Source: Rosa chinensis (Eukaryota; Streptophyta; Magnoliopsida; Rosales; Rosaceae). Taken from it: 64,000 nt of DNA. The translations under genes and the position numbers were made by a program. Location of the stretch: positions 18,960,001 through 19,024,000 of the forward strand of contig NC_037090.1 in assembly GCF_002994745.2 (NCBI RefSeq), read 5' to 3'. A model generated the notes under the pieces. The model was not told where the DNA came from and searched no databases. It saw only the letters and a list, made by a program, of their open reading frames with translations. Below are positions 1 through 64,000 of the stretch, in pieces. Within the stretch, counting starts at the first letter, position 1. Each line of letters opens with the position of its first letter.

Positions 1-571
1 GAGGCCTTTAAGTGAAGCATTCTAGCTTTCATAATGAGAATGTTTAGGGTGAGAACCCATGGGAAGGAAAAGATTTCGCTTGAATCTGCTTAAGCAGCTC
101 CTGGATCGATGCTCATGTTTCTGCTTGTCATTTAAACTGATCAATTCTTGATTCCCATAATTATTTTAATTATTTATTCCCCCTCTTGTAGTTTTCGTTT
201 GTATCATGGATTACTTTAAGAGGGCGGGGAATAAATATTATGCATGTAATTTTTTTTTTTTTTTGTTAATTGATACATGTAATATTTCATAATGAGAATG
301 TGTATTATTTATTCCCCCTCTTGCATAATATTTATTACCTAGGTAGCATGGATTACTTATATATGTGTATAAATAGATGTGTGTGTGTGTCTCAACCTTG
401 TTAGGAGAAAGAAAAAAAATTAGAATAAGTTATTCGTGACTGAATTCATGTATACAATTGGCTTTCCATGTTGGTAACCAAAAGATTAACAATCTTCCCC
501 AGTTCCGGGAAATATTTCCATGATGATAGAAACAGATAGTATGACTTTGGATCTAGAATTGTTAATAACTA
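1..571. other. region downstream of RCE1, no gene recognised
   Basis: AT-rich sequence holding the putative 3' UTR side of RCE1. There is a near-repeat of TTATTTATTCCCCCTCTTG at about 170 and 305, and a short (GT)n tract near 380-392. I see no reading frame here with family resemblance. Confidence 0.5.
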
Positions 572-710
572 TCAGGCTCCAGCAACATCTATGAAGAAGA
601 AAAATCACACTAGGTTAGTATCTATCTGTGCATGCTATGGTTTTTCAGGTATGCATTGTTTCCTGGAAATGTAGTTATGCATTTAGTTACCAAGCACGTT
701 ATTCTCATAC

Positions 711-3052
711 CTTTCCCTGGTGAAACTAACACTGGCAATCCCATAATATTGCAAAACATGTGAGCAACTACGGGAGCAATAAAATGTCCTGCAAGGAATA
801 AATATTACATGTATCAATTACCAAAAAAAAAAAATGCACAGGAAAAGGAGAAAATGATAATGCTTGTGTTATGTATACCTCATAATGTACTATTTTATAG
901 TCCACGTAATAAAAAAGGCAATATTATGGACAACAGACATGATAACAATAACAGAGAAGTGGAAACAATCCCCTACCTGTTTGAATGAAGAGAAAAGATG
1001 CATATGAGCCAAAGACCACAGTATATCCAAGCTGGAGACCTGACCAAGGCACGTTTCGTCCATTGAGTTAATGTTTATTATAAGAACAAAAAAAGGAAAC
1101 TGCCTAGTAACCATTTCTCCAGGTTGAAATCTCTGTTTCCATCCAATGCGAATGAAAAGTTGAGCATACCTATAATCATGCAGGCTTTGGTCCAGTTATT
1201 CTGTTGTTTGATATAGACATCCATTAGATGGTTCAAATGAGCTGCACAGAGTAATTATGCACAATAATACTAATTTCTCTCCAAGTTCAGCTGACTAATG
1301 CGACATAAAAATAAACTTAAATCAATTCAAATGGAACTGTCATAATGAGTACTTGAGCACTACAAAGGGGAAAATTGAAGCCACTATGCTGCACTAACAA
1401 AACTTTGGAATTTCAGAGACAGCAAAGGCAACCAGAAGACATACTAGCAGTTAATAGTATAATCTAACTACATACTATTAATTTAACATGTATTGGTTCT
1501 GATTGAACCCAATTCTAACAGACGAGCATGAATTTCACAAACACAACAGTAAGCTTAGGACGCATGGGAGATAGCACTTCAACAACATCCAAAACTAAAA
1601 AGGGATGAGCCACTAATGCCATCTACAATTAATACAAAATCAAAGAACAAGTTTCTAGAAGATCCCTAGATATTAGAGAAGGAACCTTTCTAGTTGCTTA
1701 ATTCTCTATTTCTATTTGAGAGCATGCACTCATAGTTACTTTTAAGACATCTACTCAATAACCAACCTTGAACATGAATTCATGATGAACATCTAATATC
1801 TGCAAGAAATGAAATATGTTTACTTACCCAAACTGAAGAATATAGGGCATAAAAATATGACTGTGTTTTTTTGGAATCCTGCGCAGAGAAGCAATGGTAT
1901 CATGCATGCTCTAAACACCAACTCTTCCGTAACTGGAGCCTGTTCAAAGTAATACAGGAATTTAATTCCCAGAAATACATTTAGGCTTTATCACACATCT
2001 ACAGAATCCGAAGTGTTGACATGACACTATCTCCATGACATGATATAATTCCACTTACTAAGAAGAAAAAGTATAGTTATATCGTTTACATAAAAGAAGC
2101 AAACAAAATTCAGTACGAAAGCATACAAGGCAACTCACCACAACATAATTACGCCAATGCATAACACTGGAAGAAATTGAACGCAAAGAGGCAGCAGCCT
2201 CCAGTGAGATACTTTTGATATAGTCAAACGAAAGCCCTCCACTACAATTCACGTCTTCCCTCAACGAATGAATCAATAATAGAGACATGAATGTCAAGGA
2301 TCCGGCATACATAAGCGCTGTCAATGATAGAGGAAAGACCAGGGCTTGCCACTGTTTCACACATAAAATTGCAATTCAGCACGCAAATTTTAGCAAGCAT
2401 TCACCGTTCCCCAATCTGCATACCAAACAGCTATGAACGACCCTTGCTTCGAACACACATTTACACAAAATTGACCAAACAAATCCCACCAGGATTCAAC
2501 TTTAGCATGAGAATACTCACAATATGATCAGTCCGTATGCCATATACACCTAACAAATCCGATGCTTCTCCGCTTTTAATCTGTCATTACTCAACAATGT
2601 GAACAAAGTAAGCTAATCTGATCAATACCAATTATAAAATTTCAAACAATCAATCAATCAATAATAGTACTCAGTAGCAGAAAATAAGTAGCAAACGAGC
2701 AAGAAACAACAATTTCATTCAGTTCATATCAGAAACCCAATCAATAAAACCAATATTAAAGAAGTTAAATCCTGTGCAGCGTAGTTATAGAGCTATCATT
2801 GTTCAAAGTCCACTTGAAGATCCGTAGTACAGTCAGAAAATGACTTACGGGGAGGAGCAGAGCAGAAACGACGACGGAGACCAGGGAGGAAACTCCGGCG
2901 CATATGAACCGTCGGATCAAAAAGTTATTGTGGGAAGAAGGAGGAGGAAGACGAAGAAGTAAAGTGGGGGCGTAGAGAATCCCGACGTAGAATGAAGCCA
3001 TGGCGGCGCAAGCCAGCACCGCCGCGGGTTTTGAAAGAGCTCCGTCCTCCAT
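711..3052 (-). CDS. RCE1: CAAX prenyl protease 2 (type II CAAX endopeptidase), multi-exon
   Basis: Integral ER-membrane protease that removes the last three residues of prenylated CAAX proteins. Seven exons can be read on the minus strand: 3052-2849, 2580-2521, 2351-2139, 1939-1828, 1241-1170, 1039-977 and 788-711. All junctions are GT-AG and the phases agree, giving about 268 residues. Conserved motifs are the glutamate pair in APVTEELVFR (about E164-E165), a histidine in FSLAHLNH (about H198) and the APVVAHMFCN motif (about H251 and N255); these are the membrane-protease catalytic set. The N-terminus through LLRLPPPSS and IRRFICAG and the IKS-to-GVYGIRTDH exon match the plant FACE2/RCE1 family as I remember it. 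The 3' end is unclear. A possible last exon starting at 588 meets a stop at 572-574 after only a few residues, which would leave the protein about 38 residues shorter than the Arabidopsis one. Either the final exon was not recognised or the C-terminus is lost. Confidence in family is high; the end is uncertain. Confidence 0.9.
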
Positions 3053-3156
3053 TAACTGCGCCTTAGAGAAGAGACTTCACTGAGTTTGATTTTTCAGTTG
3101 ACTTACAGAACAGTTCACTGAGTTCGAAGAGAGATTTGTGATTTACCCCTTTACTT

Positions 3157-3245
3157 CTTGGGCACATTTTTTTTTTCTTTTTCCAAATAAAAAACTGGTG
3201 CGGCCGCACTTGATTAATGAAACTGTCGAATACAAAAAGAGATAT
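3157..3245 (-). repeat. LINE 3' tail fragment
   Basis: Reading the minus strand, a segment containing TGTATTCGACAGTTTCATT and then ATCAAG runs through GCGGCCGCACCAG into an A-rich tail. The same string in diverged form occurs at about 10545-10600 next to an RNase H-like remnant, so both look like 3' ends of one LINE family. The fragment is short and 5'-truncated, just upstream of the RCE1 start. Confidence 0.45.
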
Positions 3246-4027
3246 AATTCTTTTACGATTGAAGTATGACAGGGTGAATGAGTTCATTCATTTTCAATTG
3301 TGTTTAATGTTTTTTTTTTTTTGAAACAGGATTTAGAACCGAGCCTAACTGAGAGGCTCAGCTCCACGCTCGGACATATTATTCATAATTGTGTTTAATA
3401 TTTTTTCACCTTATATTTTGGTAAGGCAGATGATATTCACATCCTTTTGTACAAATGACACACCTGTGTTTTTAACACCAAGCACAAGTATACAGTTTAC
3501 AACTTTACATATTGTTTTATTTTATTTTATTGAGATCAGACTGTTCCTCTAATGTTTTTTAAGTTTTTAGGCTTATAGAATAATCCGTGTCGAGAAATTT
3601 TTACAATAGTTGAAATTCACTTTTATTTAACAAATTCTTAAAACTATTATTTAGTGACTAAATTGTCAAATTAATCACAATAGTAGTAATTATTGTAAAA
3701 ATTGTCTGTTTGATTCAAATCATTCAATCAGATGATTAAACAATATTTCTAAAATTTGAAAGATTAAATTATAAAAATAATAAAATGAAAATGTATTAAT
3801 CACAAATGAAGAATTTCTAAAGTCCTTTTTTGTAATTTCGATACTTTCTACACGTCATCTGGCGTCCTGCAAGGAAGAACTCACTGTTAACTGAAGGAAC
3901 AACATTTTCCGAAAGGTCGAACATACCCTTACTTATATGGCTCTTAGACTTCCACTTCATTATTCCTTGCTCTTTCACCGGGGTCACCCCAAAAATCCCC
4001 AAATCTCCGTTCGATATTCCGATCCAG
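3246..4027. other. intergenic region between divergent RCE1 and YIPF5-like genes
   Basis: AT-rich spacer between two divergently transcribed genes. It should contain the YIPF5-like promoter at its right end. I recognise no further repeat or gene apart from poly-T runs at about 3310-3322. Confidence 0.5.
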
Positions 4028-4792
4028 ATGACGAAGGAGTTCGCCGTACCACCGGTGGTGTTTCCCTCCGGCGGAAACCCCAGCGCCGGATCCAACAACA
4101 TCCAGCAACGCCGAGTCGCGACGGCGCCGTTTCAACCTCCCCGATCCTCCACCTCCAGCATCCCCTTCATGTCCTTCGACATTGGCTCCGCCGCCGCCTC
4201 CTCCTCCTCCGGCCCCCTATTCGGCGGCCCCATTGGCTCCGGCGGTTCGGTTCCCGGTGGCACAAGCTTCGAGGACGAGGAGCCACTCCTCGACGAGCTC
4301 GGCATCCATCCAGATCAAATATGGAGAAAGACCAAGTCGATCCTCAATCCCTTCCGGGCCAACCCGGCCGTCCACAAGGACTCGGACCTTTCCGGCCCGA
4401 TCCTCCTCTACATGTCCCTCTGCCTCTTTCAATTGCTCGCCGGGAAGATCCAATTCGGCGTGATTCTCGGCTGGATCGTCGTCTCCTCCATCTTCCTCTA
4501 CGTCGTCTTCAACATGTTGGCCGGCCGGAATGGGAACCTCGACCTGCACAGGTGTACGAGCGTCGTCGGCTACTGTTTGTTACCGGTGGTGATTTTATCG
4601 GCTGCCTCGCTGTTCGTGCCGCAAGGCGGGACTTTCAGGTTCGCGGTGGCCGGGGTCTTTGTTTTGTGGGCCACTAGGGTTTGTACGGCCCTTATGGTTG
4701 CTCTTGCTGATGGAGGTGACGAGCATCGGGGGCTGATAGCGTATGCGTGCTTCTTGATTTACACTCTGTTTTCGCTTCTCGTTATATTTTAG
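4028..4792 (+). CDS. YIPF5: YIPF5-like Yip1-domain Golgi membrane protein
   Basis: A 254-residue intronless reading frame. Residues 1-85 are a Ser/Gly/Pro-rich, low-complexity cytosolic region. Residues 87-107 carry the conserved YIPF5-type motif LLDELGIHPDQIW. Five hydrophobic segments follow at about 122-139, 141-163, 179-197, 203-226 and 235-254, as expected for the Yip1 domain, with the protein ending in the last membrane segment. Family members sit in ER-Golgi membranes, bind Yif1 and Ypt/Rab GTPases and act in vesicle trafficking. The first ATG in frame is used; the sequence becomes GC-rich from there (third codon positions mostly C or G), which also explains several long overlapping frames on both strands. 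It lies head-to-head with RCE1, about 975 bp apart. No defect seen. Confidence 0.93.
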   Translation: MTKEFAVPPVVFPSGGNPSAGSNNIQQRRVATAPFQPPRSSTSSIPFMSFDIGSAAASSSSGPLFGGPIGSGGSVPGGTSFEDEEPLLDELGIHPDQIWRKTKSILNPFRANPAVHKDSDLSGPILLYMSLCLFQLLAGKIQFGVILGWIVVSSIFLYVVFNMLAGRNGNLDLHRCTSVVGYCLLPVVILSAASLFVPQGGTFRFAVAGVFVLWATRVCTALMVALADGGDEHRGLIAYACFLIYTLFSLLVIF

Positions 4793-6453
4793 TACTGAAT
4801 TTTGGTGCTTTGTTCATAGTGAACGTGTTGTAGCTACGAAAGTTTAGATGAATATGATGCTGGATTTGTTTTTGTTGCTAATGTAGGTAATGGTGATGCT
4901 ACCATTTGGCCCATGAACTCATTCATCATGTTTAGAGTAATTTTTTTTCCCCATCATCCTTGTTGGAAATGATGGAATTGGATTTGAAGGTCGCCTATGC
5001 GTTTCGATTATGCTGTTTTTCATTATCCATTTCTTTTTCTTTTTGGATTTGTTGTGCTATTGGCTCCTCCTTAGATGAATCTGATGTTGGATTGGATTTT
5101 ATGACTTTACGCTGCAATTGTAGAAAATGGTGATGTTACCATTTGTCCAGTGAACTTATGCATCATGTTTAGAGTAAATTTATTCCTTCATCCTTATTGG
5201 AAATGATGAAATTGGAATTTAAGGTCACTATGCTTTTAGATTTTGCCGATTTCTTTATCCTTTGCTTTTGTTTTTTGGATTTGTTGTGCTATCGTCTTCC
5301 TAAAGGAGGATGTTGAAATTTCCTCTGTTAGAACTAGAATATGACTTGTAGTGCAGTGGGTGAAAGCTGTGCACTATATCTTCATGGTCTTAGAGAAAAT
5401 GTTAGGTTCCTTTCCATCTTTAGTTGAAAGCTTGTCTTCAAGAATTAGTTGAGTCATTTCGCTCCCTGGTTTAGTTTAGCTACAACATGTAGGTGTCTTA
5501 TTCATCTTGCGTCTTTGTATCATAGCATGTGCCTGAAACCTCTGTAGGTCTATATTTTGTAATGGGATTTTAAGGTGGTTATATATCTGAGTTCGCTTCA
5601 AATATTTCTTGTTATAGTTAACAGTTTCCCTAAGGCCTTAACCACAAAGCACACATATAACATGCAAACAGTTGTTTGATTTCAGAGTGTGATACTTGGA
5701 GCCCAGAACTGGTATTCCTGTCTCAAACAGAAATGATGTTTCTTATACTAAAGGAAAAGTAATGATCTTTCCTGATCAGGAAAAAAAATCGTGAAGGTTG
5801 TGCGTAATTCTTCCGTATGATGGTAAAATGTGTTAAAGATGTGATATTTTGTCTAGGTTAAGTCATGCAATGCATACTCACATGTCTTATTTACTTTTGT
5901 TTTGTTTTGTTTTTTTCAGAAAGTTTGACTCATTTTAACTATTTACAATTCTCCTAGTCTCTGTTAATTATTCTGAAAGTAGTTGGTAAATCTTGATGCC
6001 TAAGTGGTTTTTCCCCGACATTGCACTGGAAAAAAATTTGAAATTTACACTTGTTGTTGCCTCTATATACATCTATCTGAATGACCCCATCTGTTCTTGA
6101 AAGGGCCCAAAGGCACCAATGCTTAGGCCAAGTCTCATCTGTAGTTCTGTAACTGAAGCGTAGGAAATCCATAACTTACACATAAATTTGCCAGATGCAT
6201 AAAGAGAAAGATTACTGAAGATGGTGAACTTACTCTGCTTCTGTAAAATGTTCATGAATCATAAATCTCTTTTCTGCATTTCTAGTTTAAGGCATGAAGC
6301 AAATGAATGACATACTTCATGATGGAGAAGTAACGTGGATCTGGTCGTTTTGATCTTTAGAGTTGAGTCCACCGATAAGATATCTTCAAAATTATAAAAA
6401 GTCGAGATTATTAGTTTGTAGGTGTCCGAACTCACTGTTAGTATCGTCAACAT
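4793..6453. other. region downstream of the YIPF5-like gene, no gene
   Basis: Contains the 3' UTR of the YIPF5-like gene. There is a diverged direct duplication: the text around 4820-5050 (AGATGAATATGATGCTGGATT onward, then the conserved GAACTCATTCATCATGTTTAG) recurs at about 5070-5280. Nothing else is recognised; the short reading frames at 5954-6453 have no support. Confidence 0.5.
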
Positions 6454-7101
6454 GGTTAAATTTCAAGATTATTGGTTATTGCTTGTGTTTGTACCTGGTC
6501 TTCAAAAGAGGACAATTTGATACTTGAACTTATTTTTTTTCAATTAAATATAAGGGTAAAATTGACATTTAGAATATATGTACAAAAATAAAATAAAAAA
6601 CATGAGTTTTGTGGGTTGATGGCCATTCTTCATCATTTTATAGGTATGAATTACTATGCTTATGGGTTATGTTGAAGCTGAAATAATTGAATTTTATGTT
6701 TAAGAAATATAGTAATCGTGATTTGAACATCCACAAGACTACTCCACCGAACTATGTCTAATCTAGTGAAAGTAGTCTCTTGAGTATTCAAATCAAGACG
6801 ACTAATTTTTTAAACATAAAATTTAATTATGTCATCTTTAAAGTAACCCAAAAGCATTAATTCATGCTTATTTTCTCCCAAATGACTCAAAAAAATGATG
6901 AAGACCTAGGACTTTTTTTTATTTTTTAAATATATATTCTAAATGTCAATTTTATCCTTACATTTAACTAAAAAAAAATTAACAGAAGTATCAAACTGTC
7001 AAACGAAAGCTAAGTTCAGATATCAAATTGTCCTATTTTGAAGACTAGATACCAAAGTGTCAAATTAGTCATACCTCAGGTACCATAAAAGAAATTTAAC
7101 C
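6454..7101. mobile_element. fold-back MITE with long terminal inverted repeats
   Basis: The outer ends are GGTTAAATTTC (6454) and its reverse complement GAAATTTAACC (7091-7101). Inside, GTCTTCAAAAGAGGACAATT pairs with the strand complement at 7030-7050, the block at 6550-6580 pairs with 6931-6960, and the block at 6690-6740 pairs with 6785-6835. The element is therefore a near-complete hairpin about 650 bp long. No clear target-site duplication was found, so the superfamily is not assigned. Confidence 0.75.
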
Positions 7102-7210
7102 TTAATTTAAATGACCCATCTCTCTAAACATGAGTTCATTATAATCCTCATATTCGCACAATGGAGTGCAATAAGCTAACAAAATGTCAAATTGTGCTTC
7201 TTCCATACTA

Positions 7211-7252
<42 letters not shown>

Positions 7253-7743
7253 AAGTCAATAGTGCAGGCCGGTTTTTGTATTGTTCTGGAATTATCTTTA
7301 CTTAAGGCTCTGACTGACGTTGCTTCTATTATCTATTAGAGGAATGTGTGGGATATCTTCTGTTCTGTTGAGGTAGTTAGGTCTACCGCACAAGACTTTT
7401 TAGTGGTTTTGGTGGTCTATTTGTAGATTTTGAATAGATTTCATTGTTCTGTTATTAACTGGTCATCCAACTAGGTAGTCGTTTTCTTTTTCTTGTTTCC
7501 TGGGGATGAGTTACAATCTAAAAATGACGTGAATATTGGATACAACAGATATTTGTCAGCCATACGTGGGGGATTGGACTAATAAAATGCAGCTTTCAAA
7601 GACCAACCTCCACATTCTTTATTTATCTTTGTTGATTTGTTGGAGGGCGTTCTACTTACCACCTGAACTCCACCCTACCCACCCAACACCCAAAATCTGA
7701 ACGTGTACATAATAGGAATAGGAAACCATATCTTTGGATCACC
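7102..7743. other. intergenic, upstream of the small acidic gene
   Basis: Holds a (TA)n microsatellite at about 7213-7252 and the likely promoter and 5' UTR of the gene that starts at 7744. No other structure recognised. Confidence 0.5.
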
Positions 7744-8228
7744 ATGGCTTCTCTCCTTGGAGGTTCTTCTTCTGCAGAACATGCAGGGCTAAGCAGATGT
7801 CATATTTTATCAGACATGGAAGACGAAGATGATCTTTTTGAGATTGATCTCGAGGCGGTTGAGAGCATTCCTCCTCCACAGTACAACTGGGACAGATATT
7901 TCACTGCAGCCGGAGATGTTCTTCTTGCAAATTGCCTGCTGCCTATAACTGATATCTCTCGTGCGATTCCAACAGTTTCAGAAGCATTGTCTACAAGACT
8001 GGTGCTAATGTTGTAATGATACCGGAACCGGTGCCCTTGGGACAGCTCCTCAGGCTGCCATTCTTTGAGGCTTTTGGTCTTCACCAAAAGAGAGTGAAAC
8101 CTCATTGGGATTTCGTTGAGAAAAATGAAACCCGACATTTAGACGCTGGGTCTGAGCCATTCAGAGGAAGTAGAAGTTCCTTCAATTTTGATTCTGTAAG
8201 TGAAGATATTGCAATCTATGGTGGCTAA
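7744..8228 (+). pseudogene. small acidic plant protein, frameshifted
   Basis: Two reading frames abut: 7744-8016 (90 codons) and a second frame open from about 7983 to 8228. The first begins with a Ser-rich segment, then an acidic run (MEDEDDLFEIDLEAVESIPP) and YNWDRYFTAAGDVLLANCLLP. The second, read upstream of its own ATG, continues sensibly as SIVYKTGANVVMIPEPVPLG and then LRLPFFEAFGLHQKRVKPHW. The frames overlap around 7970-7990, where a net +1 or -2 change would shift one into the other. No GT-AG intron fits. The composition looks like a real conserved protein, but I do not recognise its family or function. It is either a recent pseudogene, an allele with a frameshift, or a sequencing error. 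Confidence 0.6.
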
Positions 8229-8900
8229 CCGTTAGTATCCCAAAACTAGGGGAACGCTATATGCAAGTGCCGTCCTCTCATTTTCATACTAGTCTCGTAT
8301 AGGCTGATACAGATGTTTGGTGGTCCAATACAACGTCCTGAAAGTAATCATCCTCATTTTCTTTTGGTAGTCTCATATGATAACTTTATTTGTAGATTTC
8401 AAAAAAAAAAAAAAAATTTATGGCACATTCGATATTTCGGTCATTAATTTTTAAAAGTATCACTTTACTCACTCAAATTCAACTGTGCAATTCACTTAAG
8501 TCATTGTTGTAATCTGTCATTAGACACCATTAAAATTAAACTTTAGGATTTGACCAATCACCCAAAAAATTAAATTCATTAATTTACTTCTACCTTCTTT
8601 TATTTAATTCTATTTTTGATCAAGCATGGTCGAGTTTGATCAAGATTGTGGCCTTTGTAATTCACTTCTCATATCCTAATTTTTAGGACAGGCATTTTGG
8701 GTCGAATGAGCTGAACTAGCTGGTTTTCAAATCGACCCATATCTCATTGGGCCAAATTATTAGTCTACCGAAGTTTCGGCTCGGCTGAGCCGTACCCAGA
8801 CAAGTCTTCGGTTCAATTACAGTACAAGATCTCGTATACCAACGATATTACCATATCGTATACCAACTAAGAAAAAAGAATAATTCAAAGTAAATTGAAA
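8229..8900. other. intergenic, no gene
   Basis: 3' flank of the small acidic gene, with a poly-A run at about 8400-8415 followed by AT-rich sequence (8420-8560) that looks repeat-derived, though I could not find paired ends. Confidence 0.4.
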
Positions 8901-8904
8901 TATT

Positions 8905-8990
8905 CTCCCTAAGGGACGTCTGCGAGAGTCGAACATTGTACCATCTAAACCAAAGCTTGCGCCTTAACCACGAGGCCACAAACTTTGCTC
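8905..8990 (-). repeat. tRNA-derived SINE-like head
   Basis: On the minus strand there is an A-box-like TGGCCTCGTGGTTAAGGC (8978-8961) and, 26 bp further on, a B-box-like GTTCGACTCTCGC (8934-8922). This is the internal pol III promoter layout of a tRNA-derived SINE. The full cloverleaf is not preserved, so it is not called a tRNA gene. The 3' boundary is not defined. Confidence 0.45.
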
Positions 8991-9042
8991 GTACATTTCA
9001 TGCATAGTTTTATATTTAATATTGTTTTAGGGAATCATAAAT

Positions 9043-9960
9043 TGGGAGAGAATGAGTTGTACTTTCATTGATAATAGGAGACTCTTTATATAGAGGATTA
9101 CAAGCAAAGGAATCTGCGTCTTACAAGGTAACTGAATCATACAATAATTGAAATATCTCCGTAGATATTGGTAAGACTAACCCTATTACAACTCATATAA
9201 GTAATTAGAGTTTGAGACAGACACACAAACTAGGTGCCTTAAACACTCCCTCTTGTGTCGCCCAAACATGGTGCTCTTCTCGTCACCTAGTCAAAAACCT
9301 TGCCAAGTAACAAAAACCTAGTGGGACAAAAATAAACTTGGTCAAAGGAGAAAAAGAGTACAACACACCCTTCATATTTCGAGACCATACATGTAGACAC
9401 CCCCCCTGATGTCTGCATCTCCCCTGATGACTACGATCATGAGAGTTCAGATAACTTTCGTAAACCGATGCTACCAACATGTTTCTCGAAAGTGGATTTA
9501 GGCAGTGACTTAGTAAACAAGTCTGCCACATTGTTCTCAGATCGAACCTAGTTCACTTTGATCTTGAGGAGAGTCTGTTGTTGCTGATTATGCTTGGTGT
9601 TGTCACCTTTAATGTAGCCTTGCTTCATTTGTTCAATGCAAGCAGGATTATCCTCATAAATGCTTGTAGGCTCATCTGTGGTAGACTTCAAACTCCAATT
9701 ACTTCGGACATGCGTAATTATAGATCCAATCCATATACGTTCACGAACTACTTGGTGAAGAGAAATAATCTCTGCATGGTTCGAAGATGTAGCGACAAGA
9801 GTTTGTTTTGTAGATCTCTAAGATATCACGGTCTTACCCATGGTGAACACATAACTAGATTAGGAACGACCTTTGTGTGGGTCAGTGAGGTACCCAGCAT
9901 CAGCAAAGCCTTCCAAAACACTAATGTCGTTTTGGGATGGGGATGCCCTAGAGCCTTCTA
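9043..9960 (-). mobile_element. 3' end of a truncated copia element (RNase H region plus LTR)
   Basis: Minus-strand sequence at 9290-9950 encodes, with frameshifts and stops, the copia RNase H region. It is recognisable because it parallels 41607-42090 almost phrase by phrase (the DPHKGRS, ECIW, ADLFTKSLPK and FEKHV portions). To its left lies an LTR-like block, about 9043-9245 (TGGGAGAG to TTAAACA), with a TATA-like TCTTTATATAGAGG. Integrase and reverse transcriptase are absent, so only the last part of an element remains. Confidence 0.65.
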
Positions 9961-10530
9961 TTTATACAAGCTCAGTTGTTCCTTGCGACTAAAGGATTAT
10001 TAAATGTATTCCTAGTTGAATTCTTGTTCTAGTTGCATAGGACTCGTTTTACTCACCAACTTAGGCTTATGCGTAGCCCAACCAATAATAATTACAAAAC
10101 TATTTTGGGTTGCAGGTTGGTCCAGTGAACTGAATATTCTCAAGTCTCTAGCCAAAATTACTTTTGGACTCAAACAAAAAAATTATGCTTTCTTTGCTTT
10201 CTCTTTGAAGAACACTCAAGTGTTCTTGTTCTTCTAGGCAGAGAGAGAAATGCTTCCTAACTTGCTTTCTCCTCTCTCTAAGCGTCACCAATCATTTACC
10301 TTGATCATCTACATCATCTCTTTCAAAGCAAATGCAATGACAACAAGCCTTTGTTTTCTTGAGAGAGAAAACATATCTGTTAAAGGAGAAAGGAAAGAAG
10401 ATATCGGCTTTATGCAAATTTTTAATCTTTGTTGTTGTAGTGTCGTTTATAGTCAAAATCATAGTTCTCAATGTCGAACTTCTAAACCCTTTATCAATAG
10501 TTTATGCAGTTTATTCTTTCTTTTCTTTTC
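9961..10530. other. no gene recognised
   Basis: AT-rich sequence to the right of the truncated copia. Short open frames lack codon bias or family resemblance. A T-rich run near 10510-10545 marks the tail of the adjacent LINE fragment. Confidence 0.4.
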
Positions 10531-10830
10531 TTTTTTTGTTGAAAAAAAAGGCTGGTGTGGCTGCCTCAAGTCTTGATTAATAAAACTATCGAATACAAGG
10601 GGAGACATTGAGCCTAAACCCCTGATTATAATAAGCATCTAGAGTATGTCCCAAAATGATATCAGGAATCTCAATAAAGTACATGTATTCTAACAAGCAC
10701 CAACTAGCAAAGAGTGCATTACTGGCTACTCCATTTGCTTTGATATAGCGGTGACCTAATGGAAAGATAACTCGATATGTAACCCCATTACAACGTATCA
10801 TAATTACCAGTTGCACAGCTTGCCTACTAT
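10531..10830 (-). mobile_element. LINE 3' end with RNase H-like tail
   Basis: The minus strand reads through a short frame containing ASNALFASWCLLEYMYF, which looks like the decayed C-terminus of a LINE RNase H domain. It runs into TGTATTCGATAGTTTTATT and then ATCAAG and an A-rich tail, the same 3' UTR string seen at 3157-3245. The rest of the element is missing. Confidence 0.45.
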
Positions 10831-11615
10831 ATTACCGCCATAGGGTAAATCTGACGATACTTAGTTTCACCTTGCCACTAGGAGGCTGCGACCATTTGAC
10901 TAAGCAAAGAACTCACAGCCTACCTAGAGCAGACACGTTACTGCAACTAGAAGCTTGCGACCAGTTACCAATGTAAGGAACTCGCCACCTATCTAGAGCA
11001 CACAAGGTGCATAAACCGTCACAAAGCCCACCATGTCCTACCAAAACATAGCAGAGACTTATTGTCACAAAACAACAATTGTAAACAAAAACCTAAAAAC
11101 TAAACAACTAGAAATAAAAGACCACCAGCAAGGCCCTAAAGCAAAGGCCTGGCCCAACCACCACTTCCCCGGAGCACCCAAAACTACAGCCCACCAAACT
11201 TGCTGCCAACGCCTTCCGTGGTCACCATGCCACCTCCTTGCACCACTACGTAGCCGCGCCGCACCATCGTGCCACATTGCATACCACCCCAAAACTAGGC
11301 TGACGTCTGAAACCATATCCCAAAAAGAGCCAGACCCTCTCTGGGCTCGTCTCTGCCATGGTATCGAAGTCCCAGCCACTACACAGATCCCCATTATAGC
11401 AGTGACGCCAGAATTCACAGGCGACAAGCCGCACCTCAACACTGCTTCTCGTCTACTCTTGCCCACGATCCGGGAAGAACAGATAGAAATCAATCTACAG
11501 TTTATTCTTCTTACTTTGTGAAAATTGTTATTGTTTCATTTTTCATTTTGTACTCACTTTTTTATGATAATTTTTTTTTCTTCAATAAATTTCTATTTAT
11601 ATGTCTTGTGGCCTG
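10831..11615. other. repeat-like sequence, unresolved
   Basis: Includes a diverged tandem pair (GAGGCTGCGACCATTTGAC at about 10881 against GAAGCTTGCGACCAGTTACC at 10950, each followed by CCTACCTAGAGCA or CCTATCTAGAGCA) and a moderately GC-rich stretch 11130-11480. A T-rich tract at 11566-11583 could be a retroposon tail. The long frame at 11033-11521 has no recognisable protein. Confidence 0.35.
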
Positions 11616-14600
11616 TTAGCTAAAGGTCTCCTTCAAAGTATAAGGGGTACAAGTAATATTATAGGGATTCAAGAAAGGTTGTCAAACCCACGAGGATTGG
11701 ATTCATTTCACTAACTAGGGTGTGAACCCTAAGGAGATCTAAAATATGCAAATGTACAATCACAAACCTAGAATCACAAGGAAATCTAGGCTCATGGGGA
11801 GTATGTGCAAGATAGAGCAGTGATTTGATTTTGGTTTATGGATATAGTTTTGAATTGAAAACAACTAAATGCTCAAATGTAAACTAAACTAGTGATCAAA
11901 TGGATAAAAGTTAGGATTTAGATTGTCTACTACTAAGCTCCCTTACGAGTATTGATGCATTTCAATATGAATGTTGCTAAATTAATTAACCAATTTCTCT
12001 GATTGCATCCCTCTTGGGTATGACAAGGCACATGCTCCTTTTGTGATATCAAGCAACCCTTCTCGGGTGTAGTACTTAATACTTAAGTCTTGCATTTCAA
12101 TCCGGTTAGGTATCTAGTGCATTACCTTAAGTGCATAAAGTTTGGAGATGAAGAAATCATGCAAACCAACCAAGCTTATCTCTAAGTGATTGTAATTCAC
12201 AACCCCTACATGCACATCTAGTATGCTTTCATACTTTAACATTCAAAGGTTACCAAGCTCTAAACTATATACCATGACATGGCAAATACACATACTCAAA
12301 GTGGTAAAGTTTAAGCATATGTATTCATTTCTTGAACTAGCATGTAGGCATGTTAAAGAAAATTGCATTACATCATATTATCGCATCAATTTAGGGGTCA
12401 TCATTTGGCCCGCGGGCCCAAAAGCATGGACGGACTCCCGGCCCAATGGGCAAAAGCCCCGCCAGGCCCGTAGCAAAGCCTATCTCAGCCTTGCCCATCG
12501 GGCACGAGGCAGGGCTAGGGCGGAGGGTTTAAAGCCCAGGCCCAACCCATTATATGCCCATTAAAGCCCGCCTGGCCCGGCCTTATAAGCCCAGCCTGAA
12601 AGCCCATTCAATTCTAGTATTAATATTTTTTTATGTAGTTATATTGAACTAATTATTGCATTAGGCCATATTTTCCTTTAATTTTGTATTATATTTTGTT
12701 CAATCATTAATATATATATATATATATCATAATATTTTCATAACTTTTTGTATTTTTTTTTAACAAAAGAACATTACATATTAATATAATTGGCTTGGCC
12801 CTACCCACCCAAAAAGTAAGGCCCTAGGCCTTGATTTTTAAGAGAAGCCCGGCCCTGCCCGGCCTAAAAAATTAAAAAAAATATGTTATGGCCTGGCCCG
12901 AGCCCATTAATTTTGGGCAGGGCCTACCCATTGACGACCCCTACATCAATCTTACAAGATTGGCTGGGCTTTCAACCCTAGCGCCAACAAAGTAATTACT
13001 CATTTATAATCATAAAAATTAGCTTCAAATCTATAATATACATCAAGGTAAATTAAAGAGTGCTGATACCCAAAAAATCACAAGACATGTCGCTCGCACA
13101 TTTCAACTTAAAAAAGGAAACACACATACGAACCACATTCGGAAAGATAAAGAGTTGCATATTGAACCAACATGCCACGCATGTGGACCCAAGCCACAAT
13201 TACACTCTTGGGGCTTACAGAAGTGGGTATGGTGTGGAGGTAACGGAAACATATAATGCCCATTTTCGATTTAAAGTTGTTGGTGATTTTGGTCTTGGGC
13301 CCAAAATCCAAGCCCAATAGTTTTAAACCGAAAATGGAAGTGAACAAGAGAATTGGACAATTTTAGGAAAAGCCCAAAACCACTACCAATACTAGTTCGA
13401 TCTTTTTCTTCCTTTTCTCACCCTTGTTCCAATAACCAGTCTCTTTCTCTTTATCATAATAGCAGAAGCAAAGCATGATCCCTGAATTTAGGGATTCTAC
13501 TTTCCGTTTTGGTTAAGAAGGAAACTTGACTACCATAAAGAAGCATGTCTTCCTCTACCTAAACTCATCCCCCAAATCCCTATTCAATCTTCTGATTTGT
13601 TTGTGTGTCTTGCACTATCGCAGCCTTAATCCACTGCAGCAAGCAACGTTCAACACCAAAGCCTCGGTACCAACAATTGTGATTATTATCAACTAAGCTG
13701 TTCCTTTCTTGAATTTAGGAAGGAACCCCTTTGCACCCAAAAAAAGGTAATTTCCTTTTACCCAAAAACTAACATCTTCCAATGGAACGTACAAAAAGAG
13801 GAACTCTCACAATAAACAGGGGGGAGCACAAATCGAGCAAAAGCCCAGAAAGTTGAGAAGCACCTATAGCAGTCATGCCTTCAAGCTTTCAAGCATAAAC
13901 CCAGTCCTCAGCTACCCTCCCAAAAACCTCATTCAAACCCATCTCCCAGAAATCCCAAATCCAAAAACTATCCAATTCTCTCACCGCAGTGTGTTTCTAG
14001 CTCCTACACCACGCTTCACTCTGCAAGCTCTGTTCATTATCTGAATCACACACAAAAATCCCCCCATAATCAATTATTGGGTTGATTTTGGCCTAGTCAA
14101 TGCTTAATCCAAAAAGAACCCTCACAAAGAGTTAAAGGAAATAATAAACTAGTTGAAGCTTGATAAATTGATGGCTAACTCCTTCTTGTCCTCCTTGATT
14201 GCCCTTAGACCCTCCTTGATGGTGGAATTAATGGATTATGAACTTATTGATGGCGATGATGAATGGAATGATGATGAAGGTATGATGCTTCTTTGGCTAA
14301 TTTTGAGTGGTAGTGATTGAGTTTATGGTGGTGGAAGATGGTAGCTGTGGTGGTGATGATAGAGTAGATGGAGTAGTAAGGGGAGTATGGGTATTATGGG
14401 TTTGATTTTGGGAGATGAAGATGTAGGTTTTGTGGTGGAGATGGAGATAGAAATTAAGGAGACGTAATGGGGTGGTATGGGTAATTGACTTGCTTGTAGG
14501 GGATGTGATGCTTAAATAGATGGAGACAGAGGTGTGAAATCATCACTAGAAGCAAAATGGAGCAGTTACAGCCTTGTAAGAAGCATGGAGAAAGAGTGTT

Positions 14601-14870
14601 CCAAAATCAAGGAATTAAGGTAAGAAGGGAGTGTTGTAGATTAGGGCAGGTAATGATAAAGAAAAGATGGTGATTACACCCTAAAACATGGAAGATTTTT
14701 GGGTGATGATGATGGTGGACTTTTGGGTAATATGGAGAGTTGAGATGGTGTGGAAAAAAGGGTAAATTGATGGAGTTGATTTTGAACCAAAAGGTTTGGG
14801 ATTTGGTTGTGGTAGAATGATGATGAATGGATGTAATGGAATATTTATAATGCTACTCCTCCCTGAACAT
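11616..14870 (-). repeat. repeat family R1, copy A (promoter-bearing, LTR-like)
   Basis: Minus-strand homologue of sequence at about 53580-54990 plus 58554-58640. Shared landmarks include CTAACCGGATTGAAATGCA, ACAATCACTTAGAGATAAG, AATTGGTTAATTAATTTAGC, and a Pol II-like core TCTATTTAAGCATC (about 14520-14505), which matches TCTATATAAGCATC in the other copy. It lacks a coding frame and carries a hAT MITE at 12392-12943. Copy A has about 1 kb of extra sequence (13050-14150) relative to copy B. Conserved TATA-like positioning suggests an LTR or leader of a retroelement, but the outer ends were not found. Confidence 0.6.
12392..12943. mobile_element. hAT-type MITE, GC-rich
   Basis: Terminal repeats TAGGGGTCATCATTTGGC at the left and, reverse-complemented at the right, TAGGGGTCGTCAATGGG. 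Flanked by an 8-bp target duplication CATCAATT (12384-12391) and CATCAATC (12944-12951). The core is rich in GGCCC/GGGCC blocks, as in the common plant TAGGGGTGTCAA-type hAT MITEs. R1 copy B at about 54362-54375 shows the uninterrupted site. Confidence 0.85.
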
Positions 14871-15230
14871 AGCTAAAAAATACATGGCACCACACCATGA
14901 GTGGTGGTGGGCTGCCATTTGTGGTGGTTCGCGGGAATTTGAAATTTAACATTTTGCTCCACATTTGACCGTCATTCTTCCTAGCTCCAATTCTTCACTC
15001 CCAAAAATGAATGTTTCCTTCACTCTTGCAATATTCCTAGATAAATAAGAAAATGATTTAGTAAAAGTTAAAATAGACTAAAAAAAAGTTAAATTCAATA
15101 TTTAGGGGAATGCATATTATGGTCTAACACGACCTATAACATTTTCTTAATTTTTATTATTTTTGTTATTTATTGATAAAATTTCATCTAAAATACCAAA
15201 ACTAATTACAAAAGGGAGGTAAATGTGAAA

Positions 15231-16337
15231 GGAAAAATTTTAAGAATAGTACATGAAGTATAGGCCATTCTGAAGTTCGGTGTATTTGGTTTCAAAGAAT
15301 TAACTTTGGTACATGACGTTATAATCCCGACCCAAAATTAGTGTATGCCGTTAAGGCTCCCGTTAGTCAATCTGATTTTAGTCAAATTTGTAAGGGCAAA
15401 TTCGTCTCTTCATGAATTAACAAAAAAAAATTGCAGAAGAAGGAGAGAAGAAGGAGGAGGAGGAGAAGGGAGGAGGAGGAGAAGGGAGAAGGAGGAAGAA
15501 GAAGAAGAAGAAGAAGAAGAAGAAGAAGAAGAAGAAGAAGAAGAAGAAGAAGAAGAAGAAGAAGAAGGAGAAGGAAGAAGAAGAAGAAGGAAAATTGCAG
15601 AAGAAGAAAAAGGAGAAGGAAGAAGAAAAATTGCAGAAGCAAAATTGCAGAAGGAAGAAGAAGAAGAGGAAGAAGAAGAAAAAGAAGAGGGAAAAAGGAG
15701 GAGAAGAAGAAAATCATATTTGGGTACCCAGATTTTGGGTGTCCAAATCAAATCGGGGAGGGAGGGAGGAAGAGGAAGAAGAAGGAAGAAGGAAGAAGAA
15801 GGAGAAGGAGAAGAAAATTAGATTTGGTGTCCAAATAAAACTTGATATCGGAGAGGGAGGGAGGAAGGAAGGAAGGAAGAAGGAGGAGGAGGAGAAGGAA
15901 CAAGGAAGAAGAATAAGGAGGAAAAAACCAAATAATCTGGGTACCCAAATCAAATCGGGGGGAAGAGGAAGAAGGAATAAGAAGGAGAAAAAGGAGGAAG
16001 AAGAAGAAGGAAGGAGAAAGATACCCAAAAATGGGTGTCCGAGAGAGGGAGGGAGAGAGGAAGAAGAAGGAATAAGAAGAAGAAGGAGGAGAAAAAGGAG
16101 GAAGAAGAAGAAATATGCCCAAAAATGGGTGTCCCAGAGAGAGAGAGAGAGAGAGGTGAAAACCTAAAATTACCCTTTGAAAATTGAATAATTTCATAGG
16201 TTTAACGGTGTTATTGACGTCATGTACTAAAAGTGGGTCGGGATTGGAACTTCATGTACTAAAGTCAATTCTTTGAAACCAAGTACACCGAACTTCGGAA
16301 CGGCCTATACTTCATGTACTATTCTTAAAATTTTTCC
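15231..16337. mobile_element. Mutator-like non-autonomous element with polypurine core
   Basis: About 105-bp terminal inverted repeats (15231-15335 and 16230-16337; GGAAAAATTTTAAGAATAG to its complement) flanked by the 9-bp target duplication AATGTGAAA (15222-15230 and 16338-16346), the hallmark of Mutator-like elements. Between them, 15430-16160 is almost purely purine on the plus strand: GAA/GGA triplet runs broken by spaced copies of a (G)GGTGTCC or GGTACCC motif. No transposase. Long Glu/Lys/Arg or Ser/Leu frames here are artefacts of the purine tract. Confidence 0.85.
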
Positions 16338-16346
16338 AATGTGAAA

Positions 16347-16505
16347 TTATCCTTTGAAATGGGACTTGTCCAATACACATGCTACTTTTTAATGGAAGGT
16401 GGATGAAAGTTTTGCATTAATTGGTACTATTTTGGATGAAATAAAAAAGTTTAGGTACTGGTTGTGATCAAAAGTAAAATTCAAGTACCATCGATAAAAG
16501 AGGTA

Positions 16506-16553
<48 letters not shown>

Positions 16554-17459
16554 TCTAAGTACTGTTTATGATAATAACCTAAAAGAAATGTTACTGAAAT
16601 TGGAACTGAAAAGTTTTATGTTTATAATAATAACTGAAATTCTCCATGGAATCTAATACTCACCATTCAAGAATGCAATGACCACTTGCAATCTCATTGC
16701 TTTACAGTGACAAATTATAACAAACATAATAAGCTCATTTTTCTTAGAACCCATGCTAAATCAAATTTCTCCAATCTCAATAAACTTCTTAACTTGTACA
16801 ACACATTCGTGTTTCAAAAACCCATTTGCAATGACTAATTTGTAAGAAACCTAGTTCTTTGCAGTTGCTTAAACCCAGTTCTTTAACCGAATTGCTTAAA
16901 CCCAAGCAAATACAATCGGATCCAATACAACCACCAATTAGAACAACTATCTTAGAACACACCCATATTCATCATTCACATCCTAGCAGGAAAAAAGCAA
17001 TCAATCTAAATAAGTATAAGAATTGTTCATCCTAGTGGGACTCTGTTGATGGTCATGCATATATGGATAGAAAGGGCAAGATAGAAGTTTAAACTAAGGA
17101 GCAGAAAAAGGAGACAAAGAAGAGAATCAGAAGGAGAAGAAGATAGAGGAAGATGACAGGATGACTAAAAGAAAAGGGAAGGAAGATGGAGGAAGAAAGT
17201 AGAAACAGAAGCAGATATGCCAATCTGGGGATGAGGATAGAGAAAGAGAACAAGAAGATAGAGAAGAAAGAGAAATAGATGTCTTGATCTTTTTAAAATA
17301 AAATACTCTAAATAAATAATAAAATAATATTCAAATTTGACCTATTCACTGGAGTAAAAATTTGTCAAGATGACATTTGACACATCTGCCTTCAAATTTG
17401 AATTTGACACAAGCATTTTGACATCAAGGCAACCTAAATCAGAGATATATAAATATAAA
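16347..17459. other. intergenic, no gene
   Basis: A (TA)n microsatellite lies at about 16517-16552. The segment 17085-17285 is again purine-biased (GAAGA-type) but without paired ends. I see no gene. Confidence 0.45.
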
Positions 17460-19450
17460 GCTTGAGCAGCAAAGAGAGGTAGAGCCTTGTTCTAGATTGC
17501 AGGTTGAGAGAGTTTGTGACCTATGTTGGCAATACATCAGCTAGAAAATTTGATTCTCACCAAACATGATTGAGGAATATATGTTCAAAAGCTTTACTAA
17601 GATTGCAGATGTCTTTGACCAGGAATCTAATTCTCCAGGGAGTAGTAATATGATTATTAATGCTGTCAATTAAAATCTTTCAATCACCTTCGATTTGGAT
17701 ATATTTGAAACCATGTATATAAGCCGCTAATAATCCTGCACGTAAAGCTTGAGCTTGTGCAACTATAACATTAGCTTGGAGAATTCTTTGGTACCTTGGT
17801 GTTTGTCATACCCTCATTTTGTTAAATATTTTGGACCATTGGATTAGAAATATATCCAATGGTTCAAAATATTTAACAAATTGGTAACTTGTTTAGCTCT
17901 TAGCCTTTAAATTTTTTTTTTTCCTTTAGGGTTAAGTTGGAGGGTGGTTCTAGTTGGACCTCCAAATTTGATATTTGGACCTCCAACTTTTTTAAGTTAT
18001 TAATAGACTTTGTCAAGTCATATAAAAAGACAAATAAGGACAGAGTGAGAAAAATTAAAATAAAAATTACTTTTCTTACCTCCCCAAATATAACATTCAA
18101 TTAAATTGGTTTTTTCTTTTTCTGGAATTTCCTTATATTACTATATATAATTTACCTAGAACAACTAAGTAAAAATAATAATTTCTATACATAGCCCATC
18201 ATTTAATATAAAAGTAAATTCAAAACAATCTGATTTGAAATTTTCTAAAACTAAATTAATTGAATATTATGATATAGTTATTACTCAATCTTCCAACCCA
18301 AAACCTTTGAAATCCTTCTTTTAGCAAATTCAAAGGGATTCTAGCAACATATCAAGATCAAGAACCAAGCCTCTGATTAATTTTGGTGGAGGAGAGACAT
18401 ACTCATAAGAGAGCAATATCATGTGATTTTGATTCATTCTTATTCTCGTTGTTGAAGATAGAGATAAAAAGTAGATTAACAGATTATTATATCTTATGTT
18501 CAAGGGTGTTTCAGTAAAAATAAGGAGGTCTACTTAGTTTTTCAAGTATTCGAAAAAGTAAATTAGAGGTGTACTTATTCTCAAAAAAAAAAAAAAAAAT
18601 AGAGGTGTACTAAGTATAGGAGGTCCAAATAGTAAATTTGGAGGTCCAACTAGAACCGAACAAGAAGAAGCAAATTTTTTTTTTCTCCGGCAATATTGCA
18701 CATTTGCACACAACTAGATATCAAATTTCAAAAGAATCAATAGGGAGAATAAGATAAGAGAAAGAGGAGCAGATTTTGAGAAAGCTTGTTTTGATTTTGA
18801 GAAAACTTGGTTTGTCAAATTTCCAAAGGTTGAAGATTTCACTCACTTTGAGAGGTGTATCTCTTTGAGGCTCGACTCTCCTTTTCCAATATTTTTAGTT
18901 GAAGCTATCTCAGAAAATAAAACCAACAGCCGCTGAATGATTATCATAAAAAGCAGATCCATCGAAATTCAGTTTGATAATTTTGAGATGGAGGAATCTA
19001 TCTAATTAATTTTTCAGATTTCTTTTTTCTAACAGTAGAAGGGTTATTGTTCTGATTGTAATGATGGAACATGGAAGCAGAAGAGGAAACAATTTTAGTA
19101 GGATAATCATTTAGTGTCTCGGGAAACTAATTATTTCTTGCAAATTAACCAAATGTTATAATTAAGAAAAAGAATGTGCTCCAAAATCTTATTTTTATTT
19201 TGTAATCTAGGATCTATTAAAGTATTTAACCAAGTAATGTAAGAGTCATTCCAGTCATTAGGTTGTTAAGTAGAAGAGAAAAAAATCCAAACTTGTTTAA
19301 TAAAAAGGCAATGAATGTAAAGATGATCTATTGTTTCCAAGTTATTGAGACAGAATGGACAGTTTCTATCGATAAGATGATTAGAATAGATTATGCCCGC
19401 ACGCAAAATGGGATTGGTGCCGATCCCTTCTTTTCTGAGTTCTGATTTTC
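17460..19450 (-). mobile_element. LINE remnant: RT zinc-binding and RNase H regions
   Basis: Minus strand, from the right: at about 19410-19290 a zinc-binding motif of plant LINE reverse transcriptases (CPFC, then ETIDHLYIHC); at about 19010-18910 the start of the LINE RNase H domain (KLNFDGSAFYDN); and at about 17790-17480 its second half (QANVIVAQAQALRAGLLAAY, then IQIEGDWK). Several stops and shifts break the frame. The RNase H part is split by a MITE at 17946-18657. Confidence 0.65.
17946..18657. mobile_element. MITE inserted in a LINE
   Basis: Terminal inverted repeats of about 39 bp: GGTTCTAGTTGGACCTCCAA at 17946 and its complement ending at 18657, each with an internal second GGAGGTCC or GGACCTCC copy. 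The core is AT-rich without coding capacity. A target-site duplication is not evident, so the superfamily is open. Confidence 0.7.
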
Positions 19451-19806
19451 CAGTTGAAATGAAATGGAAGCCCTAAACCCTAAACTTAAACTAGAAGAAC
19501 AGAATTGAAAATTGATTTGAAATAGACAGATAATGGGTTTGTTCCACGTGTTCCTTTATAGTTTTCCAGTGATCAACGATGATTCAAAACCAAAAAGCAG
19601 GAGCCCATAGAAGAGATACTTTACAAGCACATCAAACTAAGAACAGAATTCATTACATTCCAGGACGGAGAGAGAGCAACAACTAAATGAGTCACACAAA
19701 CATTCACGTACAGCTCTCTTTAGGAAAATTATTGTGGTAACATCCGAGTAATTTTAGCCTGATAACCTAGCCATAGGGAGGAATAATTCATTAATCACAC
19801 TTTTCT

Positions 19807-19812
19807 TTTATT
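19807..19812 (-). terminator. possible polyadenylation signal of KSN
   Basis: AATAAA on the minus strand, about 80 bp past the KSN stop codon (19892-19894). The intervening 3' UTR starts with a CTAG-rich palindromic stretch (19875-19894). Confidence 0.4.
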
Positions 19813-19891
19813 TAATTAGGTGTTGTGGTTATACCGTTATAGCATGGAATCTTTTGGGGTCGGACCTGCCTCCTGCTAGCTGCCTAGCTAG

Positions 19892-22800
19892 CTAGCGTCT
19901 TCTTGCTGCCGTTTCTCTCTGCGCATTGAAGTAAACGGCAGCAACAGGAAGACCGAGGTCGTTTTCGGCTGCGAAGCTTCGGGTGTTGAAGTGATCCCTT
20001 GAAGAAGGTGGGTTCACCGACTGCCTTCGTTTCTGCTTGAAAAGAACAAACACAAACCTGTGGATTCCTATGTTTGGCCTTGGCATCTCGTAGCTCACCA
20101 TCTCTCTTCCTGTTAATGAAGTATATAATTCATTCAAGTTAAGACCAGAACGATGAACAATATTAGTGCTGATCATCACTAGCCGTATAACTGGTAGCTG
20201 AACTAGTGAATTAACCTACCAAATGTAACATCTGTGGTGCCTGGAATGTCTGTCACAATCCTGTATAGTCCAATTTCAAGGCAAAAATGTTAGCTCCTAG
20301 CTTGGTATGTATGTACTCCATAATTATTGTTTGCTAGCTTTTCTAATTCAGAGATTATGCCATAATATGTACTTCCTACTTGCTTTTAGAATTGGTAGTC
20401 TATGACAAAAAAGTTGATGTAGGATGTGCAAAAGGAATCGATAGGGTGGCAATATGAAAATACTAGATGGAACCAGTGTTGATAAAATACTTTTTCTCAA
20501 GAGTTTAATCAAAGAAAGTATGATACATGACACGAAGATTTGCTAACGCAGTGTAAACCTCTCCACTGAGGAAACTTCACTGCGTGGCTTTTAACGTAGC
20601 CAACACGAAAAATCAATCCAATATTAAACACTAGAGTTTACAGAATACAAGTAGTGTTGTTCACAACAAACACCTTTTCTTAGCAACAAATGCTAACTTG
20701 TTTTACAACCATTCTAACTCTAGATTCAACATTCCAGGCAATCAATCTTCAGCCTTCCTTTCACTCAATTGAATCACTGATCTTGAGAGTGAATGTAAAA
20801 GATTATGCAAAGTAATACATGAAACAATTAAAGAGGGTTTTTCGAAAACGATTTGAACAAAACAAGAAGTTCAAAGAGAAACCAGTTTCAGCCGTCAAAA
20901 ACCCTACACAAAACTTTAGTTTTGAAACCTTTTTATAAGGGAGAAAAACTCCCCCTCAATCAAATCTTTTCTTGATAATTGATTAAGATAAATATAGAAA
21001 GATTTAAAACAGTTTTTGAATGTGCAATCGATACTTTCCTAACAAGGTCTCAAATTGATATGCATGTTAAAAACCATTTTAATGCATAAGGGATTATTGA
21101 CTTAATACAACCGATATGCATATCAATTTAGATTTATACCAACCAATATGGAATGAATACACATTAAACTCAAGATCAGTGACTCGATTTGACTTGATCT
21201 TGTCTTCAAGAACCGATCTTGTGATCTTTCTCTTTGCTTCCTTGAAGCTCCGGTTTCCTCGTCGTAGTGGGAAATCATATGTTGAATGGTAATAGGCCAA
21301 TGTACTTACAATCTCCCCCTTTGGGCATTCCCATTCAACGCATGATTTTTCATCTTTTGTCCTGCAAGTTAGGTTTCACAGATAAACACTAATCACTAAA
21401 CAAAGGGTGCTACTTGGAGTAAGGAATCAGTTTCCATCCTTTTCCGGATCCAAGTAGCCAAAATACGATTACTTAAGAATAATAATAGCAAGCATCCTAA
21501 GAGTATCTGTGCTTATGCACTTACACACCAAAAAAAATTAAAAATGCAGAAACAGAAATAAAGTAAGAAAAATCAAGTTACTTCTCCCCCTTTGAATGGG
21601 AGGGCACGTCAAATTCCTCACAAAGCTTGGTGACGGTGTCCAGAAATTCCTCTTCATCCATGGAATCCGAGCTTTCCTCTGGTGCGACAGGCTCCTGCAT
21701 GGCATGGGATGGACCGGGAGCGTCAAACCCGGGAGGGTGGCGCTGCATGTTCCGGATCTCCTGTGTGAGAGTGGTCAGGGCATGACGAGTTCGAACCAGA
21801 AGAGAATGCATGTCGTCCATGTCCGTCGTGAGGCAAGCAATTCGCCAGTCAGCCACTAGAATCTGATCACGGAGACTTTCCAGAGAGACAGGAGGAGGAG
21901 GACTCCGACTGCGTGTACGATGCATGCCGGGATGGAGAATCCCGGCTCTGGCAGCTGCCTGACGACCTTCTTCTGGAGGAGGCAGGCGGCGATGTCCTCC
22001 AAGGCGAGTTGTTTGCTGTGAGCGAACCATGGTGAGAGAGCAGTGGGTGAAAGAACCTGCACACAGAGACAACCAAGAGTAAAATCCGAGGGAGACAAGA
22101 GAGGCTATATGTAGTGAACAGTTAGGTTTTAGGAAGACCAAGGAACACACCGATTGGGAGAACGGCTCAAATGGGGAGAGAAGTTATGACAATTTATTTT
22201 CCCTAGATATATGCATGCAGATAACTTCTCCCCCTCAACTTAGGCATAATCATTATGGAAATTAATTGTAGGCAGATTACCATCAAGGAAGGAAACGAAG
22301 AGCCAAAATATATTCAGAGAATCTGCAAGTATATCAGAGGATCGTTTCCTTTGCAAGTATCAAGGCAATGAATGCATAGGTCATATCGAGGAGAGAAAAT
22401 ATAGCGAAGTTTAATCACAGAGAGCACAGATCACTTAGTGGAAGGCACATAGTTCAGAGTACGAAGCATGATGTATTCTCTCAACAATAAGAATTGGTAC
22501 TCATAGTTAGACCTTAAGGAGTAAACTTGTGATAGAAGTGAATATAACCATGATGTGGGGCTTAGAAAAGATTTTAGTGTCATAGAGAAGGAGTGAAGTA
22601 AGAGAACTAAAGTAAAGCTCATGAAATCTCCTAAGAAGGAGCAGGAATCATTGTTCCCAAGCACATGTTTTAGTGGAGTCAAAGATCTCCTTTATTTAGT
22701 GACAAATATTACTCATGTAACAAGACTCTTCTCAGCAACTCCCAGAACAGATGTTCTTAGGGTACTAAGCATAACAAGGATGCTCCATGGAGAGAGTCTC

Positions 22801-25800
22801 GAGTAGTTGTCTGCATGATTTTATGTTATGTGCAAAGATCACTCACCAGCTCGTTTCTTGCAAACCTTAGAAAGTTCACCACAACTAAGGCCTGATTACT
22901 TTGAGAGATGGGATACAATTTTCCGTTCTCGTTTCTTACAAATCCTAGAAAGTTCACCACAACTAGGACCTGATTACTTTGAGAAGAGGGAATTAGTTAT
23001 GTGAGCAAAAGAAGCAGTTCGTCTACTTCACTGAATCTCATTTGACAGAAAACAAAAGGAAACATGCCACCACATAGGCTATAGGTGAAGATGCATAGTA
23101 GGGTTACTTGATTCAGTGACTAAACATGAGTACACAATTTCATTTGTCCAGAATAAGGCATGATAACATAAGATACATGACTGAAAATATGTACATTTCA
23201 CTAGTGACTGTGATCAAGGGATACTAGGATCACAATTTTCTCAATCAATAGTGGACAGTCATCATTTTGCCTTAATGCTTAGAACATATCCCTAGGGCAT
23301 TCCTCAACATTTCAAACCTAGCAGTGTCAAGAGGCTTAGTGAACAGATCAGCAAGTTGATTTTCAGTGGGCACAAAGCTTAACTCAAGTATGTTTTGTTC
23401 AACCAAATCCCTAATAAAGTGATATCGGAGATCAATGTGCTTTGTTCGAGAGTGTTGAACAGGATTCTTAGTGATGTTAATAGCACTAGTGTTGTCACAG
23501 AAAATAGACAACTTACCTTGAGATATGCCATAATCATGAAGCATTTGCTTCATCCAAAGTATTTGTGTGCAGCAACTTCCAGCGGCAACATATTCAGCTT
23601 CTGCAGTAGACAAGGATATGCAGTTTTGTTTCTTACTATGCCAGGCAACCAGATTGTTGCCAATGAAAAAACATCCCCCTGAAGTGCTTTTCCGATCCTT
23701 TAAATTTCCTCCCCAGTCAGCATCAGAGTATCCTGCAATTTCTACATTAGTGTCGAAGGTATAGAAAAGGCCACAATTAACTGTACCTGCCACATAGCGG
23801 ATTATTCTTTTGACAGCGTCCAGGTGAGATTCTTTGGGGTTTGCTTGAAATCGAGCACACACACCCACACTGTAAGAGATGTCAGGTCTGCTGGCAGTGA
23901 GATAGAGCAAACTCCCGATCATACTTCGATAGAGAGTCGGATCAACTGATTTTCCTTCATGATCTTCGCTTAACTTAGTAGTTGTACTCATGGGATTGGT
24001 CACTGTCTTCTTGGAAGCAAGACCGAATTTCTTGATCAGGTTCTCAGCGTATTTTGATTGAGAGAGAAACAAACCTGTGTCTATCTGCTTTACTTGCAGT
24101 CCAAGAAAATACGTTAGTTCACCACACATGCTCATTTCAAATTCACTTTCCATGACAGATTGAAATTCTTTGACAAGGTATTTAGAAGTGGAACCAAATA
24201 CAATATCATCAACATACACTTGGGCAATGACAATGTCATTTTTGGTTCGTTTCACAAACAATGTTTTATCTATGGATCCTCTAGCATACCCTTTTCCCAC
24301 AAGATGAGTGGATAGTCTCTCATACCAGGCTCGAGGAGCCTGCTTTAGCCCATACAGGGCTTTCTTGAGCCGGTAGACATGATCTAGGTTGTGTGGATCT
24401 TGGAAACCTGGAGGCTGCTCTACATAAACTTCCTCCTGAAGAAATCCATTCAGAAAGGCAGTTTTGACATCCATTTGAAACAATTTGAACCGGAGATGAC
24501 AAGCAATGGATAGAAGTAATCTAACAGATTCCAACCTAGCTACAGGAGCAAAAGTCTCGTCAAAGTCAAGTCCTTCGACCTGTGAATATCCCTGAGCAAC
24601 TAGTCTGGCTTTATTCCTAATCACGTTTCCTTTTTCATCGCTTTTATTTCTGAAAATCCACTTAGTTCCTATAACATTGCACTTACTAGGCCTTGGTACT
24701 AAGTACCATACATCATTCCTAGTAAACTGATTCAGTTCATCTTGCATGGCGCTAATCCAGTTATCATCCAACAAGGCTGCCTTAATATTTTTTGGTTCAA
24801 TAATGGACACAAAACCAAAATGAGATATAATGTTCATGCTTACCAAATTTTCGGTAATGAAACACAGTAATACATTTTCTTCACTTACCTCAGAGGGACT
24901 TACCTGAACTGCAGCCTTTCTCCTTGTCATCGGACCATCTGTTAGATTGCCGATGATATCTTGAGTGGAGTGATCTTTTTGAACTTGCTTGAACCCTCTT
25001 CTTTGGGTGGGAGCTGGTTCAAAAATGTTGTCATGGATTTCCTCTTCCTCTTCCTCAGATGATGTTTCAGTATTCTGTGAAGGTGTGACCGAGAAGGGTG
25101 AGGTATCTGCAAATGTTACTTCCTGTTTCACACATTGATCATCAATAGAAACATTAATGGATTCCATAACAACACGAGTTCTTTTATTGTAAACCCTATA
25201 TGCTCTGCTGTTCAGAGAATACCCCAAGAACACACCATCATCACTTCTAGCATCAAACTTACCAAGGTGTTCTCTATCTCGTAGAATGTAACAAGGACTG
25301 CCAAAAACATGAAAGTGTTTAACATTTGGCTTCTTACCTTTCCACAGCTCGTAAGCAGTTTGATCATTTCCTGGTCTAAGGAATACTCTATTTATTGTGT
25401 AGCAAGCAGTGCTGATCGCCTCAGCCCAAAAGTTTTTGCTTAAACCTGCAGCGTGTAGTAATACTCGAGCCATGTCTAGCAGTACCCTATTTTTCCTTTC
25501 CACTATCCCATTTTGTTGAGGGGTTATTGGAGCTGAGAACTCATGTGACACACCAAGCTCATGACAGTAGTTAGAAAAAGAGGCATTTTTAAATTCAGTT
25601 CCATTATCTGATCTTATTCTCACTAAACAGTTATTAGATGATTGTTTCTCAATGATTAATTTTTGACTCAAGTTCTTAAAGGACTCAAACGTTTCAGTTT
25701 TGTCTTTCAAGAAGTTTACCCAGGTGTATCTTGAGAAATCATCTACAACTACTAGTATGTAGCTCTTACCTCCAAGACTTTCAGATTGAGCTGGTCCCAT

Positions 25801-28800
25801 GAGATCCATGTGTAATAGTTCCAATACTTGTGAGGTTGTCGCAGAATTTACCATTCTGTGAGGTGCCTTAGTTTGCTTTCCAACCTTGCAGTCTCCACAC
25901 ATCTTGTCAGTTTTACCTTTTAAATTTGGCAAGCCTCGGACACATTGTTTGGAAGATAATTTCAGCAAGTCCTGATAGTTGATATGTCCCATCTTTCTGT
26001 GCCAAAGTTCAAAGGTTTCCTCTGTGGATTTAACAGACAAACAAGACTGCAAACTAGAAGATTCATTTGCTTGAATATGATAACAGTTATCAACAGATCT
26101 CATACCTCCCATGATACCTTCACCTTTCTGATTTAGGACCAAACATCTCTGTTTGTTAAACCACACATCTTCATAGTCATCAGCCAAATGGCTGACGCTA
26201 ATCAGATTTGCAGTTAATCCTTCAACAAATAACACATTTTTAAGGTTAGGTATACCTGGAGTGTTTACTGTACCTCGAGCTAGAATGTTAGCTTTCCTCC
26301 CATCTCCAAACGTGACTGATCCAGAGGTATTTTCATCCTCAAATGAAGTAAACCAGGTTTTGTCTCCAGTCATGTGTCTAGAACAACCACTGTCAACATA
26401 CCAAAAATCTCGTCGTTTGTCAGCAAATGCAGTTAAAGCTACCAAACAAGTTGCCTCAATGTGAGAGCGTTGATGAATTTTGCTAGCACAAACAAAAAGA
26501 CATGTATCATCAGTTTCACCAACAGGGGACCAATGATTTTTGCTTTTAATTTTTCTGGTCCAGACATCTTTTCTTCTTTCAGTTTGAGGATTCTTTTGAG
26601 AAACAATTTCAGTTAATTTGTTAATGAGTTCCTTTTGTTCTTTAAGCTCAACCTGTAAGGTTTCAACAGTACATTTTTCTTGAGAAAATTGTAAGTTTAA
26701 AAACCGTTCATTACATCTAGGTCTGATATGGCCAATCTTACCACAGTGATGACAAGTAGGAACAAAGGTTCTAGGGTTTGCGTACCTGTGTTGACCAGTG
26801 GGGGATTCTTGGTCAAGTTTTACCTGATGATGTTGGTTTGAATTACCTTCCCTTACACTTTTGACATGATCATCAAGGGAGACATCTATCTGCTCTACAG
26901 ATGGTTTTGAGGCACGTACGAATTTGGTGCTTTTGGAATCTTCTCCAGTGTATCCTAGCCCACATGTATCATGAGGAGCTTTTCCTGATCCAAGTAACTT
27001 GGACATGGAAGTGGAGCTGATATCAAACTTCATGAATCTTTCTTGAGTTAATTTTAACTCATGTTGTAGAGACTCATTTTTCGCTAACAGTTCCAAGTTC
27101 AGGGCTCTTTGTCCTTTAACATCCAGTTCTAGAAGTTTGATCTTGTTGAGATACTCATTCTTTTCAGTCTTCCACGTCAGTATCTTTTGGTCACCTTGTA
27201 GATCTGCCGATTCACTCACGAGTTTGCTTTTCTCCAGTTTCCATGCAGATTGTGAGGATTCGAATAGTTTCTCCACCTTTTCTTTTTCAGTCCTCAGGAA
27301 ATCTACTTCTTTTTCCAAGCTCAAGTTTCTAATCAGAGTGGCCTTTGAAGCTTTGTAGAGTTGTTTGCAGCGAACATTTGTTTCATCATCATCAGAGAAA
27401 TACTCATCACTTTCAGAATCAGGCAACAATGATGAGACAAGAGCCACATTTTCAATTTCTTGAGATTCATCATCACTCCAAGTTGAAAGGAGTGACTTGT
27501 TGTTGCTGTTTCCAAGCTTCCTATTTCCACAGTCAGTAGAAATGTGACCGAAACCACCACATTCATAGCATTTTGGTTTCCCTGAGTGATTTCCTTTGAA
27601 GTTTCCTCTTCCATTCTTACTATTGTAGTCACTGTTGTTACCACTGCCAATATAGTTATTCCTTCTGGGAGCATTCGTGTTTTTAGAGGAGTTCTTGCTT
27701 TTGAGAAATTTTTTGAATTCCTTCGTCAGTAGAGCAAGATCTAGTGATCCTTCTTCCTCTTCAATTTCTTTCACTGCTTTGAAGGCTACGCCCTTGTTTT
27801 TCTTCTCAGGTTTTAACATCATCTCATAGGTTTTCAAATTTCCGATGAGCTCATCAAGTGGATAATCATCTATATCAAAAGAGTCCTCTATGCTCGTAAC
27901 CTTTGAGTGAAATTTTTCCGGCAGAGCCCTGAGTATCTTTTTGACTATTTTATCTTCATCAAAAGGTGCTCCTAGACTGCGACACTGACCGGAGATTTTA
28001 AGAATTCTACCATGGAAGTCATCCACGGTTTCATCATCTGCCATAGTCATGGTTTCGAATTCAAAAATCAGTGCTTGCAGTTTCTGTGCACGTACCTTTT
28101 TATTTCCTTCGTATGTAATCTGTAGGAGATCCCATGCCTGCTTGGCAGTCTCACAATGACTTATCCTCAGTTTTTCCCGCTCCGATAGGGCTGTGAAGAT
28201 GCTGTTCTTCGCTTTGAAATCTGCTTGCAAGTTACGAACTTCTTCCTCAGTCCAGTCCTTCCTTGGTTTGGGAGTGGTAGTGGAAGCGCCTTCTTCTTTT
28301 GCTTTTGTCATAGGTACACTCCAGCCATTTTCTACGATGTTCCACACGTGTTCATCTTGAGCATAGAGGTATGATTTCATGTAAATCTTCCATTGAGTGT
28401 ATTTTTCACATCCACCTTCGAACCAGGGAGGACTATTTATAGATCCCCCAGTAGCCCTATCACGTGAATGTTCCATCTTTCCTGGGATCTCTAGAAGGTT
28501 CTAGAACCCGCTCTGATGCCAATTGAAAATACTAGATGGAACCAGTGTTGATAAAATACTTTTTCTCAAGAGTTTAATCAAAGAAAGTATGATACATGAC
28601 ACGAAGATTTGCTAACGCAGTGTAAACCTCTCCACTGAGGAAACTTCACTGCGTGGCTTTTAACGTAGCCAACACGAAAAATCAATCCAATATTAAACAC
28701 TAGAGTTTACAGAATACAAGTAGTGTTGTTCACAACAAACACCTTTTCTTAGCAACAAATGCTAACTTGTTTTACAACCATTCTAACTCTAGATTCAACA

Positions 28801-29895
28801 TTCCAGGCAATCAATCTTCAGCCTTCCTTTCACTCAATTGAATCACTGATCTTGAGAGTGAATGTAAAAGATTATGCAAAGTAATACATGAAACAATTAA
28901 AGAGGGTTTTTCGAAAACGATTTGAACAAAACAAGAAGTTCAAAGAGAAACCAGTTTCAGCCGTCAAAAACCCTACACAAAACTTTAGTTTTGAAACCTT
29001 TTTATAAGGGAGAAAAACTCCCCCTCAATCAAATCTTTTCTTGATAATTGATTAAGATAAATATAGAAAGATTTAAAACAGTTTTTGAATGTGCAATCGA
29101 TACTTTCCTAACAAGGTCTCAAATTGATATGCATGTTAAAAACCATTTTAATGCATAAGGGATTATTGACTTAATACAACCGATATGCATATCAATTTAG
29201 ATTTATACCAACCAATATGGAATGAATACACATTAAACTCAAGATCAGTGACTCGATTTGACTTGATCTTGTCTTCAAGAACCGATCTTGTGATCTTTCT
29301 CTTTGCTTCCTTGAAGCTCCGGTTTCCTCGTCGTAGTGGGAAATCATATGTTGAATGGTAATAGGCCAATGTACTTACACAATAGCCACACCCTATGCCA
29401 TAATATGTACTCTTTACTTGCTTTTATTTCTCTGACAATAGTCTGAATTTAATTAACTGAATGTTTATTGTCTTTGTGTTTTCGTTTCTAGGTTTGATAG
29501 TAGAGAATATATACTGTAAGTTATACCAGTGCAGGTGCTCCTTCAAATAAGGATCACTAGGGCCAGGAACATCTGGGTCTGTCATCACCTGTGAATCAAA
29601 ATCAATTAACTTAGCGATTTCGTAGATCTGATAAAACACAATCGGCGAACAATGGAGCCCAGAAAAAAAAAAAAAAAAAAAACGATGTGCACCGTACCAG
29701 AGTGAAGAATGATCTCATGTCGCCTCCTTGAATCTCAACTCTAGGTTTGGCGGTGACTGCAGATGGGAAGAGCTCATGTCCATTGAAGACGAGTTTGGTG
29801 CTGTAAGTGACAATCATTTTAGTAGTTGGGGTAAAGTAATCAAGAACATCTCCTATGACTCTTCCAACAACTAAAGGTTCCGACATTCTTGCCAT
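19892..29895 (-). CDS. KSN: TFL1/CEN-type floral repressor with a copia element in intron 2 (rose KSN)
   Basis: PEBP-family protein that represses flowering, by analogy with TFL1 as a cofactor of FD-type bZIPs at the shoot apex. Four exons: 29895-29698 (198 bp), 29588-29527 (62), 20260-20220 (41) and 20109-19892 (218), the standard TFL1/FT exon sizes, all GT-AG. The product is 172 residues. His84 in KEHLHW occupies the position that is His in TFL1 and Tyr in FT. The external loop ([17 protein letters not shown], about 125-141, with Asp139) is TFL1-like, not FT-like, so a repressor is expected. The C-terminus [11 protein letters not shown] is typical. Intron 2 (29526-20261) holds a complete 8.9-kb copia retrotransposon in the same orientation; without it the intron would be about 340 bp. 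All coding exons are intact. In roses this insertion is known to go with loss of full-length KSN transcript and continuous flowering. Confidence 0.96.
20261..20449 (-). other. KSN intron 2, portion between the retrotransposon and exon 3
   Basis: Host intron sequence. It contains TATGCCATAATATGTACT (20356-20373) followed by a second short match ACTTGCTTTTA. The same two strings recur on the other side of the retrotransposon at 29394-29426, so the intron already held, or acquired, a short duplication distinct from the 5-bp target duplication. Confidence 0.7.
20455..21310 (-). repeat. 3' LTR of the KSN copia element
   Basis: 856 bp, minus-strand ends TGTAAGTACATTGG to CTAGTATTTTCA. By eye it has no difference from the copy at 28524-29379. 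A TATA-like TTATAAAAAGG occurs on the minus strand near 20928-20938. Confidence 0.95.
21311..21322 (-). promoter_or_regulatory. polypurine tract of the KSN copia element
   Basis: AAAGGGGGAGAT on the minus strand directly abuts the 3' LTR start and would prime plus-strand DNA synthesis. Related tracts lie at 21581-21593 (AAAGGGGGAGAAG) and 22225-22238 (TTGAGGGGGAGAAG). Confidence 0.8.
21578..22030 (-). CDS. extra reading frame downstream of pol in the KSN copia element
   Basis: About 150 residues from the ATG at 22030 ([20 protein letters not shown]); the frame is open up to 22150, which would add 40 hydrophobic residues in front. The middle section (about 55-100, [20 protein letters not shown] and on) looks helical and coiled-coil-forming, and the C-terminus is acidic ([12 protein letters not shown]). 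It sits between pol and the 3' LTR, where some Sireviruses carry an extra or envelope-like ORF. No retroviral envelope feature is visible in the 150-residue form, and I do not recognise a family. The last codons and stop are formed by one of the polypurine tracts. It may be a real element gene or a chance frame; length and lack of stops in the young element favour the former modestly. Confidence 0.5.
   Translation of the reverse strand: MVRSQQTTRLGGHRRLPPPEEGRQAAARAGILHPGMHRTRSRSPPPPVSLESLRDQILVADWRIACLTTDMDDMHSLLVRTRHALTTLTQEIRNMQRHPPGFDAPGPSHAMQEPVAPEESSDSMDEEEFLDTVTKLCEEFDVPSHSKGEK
22151..23271 (-). other. non-coding spacer of the KSN copia element
   Basis: Between pol and the extra frame. 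It contains an approximately 70-bp tandem pair at about 22851-22990, each with AGAAAGTTCACCACAACTA, then CCTGATTACTTTGAGA. No other coding frame is supported. Confidence 0.6.
23272..28476 (-). CDS. copia gag-pol polyprotein, intact
   Basis: One uninterrupted 1734-residue frame. Gag: N-terminal UBN2-like region (about 1-230), zinc knuckle [14 protein letters not shown] (303-316), acidic segment and a long coiled coil (about 385-480), second knuckle [14 protein letters not shown] (575-588). Protease: [13 protein letters not shown] with Asp695. Integrase: zinc motif about 826-863, catalytic D891, D957 and E993. Reverse transcriptase about 1250-1480 with YVDD at 1421-1424. RNase H with D1585, E1628 and D1661, ending in the [10 protein letters not shown] segment typical of copia. 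All catalytic residues are present. It is transcribed in the same direction as KSN. The start is the first ATG, 44 bases past the 5' LTR and just after the primer-binding site. Confidence 0.96.
28508..28521 (-). promoter_or_regulatory. primer-binding site of the KSN copia element
   Basis: TGGCATCAGAGCGG on the minus strand, two bases past the 5' LTR end, resembles the initiator-methionine tRNA complement TGGTATCAGAGC used by most plant LTR elements (one mismatch in the first 12 bases). Confidence 0.8.
28524..29379 (-). repeat. 5' LTR of the KSN copia element
   Basis: 856 bp, identical by eye to 20455-21310, followed by the target duplication CAATA at 29380-29384. It lies 138 bp after exon 2 in the direction of KSN transcription, so any LTR polyadenylation signal would act early in intron 2. 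Confidence 0.95.
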
Positions 29896-30013
29896 TTTTA
29901 GTACTCAAAAGCGAGAGAGGAGGTCGTACAAATATCAAAGATAGATAAAAGGAAGGAAGGATTGTACTTCTAATATTTTCCTTGCTTGCAATTGGAATCC
30001 CTGTATCGCTCTG

Positions 30014-30021
30014 TATTTATA
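30014..30021 (-). promoter_or_regulatory. TATA box of KSN
   Basis: TATAAATA on the minus strand about 120 bp ahead of the ATG at 29895, leaving a short 5' UTR. No better TATA-like match lies between it and the ATG. Confidence 0.6.
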
Positions 30022-30602
30022 GTGATCTCAAGTACGCAACTAGTTGCTTTAGATCTCTTGAGAAGAAGAAGAAGAGTATATAAGAGGAGAATATCATGGA
30101 CATTAGAAATTAACTCTATTAGTCCCCCACCTCCCATCGTCTCTTTCTCTGTGTACGTGTCACATCAATGCAAAGGGTTAATGCTTTCTTGAGGAAAATG
30201 TTCTCTTCTTCCGGACAGGATGTTATGAAATTATCATTTTTCAACCGTTGATCATGTTGACTCTTGCATGCATGAATGTGTAGTTATGACTAATAAGAAG
30301 TCTTGAGAGTGTAGTTAGTTTTCTCAAGCACTTACGTGTTACTACTACTAAACTTTAAAGTTTAAACCCTATTACAAATGTGAAGGTTCATTAAGACTTG
30401 GAACAAGTCGCTGGATTACAATGTGGTCCTCAATCGCTGCCGCAATGACTTCGGCGAAGGAAAGTTTTCAAGGAAAGATGGAGGTAAGTTTTGGCTGAAA
30501 TGAGGCTCTAAGGTATGATAAGTATGCTTAATATGACTATTTTAAATTCCAATGCTTTTTGAGTAAAGTTTTTTAGAAAATGATGATGGATGGCAAAGAG
30601 AT
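30022..30602. other. KSN upstream region
   Basis: Proximal promoter sequence for KSN, including an AAGAAGAAGAAGAG run at about 30063-30075. No gene seen. Other regulatory sites cannot be assigned with confidence by eye. Confidence 0.4.
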
Positions 30603-30612
30603 CACTAAATAG

Positions 30613-30967
30613 ATTTTTTTTTTTTTTAGAATAAGAATCCTTTATTGAAAATAACCAAGATTACATAATACGGGAATGACCGGTGGTGGACAAGAACTCC
30701 CCACTCTCCTCCCTAAAAACCGAACTAGTTACGGGTCCGTCATCAAGAATGACATCCACGAGCCAAAAGACCCCAACCCCTAACCTATTTTGCCCAACCT
30801 CACAGGCTACAGATAACCCCGAGAAACTCGAAAACACCCCATAGACAACCTCCAGAGAAACTAGCGCCCTCTTCCACACTGCGTCCCAATGAAACCAGAC
30901 CACGTGCAATGATCGCTTGTTAGCACATTGACCATAAGAAAAAACTGAAATTAAACCAACTCGTCCC
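30613..30967 (-). mobile_element. poly(A)-tailed retroposed insertion
   Basis: About 355 bp, ending on the minus strand in TTTCAATAAAGGATTC and a poly(A) run (T-run at 30614-30628 on the plus strand). It is flanked by a 10-bp duplication CACTAAATAG (30603-30612 and 30968-30977). This is the signature of LINE-mediated retroposition: a 5'-truncated LINE or a retroposed transcript. The 82-codon minus-strand frame inside is not recognised. Confidence 0.7.
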
Positions 30968-30977
30968 CACTAAATAG

Positions 30978-32464
30978 TGAGTTTAGTAGATTTTAAACTT
31001 TTCAGTAGTGAGTTTTCAAGCATTGTTATAATATGTCAGTGAACCATAACATGTTACTAGTTAGAAGTTACGGGTTCAAATCTCACTATTATTAACGATT
31101 GATAGGATGAAAAAGAAAAAACAATTTTATATATATACAAGCATTGCAATAACATATTAGACCGTCTAAATCTATAAAACGCAACTGCCATAATTTTTTA
31201 AACCGTGCATCGTTTTAGTTATGTCATATATATACTCAGTTCTTTCAGAGGCTCTACATTATAGAAAGAAAAAAAAGAGTTAAATAGTTTCTGACCTTAA
31301 TGCGCCTGACATACTAATATGGGTAATGGGTCCTTGGAATCGGTTCTTGATTGGCTGTAAACCTAATTATTGAAACCATTCATTCAAAAGAAAAGGGTGT
31401 TTTTCTTAAAAGCTTAATAAACTATCATCATGTGGGTCCTTCGGTGCCACCTCAATGCTAATTTAAAGCAAAACAGAAAAAATGTCTAGGATTCTGTTCA
31501 TCCTGAAGATCCACCCCTTATAAAGGAAAATTTGCTGTGTTCCACTAAAGAGCCTTTCTGAATTACAGGAAAGAATTCATGGGAATTTACCATTTTGAGA
31601 GATTCTCAGTTATTTTTTGTATTTCTGAGACTTCTTTAAGCAATGAGAGAGGGAAGCCCAGGGCATAAAGGAACTCCACCCGTGAGTGGTGACAGTAGTG
31701 CAGATTGAGAGGTCATCTCATTAGCCGAGGGCCACTACCAAAGTGAAAAAAAAAAGTGTCGCGAAGAAGTTCCTAGAGTAGTAATGAAAATGTATACACT
31801 ACCTGAAGGAAGTGGTGTTTCTATAAGAAGAAGAAGCCAAAAGTACTTTTTCTTCGCGTATGCCACGTTACTCCTCGTCTGAGCCAAAGTACTTTTCTCC
31901 GTATTTGCCACGTCAGTCCTCGTGTGGACTGAGGAGTACTATACCCTGCAACTCTCTGCATTCACCCCACCCAACTTTATTTCTGTTTGCTCTTTTATAT
32001 TTTCATGGGGTTTTTGCCGAAAAAAAAATAAGAAAATATTGGTTTTCATGGAGAGTTCTACATACAACCTCACTAATGCGGTTGGATCGGCCACATTTGG
32101 AACACGTGTTATTAGAACTAGCTCACGAGAAAGAAACTTTACACGTTTTTTTTTTTTTTAGGTTGTCTATGATATTTAGATGTATATATCATACATTAAT
32201 TTTACAGCTAATGAAATTAAAAATTATAATTTAATTGAACTAAATTTATAACATTGACAACTAAATTATCACATTCGTTCTACACTTTTACATATAATTA
32301 AATCAAATTACCACATCAACAATAATTGTACATAAACATGTAAAAATGTCGTAGGTAAAATAATTACCTCTAATAGAACTAAAATTACTAAAAAAATGAC
32401 TTTTTTTACTACAATGACAACAAATTTATTGTCACAATAAATGTGGGTATCACCTACATGTACC
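30978..32464. other. intergenic, no gene
   Basis: AT-rich. Has a near-duplicate pair at 31858-31881 and 31906-31924 (GCCACGTTACTCCTCGTCTGA against GCCACGTCAGTCCTCGTGTGGA). Frames at 31860-32234 have no recognisable product. Confidence 0.4.
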
Positions 32465-32467
32465 TTA

Positions 32468-32893
32468 GAGCATCTTTAGTAATACTAGCTAAAGTATAGA
32501 GAGCGAGATGAGACTCTCCATTATAATTTTTAGCTATCTTGCTCCTAAATATAGAGAGCGAGATGAGGCTCTCTATAATTTAAAATATTTCTTTTATGAT
32601 ATTTTATGTAATTATAAATACATTTAAACTATTTAATCTCCATGTAAAAAAATATAAATTCAAAACTAGTTAAAATAGAGAGCACTGATGCAGATGTATT
32701 TCTAAAGTGGCTAGCCAAAATGACTTTTGAGCTATTTTGGCTAAAATTTGACTCAAACATGGCTACCATTGCTAAAGATGCTATAATAGAGATCCACTTA
32801 GGAGTCTGGTGCAGCTGCTAAAATAGATAAAAAGCTAAACATGCTGTATAAAATAGTTAAGGAGTCAAAATAGAGAGTCTGCTAAAGATGCTC
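32468..32893. mobile_element. Tourist-like (PIF/Harbinger) MITE
   Basis: Terminal repeats GAGCATCTTTAGTAAT at the left and CTGCTAAAGATGCTC at the right, flanked by the 3-bp target TTA (32465-32467 and 32894-32896). Internal subterminal copies of TGCTAAAGATGCT (about 32769) and repeated AGAGAGCGAGATGA blocks are present. No coding capacity. Confidence 0.8.
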
Positions 32894-32896
32894 TTA

Positions 32897-34025
32897 GAAT
32901 TTTTCCTTTTTTTCTTCTCACTTTTGCCCTTGCGTATGTTTCCGTTTTTTCTTCGTTGTGTCTTCTATAAAACTGAACAAATTGTTCTTTCCTGTATGAA
33001 TGTGGTATTTGAAGATTGGCAAATCTCGAAGCTATGATGGCATTTGGCGTTCTTGTCAGAACAAAATTATAAAAGAAAATATTACTTACATTCGATTCTA
33101 ATTTATCACTCATTGCTTTCTGTTACTTGGGAAGTTGGGATTTTGATTCAGAGGTTGGAAGAATAACATTCATGGTGTATTTGATAATTGATATGGTCAG
33201 GGGAAGACAAGAGGGAGATGCTTTAGGGCACCCAAATGAATGAAAATATGACTTGTTTTGGAGGGTAAAAGAGGAAAAGAAATCTTTGGCTGAATAAAGT
33301 CCTTTCAATAATTGATGGAAAAAAAGTCAAAAACTGCATCAGAAACACATTGACACACGTACGTGTAGAAAGTAGCAGTGTGGCTGACCCAACCGCTCAG
33401 AGAGGTTGCATATCACTTCCCCTTTCGTTCCTCCTTTCCCTCCTCACGGTTTCTCTAATATTGTTCCCCGAATCTAGTCTATGATTTAAGTTTCGATCGG
33501 TCTTATCTCCTCTTCCAATGTCACTCTGCGAATCGAGCTTCAAAGCGTAAATGTTGGTACTCTCGATCAGTATGAACTATAATATTCCATCGTGGACGTC
33601 AGTTGGTAAGGTACTGCAAAACGTCAAATTCCAGTTACAATGCGCATGCACTAGCTAAGAGGAGCAAGCGGGAAATGGATTCTCTAGTTGTCTAGCCATT
33701 GTCTGTCTTGTAAGTTATAATAGGAAATGTTATTAATTTTGCACTATTAATGATTTCTTGCCAAGCCTAGTATGAATATAATTTGCTCTAAAACTTGAAG
33801 ATGATGTCCAAAGTTTAGGTTTCTGAACCTCACTCTCGAGGAATGGAGTTTATTCTTGAGAAAAAGTACTAAAAGGCTAGGGAATCCTAATAATTGAATT
33901 GGTTAAATAAAATTAAAAGAGTAACAAACAAAGGAAGAGTTCTGGTACAAAATTGTAATGATTGCTACAAGAGCAATGGTTCCAGTTACATTTAGATTTA
34001 GATGTATGAAATTTAAACACATTTG
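32897..34025. other. intergenic, no gene
   Basis: Ordinary AT-rich sequence. A pyrimidine-rich block at 33415-33500 (CCCCTTTCGTTCCTCCTTTC) looks like a 5' UTR but leads into no supported reading frame. Confidence 0.4.
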
Positions 34026-34033
34026 ATCCCATT

Positions 34034-34443
34034 CAGTGGCGGATTTAGGATTTAAAAATAGGGTGAGTTACATATTTAGATGTCTTCTTTTAGGCGAAGT
34101 CCAATTTTTTTTTTTTTTTTTTTTGCTACAACTATGTACAAATGTAAGAAATATCATGTCGTATTATCGTCGACAGAGGCCGAGAGACGAAAGTATCTGG
34201 AAGAGAACAAGCAGTTGTTGACTGGCTCTAGAAACTTGAGTGAAGAAGAAAACGAGGGCTCAATCGATGATGAGTGATGGAAATAATGGAGAGAAAACTA
34301 GACACCGATTCCTAATTATTTTCGGGTGAGGTTTAACATTAAGACGTTAACATTTTTATGACACTATATATAAAAGTTTTTTTTCCTCCAAAAATTTCAG
34401 GCGGGCTTGAGCCCGTCCCATGCACTATGTAGATCCGCCGGTT
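34034..34443. mobile_element. small non-autonomous hAT element
   Basis: Ends CAGTGGCGGATTTAGG at the left and, reverse-complemented at the right, AACCGGCGGATCTACA, sharing GGCGGAT. An 8-bp target duplication ATCCCATT (34026-34033) and ATCCCATC (34444-34451) supports hAT. A T-run at 34107-34124 and no transposase. Confidence 0.7.
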
Positions 34444-34451
34444 ATCCCATC

Positions 34452-35875
34452 AGCTTTGATCGGTTTTTTAAGAGTAACATATTTACTTGATCGAAATTTG
34501 ATTTCATCAAACCAGAGAATACCTACATATCAATCTCCAGCTTACCTAGGTAGTTCTCACATGACAAATAATATTCTCAATTAGAAACATATGCTGGCCT
34601 AATTCAAGCATAAATTTCAGATAGGAAATGAAAGAATAAGTCTGTCAAAAAATCGTTAATACTAATCCCAAAATGACCATAATCACGGCATCCAAGGAGG
34701 TTCGAGTTCATGAGTCAACAGATCGAGTGAAATCTTGGAACATACCAGAGAAGCCAGGGCAAGAGATGTTAGTCCCTAGGAGCTTTTCATTCCTTTATTA
34801 AGCATATATTTAGCTTGAACTTACCATAATGTCTGTTAGTTTTTCTATTAATTACTCTCTCCCTTCCTTGGTTCGCACCAATGCGTTTTCTTGTTGTGCA
34901 ACCTAGTTAACTCATTAAGAAATACAATGATGCAGATTAAAGCAATAAGTTGGCAAGCGTGACCATAAGTAGGAGAGACATTGGAGAAAATAAAAACTTA
35001 AGGGAGCATCCAAACCAGAGTATAATTTATTTAGGGCAGAAGAAAATGGTCAAAGTAGTGAGACTGTTAAATGTATTATATGTATAATACACGGCTTAGA
35101 TCAAAAAAGAAAATTCAAAACAGATGAGTTTAACGATAGGCTCGTAAACTAACAGCATTCACAGTTTCACACTAGTTGATCAGGATCTATGTCCGCACAC
35201 ACTCATGCATGCATGTGTTATAGTGAATGTTGGGTGATGCATGTGACACGAGTGTATTTGAGACCTTGGGAATATGGGTAATCAAATTATCACTATAAGG
35301 AAAATGCAACGCTACGTACTCACTAACTGACCTGATGGTCAGACAAACTCATGGTTCCTTTACTGGATTCTGACTTTTCTCTTGCAATTGGAAGATATGT
35401 ATTGGCTGGCTTTGTACGTGGATGGATATATATTGGTTTACTAATTTAACATGCAGTATACTGTATGAAATGATCAGATACCAAAAGGCAAAAGCATCAT
35501 TTCTGATTGATCAGAACTTGGAAGGGGAGAAGTCTACGGGCCATCATTGGAATGGGGGGTACCTACATGAGAGTTTCTATAATTCATATGGAAACTGAAA
35601 CAATGACAGTTCGACTACCGCGCCACCTAGGGCAAACTCACAAAAGATAATAGAAGAGTTTCTTCAATAATTAGATTAGATGGGTGTCTGTCTCCCTTGT
35701 ACTCTCCGTCAATAATATTGTATCGACTGCAGCAATCTGAAGATCTTTATATATCTAGTTCGTCCAAATTAATTAAATTTCAAATGGTTTCTCCTCAACG
35801 CATAGCAACTCAAATTCAATTTTAAGCTTAAAATTTTGAGGGACAAAATTAGTAAGAGTATCCAGTAATAATTTT
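34452..35875. other. intergenic, no gene
   Basis: No reading frame or repeat with paired ends was recognised between the small hAT and the nested copia/gypsy block. Confidence 0.45.
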
Positions 35876-35925
35876 AAAATTGTAAAAGTAAAATTGAGAT
35901 TGGAATCAATTTCATAGTCCCTTTA

Positions 35926-36385
35926 TGATGTAGAACAGATGGCGGTCCAATTTCAAGAACAATTGGATCGTGCTAAAGGTGGAAACCGAAAAGTGACTAG
36001 TAGACGTAAAATGGGCCTTCGGAGTCCGATTGGGACGTACTTTAGCTTTCCGGAAAGGGAATCGCGCCAGAAATCAAACTCGTCGCTATGCCACGACGTG
36101 TGACCTTTTTCGGGCTTTCGGGATCGTTTAGGGCCTCAAAACTGCATTTTTCTATTTTACCCGTTTTTGGTTTTCTTAGTTAATTTTGGGTTGTTTTCGT
36201 TTTTATCCATGGGCCTTAGGGTTTCGTTGTTAGTCGCCCTAGGGTACTTTTCTCTTATTTATCAGAACGGATCTTTCATCTTTTATCAATTAAACTGAGA
36301 TTATTCTCTTTTATCTCTGGTGGACTCCAGAATCTTTTGCTTAGGTTTATTGTTGGTAAACCTAGTTATCAATCCGACTGCGTCA
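35926..36385 (+). repeat. 5' LTR of the CRM-like element
   Basis: 460 bp from TGATGTAGAACAG to CCGACTGCGTCA. Its first ~178 bases are the duplicate of the coding end that lies in the 3' LTR and remain open in the matching frame. Confidence 0.93.
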
Positions 36386-36387
36386 GG

Positions 36388-36399
36388 TGGTATCAAAGC
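36388..36399 (+). promoter_or_regulatory. primer-binding site of the CRM-like element
   Basis: TGGTATCAAAGC, two bases after the 5' LTR, matches the initiator-methionine tRNA complement with one change. Confidence 0.85.
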
Positions 36400-36435
36400 A
36401 GGTCTTCCCTGTCTCTTTTATTTGCCTTCGTAGCA

Positions 36436-39400
36436 ATGGGTGAAGTCACAAAATCGGATATCGAAGCTCTCACGGCAGCGTTTACCGCTGCCATCAACAC
36501 CATGAACAATCGGGTGGACGAGCAAATTGGAGAAATTCGTGGGTTGTTGGGAGAGAGAAACAACGATCGGAATAGAGGCAGGGAAGGAGGCCAGCGAGTT
36601 AGGGCTCCACGTAGAGAGGTTGTTGTTCATACTTCAGAATCTGAATCTGAAGAAGATATGGTACAATATGAACCACAAGGACAAGCTGACCAAGATTACA
36701 AAGTCAAGGCCGAAATTCTTTTCTTTTCAGGCAACTTGGGTGTAGAAGATTATCTAGATTGGCAGCTTCAGGTGGACAGGTTCTTTGAGATCATGGAAGT
36801 TCCTGAGCACAAGTAGGTTAAGCATGTTGCCTGGAGATTGAAGAGTACTGCTGCAGTTTGGTGGGATAAATTGCAGAACACTCGAAAGAAGCAGAGGAAG
36901 CAGGGTGTTAGAACATGGCGAAGAATGAAGCAGTTGATGATGGAGAGGTTCTTGCCAGATGATTATGAGCAGATTTTATACAGGCTGTACATAGAATGTG
37001 TCCAAGGAACTAGGACGGTGGGTGATTATACAGCTGAGTTCTTACGCTACTCGGAGCGTAATGAATTAGGGGAAACTGAAGGCCAGAAGGTGGCTCGCTA
37101 TATCAGTGGACTGAAGCCTTCCATTCAGGAGAGAATTGGGTTACAAACTGTTCATACTATGGCCGAAGTTACGAACCTAGCATTGAAGGCAGAGTTGATG
37201 GAGAAGCCTTCACGAGCTTCTTCCTTCCAAAGGTATAACTACCAAAGGAGTACAGATTTGGTTAACGCCTCAACTGCCAAGGGTACAACCACGCTGCAGA
37301 GAGCAGAAAACGCTTTTAAAACTTCTAATCCTCCTTTTAAAGGCGCGGGCAGTTCTAACAGTTCTAGTGGTGCTCAAAATAGGGCCCCGAATCAGAGGTT
37401 TAATAATCCCTATGTTAAACCTACAACAGATATCTGTTATCGATGCAACAAACCGGGGCATAGGTCTAATGTGTGTCCTGAGAGGAGACAAACTGCCCTT
37501 ATAGATGATTATGATGAGGATGAAGAAGAAGTTGGAAGAGATGGCGATTATGATGGGGCTGAGTTTGCGGAGGAGGAATCTCCTGAGAAGATTAATATTG
37601 TGTTGCAGCGGGTTCTACTATGTCCTAAAGAAGAAGGGCAGCGGCGCAATATTTTCAGGTCACTTTGTTCCATTAATAACAAAGTGTGCAATTTAATTGT
37701 GGATAATGGAAGCTGCGAAAATTTTGTGGCCAAGAAACTGGTGGAATATTTGTAGTTACCTACGCAACCTCATGAGACACCTTATTCCCTCGGGTGGGTC
37801 AAGAAAGGTCCACAAGTTCGAGTTGTTGAATCCTGCAAAGTACCGGTAACCATTGGTAAGCATTATAAAGATGAAGTTTTATGCGACATTATTGATATGG
37901 ATGCTTGTCATATTTTGTTTGGACGACCTTGGCAATTTGATGTGGATGTGACTTATAAAGGCAGGGACAATGTGATGTTGTTTATGTGGAATAACCATAA
38001 AATTGCTATGGCTCCTATGTGTCAATTTGAGAAATCTGGTGTGAAGAAAGTGGAGAGTTTCCTGACCTTGTCTAGCAGTGAACTTGAGATGGAGAGGGCC
38101 TTTAAAAAATCTGAGGTTTTCTGTCCAGTGGTGATAAAGGGGTTGTTGTCTGAAGAAAAGGAAGAAGTGGTGATCCCCAAGGAAGTGCAGAACATATTGG
38201 GGGCCTTTGAAGAGCTGATCTCGGATGAGTTGCCCAACGAGCTGCCACCTATGAGAGACATTCAACATCAGATTGATTTGGTGCCTGGAGCTAGCTTGCC
38301 CAATCTGCCATATTACCGAATGAGTCCCAAGGAGAATGAGATTTTGAGAGAGCAGATTGAAGACTTGTTGAAAAAGGGGTTCATTCGAGAAAGTATGAGT
38401 CCTTGTGCAGTTCCAGTCCTCCTTGTTCCTAAGAAGGGCAATCAATGGCGGATGTGTGTTGATAGCAGGGCCATTAATAAGATAACTGTGAAGTACAGGT
38501 TCCCTATTCCTCGTTTGGAAGACATGCTTGATGAGCTAGAGGGTTCCAAAGTGTTTACCAAGATAGACCTTCGAAGTGGATATCACCAGATTCGAATCAA
38601 GCCAGGAGATGAATGGAAGACAGCTTTTAAGAGCAAGGATGGCTTGTACGAGTGGATGGTTATGCCATTCGGATTGTCTAATGCACCCAACACTTTTATG
38701 AGGCTTATGAACCAGGTTCTTCACCCTTTTATAGGTTCCTTTGTAGTAGTGTATTTTGATGATATACTGATATATAGCAGAACCAAAGAAGAACATCTGG
38801 TGCACTTGAAGCAGGTTTTAGTAGCTTTACAGGAGAATAAACTGTACATCAACTTAAAGAAATGTACATTCTGCACCAGCAAGTTATTATTTCTGGGATT
38901 TGTGGTTGGAGAAGAAGGCATTCAGGTTGATGAAGAGAAGGTACGGGCTATAAGAGAATGACCAGCTCCAAAGACAGCCTCTGAGGTGCGGAGCTTTCAT
39001 GGCTTAGCTACCTTCTACAGGAGGTTTGTGAAGAATTTCAGTACCATTACTGCCCCTATTACTGAATGTTTAAAGAAATGCAAATTCCAGTGGGGAGAGG
39101 AGCAAGAGAAGAGTTTTGCCTTGATCAAAGAAAAGCTTTGTACTGCACCAGTTCTCGCTCTTCCTAATTTTGATAAGGTTTTTGAGGTTGAATGTGATGC
39201 TAGTGGTGTGGGAGTAGGTGCTGTGTTGTCACAGGAGAAGAAACCAGTAGCATTCTTTAGTGAAAAGCTGAGTGAAGCTCGCCAGAAGTGGAGTACTTAT
39301 GATCAAGAATTTTATGCAGTGTTCCGAGCATTGAGGCAATGGGAGCACTACCTGATTCAGAGAGAATTTGTACTGTTCACGGATCATCAAGCCTTGAAGT

Positions 39401-40977
39401 ACCTTAATAGTCAGAAAACTGTGAATAAGATGCATGCCAGGTGGGTGAGTTTTCTGCAGAAATTTCCTTTTGTGATTCAACATAAATCTGGTACTCTTAA
39501 TAGGGTGGCAGATGCTTTGAGTAGGAGGGCTTCCTTGCTGGTCACCTTAGCTCAGGAGATTGTGGAAGATACTGATTTTAAGGAGATCTGGACCAAATGC
39601 AGTAGCAATAATGCAGTTGCAGATTTTTATGTGAATGAAGGGTATTTATTCAAAGGCAATCGGTTATGTATCCCTAGTTCTTCATTACGAGAAAAACTGA
39701 TTAGAGATCTGCATGGAGGGGGTTTGAGTGGGCACTTGGGCCGAGACAAAACTATTGCTGGCCTTGAGGAGAGGTATTTCTGGCCACAGTTGAAGAAGGA
39801 CGTAGGAACTATCGTAAGAAAGTGCTACACCTGCCAGGTCTCTAAGGGTCAGTCTCAAAACACAGGTCTTTATCTACCTTTACCTGTTCCTGATGATATT
39901 TGGCAGGACCTTGCTATGGATTTTGTGTTGGGATTACCCCGTACCCAAAGGGGAGTGGATTCAGTGTTTGTGGTAGTTGACAGGTTCTCTAAGATGGTGC
40001 ATTTCATTGCATGTAAGAAGACTGCTGATGCTTCTAATATAGCTAAACTGTTCTTTAGAGAAGTGGTTCGTTTGCATGGAGTACCCAAGTCCATTACATC
40101 TGACAGAGACACCAAGTTCCTTAGCCATTTCTGGATTACCTTGTGGAGGATGTTTGGAACAACTTTGAACCGTAGCAGCACAGCTCATCCTCAAACTGAT
40201 GGACAGACAGAGGTTACTAATAGAACCTTGGGTAACATGGTTCGGAGTGTTTGTGGAGATAGGCCCAAACAATGGGATTATGCTTTACCACAGGTGGAGT
40301 TTGCTTATAACAGTGCTGTGCATAGTGCAACAGGGAAGTCCCCATTCTCCTTAGTTTATACTGCTATTCCTCGACATGTGGTGGATTTGGTCAAGCTTCC
40401 TAAAGTTCCTGGTGTTAGTGTTGCTGCTGAAAGCATGGCCAAGGATGTGCAGTTTGTTAGAGAATCAATTAAGGCCAAATTGGAACAAACTAATGCCAAG
40501 TATAAAGCTGCAGCTGACAAGCATCGGCGAGTTAAAGTGTTCCAGGAAGGTGATGACGTGATGGTGTTCCTGAGGAAGGAGAGATTCCCTGTTGGTACCT
40601 ATAACAAGTTGAAGCCCAGAAAATATGGTCCTTTTAAGGTGGTGAAGAAGATCAATGATAATGCTTATGTTGTTGCACTTCCAGATTCAATGGGCATTTC
40701 TAACACTTTCAATGTTGCTGATCTGCATGAGTTTCGTGAAGATGAGGCTCTTTATCCTGAAGAGAACTCGGGGTCGAGTTCTTCGGAGGTGGAGGAGACT
40801 GATGTAGAACAGATGGCGGTCCAATTTCAAGAACAATTGGATCGTGCTAAAGGTGGAAACCGAAAAGTGACTAGTAGACGTGAAATGGGCCTCCGGAGTC
40901 CTATTGGGACGTACTTTAGCTTTCCGAAAAGGGAATCGCGCCAGAAATCAAACTCATTGCTATGCTACGACGTGTGA
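36436..40977 (+). pseudogene. CRM-like gag-pol polyprotein with three premature stops
   Basis: About 1513 codons in one frame with no frameshift, broken by stops at 36814-36816 (TAG), 37753-37755 (TAG) and 38959-38961 (TGA). Gag about 36700-37240, zinc knuckle CYRCNKPGHRSNVC (37435-37476), protease IVDNGSC (about 37696-37716), reverse transcriptase with YFDD at about 38753-38764, RNase H from [14 protein letters not shown] (about 39188), integrase HHCC zinc region (about 39712-39850) and DDE core ([24 protein letters not shown]), then a GPF-type module ([11 protein letters not shown]). The last 59 codons lie within the 3' LTR. Each stop is one transition away from an expected Gln or Trp codon. 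As it stands it cannot make a full polyprotein. Confidence 0.92.
40785..40799 (+). promoter_or_regulatory. polypurine tract within the coding sequence
   Basis: GGAGGTGGAGGAGAC directly precedes the 3' LTR at 40800. It encodes part of the polyprotein (SEVEET) as well as serving as the likely plus-strand primer. Confidence 0.7.
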
Positions 40978-41259
40978 CCTTTTTCGGGCTTTCGGGATTG
41001 TTTAGGGCCTCAAAACTGCATTTTTCTATTTTACCCGTTTTTGGTTTTCTTAGTTAATTTTGGGTTGTTTTCGTTTTTATCCATGGGCCTTAGGGTTTCG
41101 TTGTTAGTTGCCCTAGGGTACTTTTCTCTTATTTATCAGAACGGATCTTTCATCTTTTATCAATTAAATTGAGATTATTCTCTTTTATCTCTGGTGGACT
41201 CCAGAATCTTTTGCTTAGGTTTATTGCTGGTAAATCTAGTTATCAATCCGACTGCGTCA
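40800..41259 (+). repeat. 3' LTR of the CRM-like element
   Basis: 460 bp, ends TGATGTAGAACAG to CCGACTGCGTCA, the stop codon of the polyprotein falling at 40975-40977 inside it. Confidence 0.93.
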
Positions 41260-41606
41260 CTTTATATAGGGATAGAATTACAACAGAAATATCAATTACA
41301 TTAATGATACTAAATGCTGATTGAGCTGTGATTATATTTCCTTGATTCCCTCCTCATCAGTTGCTTTGACGAAGACACATAGTGTGTTTTTCCTTTAACA
41401 CTCCCCCTTGTGTCAAGTCAAAGACGAAATGGTGCATGAGTTGTTGCCTCACTAAAAACCTTGCCAAGTAACAATAAAAACCATGTGGGACAAAAAATAC
41501 ACCTTGGTCGAAGGAAAAGAGCACAATGCATCTTCTATATTTGAGGATGACATGTGTGTGTTAGACTCCCCCTGATGTCTACACCTCCCTCTGATGCTTG
41601 CATTAA

Positions 41607-42760
41607 TCAAGGGAGTTTGGATAGTCTTCGCATTCCTATGTTTTTCACATGTTTCTCAAATGTGGCCTTGGGCAATGATTTGGTGAACAAATCTGCCATA
41701 TTCTCCTCAGACCTTACTTGATTCACTTGAATCTTGAGGAGAGCCTGTTGTTGCTGATTGTAGAACAACTTTGGCGATATGTGTTTTGTATTAACACCCT
41801 TGATATATCCTAACTTCATCTATTCGATGCAAGCTACATTATCTTCATAAATGCAAGTAGGCTCTTCAGTGGTAGAACTCAAACCACTAGTCCCTCGAAT
41901 ATGTGTAATGATAGTTCTTAACCATATACATTCACGAACCACCTCATGTAGAGCAATGATCTCTGAGTGGTTCGAGGAGGTAGCTACAAGGGTTTGCTTG
42001 GTTGATCTTCAAGATATAGCTGTGTTCCCAATGGTAAATACATAACCAGTTTGGGAACGACCTTTATGTGGGTCAGAGAGGTATCTAGCATCAGCAAAAC
42101 TCTACAGCGTTATCAAGCCTTATAGACTTGATAGGGTGATCAGGCTTGTGAGCCCTTAAACGTATAATTTGTGCTAGGAGTTTTGCAAATGCAACATTTC
42201 TTGTGGATAATAAAGTGACATATGACCAGCGTGTCGAAGCATCCACCAGAACCATGAAGTACTTGAATGGTCAGTATTCTGGATGGATAGGTCCACAGAT
42301 ATATCCTTGTATCCTTTGTAAGAATGGAATGTTTTGTTTTGTGTTTTTAGCATAGGAAGGTCTCGATCATGTTTTTGCTAAAGAGCAGGCTTTGTAAAAC
42401 GAGTGATGTGCCTTTGAAATAGTCTATGAGGCATAATGGGAGGGAGGTAGTGCTTCTGGTACTTCAGAAGGCAATGGCTGCATTTGAGCAGTACTAGGAC
42501 CGACACCTTGCAGTGTGACGGATTTTTCTCCCATTGTATTTTTCACTCGAAATAAGGGATGTCCATCTGAGTTCTTTAAAATATGGATCATCATGTCACG
42601 ACCGGGATGTCCTAAGCGGTCATGCCAAAGCCTGTATGAGTCAGTGTCCCACATTTCATTGTTGGTGACAACATAGGATTCAATGATCCAAATCGTAGTG
42701 AGGTACAGTCCACTAAATTGACTCATAAGTTTCTCTAAAATGTGTTTCCTTCCACATTTA
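41607..42760 (-). pseudogene. copia pol remnant: pre-integrase, partial integrase fused to RNase H
   Basis: Minus strand. The pre-integrase region (WHDRLGHPGRDMM) is at about 42635-42590. An integrase core start follows (QGYICGPIHP, then YFMVLVDASTRWSYV, then IRLDNAVEF) to about 42103. It then switches directly into the RNase H region (FADARYLSDPHKGRSQTGYV) and on to ADLFTKSLPKATFEKHV near 41690. The second half of integrase and all reverse transcriptase are gone, with the join in a short shared string around 42098-42106. Stops also interrupt the remainder. Confidence 0.75.
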
Positions 42761-43236
42761 TTAGAGGTAATATAAAGTCATTCAGTTCCATTCTCACAGT
42801 GTGTTTTTACATGATAATCGTTAGCACACATATCTTTGAAACTTTAACAAGGTTCAATTGAGCTCTTAGTGCATACAGAGCGTTTGTGACATTAAATAAA
42901 TCTCATATTCTTTAGAGTATTTCTATTTAGGTAGAATGATAATCTTTTCATTCAAATAATTTTTTTTTTCTAGATGTATTGCTTTATATCTTTATAGTGC
43001 TATTTCGAACCATGTAAATATGTGTAGTAAATAAAAGTCGAATAAATTCAGTGCTTCAAAGTAAAATTTGAAATTTCTTAATAAGCCAACGATAATCAAA
43101 TCAAGGTCTTGTTCAGAAATCTAATTCATCAAACCACTATTGAAATAAACTTTAAGACTAATCAATAGTCTAATTAAAAATGAGGCATTATGCCTTCACA
43201 ACTGTCTTTGAAAAATAAATAGATAAAGCAGATCAG

Positions 43237-44256
43237 TCAAAATCTAGTCCATTCATTGACCTTGTTGCCATTGAAGTCTGCAATTGTGAGGTTGACATCT
43301 CGGTCATGGCCTCCTTCTTCCATATAGTGAGCCTCTTGTTCTTTAGACTCCTTATACCTCTTGTTCTTTAGCTGCAGTGATGTTGTTTGCTTGACAGTTC
43401 TTTTACCAATGCCCAATGACTCCATACCTATAACATGGTTCATTGCCAACTCTTTCCTGTTTGACTGAAGGGTTCTTAGGTGACCTGTGCACCTTGTTTC
43501 CATGATCACTAGGCCAGCACCACCATCTCTGCGCCATACATTGAAAGGGCCTCGACTGCCCATACCACGACCCCCACGTCCCTTGCCACGTGGGTAGGGA
43601 TCAGTACTTCCAATCCCCTTTGCATTGGGGTTCTTTCCACCTTTCACTTTGCCATAATTAGCCTTGGGAATTTTCTTTGTCCTAATAGGTGTGGCGTTGT
43701 TGTTCAAAAGAACCTCATTATGCCTCTCAGCCACTTGCAGTAGGTTGATCAGCATATTGAAGGTTGTGATTCTTTTGTTATACTGGTTTGCTAGAATAAG
43801 TGGTGAAGTAGGAAAAGTGGAAAGAGTCTTCTAGATCATATCATTTTCTGTGAGTTCCTTTCTACAGAAATTGAGACGTGCCTTTAGGCGCAACATGACC
43901 TTGTTGAAGTCATTGACCCTTTTGTAGTCGAGCAAGCGGATTTCATTCCACTGAACGGTCAGTTCTGGGAGCAAGGTGTCATGAATGTTCCTAAAACGTC
44001 CCTTAAGGGCGTCCCATAGTTCTTTGGGTGTCTTCAACTGAAGGTACTCCCAGCGTAGACTAGGATCAATATGTCGCCTTAGAAACATTAAGGCATTTGC
44101 TTTCACCTTATTAGATGATTCATCATGTTTGGGGTCGGTAATGGTGGCAGTGTAGTCTTTTGCCACAAAGGCAGTTTCCACATCGGAAACCCAACAATGG
44201 TATTCAAGTCCTTCTGAGTCCAAGATGTCAAATTCAGGTTGATTTGGATCAGCCAT
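43237..44256 (-). pseudogene. copia gag remnant
   Basis: Two minus-strand frames: 44256-43831 starts MADPNQPEFDILDSEGLEYH and carries the copia gag core (LRWEYLQLKTPKELWDALKG); 43755-43237 carries the basic, Gly-rich C-terminal part with a degraded zinc knuckle. Both belong to the gene start of the deleted copia element; a stop and a shift near 43760-43830 separate them. Confidence 0.75.
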
Positions 44257-45196
44257 CTACATAAACAAAAGAGAAGATATAAATTACGCAGTCATAAAGA
44301 CATCCACGTAAATTATTTTCTAAAAATATGAATTAGATTTCAAGAACAAGATTCATAATGGTCACATTTTTTTCTGATGTTATGTGAAAATACTTTATCA
44401 CGTTAATTATATGTTTATAATGCCCATGAATTTTCATTATCATGGCAAGATGCAATTTATATGCAGCATGCTAAATTAGGAATAACCATAGCACATTTAA
44501 ACATAGCATATATAAAAATAAATTACATGGCATGCTCAAATTTCACAAATATACAACAAAACATATGCTACACATAATATAGCATGCGTAAAAATATAAA
44601 CAATAGCATAATATAAAAGCATCCTTAGAAATAATTATATAAACGTAAATAAAAATCACAGAACATGCTCAAAATTTCATAAATAAAAACATAAGCAATA
44701 AAATATAAAGCATGCTTAAACATAATTATAAATCATGTGTAAAGATAATCATATAAAACATAAATAACAAGGCATGCTTGAAATGAGCAAAATTATCTAA
44801 CTAAACATGCTCAATAACAAAATATAATAAAAGCATAAACAATAAAATATAAAGCATGCTTAAAAATAGAAAATATAAAGAAAATTCACGTGCTTGGTTA
44901 AAGTCATAAAATAAAATAAAGAAAACATACTTGATTTCAAGAAAACAAAACAATCCTAGCACACGCGCGTGTTGATGCAGGCGTGTGTAGTGATGTTTTT
45001 GAGCTTGAGAAAAAAAACTGGGCCGCTTCCTCTCTCTTTTCAGCAATGGACCACGGGCCTTGTTGTTGTTTTTTTTTCTTTTTTTTGGCCTTTTTAAAAA
45101 AAAAAAAATCTTTTTCTTCTTCTCTGGGCCGCAGGGCCTGTTTTTTTTTTTTTGGTTCGGCTCTTTTCTTTTGGGCCAGGTCAGCAGCCCCCTTCT

Positions 45197-45232
<36 letters not shown>

Positions 45233-45667
45233 TGTCTTCCTCCTTCTACTCTTCTTCTGATTTTCTCTTGTGCAGATAGGTGTGTAGACGGCGATGGGGT
45301 TGGGGTTGTGAGGCGTTGGGCCGGCTATGGGACAGCGAGGCTGAGGCGGGGATGAGGAGCAACAATGATGGGATCTGCGCAGCGCTAGGCTGGATCGAAG
45401 GTGGTAATGCGCAGGGCTGATGGAGGCTAGAGCGCGCGCAGGTGTGCTTACTGTTACTGTGGTGCTGCTGCGTGGGGATAGGCAGGCTGCAGGTGGGTGC
45501 AGGTGGCCTGGCGGCAGAAGGAAGAGGCCGAGAAGAGATGTAAGACTGGTCTTGGAAGGGAGAGAGGAATTTTTTTTTTGGTGGCGGCAGAAAAGAAAAA
45601 AAAATTTCCTCTAGGGTTTTGGTTTTTTTTTTTCTTGGCTATTGGCTCTCTAAGCGTGCTAATAACG
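44257..45667 (-). other. 5' leader of the deleted copia element
   Basis: Between its 5' LTR and gag. The part next to gag (44380-44960) is very AT-rich with scattered CATGC-centred, degenerate repeats. The part next to the LTR (45240-45540) is G-rich and GC-rich, with poly-T tracts between (45067-45232). The third copia (46.9-51.8 kb) shows the same order. Confidence 0.6.
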
Positions 45668-45861
45668 TGTAAAAGTAAAATTGAGATTGAAATTGGGCTG
45701 CTCATTTCATTTCATAGTCCCTTTATATAGGGATAGAATTACAACGGAAATATCAATTACATTAATGATACTAAATGCTGATTGAGATGTGATTGTAATT
45801 CTTTGATTCCCTCCTCGTCAGTTGCTTTGACGATGGCACATAATGTATTTTTCCTTTAACA
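45668..45861 (-). repeat. 5' LTR of the deleted copia element
   Basis: 194 bp, TGTAAAAG to CCTTTAACA on the plus strand; TATATAGGGA near 45725. Compared with the split left LTR it has about 13 extra bases (GGGCTGCTCATTT region). Confidence 0.85.
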
Positions 45862-45866
45862 AAAAT

Positions 45867-46850
45867 GAGAATTTCATGAGAATTTTCACATTCAAGGTTG
45901 GTTGAATGTTTTTTAATTTTTAATTATTATTATTATCATTATTTTTTTTGCAACATACAACTCATCCAACTTTTTTTTTTTTTTAATTAGCCTTCCTTGC
46001 GATCGGAAAGACCCCTAAGGGGGGTATTTCAAAGGCTTCCTAGGCCTAATGACTAATCGCCCCCCCCCCTGTGAAAGGTTCCAACCATGCATTGCAACAT
46101 GGTGCCTGGCCATGTTTGATAATCCAATTATTAATTTGACAGTTCTCATTTCAACAGTTCCCATTAGAACTTCACTCTTGAAAGTCAACTGGACTAATTT
46201 TTTTATATTTACTATTAAATCTCGACAATACGATGATTTTTTTTTTTCTGGAAATATTAATGAGGGTGTTTAATTGATCAAGATCTATATTATGATTTAT
46301 GAATAGCGACAATACATGCAATTGTAATAACAATAATTGATGAAGAAGAAAGGAAGGCTGAAGAAGAATTGCAGGCAATTCTTTGTTGAGCGTGACTAAT
46401 ATATTCAGTTTTTCATATATATAGTAATCAAGGTGTCATTGGGAAAGAGGAATTGGGTCATTCCATGACTTTGAACCAAGTTGGTTGGTCATGCCATCGT
46501 TGTCAGAGAGGAATAGGTATGCAACATCTCTAAGAATAATTGCCTTTGGCGAAGTATAGTGTTCGTAGTTATACTATCCGTGAGACATTGTAATTATTCG
46601 GAGTCCATTCCTATAAATAAATGCTCGAATTAAAATAAAATTGAGAGATTGAATAAAAATTAAAATTTTATTCATTAATAAAGTAGTCACTCAACTTATT
46701 TCAAGAGTTCCCAAACAAGATCTAATCCAAAAATAACTATCAATGCAAACAAAAGTAGTCACTCAACTCATTTCGGTAACTCCAAAATAAGAGATGTTGG
46801 TGGAGCAAGGCTTGCTTAAGTACCGTATCTCAACTCTAGCCTAGACATCG
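45867..46850. other. intergenic, no gene
   Basis: AT-rich with homopolymer runs of T (45971-45984) and C (46060-46069). A repeated phrase AAAGTAGTCACTCAACT occurs at about 46679 and 46752. No gene. Confidence 0.4.
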
Positions 46851-48734
46851 TATTCACTTTGGATAAGACTATTTGATGAAGAGTTAATACAAATGGTAAT
46901 CCTCGGAAAAATAAAAAGACTTGAAGCAAATTCAACAACATCTATATCCTTGTCCTTATTGCCGGATTTGAAGTCTTCAACCTTTAGGCTCGACATCTTG
47001 ATCTTCATGTTAATTGAGATGAGCTTCCCTTACAATCGTATATGCCTTGTAGGTTGCAACTAAATTCTCAGGTGCTTTGCAAACTTTGGCTCAATGATTA
47101 GATGCCCACATCAGAAACATGCATACTTCATTTTGAGTTGGAGGATTCTCCCTTGATTAAGGCACATTTGTGTGAGAACTAATAACCCTAGGGCTGACGG
47201 CGATGACGCATCATAGTCGCTGGCGTCTCTACCATGGCTGGCCACCCCTCTCTTCCAACGATGGCCTTAACGGCCGCGTGTCTTCTGATTGTTTTGGTGG
47301 TTAACTTCTTGAGTAGAGCGATTGTATGGTGTCCAGGTTGATTATCCTTAACTTTAGGGTTTTGCTCATGACGACCTCTTCTGGCTCCCTATTATAATTC
47401 ACCTCTTGAATAGGTTTAGTTCCAATGGGTCACCAATCATAATTCTTCACAAGGATGTTGTCATGATTTATAGCAACAGACATGGCTGTGGTTAGCTCAT
47501 GAAACTTTATAATCTGTCTTGTAGTTACATCAATGCAGAGACGGAGAAGGTAGAGAGGGTTTTCTCAATCAATTGAACTTTTGTGATAGTTGTTCCACAG
47601 AATTGCATTAGAGATTTGATGTGGAAAGCTTCTGAATTGTACTCCATAACAGCCTTTTTATCAGAAAAGAGAAGATTGTGCCTTCGCACTTCTAAATCCT
47701 GAAGGACGAAGTCATGAATGTTCCCAAAACGTTCTTGAAGCGCTACCCATAAGTTTCTAACATTATCCTCATTCATGTACTCAAGTTGAAGTGATTTGTT
47801 CATATGGCGGGTAATCAAAATGAGCGCCTTGGTGTTGTTTGTTACAGCCATAGCTTAAACATTTTGGGCGACCACATCAGGGTTAGGCACTCAGATTGAT
47901 GTCAAGATCCCTTGGGCAGTGAGATGATACTGGGACATCCCAAACTCACTTGTGATATCTAACGCCCGTTGAGTTTAGTGGAGCAAAATCAAGCTTGTTC
48001 AAGTTTGACATCCTGAAAAAAGAAATCAAGAAAATGTTAGTTTCGAAGCTTAAAAACTTACATGAAAACAAAATAATTTTTTGAGCATAATTTTTGCCAA
48101 GAAATTGATTTTTAATAATTTGTAGGATTAGACCGAAACAATGATGTTTTAATGATCGATTAAATTTTATCAACGAACTTTTGTTCGGAGTAGCATGAAC
48201 ACCTACAATTTGACTCAAAATTCTACAATTTAATAAAATATAAACAAAGATAAAATATACATAGCATGCTCAAAATTTCATAATTATATAAAGCATAAAG
48301 ATAATAAAATTTACAAGACATGCATAAAAATTTGCAATTATATAAACGTAAACAATAATAGGCTGGATTTGCAAAATGTGAAATTTAAATAAAGCAGCAA
48401 AATTAAATAAAAGTATAAATTTTTATTAAAAGCTTATTTGAATTTTTTTTTTCCACCGCTGAGGCTAACAAGGGTGCGTGCATGCAGTGCTAATGAGCAG
48501 GCCAGCTTGCAGGACTGTGTAGGAGGTGCACTAGGGCAGACAGGCTGGAGGCGCACTAGCCACGAGGTGCAGTTGTGTAGAGCAACGTGCAAGGAAGCGG
48601 GCAAGGCGAGGCAAGGCTCGTGCGCTGTGTAGGAGGCATTAGGGGGGGGGGGGCAGCAGTGAGGTTAAGGCATGCAGGTGTGCAGGCGCGTGCAGGGTTA
48701 GAGGTGCGGGCAGGGCACAGAGGTGTAGGCATGC
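46851..48734 (-). mobile_element. third copia element, degraded gag and leader
   Basis: Minus strand. Gag begins at 48011 (MSNLNKLDFAPL) and continues with shifts into 47851-47525 (HMNKSLQLEYMNEDNVRNLW, then ERFGNIHDFVLQDLEVRRH). A broken zinc knuckle lies at about 47130-47090. The leader to its right has an AT-rich, CATGC-bearing section (48230-48430) and then a GC-rich section (48440-48734) that resumes at 51559 after an insertion. No integrase or RT is recognised. Confidence 0.65.
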
Positions 48735-50078
48735 TGTCACGCCCCTGATTTTACACACATGAAAATCGATATATATAATCCCATAATTATACATGCGTGA
48801 ACGTTCAGTCATCAATACAAAATACCTGAAATCTTTGTCCCCTTAACTTACACACATATTGATGCCATGAACCCTCAAAGTTAATATACACTCGCTCCAT
48901 AGAGTTATATATTACACCAGCTTACGAATTAAATTGTCAACAACAAGATAAAACGTAATTGCTCCTCAGAGCTCACTACAACGGAAGTCCAAATAACGGT
49001 AAAGTCACAAAATTTGCTTCCTACCGTCTAGCTGCAAGTATGCAACCCCAACTTCAGCCCCGATTATCCTGACCTGCAGGATTAACCCCTACACCGTTTG
49101 AATGGTGCACCGGGTTGCCACACAACAAACCTGGTAAGCTTTTGCAAGCCCGTATGAGTAACTCAAACCACACACAACCCACACCAGTCACGAGAATAAC
49201 TCACACGAATCACCTTTAAATCAATAAACAAAGCACGAGATAAACTCACTCAAATCACGAGATAAACTCACACGTATAAATGAATAAATAAACGCGTTTC
49301 AATCAAGAAACAAAGCACGAGATAAACTCACTCAAATCACGAGATAAACTCACACGTTTAAATGAATAAACAAACGCGTTTCAATCAAGAAACAAAGCAC
49401 GAGATAAACTCACTCAAATCACGTTTAAATCAATAAACAAAGCACGAGATAAACTCACTCAAATCACGAGATAAACTCACACGTTTAAATGAATAAACAA
49501 ACGCGTTTCAATCAAGAAACAAAGCACGAGATAAACTCACTCAAATCACGAGATAAACTCACACGTTTAAATGAATAAACAAACGTGTTTCAATCAAGAA
49601 ACAAAGCAAGAGATAAACTCACTCAAATCACGAGATAAACTCACACGTTTAAATGAATAAACAAGCACGGCGGACAGACTAGAGCTCTAACTGATCGTAT
49701 TCACTAACCCGGCCAAAGGCGAGAAGTCCCGATTTTCCCACCTACGATCCTCAACTCGTAAGTCTTTGGACCTGCGGTATAAATACCAAAACATTAAAGG
49801 AGTCACAGTGGACCCAAAATGTTACACGAATCTAAAATGAAAGATTCCCAGTAATTGACCCCTATCAATTACTCCCGGTAAAAACCATATTTAAATAAAT
49901 CACCCGGGAACTAAAATGTTCCTCAAATACACAAATCTCAACTCTTTTCAAAACAAATCGAAATCAACATTTCCACAATAATTTGTTTTCCAAAAGCCAC
50001 AACCCAAAACAATAAAAAGCATCATTTCATGCATATTGTTTCAAAATCCACAAACCACCAAAACACATATATTTCACG

Positions 50079-50115
<37 letters not shown>

Positions 50116-51553
50116 GTAGTCATCCGCTCAGGAATGCCTACTAATACCAACTATAGTTTGCAGTTAACTAAATAACTCTCAAAACGATAAAGGTAAGCCC
50201 GTTCGTGAATGAACTTCGTGAGATTACTCACCTCAGATTCCCGCTGCGTCTTCTATACAGAACCGAACTAACACTATCACCAACAACTCATCCAATTCAC
50301 CTTTAGAAGCACCTAATCACCAATGATCTCAAATCAGTAACGATTCACATTTGATTAAAGTTCGAAACCCCTATTTTGAACTAAAATCCCCAAAGTGGCG
50401 CCAATCGAGGCAAAACCACATCCGAGACCTCCCAAAGTCTCCGGAATACGTCCACGATCGATGTGACCAAACCACAAGTCGATCGGACGCTCAAATCCTC
50501 ACGGACAGAATAATCGATCGGTATGAAACTACAAAAATCATAACAATTCCATACGAACTCCAAAATTTGTATATTATATATCGAAACACTCGTATCAACG
50601 AGTAGAACATATATAATACCAAAAACAGTTCCTTAAGTGGCCGGAACACCGCCGGAACGCCGCCACAGACGGTGGCACACCGCCTCCGGCCAAAACTCAA
50701 TATTTCACAAAACTCCCAACATCAAAGTTCTTCATCTAAGCATGCTTGTAAACTCTCATAACTGGCTCGAAGTCAGAAAACAAGCTTAAGGGATCGAAAA
50801 CTACCTCACAAGCCGTGAACAGTAATCCAATCCGAGTTGATCGAAGTTTCACGTGAATCGATCCAAACAACCACCAAGGATCGATCAACGAGGCTGCTCT
50901 GAGCTCAACCAAGAAGACTTGAAGCCTCGCCGACGTCGGAACAAGGATTTCCGACCGGGTCTGAAAACGCCAACCTGCACCGCCTTCTACCGCCCCCACC
51001 ACCGAGAATCGGTGCTAGAGGACACCACAGGGAAGACCAAACGGAGGAGACGAACTGATCTGGAAAGTTTCGTCGCCGGAGACCGCCGCAGTTGGCCGGA
51101 AAAGTCGGGTCGGATCGTTCGGGTTCGGGTCGGGTCAGCCGGATAATTTCGATTCTGAAGGTGCGAACGAGAGAGAAGAGAGAGAGAAAGGAATAGTTTC
51201 CGGAAAAGGAAACCAAATGAAAATAGTAAGTTTCCAACTTGGGAAACTTCTATTTATACCAAAATGGAAATTCCTTCCAATGGCCATAACTTCCTCATAC
51301 GAACTCCGATTCTCGCGTTCCACATATCCACAAACTCGTATCGACGCGCTCTACAACTTTCGTGAAGGAAGTTTTCAGAGAATCCCAACAAATAAAAAGT
51401 CAACCTTTGCGCCACCCCTAAAGTCACACTTTCCGAATAGAAATTCGTCCCAAACACTTCTGCTCCATCCACGAGCCACGAAACCGTCCAATAAACATAA
51501 AATTAATTCCGGAAAATCCTCGGAAAATAAATACGAATTTCCGGGGCATCACA
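48735..51553. mobile_element. 2.8-kb LTR-like element without genes
   Basis: Ends TGTCACGCCCCTG to TTTCCGGGGCATCACA, so the termini form an imperfect palindrome. Flanked by the 5-bp duplication CATGC (48730-48734 and 51554-51558). It has no retroelement gene, primer site or second LTR that I can find, so a solo LTR of a long-LTR gypsy element is the best reading. It contains an ~82-bp tandem array (49200-49672), a (TA)n tract (50081-50114) and near 51290-51410 a module (ATACGAACTCCGATT, then AAAAAGTCAAC) shared with 54987-58553. Confidence 0.75.
49200..49672. repeat. tandem repeat array, unit about 82 bp
   Basis: Roughly five to six copies of a unit built of two CACGAGATAAACTCAC half-units and TTTAAATGAATAAACAAACG with TTTCAATCAAGAAACAAAG; some copies lack a half-unit. 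It lies inside the LTR-like element. Confidence 0.85.
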
Positions 51554-51558
51554 CATGC

Positions 51559-52232
51559 AAAGGCTTGTGTGTAGGGAGGCAGAAGAGCAGGGGCACGCTA
51601 GCGTGCTGCAGGTGGGCTGGGCTGGAAACGTGTAGGTAGAGAGGGCGCTAAGGGTAGGCGCTACAGGCTAGCGAGGCTAAGCCTGCTAGGGGCTGGCAAG
51701 TCTATGTAGGGATTGTGCGTGTAGGGCTAGTAAGGTTAATGGGAAGGGGCTGGTGAGGCTAGTGGTAGAAGAATTTTTTTTTCTTTTTGGGATTTTCTTC
51801 TGGGATTTTGTAAGTACAAGTTTTTGTACATGTTTGTGTTGGCAATCCCATACAAAGCAAAGTGAAGTATATCATATCGTTTCATGACTGAAGAAGCTGA
51901 AAAAGTACATCAAAACTGATCTCAAACATATCTTAGGTAAAGACATTTCATGTGTCTGCATATGCACTAGGATTGCAATTAACCTGTGTTACAATCCTTG
52001 AGTCTGTCCGTTGTTTTAGGACATCATTCTTTGGAATGTATCTTTCTATTATTTAAATATTGATTAGAAAAGATATTTTCCAACTGGTTAATTCGTACTA
52101 ATTAAGAGAATTAGTCTTAATTGATTTATGATTGATTTAAACTAATTGACAATCTTTTCTTAAAAAATTATTTCCTAATAGGAGTCAATTAGGTTAGAAA
52201 CATTGATTGTGGAGGTATCTTTTTGTTTGATC

Positions 52233-52235
<3 letters not shown>
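51559..52235. other. remainder of the third copia leader, then unassigned sequence
   Basis: 51559-51770 continues the GC-rich leader interrupted at 48734. 51771-52235 includes a T-rich tract and AT-rich sequence; I could not recognise the copia LTR here, nor any gene. Confidence 0.4.
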
Positions 52236-52272
<37 letters not shown>

Positions 52273-52276
<4 letters not shown>

Positions 52277-52668
52277 TCCTATCCAGAGCGAGGCATCGCT
52301 TTAAAATTTCAGAGCGAGGTTAGGGTTTAGGGTCACTTTTCGGTCGCATATCCACATCTCAACCATTCAGTTTCTAGGTATTAATGTATAGATCATCTCT
52401 ACAAAATTTCAGCCAAATTGATGGTCGTTAAGGCATTGATAACTCCCTTAAAGCTAGTACGGTTCAGGTTGGACAGATTCAGTTCGTCTATTGGTTTAAG
52501 CGAGTTAGATACCTTAAAGACCATCAATTTCGTTGAAATTTTGCAAAGATGATCTATACATTAGTACCTAAAAACTGAACGATTGAGATGTGGATATGCG
52601 ACCGAAAAGTGACCATAAACCCTAACCTCGCTCTGAAATTTCAAAGCGATGCCTCGCTCTGGATAAGA

Positions 52669-52672
<4 letters not shown>
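52273..52672. mobile_element. 400-bp fold-back MITE seated in a TA microsatellite
   Basis: Arms starting CAGATCCTATCCAGAGCGAG at 52273 and ending with the complement at 52672 pair over most of the element. Examples are GGTCGCATATCCACATCTCA against TGAGATGTGGATATGCGACC, and TATAGATCATCTCTACAAAA against its partner near 52545. It is flanked on both sides by (TA)n (52236-52272 and 52673-52704), the arrangement of Micron-type MITEs. No coding capacity. Confidence 0.85.
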
Positions 52673-52704
<32 letters not shown>

Positions 52705-52709
<5 letters not shown>

Positions 52710-53579
52710 GCCCTAAAACATGAAAATTATTTGTTCTGAAAGTCTAATTTAGTGTTGACTAATCTAATTCCATGTTTTTATAGAAAATCTTGACAAGAGG
52801 AGAAAAAGTGAAATTTCAGGGAATTTTTCATGCACCACCACTTTTGGCGACACAAATATTTCATGAAGCAATCCCGGAAAAATAGTAGTTTAAATGGAGC
52901 AATGAAGCTATGGACCATGAAGTACTGATGCAAAGGACTAAATTTGATCACTCGTTTGGCAGGAAATTACAAGGAAAGTCCATGAAAATCAGTATGCAAA
53001 ACAGTTGCTGCAAAGTAGAAAATTGCAGTTTCAGAATCAGCTTTTTGGGAATAATTTTGGAGAGCGCTTCTTGCATTCTTCCAACTGTACCTTTACAGAA
53101 AGGGTCAGCATTCCTTAAAGATATCATGTTGTACTTCAACATGAGCCAAATAACTGGTCAGAATCATCAACGAGGCAGCAGGAAATCAAGTGCAAAATAA
53201 ACTTCCCGATAAGGCAGAAACTGTCAGTTTTTCATGAAGCTTTTCGGGAGATCTTTTCCGACAACTTACTTAGGTTTTTCTAGAAGGTTATTAATCATTC
53301 TTGAAGATATGATGTCATAAATCGTGGATAAGTCAAGAATCATTCAGAATATGGGCAATATCAAGTCAATCCTTGTCCAAGAAATAAGCTTCAGAGAAAG
53401 AAAACGTATCTTAGTCAAAATAGGATAGTTTGACCTAGAACCTTCTTTGGGCCGTACATTTTTGGAAGGTCTATGATGCTACAATTATCAAGGAGAGTCC
53501 TAGAAGAATCCTACAAGATTAATCCATCATATTATTCTCTGAATAATAGGCATTCCTACGCACATTCTCTCCTTTGGTT
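52705..53579. other. no gene recognised, probable repeat
   Basis: Sequence leading into R1 copy B. The frame at 52910-53200 is not supported. There is no recognisable retroelement protein. Confidence 0.35.
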
Positions 53580-54986
53580 ATCTCATTGACTTTGGTGACC
53601 CAAAACCATCCTAACACTCTTCATCTTCATGTTTCCCATGCATAATAAAGAGAGCTAGCTGCTCCTCTCTTCTCCTAAGTCATTCTTTTCTACTCTACAC
53701 TCTCATAGCTCATCATTACTTCCCTCTTTTTACTTCATCTCTTCGATATCTTTTTCCCTTATTTTTGAGATCTATTACCACTCTCATACTCCACGTCTAT
53801 GCTTTTTACAATGCTTGAGTTGCTCCATTTTTCTTCCATTCATCATTTTACTCCTATCTCTTCTCTATATAAGCATCCCTTCATTAGACTCTTAAACCAT
53901 CACCCATACACCTCATTACATTTTCTTTCTCTCTATCTCCACCACAAAACCTCCATCCCCACCTCCTAAAATCCAAACCCATACCATCTGTACTACTTTA
54001 TTTCTTCCATCACCACCACCATTTCATATCCTCTATCTCTATTAACACCAACACTACTACATCATTTCTTCACTCTCTTTTCTATCATCATTTTCCCCAT
54101 CTACTCCACCTATTCACACAATACAAAAGACAAGCTTTACTATCTTTTATCATCAAATATTTAAGAGCAAGAAGAAGAGGGAATCACCACCACCACCAAG
54201 ACATGAGCTTGGGGACCATCCAACACACCACTAATCCAACTCTATCCCTTTTACTCTAGATTATATTTTGGTGTTTAATTTGACTATGAAGTTAGTATAT
54301 GTAATTATGAGTGAGCAGTACTTTGTTGGGGTTAGGGTTGAAAGCCCTAGCCAATCTTATATGGATTGATGTTATAATATTATGTGATGTAATTTTCTTT
54401 AATATGCCTACATGCTAGTTCAAAAGTTGAATGCATATGCTTAGACTTCACCACTTTGAGTATGTGTGTTTTCTATGTCATGATATAATGTTGAGAGCTT
54501 GGTAACATATGAATGTTAAAGCATGAAAGCACATAGGTGTGCATGTAGGGGTTGTGAATTACAATCACTTAGAGATAAGATTGGTTGGTTTGCATGATTT
54601 CTTCATCTCCAAACGTTATGCACTAAATATCTAACCGGATTGAAATGCATAACTTAAGTAGTTAAGTACTACACCCAAGAGAGATGCAAGGAGAGGAATT
54701 GGTTAATTAATTTAGCATTATTCATATCGAAATGCATCAATACTTGCAGAGGAGGTTAGTGGTAGACAATCTAAATCCTAACTTTCATCCATTTGATCAC
54801 TAATTTAGTTTACATTTGAGCATCTATTTATTTTCAATTCAAAACTATCTTCAAAAACCAAAATCAAAGCACTACTGCATCTTGCACATACTCACCATGA
54901 GTCTAGATTTCCCTGTGAATTTAGGTTTGTGGTTGTACATTTGCATATTTTAGCTCTCCTTAGATTCACACCTTAGCTAGTGAAAT

Positions 54987-57900
54987 TGACAGGACCCACC
55001 CCGGATTTCACCTTGAAATCCAAAGTGGCCCTGTGAGGCCCACATTAGAAGAAATTTTACCAAAAATTTGGCGGAACTTCCTCTAAAAGTGGACTACCCA
55101 AAACCTGTAGAAAGACATTTACACTTCTAAAATAATCCATCCTTAATTTTCTGGAGCCACACGGCTCCCTAAATCACAACATCTCCCATTTCACAAAACA
55201 ATTATGAACTTAAGAATATTAATCTTATGGGTTATCAGAGCAATCTAATGCACAGGCGTACAAGAAGATAGAATACAAGATAAAGGACCGATACTTTTAT
55301 AATGCGGAAGCTATGATAGCTATGCCTTAACCCCATGTACGCTCGACCTCAACTAAACTGGCCTGCAAACTGGGCATTTGAAACCAAAGGACCCAGGGGA
55401 AAAACATTTGAAAATCGTTAGAGTGAGTGGACAAAAAAATGAGTAATTTTGAATGAATAAGTGAAACTTAATGCTTTCCCAAGTTATTCTCTAAAACCTT
55501 GCATGCAGTAAAAATCTTAGAAACACTTTTAATTATCATCTTTACTGCAATCTTAATCACGTAAAATAGAACATCTTACAATCTCTTAAAATCTTCAATC
55601 CCTCATATACGTAATCATATTCCAAACATCTTGTTAAATTACTCATATCTCAAATCATATCTCAAAATGGATGATGACTAAAGGGGATTGCCGATTAGTC
55701 ATCTCATGCCACCTAGAGGGGAATGCCGACCAGTGACGCATCGGAGGGGACTTCCGCTTAACTATCTCATGGCATATGGAGGGAACTGCCGACCAAATGA
55801 CGCATCGGATGGGACCAAGCCGCTGAGCGCTGGAGTACCGTTCCGATTTTGGCCTGGGCGAAAGTATTAGGCGCTGGCCTCTTAGGCGCCCGCCTAGATG
55901 AGCTAGGCGGAGGTTAGGCGGCCTGGGCGGAGTCGGTAGGGAGCTGGGCGCTTGATTTTTTTTTTTTTTTTATCGTCATTCGTCAAATCGACTTATTCTC
56001 CTCTCATTCTCTATTCACTGATAACCCAGAACTGAAATATTCATTTTCTAAGCACACAAATCACATTTCAAAATCAAAATCATCTATTTGGGTGCAGAGA
56101 AAACATGAGATTCTGCACTTTGGTTAAGAAAAGCAAAAGCTTCAATATAACACATTTTCTGGGCAACGAAACAGAGAAAGAGAGTAGTAGCTTACATGAT
56201 AAAGATTAGAAAATAGATTGAGGTAGGTGGAGATCATGGAGATCTCAGATATGTGGTGGCCATGCTTGGGTTCTTAGATCTGTGGTGCCTTGGGTTTTGA
56301 AGCAGAGAATGGAAGAGAGAGAGAAAGAGAGCTGGAAGAGAGACCTGTGGTGCCTTGGGTTTTGAAGTAGAGAATGGAAGAGAGAGAGAAAGAGAGCTGG
56401 AAGAGAGACAGAGAGTGGAAGAATACTAGAATAGTGGGAAGTTAATTGGATTGAGCCGAAGTCTCAAGCTGGGGTTTTTTAATTTTATTATTATTATTAT
56501 TATTTGTTTTTTTTTTTTTTTTTGAGGAGAAAAATGTCAACCAACAAATGGTGGAGGCCCAACCCGAACTTGTCAATGAGCTATGTCTTGGTACATGCCA
56601 TTCTTTATATTTTCAAAGATTATCTATATATTTTATTTTTTATTTATATAATTATTTGTTATAAAAATAAAAATAAAATATAAAAATAAAAACCGCCTAG
56701 GCCCCTGGGCGCTAGGCCTTGAGTCACCGCCCGACTAGCGCCTAGCGTTTTTTAGAACCTTGGATGGGACTGCAGACGAAAATATTCTGGAGGGGACTGC
56801 CGACCAGAATATTGTCTGGAGGGGACTGTCGACCACGTAATGCATGCATGCGCTAACTTATGTACCTCCTCAATAAACTGGAATTAACCTCTTCCAAATA
56901 ATTGCTTTTGGAAAGACACTCGATATTAACTCAACAAATCATCGATAATTCACCGAAAGCATAACTTAGGTTTATCTTGATAACTCAAAGCTCAATAAAT
57001 CTCGATAATTCAATCATGCTCAAATATTTGCTAAATTATTCGTACTCGTATATCACCATATAAATCAATATTCGAAATCAATAATTCTCACAATATTTTC
57101 TTAATCAATCACTTCCCGAAAATCATTTCCCAACTTAATAACTCATAAATAACTATCTCGAAAATCTACTAAAAGCCCTCGGGAAGGAATTCCAGTACTA
57201 ATCTAGTAATTCATAAATAAATCTCAATAAATCAAAACTCAATAAACCATAAAACACAATAATTCAAATGATAAATTAAATCTCAATTGGAAAATAATAA
57301 TAATACTGCATGCACAATTTATGTAAAATAAATGTCCACTCATAGTATTATTTAGGTGACCACGCAACCGGTTTTCTACGTCGAGCAGTAGCTCGGCACG
57401 TCACCCTGTACACAATTATAATTCATGAATAACAATCGGAAAATTAAATACGATTCCCACATCAAATCCTCATAAATCAACATTTCTATTTCTTCTCTGA
57501 TTTAACCAAAACTTCATCATTAACACCAATTCTTTAATACAAAGTTTGTAGGGCAGAATTGAGAGAAATCCGATGGTGGAATTCTCGTAAATCAATAACC
57601 AAACTAACGAATTTCGGAAATTCCGATTAATACCAAAACTCTTCCGATTCTCACCAAACTCATATCTATAAATTTGTAACAACAAGTACTATCCAACAGA
57701 CCAAAACAACTCACCAGGAACGGTCGAACGCGCCTTCACACGTCACCACAGGCGACTGCGCCTGGGACCTACGAGCTGCCGGTCAACCACCATATCTGGT
57801 TACCAAATTTTACCAGCATCATTAACTCAACATTCTAAGTATCTTTCATAACTGTGGCCAAGCTCAATTTCAAGTTTTGAAGGTCGAAATTACCTCAAAT

Positions 57901-58553
57901 CCGTACGGGGTTTCTCGCCTTCGATCCGCCCTAATCCGGCCAAATCGTTGATACCCATTGTCATGGTTCGAACCAGCATCGAGGAGTGGGTGATGGATCG
58001 GCCTGAAATGGCCGGAAAATTAGAAAACTTCTGTGACCCGAAACGCCGGCCGAACCCCTCAAGTTCACTGCCTTGCTGCGCCTCCCACGGCCCAAATCGC
58101 GCCACCAAGCTACCACTATCATAAAGAGGATGAAGAGACGAGTTCATAGTTGCAGACAGGGCCTCAATCGGTCACCGGTTTAGGGAGAAACTGCTAGCCA
58201 AAGCTGACGGGGTCGGGGAGAGAGAAACAGAGAGCAGAGAGAGAGAGAGAGTGGTAGAACTGATCTACCACAGTAAATTTTTGAATATATATACTAATTT
58301 ACCATGAGTAACTTTACCTTTTCGCTTATAACTTTCACATACGAACTCCGATTTTTACGTACAACATATGCACGCGTTCGGTTTAACGTCCTCTACGACT
58401 TTCATGAAAAAAATTTCCTCAAATTTTGAGCCAAACAAAAAGTCAACTTTTGGGGCCCCCTAAAAGGTCGAAACGGAGCCAAAAAGTAAATGTAAATGTC
58501 GTTTATCAATCGAAAGACTCGTAAACTGGTAAATTTAGGTTCGGGGCATTACA
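54987..58553. mobile_element. 3.6-kb LTR-like element without genes
   Basis: Ends TGACAGGACCCACCCCGG to GGTTCGGGGCATTACA. Flanks are GAAAT (54982-54986) and GAATT (58554-58558); the R1 copy A sequence TAGTGAAATGAATCC gives the empty site and confirms a 5-bp duplication with one later change. It contains GGGACTGCCGACCA-type short repeats (55680-55800 and 56763-56830), a module with ATACGAACTCCGATT and AAAAAGTCAAC (58335-58445), and a hAT at 55816-56762. The minus-strand frame at 57890-58147 is not supported as a gene. Confidence 0.75.
55816..56762. mobile_element. hAT-like non-autonomous element nested in the LTR-like element
   Basis: Ends CAAGCCGCTGAGCGC and, on the complement, CAAGGTTCTAAAAAACGC, with the exact 8-bp duplication GATGGGAC (55808-55815 and 56763-56770). 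GGCGCC/TAGGCG-rich ends pair across the element. It includes a 70-bp tandem pair at about 56278-56410 (TGTGGTGCCTTGGGTTTTGA). No transposase. Confidence 0.82.
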
Positions 58554-58640
58554 GAATTGAATCTAATCCTCCTGGGTTTGACACATTTCTTAAATCTCTA
58601 TACTATTACTTGTACCATTTATACTTGAGGGTGACTATTT

Positions 58641-59265
58641 GACTAACACTTTTTCCTCCATATAATTATGAAAATGTGGTCTAGGTTTTCAGCGCTTTTG
58701 CGTGAGATTATTGTGCATCTCATATCAGTGCAAAAAGTGTTCTTGCTTAGTAAGAGAGTTTCTGACATGCATCATTAAAATCACTTATTCCTTATTAAGT
58801 GATTCATTGCTCATACACTTGCATAATTCTCTCGAGATCAGTGGAGAAGTCTGTGATGCAAGAAGTTTGAAGGTCGTGGTCAACACCTTCCTTTCAAGTG
58901 AAAAGGCTCTCAAATGAAGAAGATAGAAGAGGTTCGAGTCAAACGCATCATCTATAAAGTCTAGTGATTGCAGCCATGGTTAGAGCTACTTTTGTTTGTA
59001 GAGAAACTCATTTTTCACTATTAGTGGATAGTCTTTCATTTGGGCTCTCAAAAGTTAGAGCCTGCAGTGTTTTTCCCTCAATTTGATGTTTTCACTTGGT
59101 AAACAAAATGCTGTCTTTATTGCAAATTTCTGTTATCAGTACATGTCAGGATAGCAATCTTGCTTTCAATTTCCGATATCCAAAAAAAGTTCATCCTAGC
59201 ATTTTCAGATTTTTCTAGGGTTTTCAAATTTTTGATATAGGATTAGGGGTTCGTGCTGATAATGT
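58641..59265. other. no gene recognised
   Basis: Intergenic sequence after R1 copy B. The 71-codon frame at 58702-58917 has no recognisable product. Confidence 0.4.
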
Positions 59266-59480
59266 GTTAAGAGAATATGATTCAGAGAGAATATTGTGTG
59301 TATTTCATTCATATTAAAGATCTCTATATATAGAGGATTACATAGATATTTGCTTGGAATACAAGTACAAAATTTTACTATAATTAAACCAACATATTGA
59401 TAGGATATCTATGAGAACATTCCAGCTCTGTTACAATTAGGTTAAGTAACCTCGTTTGGAAGAGGCACACTAAAATTCTC
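59266..59480 (-). repeat. possible copia solo LTR
   Basis: Starts TGTTAAGAGAATATGATTC and has TCTCTATATATAGAGG, similar in layout to the LTR at 9043-9245 (TCTTTATATAGAGGATTACA). No coding region or target duplication could be paired, so this is tentative. Confidence 0.35.
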
Positions 59481-59714
59481 TATATCTTTCGAAACAACCA
59501 GAGACTTTTGTCTACAAATAAATCCATGAAAATGTGCATCTTTTATATTTATTTTGTTAGAAGAGGCCGTTACAAGTCACCGAATAATTCATTGACAAAA
59601 ATATATACACTTATATATGTACATTCTTTTACGGCTCATTGGGTCGGAGATATTCGAAGATCATAGAAAAATTAAATTACTCGCAAGGTGTAAAAAATTA
59701 GAAAGGTAAAATAA

Positions 59715-61802
59715 GGGGGGTGTATTGTATATGGAATTACTGGCACTTTTAAAGAAATCCATGGAATTTAAAAGTTTGGGTGTATTCAATAGAGACTTTT
59801 AATAGTCCATAAAAGTCTGGGTGTATTTAATTAGGATTTTAAAAAATCTTTATGAATTCCACCAAAGTCTAGGGGTATTCAATTAGGACTTTTAAAAATG
59901 AATAGAAGTTTAGGGGTATTCAAAATATCATTCATACATACGGAATTAGAAAATCATGGAAAATCATGGACTTTGTAGTGTTAAGTATAAATACCAAATT
60001 CCAATATTTTTCCAGCCACCAGAGCAAAGATTTTGAGCGTGGAAAAGTCTGTCAAAGTTCTTCTCTCTGCGCGTTCAAGGTTGGTCCTCCATCATCTCTC
60101 TTTCATGATTTCTTTTTTCTTTTCTCTATTATTTTGTGATATCAACCTCTAATACCTAACATGTTCATTGTTGTTGTTGAATTTGATTTTTTTTTTTTTT
60201 TCAATTGTGATGCTTGGAACCCTAATATTATCATCAACTCCTAAAACAAAGCCAAATAATGTATATGCCTAATGCTTTTACGGTTCGATCATAGTCCTGC
60301 ATACTATTGCGGTTGTTGCTATTGTCGTCGCTTGTTTGCTGCGTATGTTTCTTCTTCTTTGTTTTTCTCGCTAGGTTTTCTGTTTCTTTTGTATTTGTTG
60401 CTGTCCTATATGGCATGGTTCTCTTTTTTTTTGCTACTGCTTTGCCCTTGTGGCTCTTAAGTTCGGGTAGATTAGCCAAACGGTGGGTGGTTTTTTTTTT
60501 TTTTTTCCTTCATGCCAGAACTTCTTTTCTATACCTAATAGTGTGTGTGATTTTACCCTGCATTGAGATGGGACTTATGTTGACAATCTCATGTCAACTT
60601 TCTTAAAATGATAGTAATGTCAAAGGTGCGATTTGGTTCAAGCTTTGGGTGAATCTATACAGAGTTATTAATTTTCATTCAAATTTTGCTTTAACCCTTC
60701 AATTTGAAGCCAATGTATTAGCAGCTTGTAGTTGGACGTGAGGTAAGCAGATATCGAAATCGCCATGGGAAGATATCACAAAATGTATTAGCAGCTTGTA
60801 ACATACTAATTGCACATGTTTTTTATTATTAGGTAAATATTACTTAGGGGACTGCGGATTCCCAAATCGACGTCGGTTCCTAGCTCCATTTCGAGGTACT
60901 CGATATCACCTCAAAGATTTTGGTGGTGAAGGAAATCATCCTGTCAATGCAATTGAGTTATTCAATCTTCGCCATGCTTCCTTGAGGAACGTAATTGAGA
61001 GAATATTTGGAATATTTAAGTCGTGTTTCACAATCTTCAAATCAGCACCACCATTTTTATATAAGACACAAGCAGAACTAGTTTTGGCTTGTGCAGGACT
61101 GCACAATTTTCTTCGACAGGAATGTCGTTCAGATGAATTTCCTCCTGAACCAGAAGAAGATCCGATAGACAATCACGAAGATAATTTTGAATGGGATGAT
61201 TTTCAAACCCAAGATCAGCAAAGAGAGAATGCTAATGAATGGAGAATGAGTATTGCTACTCATATGTGGACAGATGCCCAACCAAATGCCAACAATGAAA
61301 ACAATGACAATCAAGAAAGTGAAAATGAGGGAGAAGAATAAATCATATCATTATTTCAAAGACGTCTGCTTATTTGGCATGAAACTTCATCAATGTGTTT
61401 TTTTTTCCCTTCTCTTTTTTGGATATCTTTTGGTTTGGTTGATTATATTTGGAGGCTTTTCCTTTATTTTCTTATATGTTTGTTTCATGACATTATTTGA
61501 GCTTCTCTGATTCCTACGCTAATGGTCATTAGTTAACATAGCTATGGCATCGTATTTTATTCTCTGACTAATAAACTAGCTTGGTTTTTCTTTTTATAAG
61601 TATTGTGAAATCTACATAAGTCATTCATATAAAGTCTATAGATTTTTACAAATCAGTAAAAATCTGTGCTAAAAATCAGTAAAAGTCAATGGTTTTTAAA
61701 AAATCAATAAAAGTCTATGAACTTTTTATAGAATCCATAGACTTTTGAAAAAGTCTATCATTTAAAAAAACTCCACACAAATCCAAATACAATACACCCC
61801 CC
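59715..61802 (+). mobile_element. PIF/Harbinger transposon, internal deletion derivative
   Basis: Terminal repeats GGGGGGTGTATTGTAT at the left and ATACAATACACCCCCC at the right, flanked by the 3-bp target TAA (59712-59714 and 61803-61805). Many subterminal copies of AAAGTCTA and TTTAAAA motifs occur at both ends. It retains only the C-terminal part of the transposase. Confidence 0.88.
60832..61341 (+). pseudogene. Harbinger transposase, C-terminal fragment
   Basis: Reads GKYYLGDCGFPNRRRFL, then YHLKDFGG, LFNLRHASLRNVIERIFGIF and LACAGLHNFLRQECR, then an acidic Asn/Glu-rich tail to the stop at 61339-61341. This holds the second Asp (in YLGDCGF) and the Glu (in NVIERIFG) of the DDE triad of PIF/Harbinger transposases. 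The first Asp and the N-terminal DNA-binding part are absent between 59715 and 60831, so the fragment cannot be a working transposase by itself. Confidence 0.85.
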
Positions 61803-61805
61803 TAA

Positions 61806-62027
61806 GAATGAATGTATCAAAAGGAGCACACATATAATACGAAAGTATGGGCTACTATTGGCTCACTCCTTGACTAGGATTAACAATAACCATGTGGATT
61901 TTAGCTTTAATTGATTGACCATTTGGGAACAGGGACAGTCACAACACACACTCATAGACACAGAGAGCTTGGTCAGCCTTCTTCGATCTGATCTTAAATC
62001 TCAGACAGATCTCGTCGGCTGGTGAAA
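61806..62027 (+). promoter_or_regulatory. upstream region of the alpha/beta hydrolase gene
   Basis: The only space between the Harbinger element end (61802) and the hydrolase ATG (62028). It would have to hold the core promoter and 5' UTR (pyrimidine/purine-mixed leader about 61935-62027), so the transposon sits very near the promoter. No clear TATA box. Confidence 0.4.
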
Positions 62028-64000
62028 ATGGCCGGTGGAGTTAACCGGAAGATATCGGCCGCTTCGGCCAGAGCTCACACCCGAAGAACCAAGCAAAACA
62101 GCTCCTTCCGTCTTCCTTCAGGTGGCTTCTTCTTCTTTCTCATTTCTTTCTTAATTTGATTTAACGTCTTCAATGCATCTCGGTTTTTAGTAATTTTTCT
62201 TGTTGAAAAATGTAGGACAAGAATTTGAATCTGTTTCTTTTCTGGGTATGAGAAAATTTAAACTCTTACTTGGTTTTAGCTATTTGTGATTAGTTTCTGG
62301 GGTTTTGTTAATGAGGAAAGTTAAAAGGAATCAACTTCTTAGATCATTTACGTAAAGAATTTGAAATTGAAATAGGGTCAGGTTGAGAAGTCTTATGCTT
62401 TAAGCCTTTTGGGTGAGAACTTGTTATTGTTGTTCTGAATGTTGATATTGAATTAAGAAGTAAATAGTAAAAACAAGGTGATGTTTTGGGTTAGGAAGAT
62501 AGTTCATGGGTTCAATCCTAACCAATGCACGAAAAAGAAGTAATTAATGTAAAAAGGAGTGCTGTTGACTTGGATAAATGTTTTCTAACAATGAAATGTA
62601 CGTTCTCTGCTTCAGTTTTGAGCTTGTATTAGGAGTGAACTTTGACATGGTATCAGTCATCTAAAACAAAAAGAAAAACACAGAAGTGAAAAATGGTTCT
62701 TTCTCCTTGAAGTAATCCATCGAGGGAAATTTAGTTTCCCCACAGTGAGGTTGAGTAGAGACTAGATATAAGATTTTGTCTTTCATCTGGATACCAATAG
62801 ACTACTACCTACATGTAAGCAGACGACTAACAAGCCTTTGAAGGTGCATGCTTTCTTTAGTATCTCTGTAAGGAATTTCTCATTTCGATGTGATAATAGT
62901 TTATATAATTTATGGACCAAGTTAGACATGGTATTCAATGATCAGGGATTATGCTTCATTATAATAGTGCCATAGGCCTTGTCTATTACTGCACATTGTA
63001 TCTCTGTTAATCTTGACAACAATTTTATGACTTTTGTTTAATTTCCTGCAAAGTGTCAATACTAAACTCCTAAATGCATCTGATCCAAAATATTTATGCA
63101 TTTGATGTCATTTTTATGCTCGAAGCATGAAGTCGAATAAGTTGGTCCCTTCTTTTTGGCCGAGACAGGTTGTGTAATATGTTTCTTGAGCTTTTTCTCA
63201 AATCTTTTTATTGTGATCTGATTAGAACTCAATAATTTCAGGGATGTTTAGGACAACACTGGTGGTGTTGTTTATGGGGTTTCTGGCATGGGCATATCAG
63301 GCCATCCAACCTCCTCCACCAAAGATTTGTGGCTCTCCTGATGGCCCTCCTGTTACAGCACCAAGAATAAAACTTAGGGATGGAAGGCATTTAGCCTATC
63401 AAGAGCATGGGGTCCCAAAAGAAAATGCTCAGTATAAAATTGTTTATGTCCATGGTATTGATTCTTGCAGACATGATGCTGTTGCTGCACAAACCCTATC
63501 TCCAGTATGTATCTTATGGTTTGTTTTGTATCTGTCTCGGTTGCATTTACTATTATGTTGACCTGTGGTGTGTTCTTCCAGGAAATTGTTGAAGACTTGG
63601 GTGTCTACTTTGTGTCTTTTGACAGACCTGGTTATGGAGAGAGTGATCCTGATCCAAATAGAACAGCAAAGAGTATGGCTTTAGATATAGAGGAGCTGGC
63701 TGATGAATTAGGATTAGGATCCAGATTCTATGTAATTGGTTTTTCCATGGGTGGACAGGTTCTTTGGGGTTGCCTCAAGTACATCCCTCACAGGTATGAT
63801 TAATCATGCAGTGTAAATGGACAGTTTCTTTATATGTGTATGATGGAAAAGATAAAATCGTACAACTGTTATACCATGTCATTGTGCTGAGCCTGACAGA
63901 GTACAAAAAATTAACAATCCACATTGCCATTGTTGGTGGGTCAGGGTCCCATATTGTGTGGTAGTAGAACATATTTCATTTATACCATGTAAAGCCTACA
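62028..64000 (+). CDS. membrane-anchored alpha/beta hydrolase, 5' part (runs off the window)
   Basis: Exons 62028-62121, 63242-63504 and 63582-63793, GT-AG and in phase; later exons lie beyond 64000. The N-terminus is basic (MAGGVNRKISAASARAHTRR), followed by one hydrophobic segment at about 35-53 (TTLVVLFMGFLAWAY), then the hydrolase fold: VYVHGIDSCR (oxyanion-type HG), FDRPGYGESD, and the nucleophile elbow GFSMGG with Ser174. The catalytic Asp and His should be in the missing exons. It resembles the plant single-pass alpha/beta-hydrolase group of unknown substrate. Intron 1 is about 1.1 kb. Confidence 0.88.

What the first reader, a model, noticed from the sequence alone, without database searches (positions are those of the whole stretch)
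19892..29895. KSN/TFL1 floral repressor carrying a full copia element in intron 2: a recurrent-flowering rose allele
Seen: four intact TFL1-type exons with the typical 198/62/41/218 bp sizes, and an 8925-bp copia with CAATA target duplications inside intron 2. Known: in rose, KSN with a copia insertion in intron 2 is the recurrent-blooming allele. Inferred: this haplotype fails to make normal KSN transcript and the source is a continuous-flowering rose or hybrid.
Basis: partly seen in the sequence, partly recalled or inferred. Interest (0 to 1): 0.95.

Follow-up and report, generated by a model that had tools for sequence, protein, structure and literature searches.

The report
Known repeat-flowering allele of rose
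This is the well-known rose flowering-repressor gene KSN interrupted by a jumping gene, the published cause of repeat blooming in China and modern roses, here in the reference genome of 'Old Blush'; it is correctly recognised but not new.

Summary
Confirmed and already published. KSN (a TFL1 homologue) lies on the minus strand with four intact exons (198/62/41/218 bp, 172 aa). Intron 2 holds an 8925-bp copia element at 20455-29379 with identical 856-bp LTRs and CAATA target duplications. The SNPs that could be placed match the published RoKSN-copia haplotype. No second KSN locus was found in the assembly.

Added here: the element lies in the same orientation as KSN, its 1734-aa gag-pol frame is open, and three Sirevirus hallmarks are met. 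A 150-aa extra ORF between pol and the 3' LTR gave 214 match pieces in this genome and dN/dS of 0.14-0.28 against 19 chosen copies.

Mechanism: loss of normal KSN transcript, from the literature. Premature termination in the sense LTR, plus an intron enlarged from 336 to 9266 bp, is my inference.

The parts
29698..29895 (-). KSN exon 1 (198 bp, starts ATG)
   Evidence: donor GTACGG
29527..29588 (-). KSN exon 2 (62 bp)
   Evidence: acceptor CAG, donor GTATAA
20220..20260 (-). KSN exon 3 (41 bp)
   Evidence: acceptor CAG, donor GTAGGT
19892..20109 (-). KSN exon 4 (218 bp with stop)
   Evidence: acceptor CAG
20261..29526 (-). KSN intron 2, 9266 bp with the element, 336 bp when the flanks are joined
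29380..29384 (.). target-site duplication CAATA
20450..20454 (.). target-site duplication CAATA
28524..29379 (-). 5' LTR of the copia element (856 bp)
20455..21310 (-). 3' LTR of the copia element (856 bp, identical)
28510..28518 (-). primer-binding site CATCAGAGC (8 of 9 to the Sirevirus 9-mer TATCAGAGC)
   Evidence: motif from PMC2829016 (passage)
23272..28476 (-). gag-pol open reading frame, 1734 aa: gag, zinc knuckle, beta-barrel, pre-integrase, integrase, reverse transcriptase
   Evidence: Pfam on three separate pieces
21578..22030 (-). additional 150-aa ORF between pol and 3' LTR, sense orientation
   Evidence: no Pfam match for the longer 190-aa frame
22228..22235 (-). internal polypurine octamer AGGGGGAG
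21584..21591 (-). internal polypurine octamer AGGGGGAG, inside the last codons of the 150-aa ORF
21313..21320 (-). terminal polypurine tract AGGGGGAG followed by AT/TG

Best explanation
This is the RoKSN-copia allele of Rosa chinensis 'Old Blush'. A Sirevirus-type Ty1/copia retrotransposon inserted, in the sense orientation, into the short second intron of the TFL1-type floral repressor KSN, leaving every exon intact. Published: the allele yields little or no KSN transcript, so nothing re-represses flowering after spring and the plant blooms continuously. Inferred here (about 0.6): KSN transcripts that start normally run into a sense-oriented LTR that has its own promoter and, presumably, polyadenylation signals. 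Most end there or are not spliced over the 9.3-kb intron, giving at best exons 1-2 plus intron (a 119-aa open frame holding only residues 1-87 of KSN). Because a solo LTR is reported to be only hypomorphic, one LTR alone is leaky; intron length, the second LTR or silencing of the element must add to the block. The confidence below is for the identity and the published effect.
For: Coordinates equal the published ones: window start G000:C3:18960001 plus 19892-29895 gives 18,979,892-18,989,895 (PMC9527601 Table 4). Protein 99% to a Rosa sericea record (1 difference) and to R. chinensis var. spontanea KSN (2 differences); best solved relatives TFL1 and CEN. Intact exons, element, TSD. SNPs G181, A234, G292 and, with a 6-base shift, T1043, A1068, G1104 fit the copia haplotype (against PMC8012652). 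Same strand for gene and element. Read-through stop after 119 aa. Loss of accumulation and the hypomorphic RoKSN-LTR allele: PMC8012652.
Against: No transcript data could be examined, so the level at which expression fails is not shown. LTR signals are weak by consensus: no AATAAA in the LTR, only near-cognates. PMC8012652 reports that 96 of 117 copia/WT genotypes can rebloom, which a plain recessive null does not explain. Tensions in the SNP placing: the stated change at A1054G does not fit the codon I reach, so that site was not used; and position 292 falls in intron 1 by my placing, whereas the paper puts its non-exonic sites in intron 2. One contig length does not agree: a RchiOBHm_Chr3 protein is listed on a contig of 49,737,312, while C3 here is 49,724,142, so the held copy may be another version.
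Confidence: 0.97

Rival explanations
1. The allele is silenced mainly by chromatin: DNA methylation and repressive marks spread from the element to the KSN promoter, and termination in the LTR matters little.
For: In R. rugosa 'Purple branch' the promoter of the normal KSN allele, paired with a copia allele, is hypermethylated, and silencing MET1, CMT3 or SUVR5 raises KSN (PMC7848002 abstract). The LTR is short of strong polyadenylation consensus.
Against: Sense orientation inside a short intron makes termination or splicing failure sufficient (inference). The methylation data concern the other allele.
Confidence: 0.25
2. The copia allele is not inert: its truncated exon 1-2 product or element-derived small RNAs reduce the other allele, giving the partial dominance seen in heterozygotes.
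For: 96 of 117 copia/WT genotypes can rebloom, and paramutation was raised as one option by PMC8012652. Lowered KSN in heterozygous 'Purple branch' (PMC7848002). A 119-aa frame is open.
Against: Continuous flowering was described as a monogenic recessive trait (PMC8012652). Dose in polyploids, unscored null alleles and other loci are offered for the same data.
Confidence: 0.07
3. Misassembly or a paralogue: the element was placed in KSN wrongly, or this is another TFL1/CEN gene.
For: The element family has many near-identical copies, a risk for assembly.
Against: Target duplication and identical LTRs at this site. PCR and Sanger work in the papers describes the same insertion. Other PEBP matches in the genome are at most 77% identical over pieces of 67 residues or more; one 25-residue piece is 84%.
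Confidence: 0.01

Closest known systems
RoKSN-copia allele of Rosa chinensis 'Old Blush' (RchiOBHm_Chr3g0473011/Chr3g0473021)
   Same: Same genome position to the base, same intron, identical LTRs, same SNPs where placed
   Different: Nothing found; it is the same locus
RoKSN-LTR allele of climbing sports
   Same: Remainder of the same element in the same intron, reported as a recombination product (PMC8012652)
   Different: Only a solo LTR remains there; here the element is complete
RoKSN-null allele, the other 'Old Blush' haplotype
   Same: Loss of KSN function, continuous flowering (PMC6786968, passage)
   Different: Gene deleted by a large rearrangement; here all exons are present
FvTFL1/FvKSN of continuous-flowering strawberry
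   Same: Loss of the orthologous repressor gives continuous flowering (passages); Fragaria vesca protein 94% identical (P0006)
Sirevirus genus of Ty1/copia retrotransposons (SIRE lineage)
   Same: Several AGGGGGAG tracts in the linker, AT/TG attachment site, inverted repeat around the terminal tract
   Different: Primer-binding 9-mer differs at one base; one octamer also lies in each LTR, where the paper finds it rare outside the linker; AT-rich LTR (GC 0.34) with CGG-CCG boxes not established; 150-aa extra ORF without a named relative outside Rosa chinensis

Membership tests
TFL1/CEN clade of PEBP proteins (KSN) | Best similarity to TFL1 and CEN rather than FT | tested here: met
   PDB search: TFL1 302.6 bits, CEN 289.5, Hd3a 226.8, FT 210.9
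TFL1/CEN clade of PEBP proteins (KSN) | His at the position equivalent to TFL1 His88 (Tyr85 in FT; numbering recalled) | tested here: met
   H84 in the query; His in 118 of the 120 homologues listed (of 1424 found)
TFL1/CEN clade of PEBP proteins (KSN) | Four exons with intact splice sites | tested here: met
   198/62/41/218 bp
RoKSN-copia allele | About 9-kb copia element in intron 2 with identical LTRs | tested here: met
   8925 bp, LTRs 0 differences in 856, TSD CAATA
RoKSN-copia allele | SNP haplotype of the copia allele (17 sites; G at 292 and T at 1043 most discriminating) | tested here: inconclusive
   6 of 7 positions named in the text were placed and fit (181, 234, 292, 1043, 1068, 1104), the exon 4 ones with a 6-base shift fixed by two codons. 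1054 was not usable, the other 10 sites could not be placed because HQ174211 was not available, and 292 falls in intron 1 by my placing while the paper puts its intronic sites in intron 2
RoKSN-copia allele | No accumulation of normal KSN transcript | not testable with these tools
   From papers only (PMC8012652, PMC7848002)
Rosa chinensis 'Old Blush' homozygous assembly | Published coordinate of KSN | tested here: met
Sirevirus (Ty1/copia) | Multiple AGGGGGAG octamers in the linker, terminal one followed by AT/TG | tested here: met
   Three in the linker, at 22228-22235, 21584-21591 and 21313-21320, the last followed by AT then TG (definition from passages of PMC2829016)
Sirevirus (Ty1/copia) | Inverted repeat around the terminal polypurine tract | tested here: met
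   By eye: GTTGAATGG upstream of the tract and CCATTCAAC in the LTR; present also in some classic copia
Sirevirus (Ty1/copia) | PBS TATCAGAGC | tested here: inconclusive
   CATCAGAGC, 8 of 9
Sirevirus (Ty1/copia) | Repeated CGG-CCG motif boxes in the LTR | not tested
   CACCGGACT and ACCGGACT, and their complements, absent from the element; LTR GC 0.34; no general search for other boxes
Sirevirus (Ty1/copia) | Reverse-transcriptase phylogeny | not tested
   No reference set at hand

The most novel reading that the evidence does not exclude
Two readings are not excluded. (a) The copia allele acts in trans, through a truncated KSN product ending in the sense LTR or through small RNAs, which would explain reblooming heterozygotes. 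(b) The element family carries a lineage-restricted third protein of about 150-165 aa that is kept by purifying selection and contributed to its recent spread in rose. The probability given is for (a) or a demonstrated function in (b) proving true and unpublished.
Probability: 0.12. Interest if true: 0.45.

Novelty: already known. Interest (0 to 1): 0.13.

Why it matters
KSN-copia is the main published source of repeat flowering in modern roses, so locating it exactly and describing its element helps genotyping, and helps read transcripts of the allele. Nothing about its identity or effect is new. The small leads are the sense orientation with a specific predicted truncated transcript, the Sirevirus-like signals, and a conserved extra ORF; whether these are in print was not searched beyond.

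Tried and rejected
Histone-tail mimicry by the extra ORF: in some copies the N-terminus reads VRTKQTTR, like the tail of histone H3 (recalled). Over the 69 copies fetched, RTKQT is present in 8 of 69; position 5 is K in 47 and Q in 22, position 6 is Q in 31 and I in 30. Rejected as a conserved feature.

Paralogue or misassembly: rejected because no other place in the assembly resembles KSN above 77% over pieces of 67 residues or more (16 matches, 3 of them KSN itself, from 20 candidates, all scored; one other 25-residue piece is 84%), and PCR and Sanger work in the papers describes the same insertion.

RNA families: 0 Rfam matches in the window at the gathering threshold. The Nat. Genet. 2018 'Old Blush' genome paper and the 2012 gibberellin/RoKSN paper were looked up and are not held. 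Iwata et al. 2012 was not looked up; I cite it only through other papers. A search for rosa, KSN, polyadenylation, LTR and intron together found 0 papers in the held library. So I cannot say whether the exon 1-2 transcript was ever reported.

The dN/dS sample: 20 copies chosen from the list because they cover the whole ORF or all but its last residue and show no stop; the KSN copy was added. This favours intact frames. A wider set of 69 fetched copies (those 20 included, the rest with and without stops) has 42 of 54 near-full ones without a stop. All 69 begin with ATG, but rows were chosen for matches that start at residue 1, so that is by selection. One search scored 150 of 1038 candidates and did not list all of its 214 matches; some copies appear as two pieces, so 214 is not a count of copies.

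LTR dating: 14 of the 16 LTR pairs at 93% or more were compared; two pairs (C2:36694433 and C4:59984407) and one broken copy (C6:44.09 Mb) were dropped before the count, and the 82% group was not studied. 40 of 557 first-look candidates had been scored. Three of the 14 pairs (L009, L011, L027) also differ by indels of 1, 3 and 2 bases, and three (L011, L019, L027) show no exact target duplication; for L011 and L027 the alignment stops short of an LTR end, so the test there is weak.
Full report
What is there. KSN is on the minus strand. Exons are 29698-29895, 29527-29588, 20220-20260 and 19892-20109 (198, 62, 41 and 218 bp), introns 109, 9266 and 110 bp. The joined CDS is 519 nt and encodes 172 aa with no internal stop. 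Intron 2 holds a copia element at 20455-29379, 8925 bp, with two 856-bp LTRs identical at every position, TG/CA ends and CAATA target duplications. With the flanks joined, intron 2 is 336 bp.

Which genome. The window is C3:18960001-19024000 of a 515,083,735-bp assembly in 53 contigs. Window 19892-29895 is therefore C3:18,979,892-18,989,895. PMC9527601 Table 4 (passage seen) gives KSN at exactly 18,979,892-18,989,895 on Chr3 of the homozygous R. chinensis 'Old Blush' genome, genes Chr3g0473011 and Chr3g0473021. PMC8012652 (methods section read) names the same two genes as the RoKSN locus with the copia element inserted. One length disagrees: a RchiOBHm_Chr3 protein is listed on a contig of 49,737,312, while C3 here is 49,724,142, perhaps another version of the same assembly. 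The exact coordinates settle the source for me.

Which gene. The protein differs by one residue from a Rosa sericea record and by two from R. chinensis var. spontanea KSN. The nearest solved structures are TFL1 and CEN, well ahead of FT. The search of the whole assembly gave 16 matches from 20 candidates: three are the KSN exons; the other 13 are other PEBP places, 47-77% identical over pieces of 67 residues or more, and 84% and 74% over two short exon-2 pieces.

Which allele. Taking the ATG as position 87 of the published reference places Ser32 at G181A and Lys50 at A234C, as the paper's amino-acid changes require. The window reads G181, A234 and G292. In exon 4 a shift of 6 bases, fixed by the Ser and Ala codons of A1068T and G1104T, gives T1043, A1068 and G1104 (read by eye). 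G292 and T1043 are the states that PMC8012652 ties mainly to the copia allele at its two most discriminating sites. Two tensions: A1054G could not be matched to the stated residue and was left out, and position 292 falls in intron 1 by my placing, whereas the paper puts its five intronic sites in intron 2. The other ten sites could not be placed without the reference record.

The element. It lies on the same strand as KSN: gag-pol is an open 1734-aa frame at 23272-28476 minus, searched in three pieces. The Pfam matches are copia gag, zinc knuckle (19.9 bits, just below its cut-off of 20.8), beta-barrel, pre-integrase, integrase core, SH3-like and RVT_2. It has the Sirevirus polypurine octamer AGGGGGAG three times in the linker, the last followed by AT/TG, and an inverted repeat around it; one more octamer lies in each LTR, and the primer-binding 9-mer is 8 of 9. 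PMC6786968 (passage) counts 34 insertions, 11 full length, of this element in the other 'Old Blush' haplotype assembly. Here 14 LTR pairs were compared: 0 substitutions in 10 and 1 in 4, in all 4 in 11,978 aligned sites (three pairs also have small indels), with exact 5-bp target duplications in 11 of 14. At assumed (recalled) rates of 0.7-1.3e-8 per site per year, zero differences in the KSN pair bounds its age at about 135,000-250,000 years (95%), which agrees with 'recent' but cannot date it to cultivation.

Mechanism. Published: the insertion prevents normal KSN expression (PMC8012652 introduction; PMC7848002 introduction; PMC8773502 passage); a solo LTR at the site gives a hypomorphic allele (PMC8012652); overexpressing KSN kept continuous-flowering roses from blooming (PMC8773502 passage). 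Inferred: with gene and element in the same sense, KSN transcripts meet the 5' LTR first. That LTR has TATAAA at LTR positions 173 and 374, the second in a good TATA-box context by eye, and only near-cognate polyadenylation hexamers. Reading on from exon 2 gives a stop after 119 aa, of which residues 1-87 are KSN. The leaky solo-LTR allele argues that one LTR is not a complete block. Chromatin silencing is a real rival (PMC7848002 abstract).

Against a plain recessive null: PMC8012652 reports 96 of 117 copia/WT genotypes able to rebloom and lists dose, null alleles, other loci and paramutation as options (first part of the discussion).

Extra ORF. Between pol and the 3' LTR lies a sense ORF of 150 aa (21578-22030 minus). 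It has no Pfam match (the longer 190-aa frame was scanned). In this genome 214 match pieces were found, 150 of 1038 candidates being scored and not every match listed. Of 20 copies fetched for the test, one is identical to the KSN copy; against the other 19 dN/dS is 0.14-0.28, and over 206 of 210 pairs (those with dS above 0.05) the median is 0.23, with 10-90% limits 0.18-0.36. These 20 were picked as full-length and stop-free. Of 69 fetched copies, 42 of 54 near-full ones have no stop. Protein searches gave one hit with the single sequence, from R. chinensis (52 candidates), and four with the profile: two from R. chinensis and two unnamed, on contigs of 989 and 534 bases (only the best 7994 candidates scored). 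[quoted passage not shown]

Verdict. The finding is the textbook rose repeat-flowering allele, already mapped at this exact position.

Noticed in passing
21578-22030 (-), and 214 match pieces in G000: The copia family has a 150-165-aa additional ORF between pol and 3' LTR that looks to be under purifying selection (dN/dS 0.14-0.28 against 19 chosen copies), with no named relative outside Rosa chinensis in two protein searches.
   Followed up: partly
KSN codon 32, window 29800-29802 (-): The literature's 'new' RoKSN-A181 allele (Ser32Asn) carries the commoner residue: Asn in 92 of the 120 homologues listed, including strawberry, cherry and R. sericea records, Ser in 15. A181 is probably the ancestral state and Ser32 derived in some roses, which fits the paper's finding that the A181 protein is functional. 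No tree was made.
   Followed up: partly
20261-29526, intron 2: A 33-bp direct repeat (30 of 33 identical), 108 bp apart in the empty intron, flanks the insertion site; best of 300 shuffles scored 35 against 51. PMC7848002 reports a 44-bp insertion in the same intron of another allele.
   Followed up: partly
35926-41099 (+): A Ty3/gypsy element (gag, RT, RNase H, integrase, Tf2-type SH3) whose four consecutive stop-to-stop frames lie in one reading frame separated by stops; LTR stretches 97% alike over 300 nt.
   Followed up: partly
41256-45861 (-): Remnant copia: 145-nt direct repeats at both ends, 92% alike, and a GAG-pre-integrase piece at 42427-42777.
   Followed up: no
L029 (G000:C6:47583798-47584259): A PEBP copy, 66% identical to KSN residues 21-172, in one uninterrupted frame across the intron positions and with no match to the first 20 residues: looks like a processed copy or pseudogene.
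   Followed up: partly
11729-12390 and 54365-54963: Three inverted-repeat pairs (87-96%) 42 kb apart on either side of KSN; nature unknown.
   Followed up: no
3839-4789 (+); 60805-61338 (+): A Yip1-domain gene piece and a DDE_Tnp_4 transposase piece.
   Followed up: no
20455-21310 and 28524-29379: The LTR begins TGTAAGT, so each LTR offers a consensus-like splice donor in the sense of KSN; untested.
   Followed up: no
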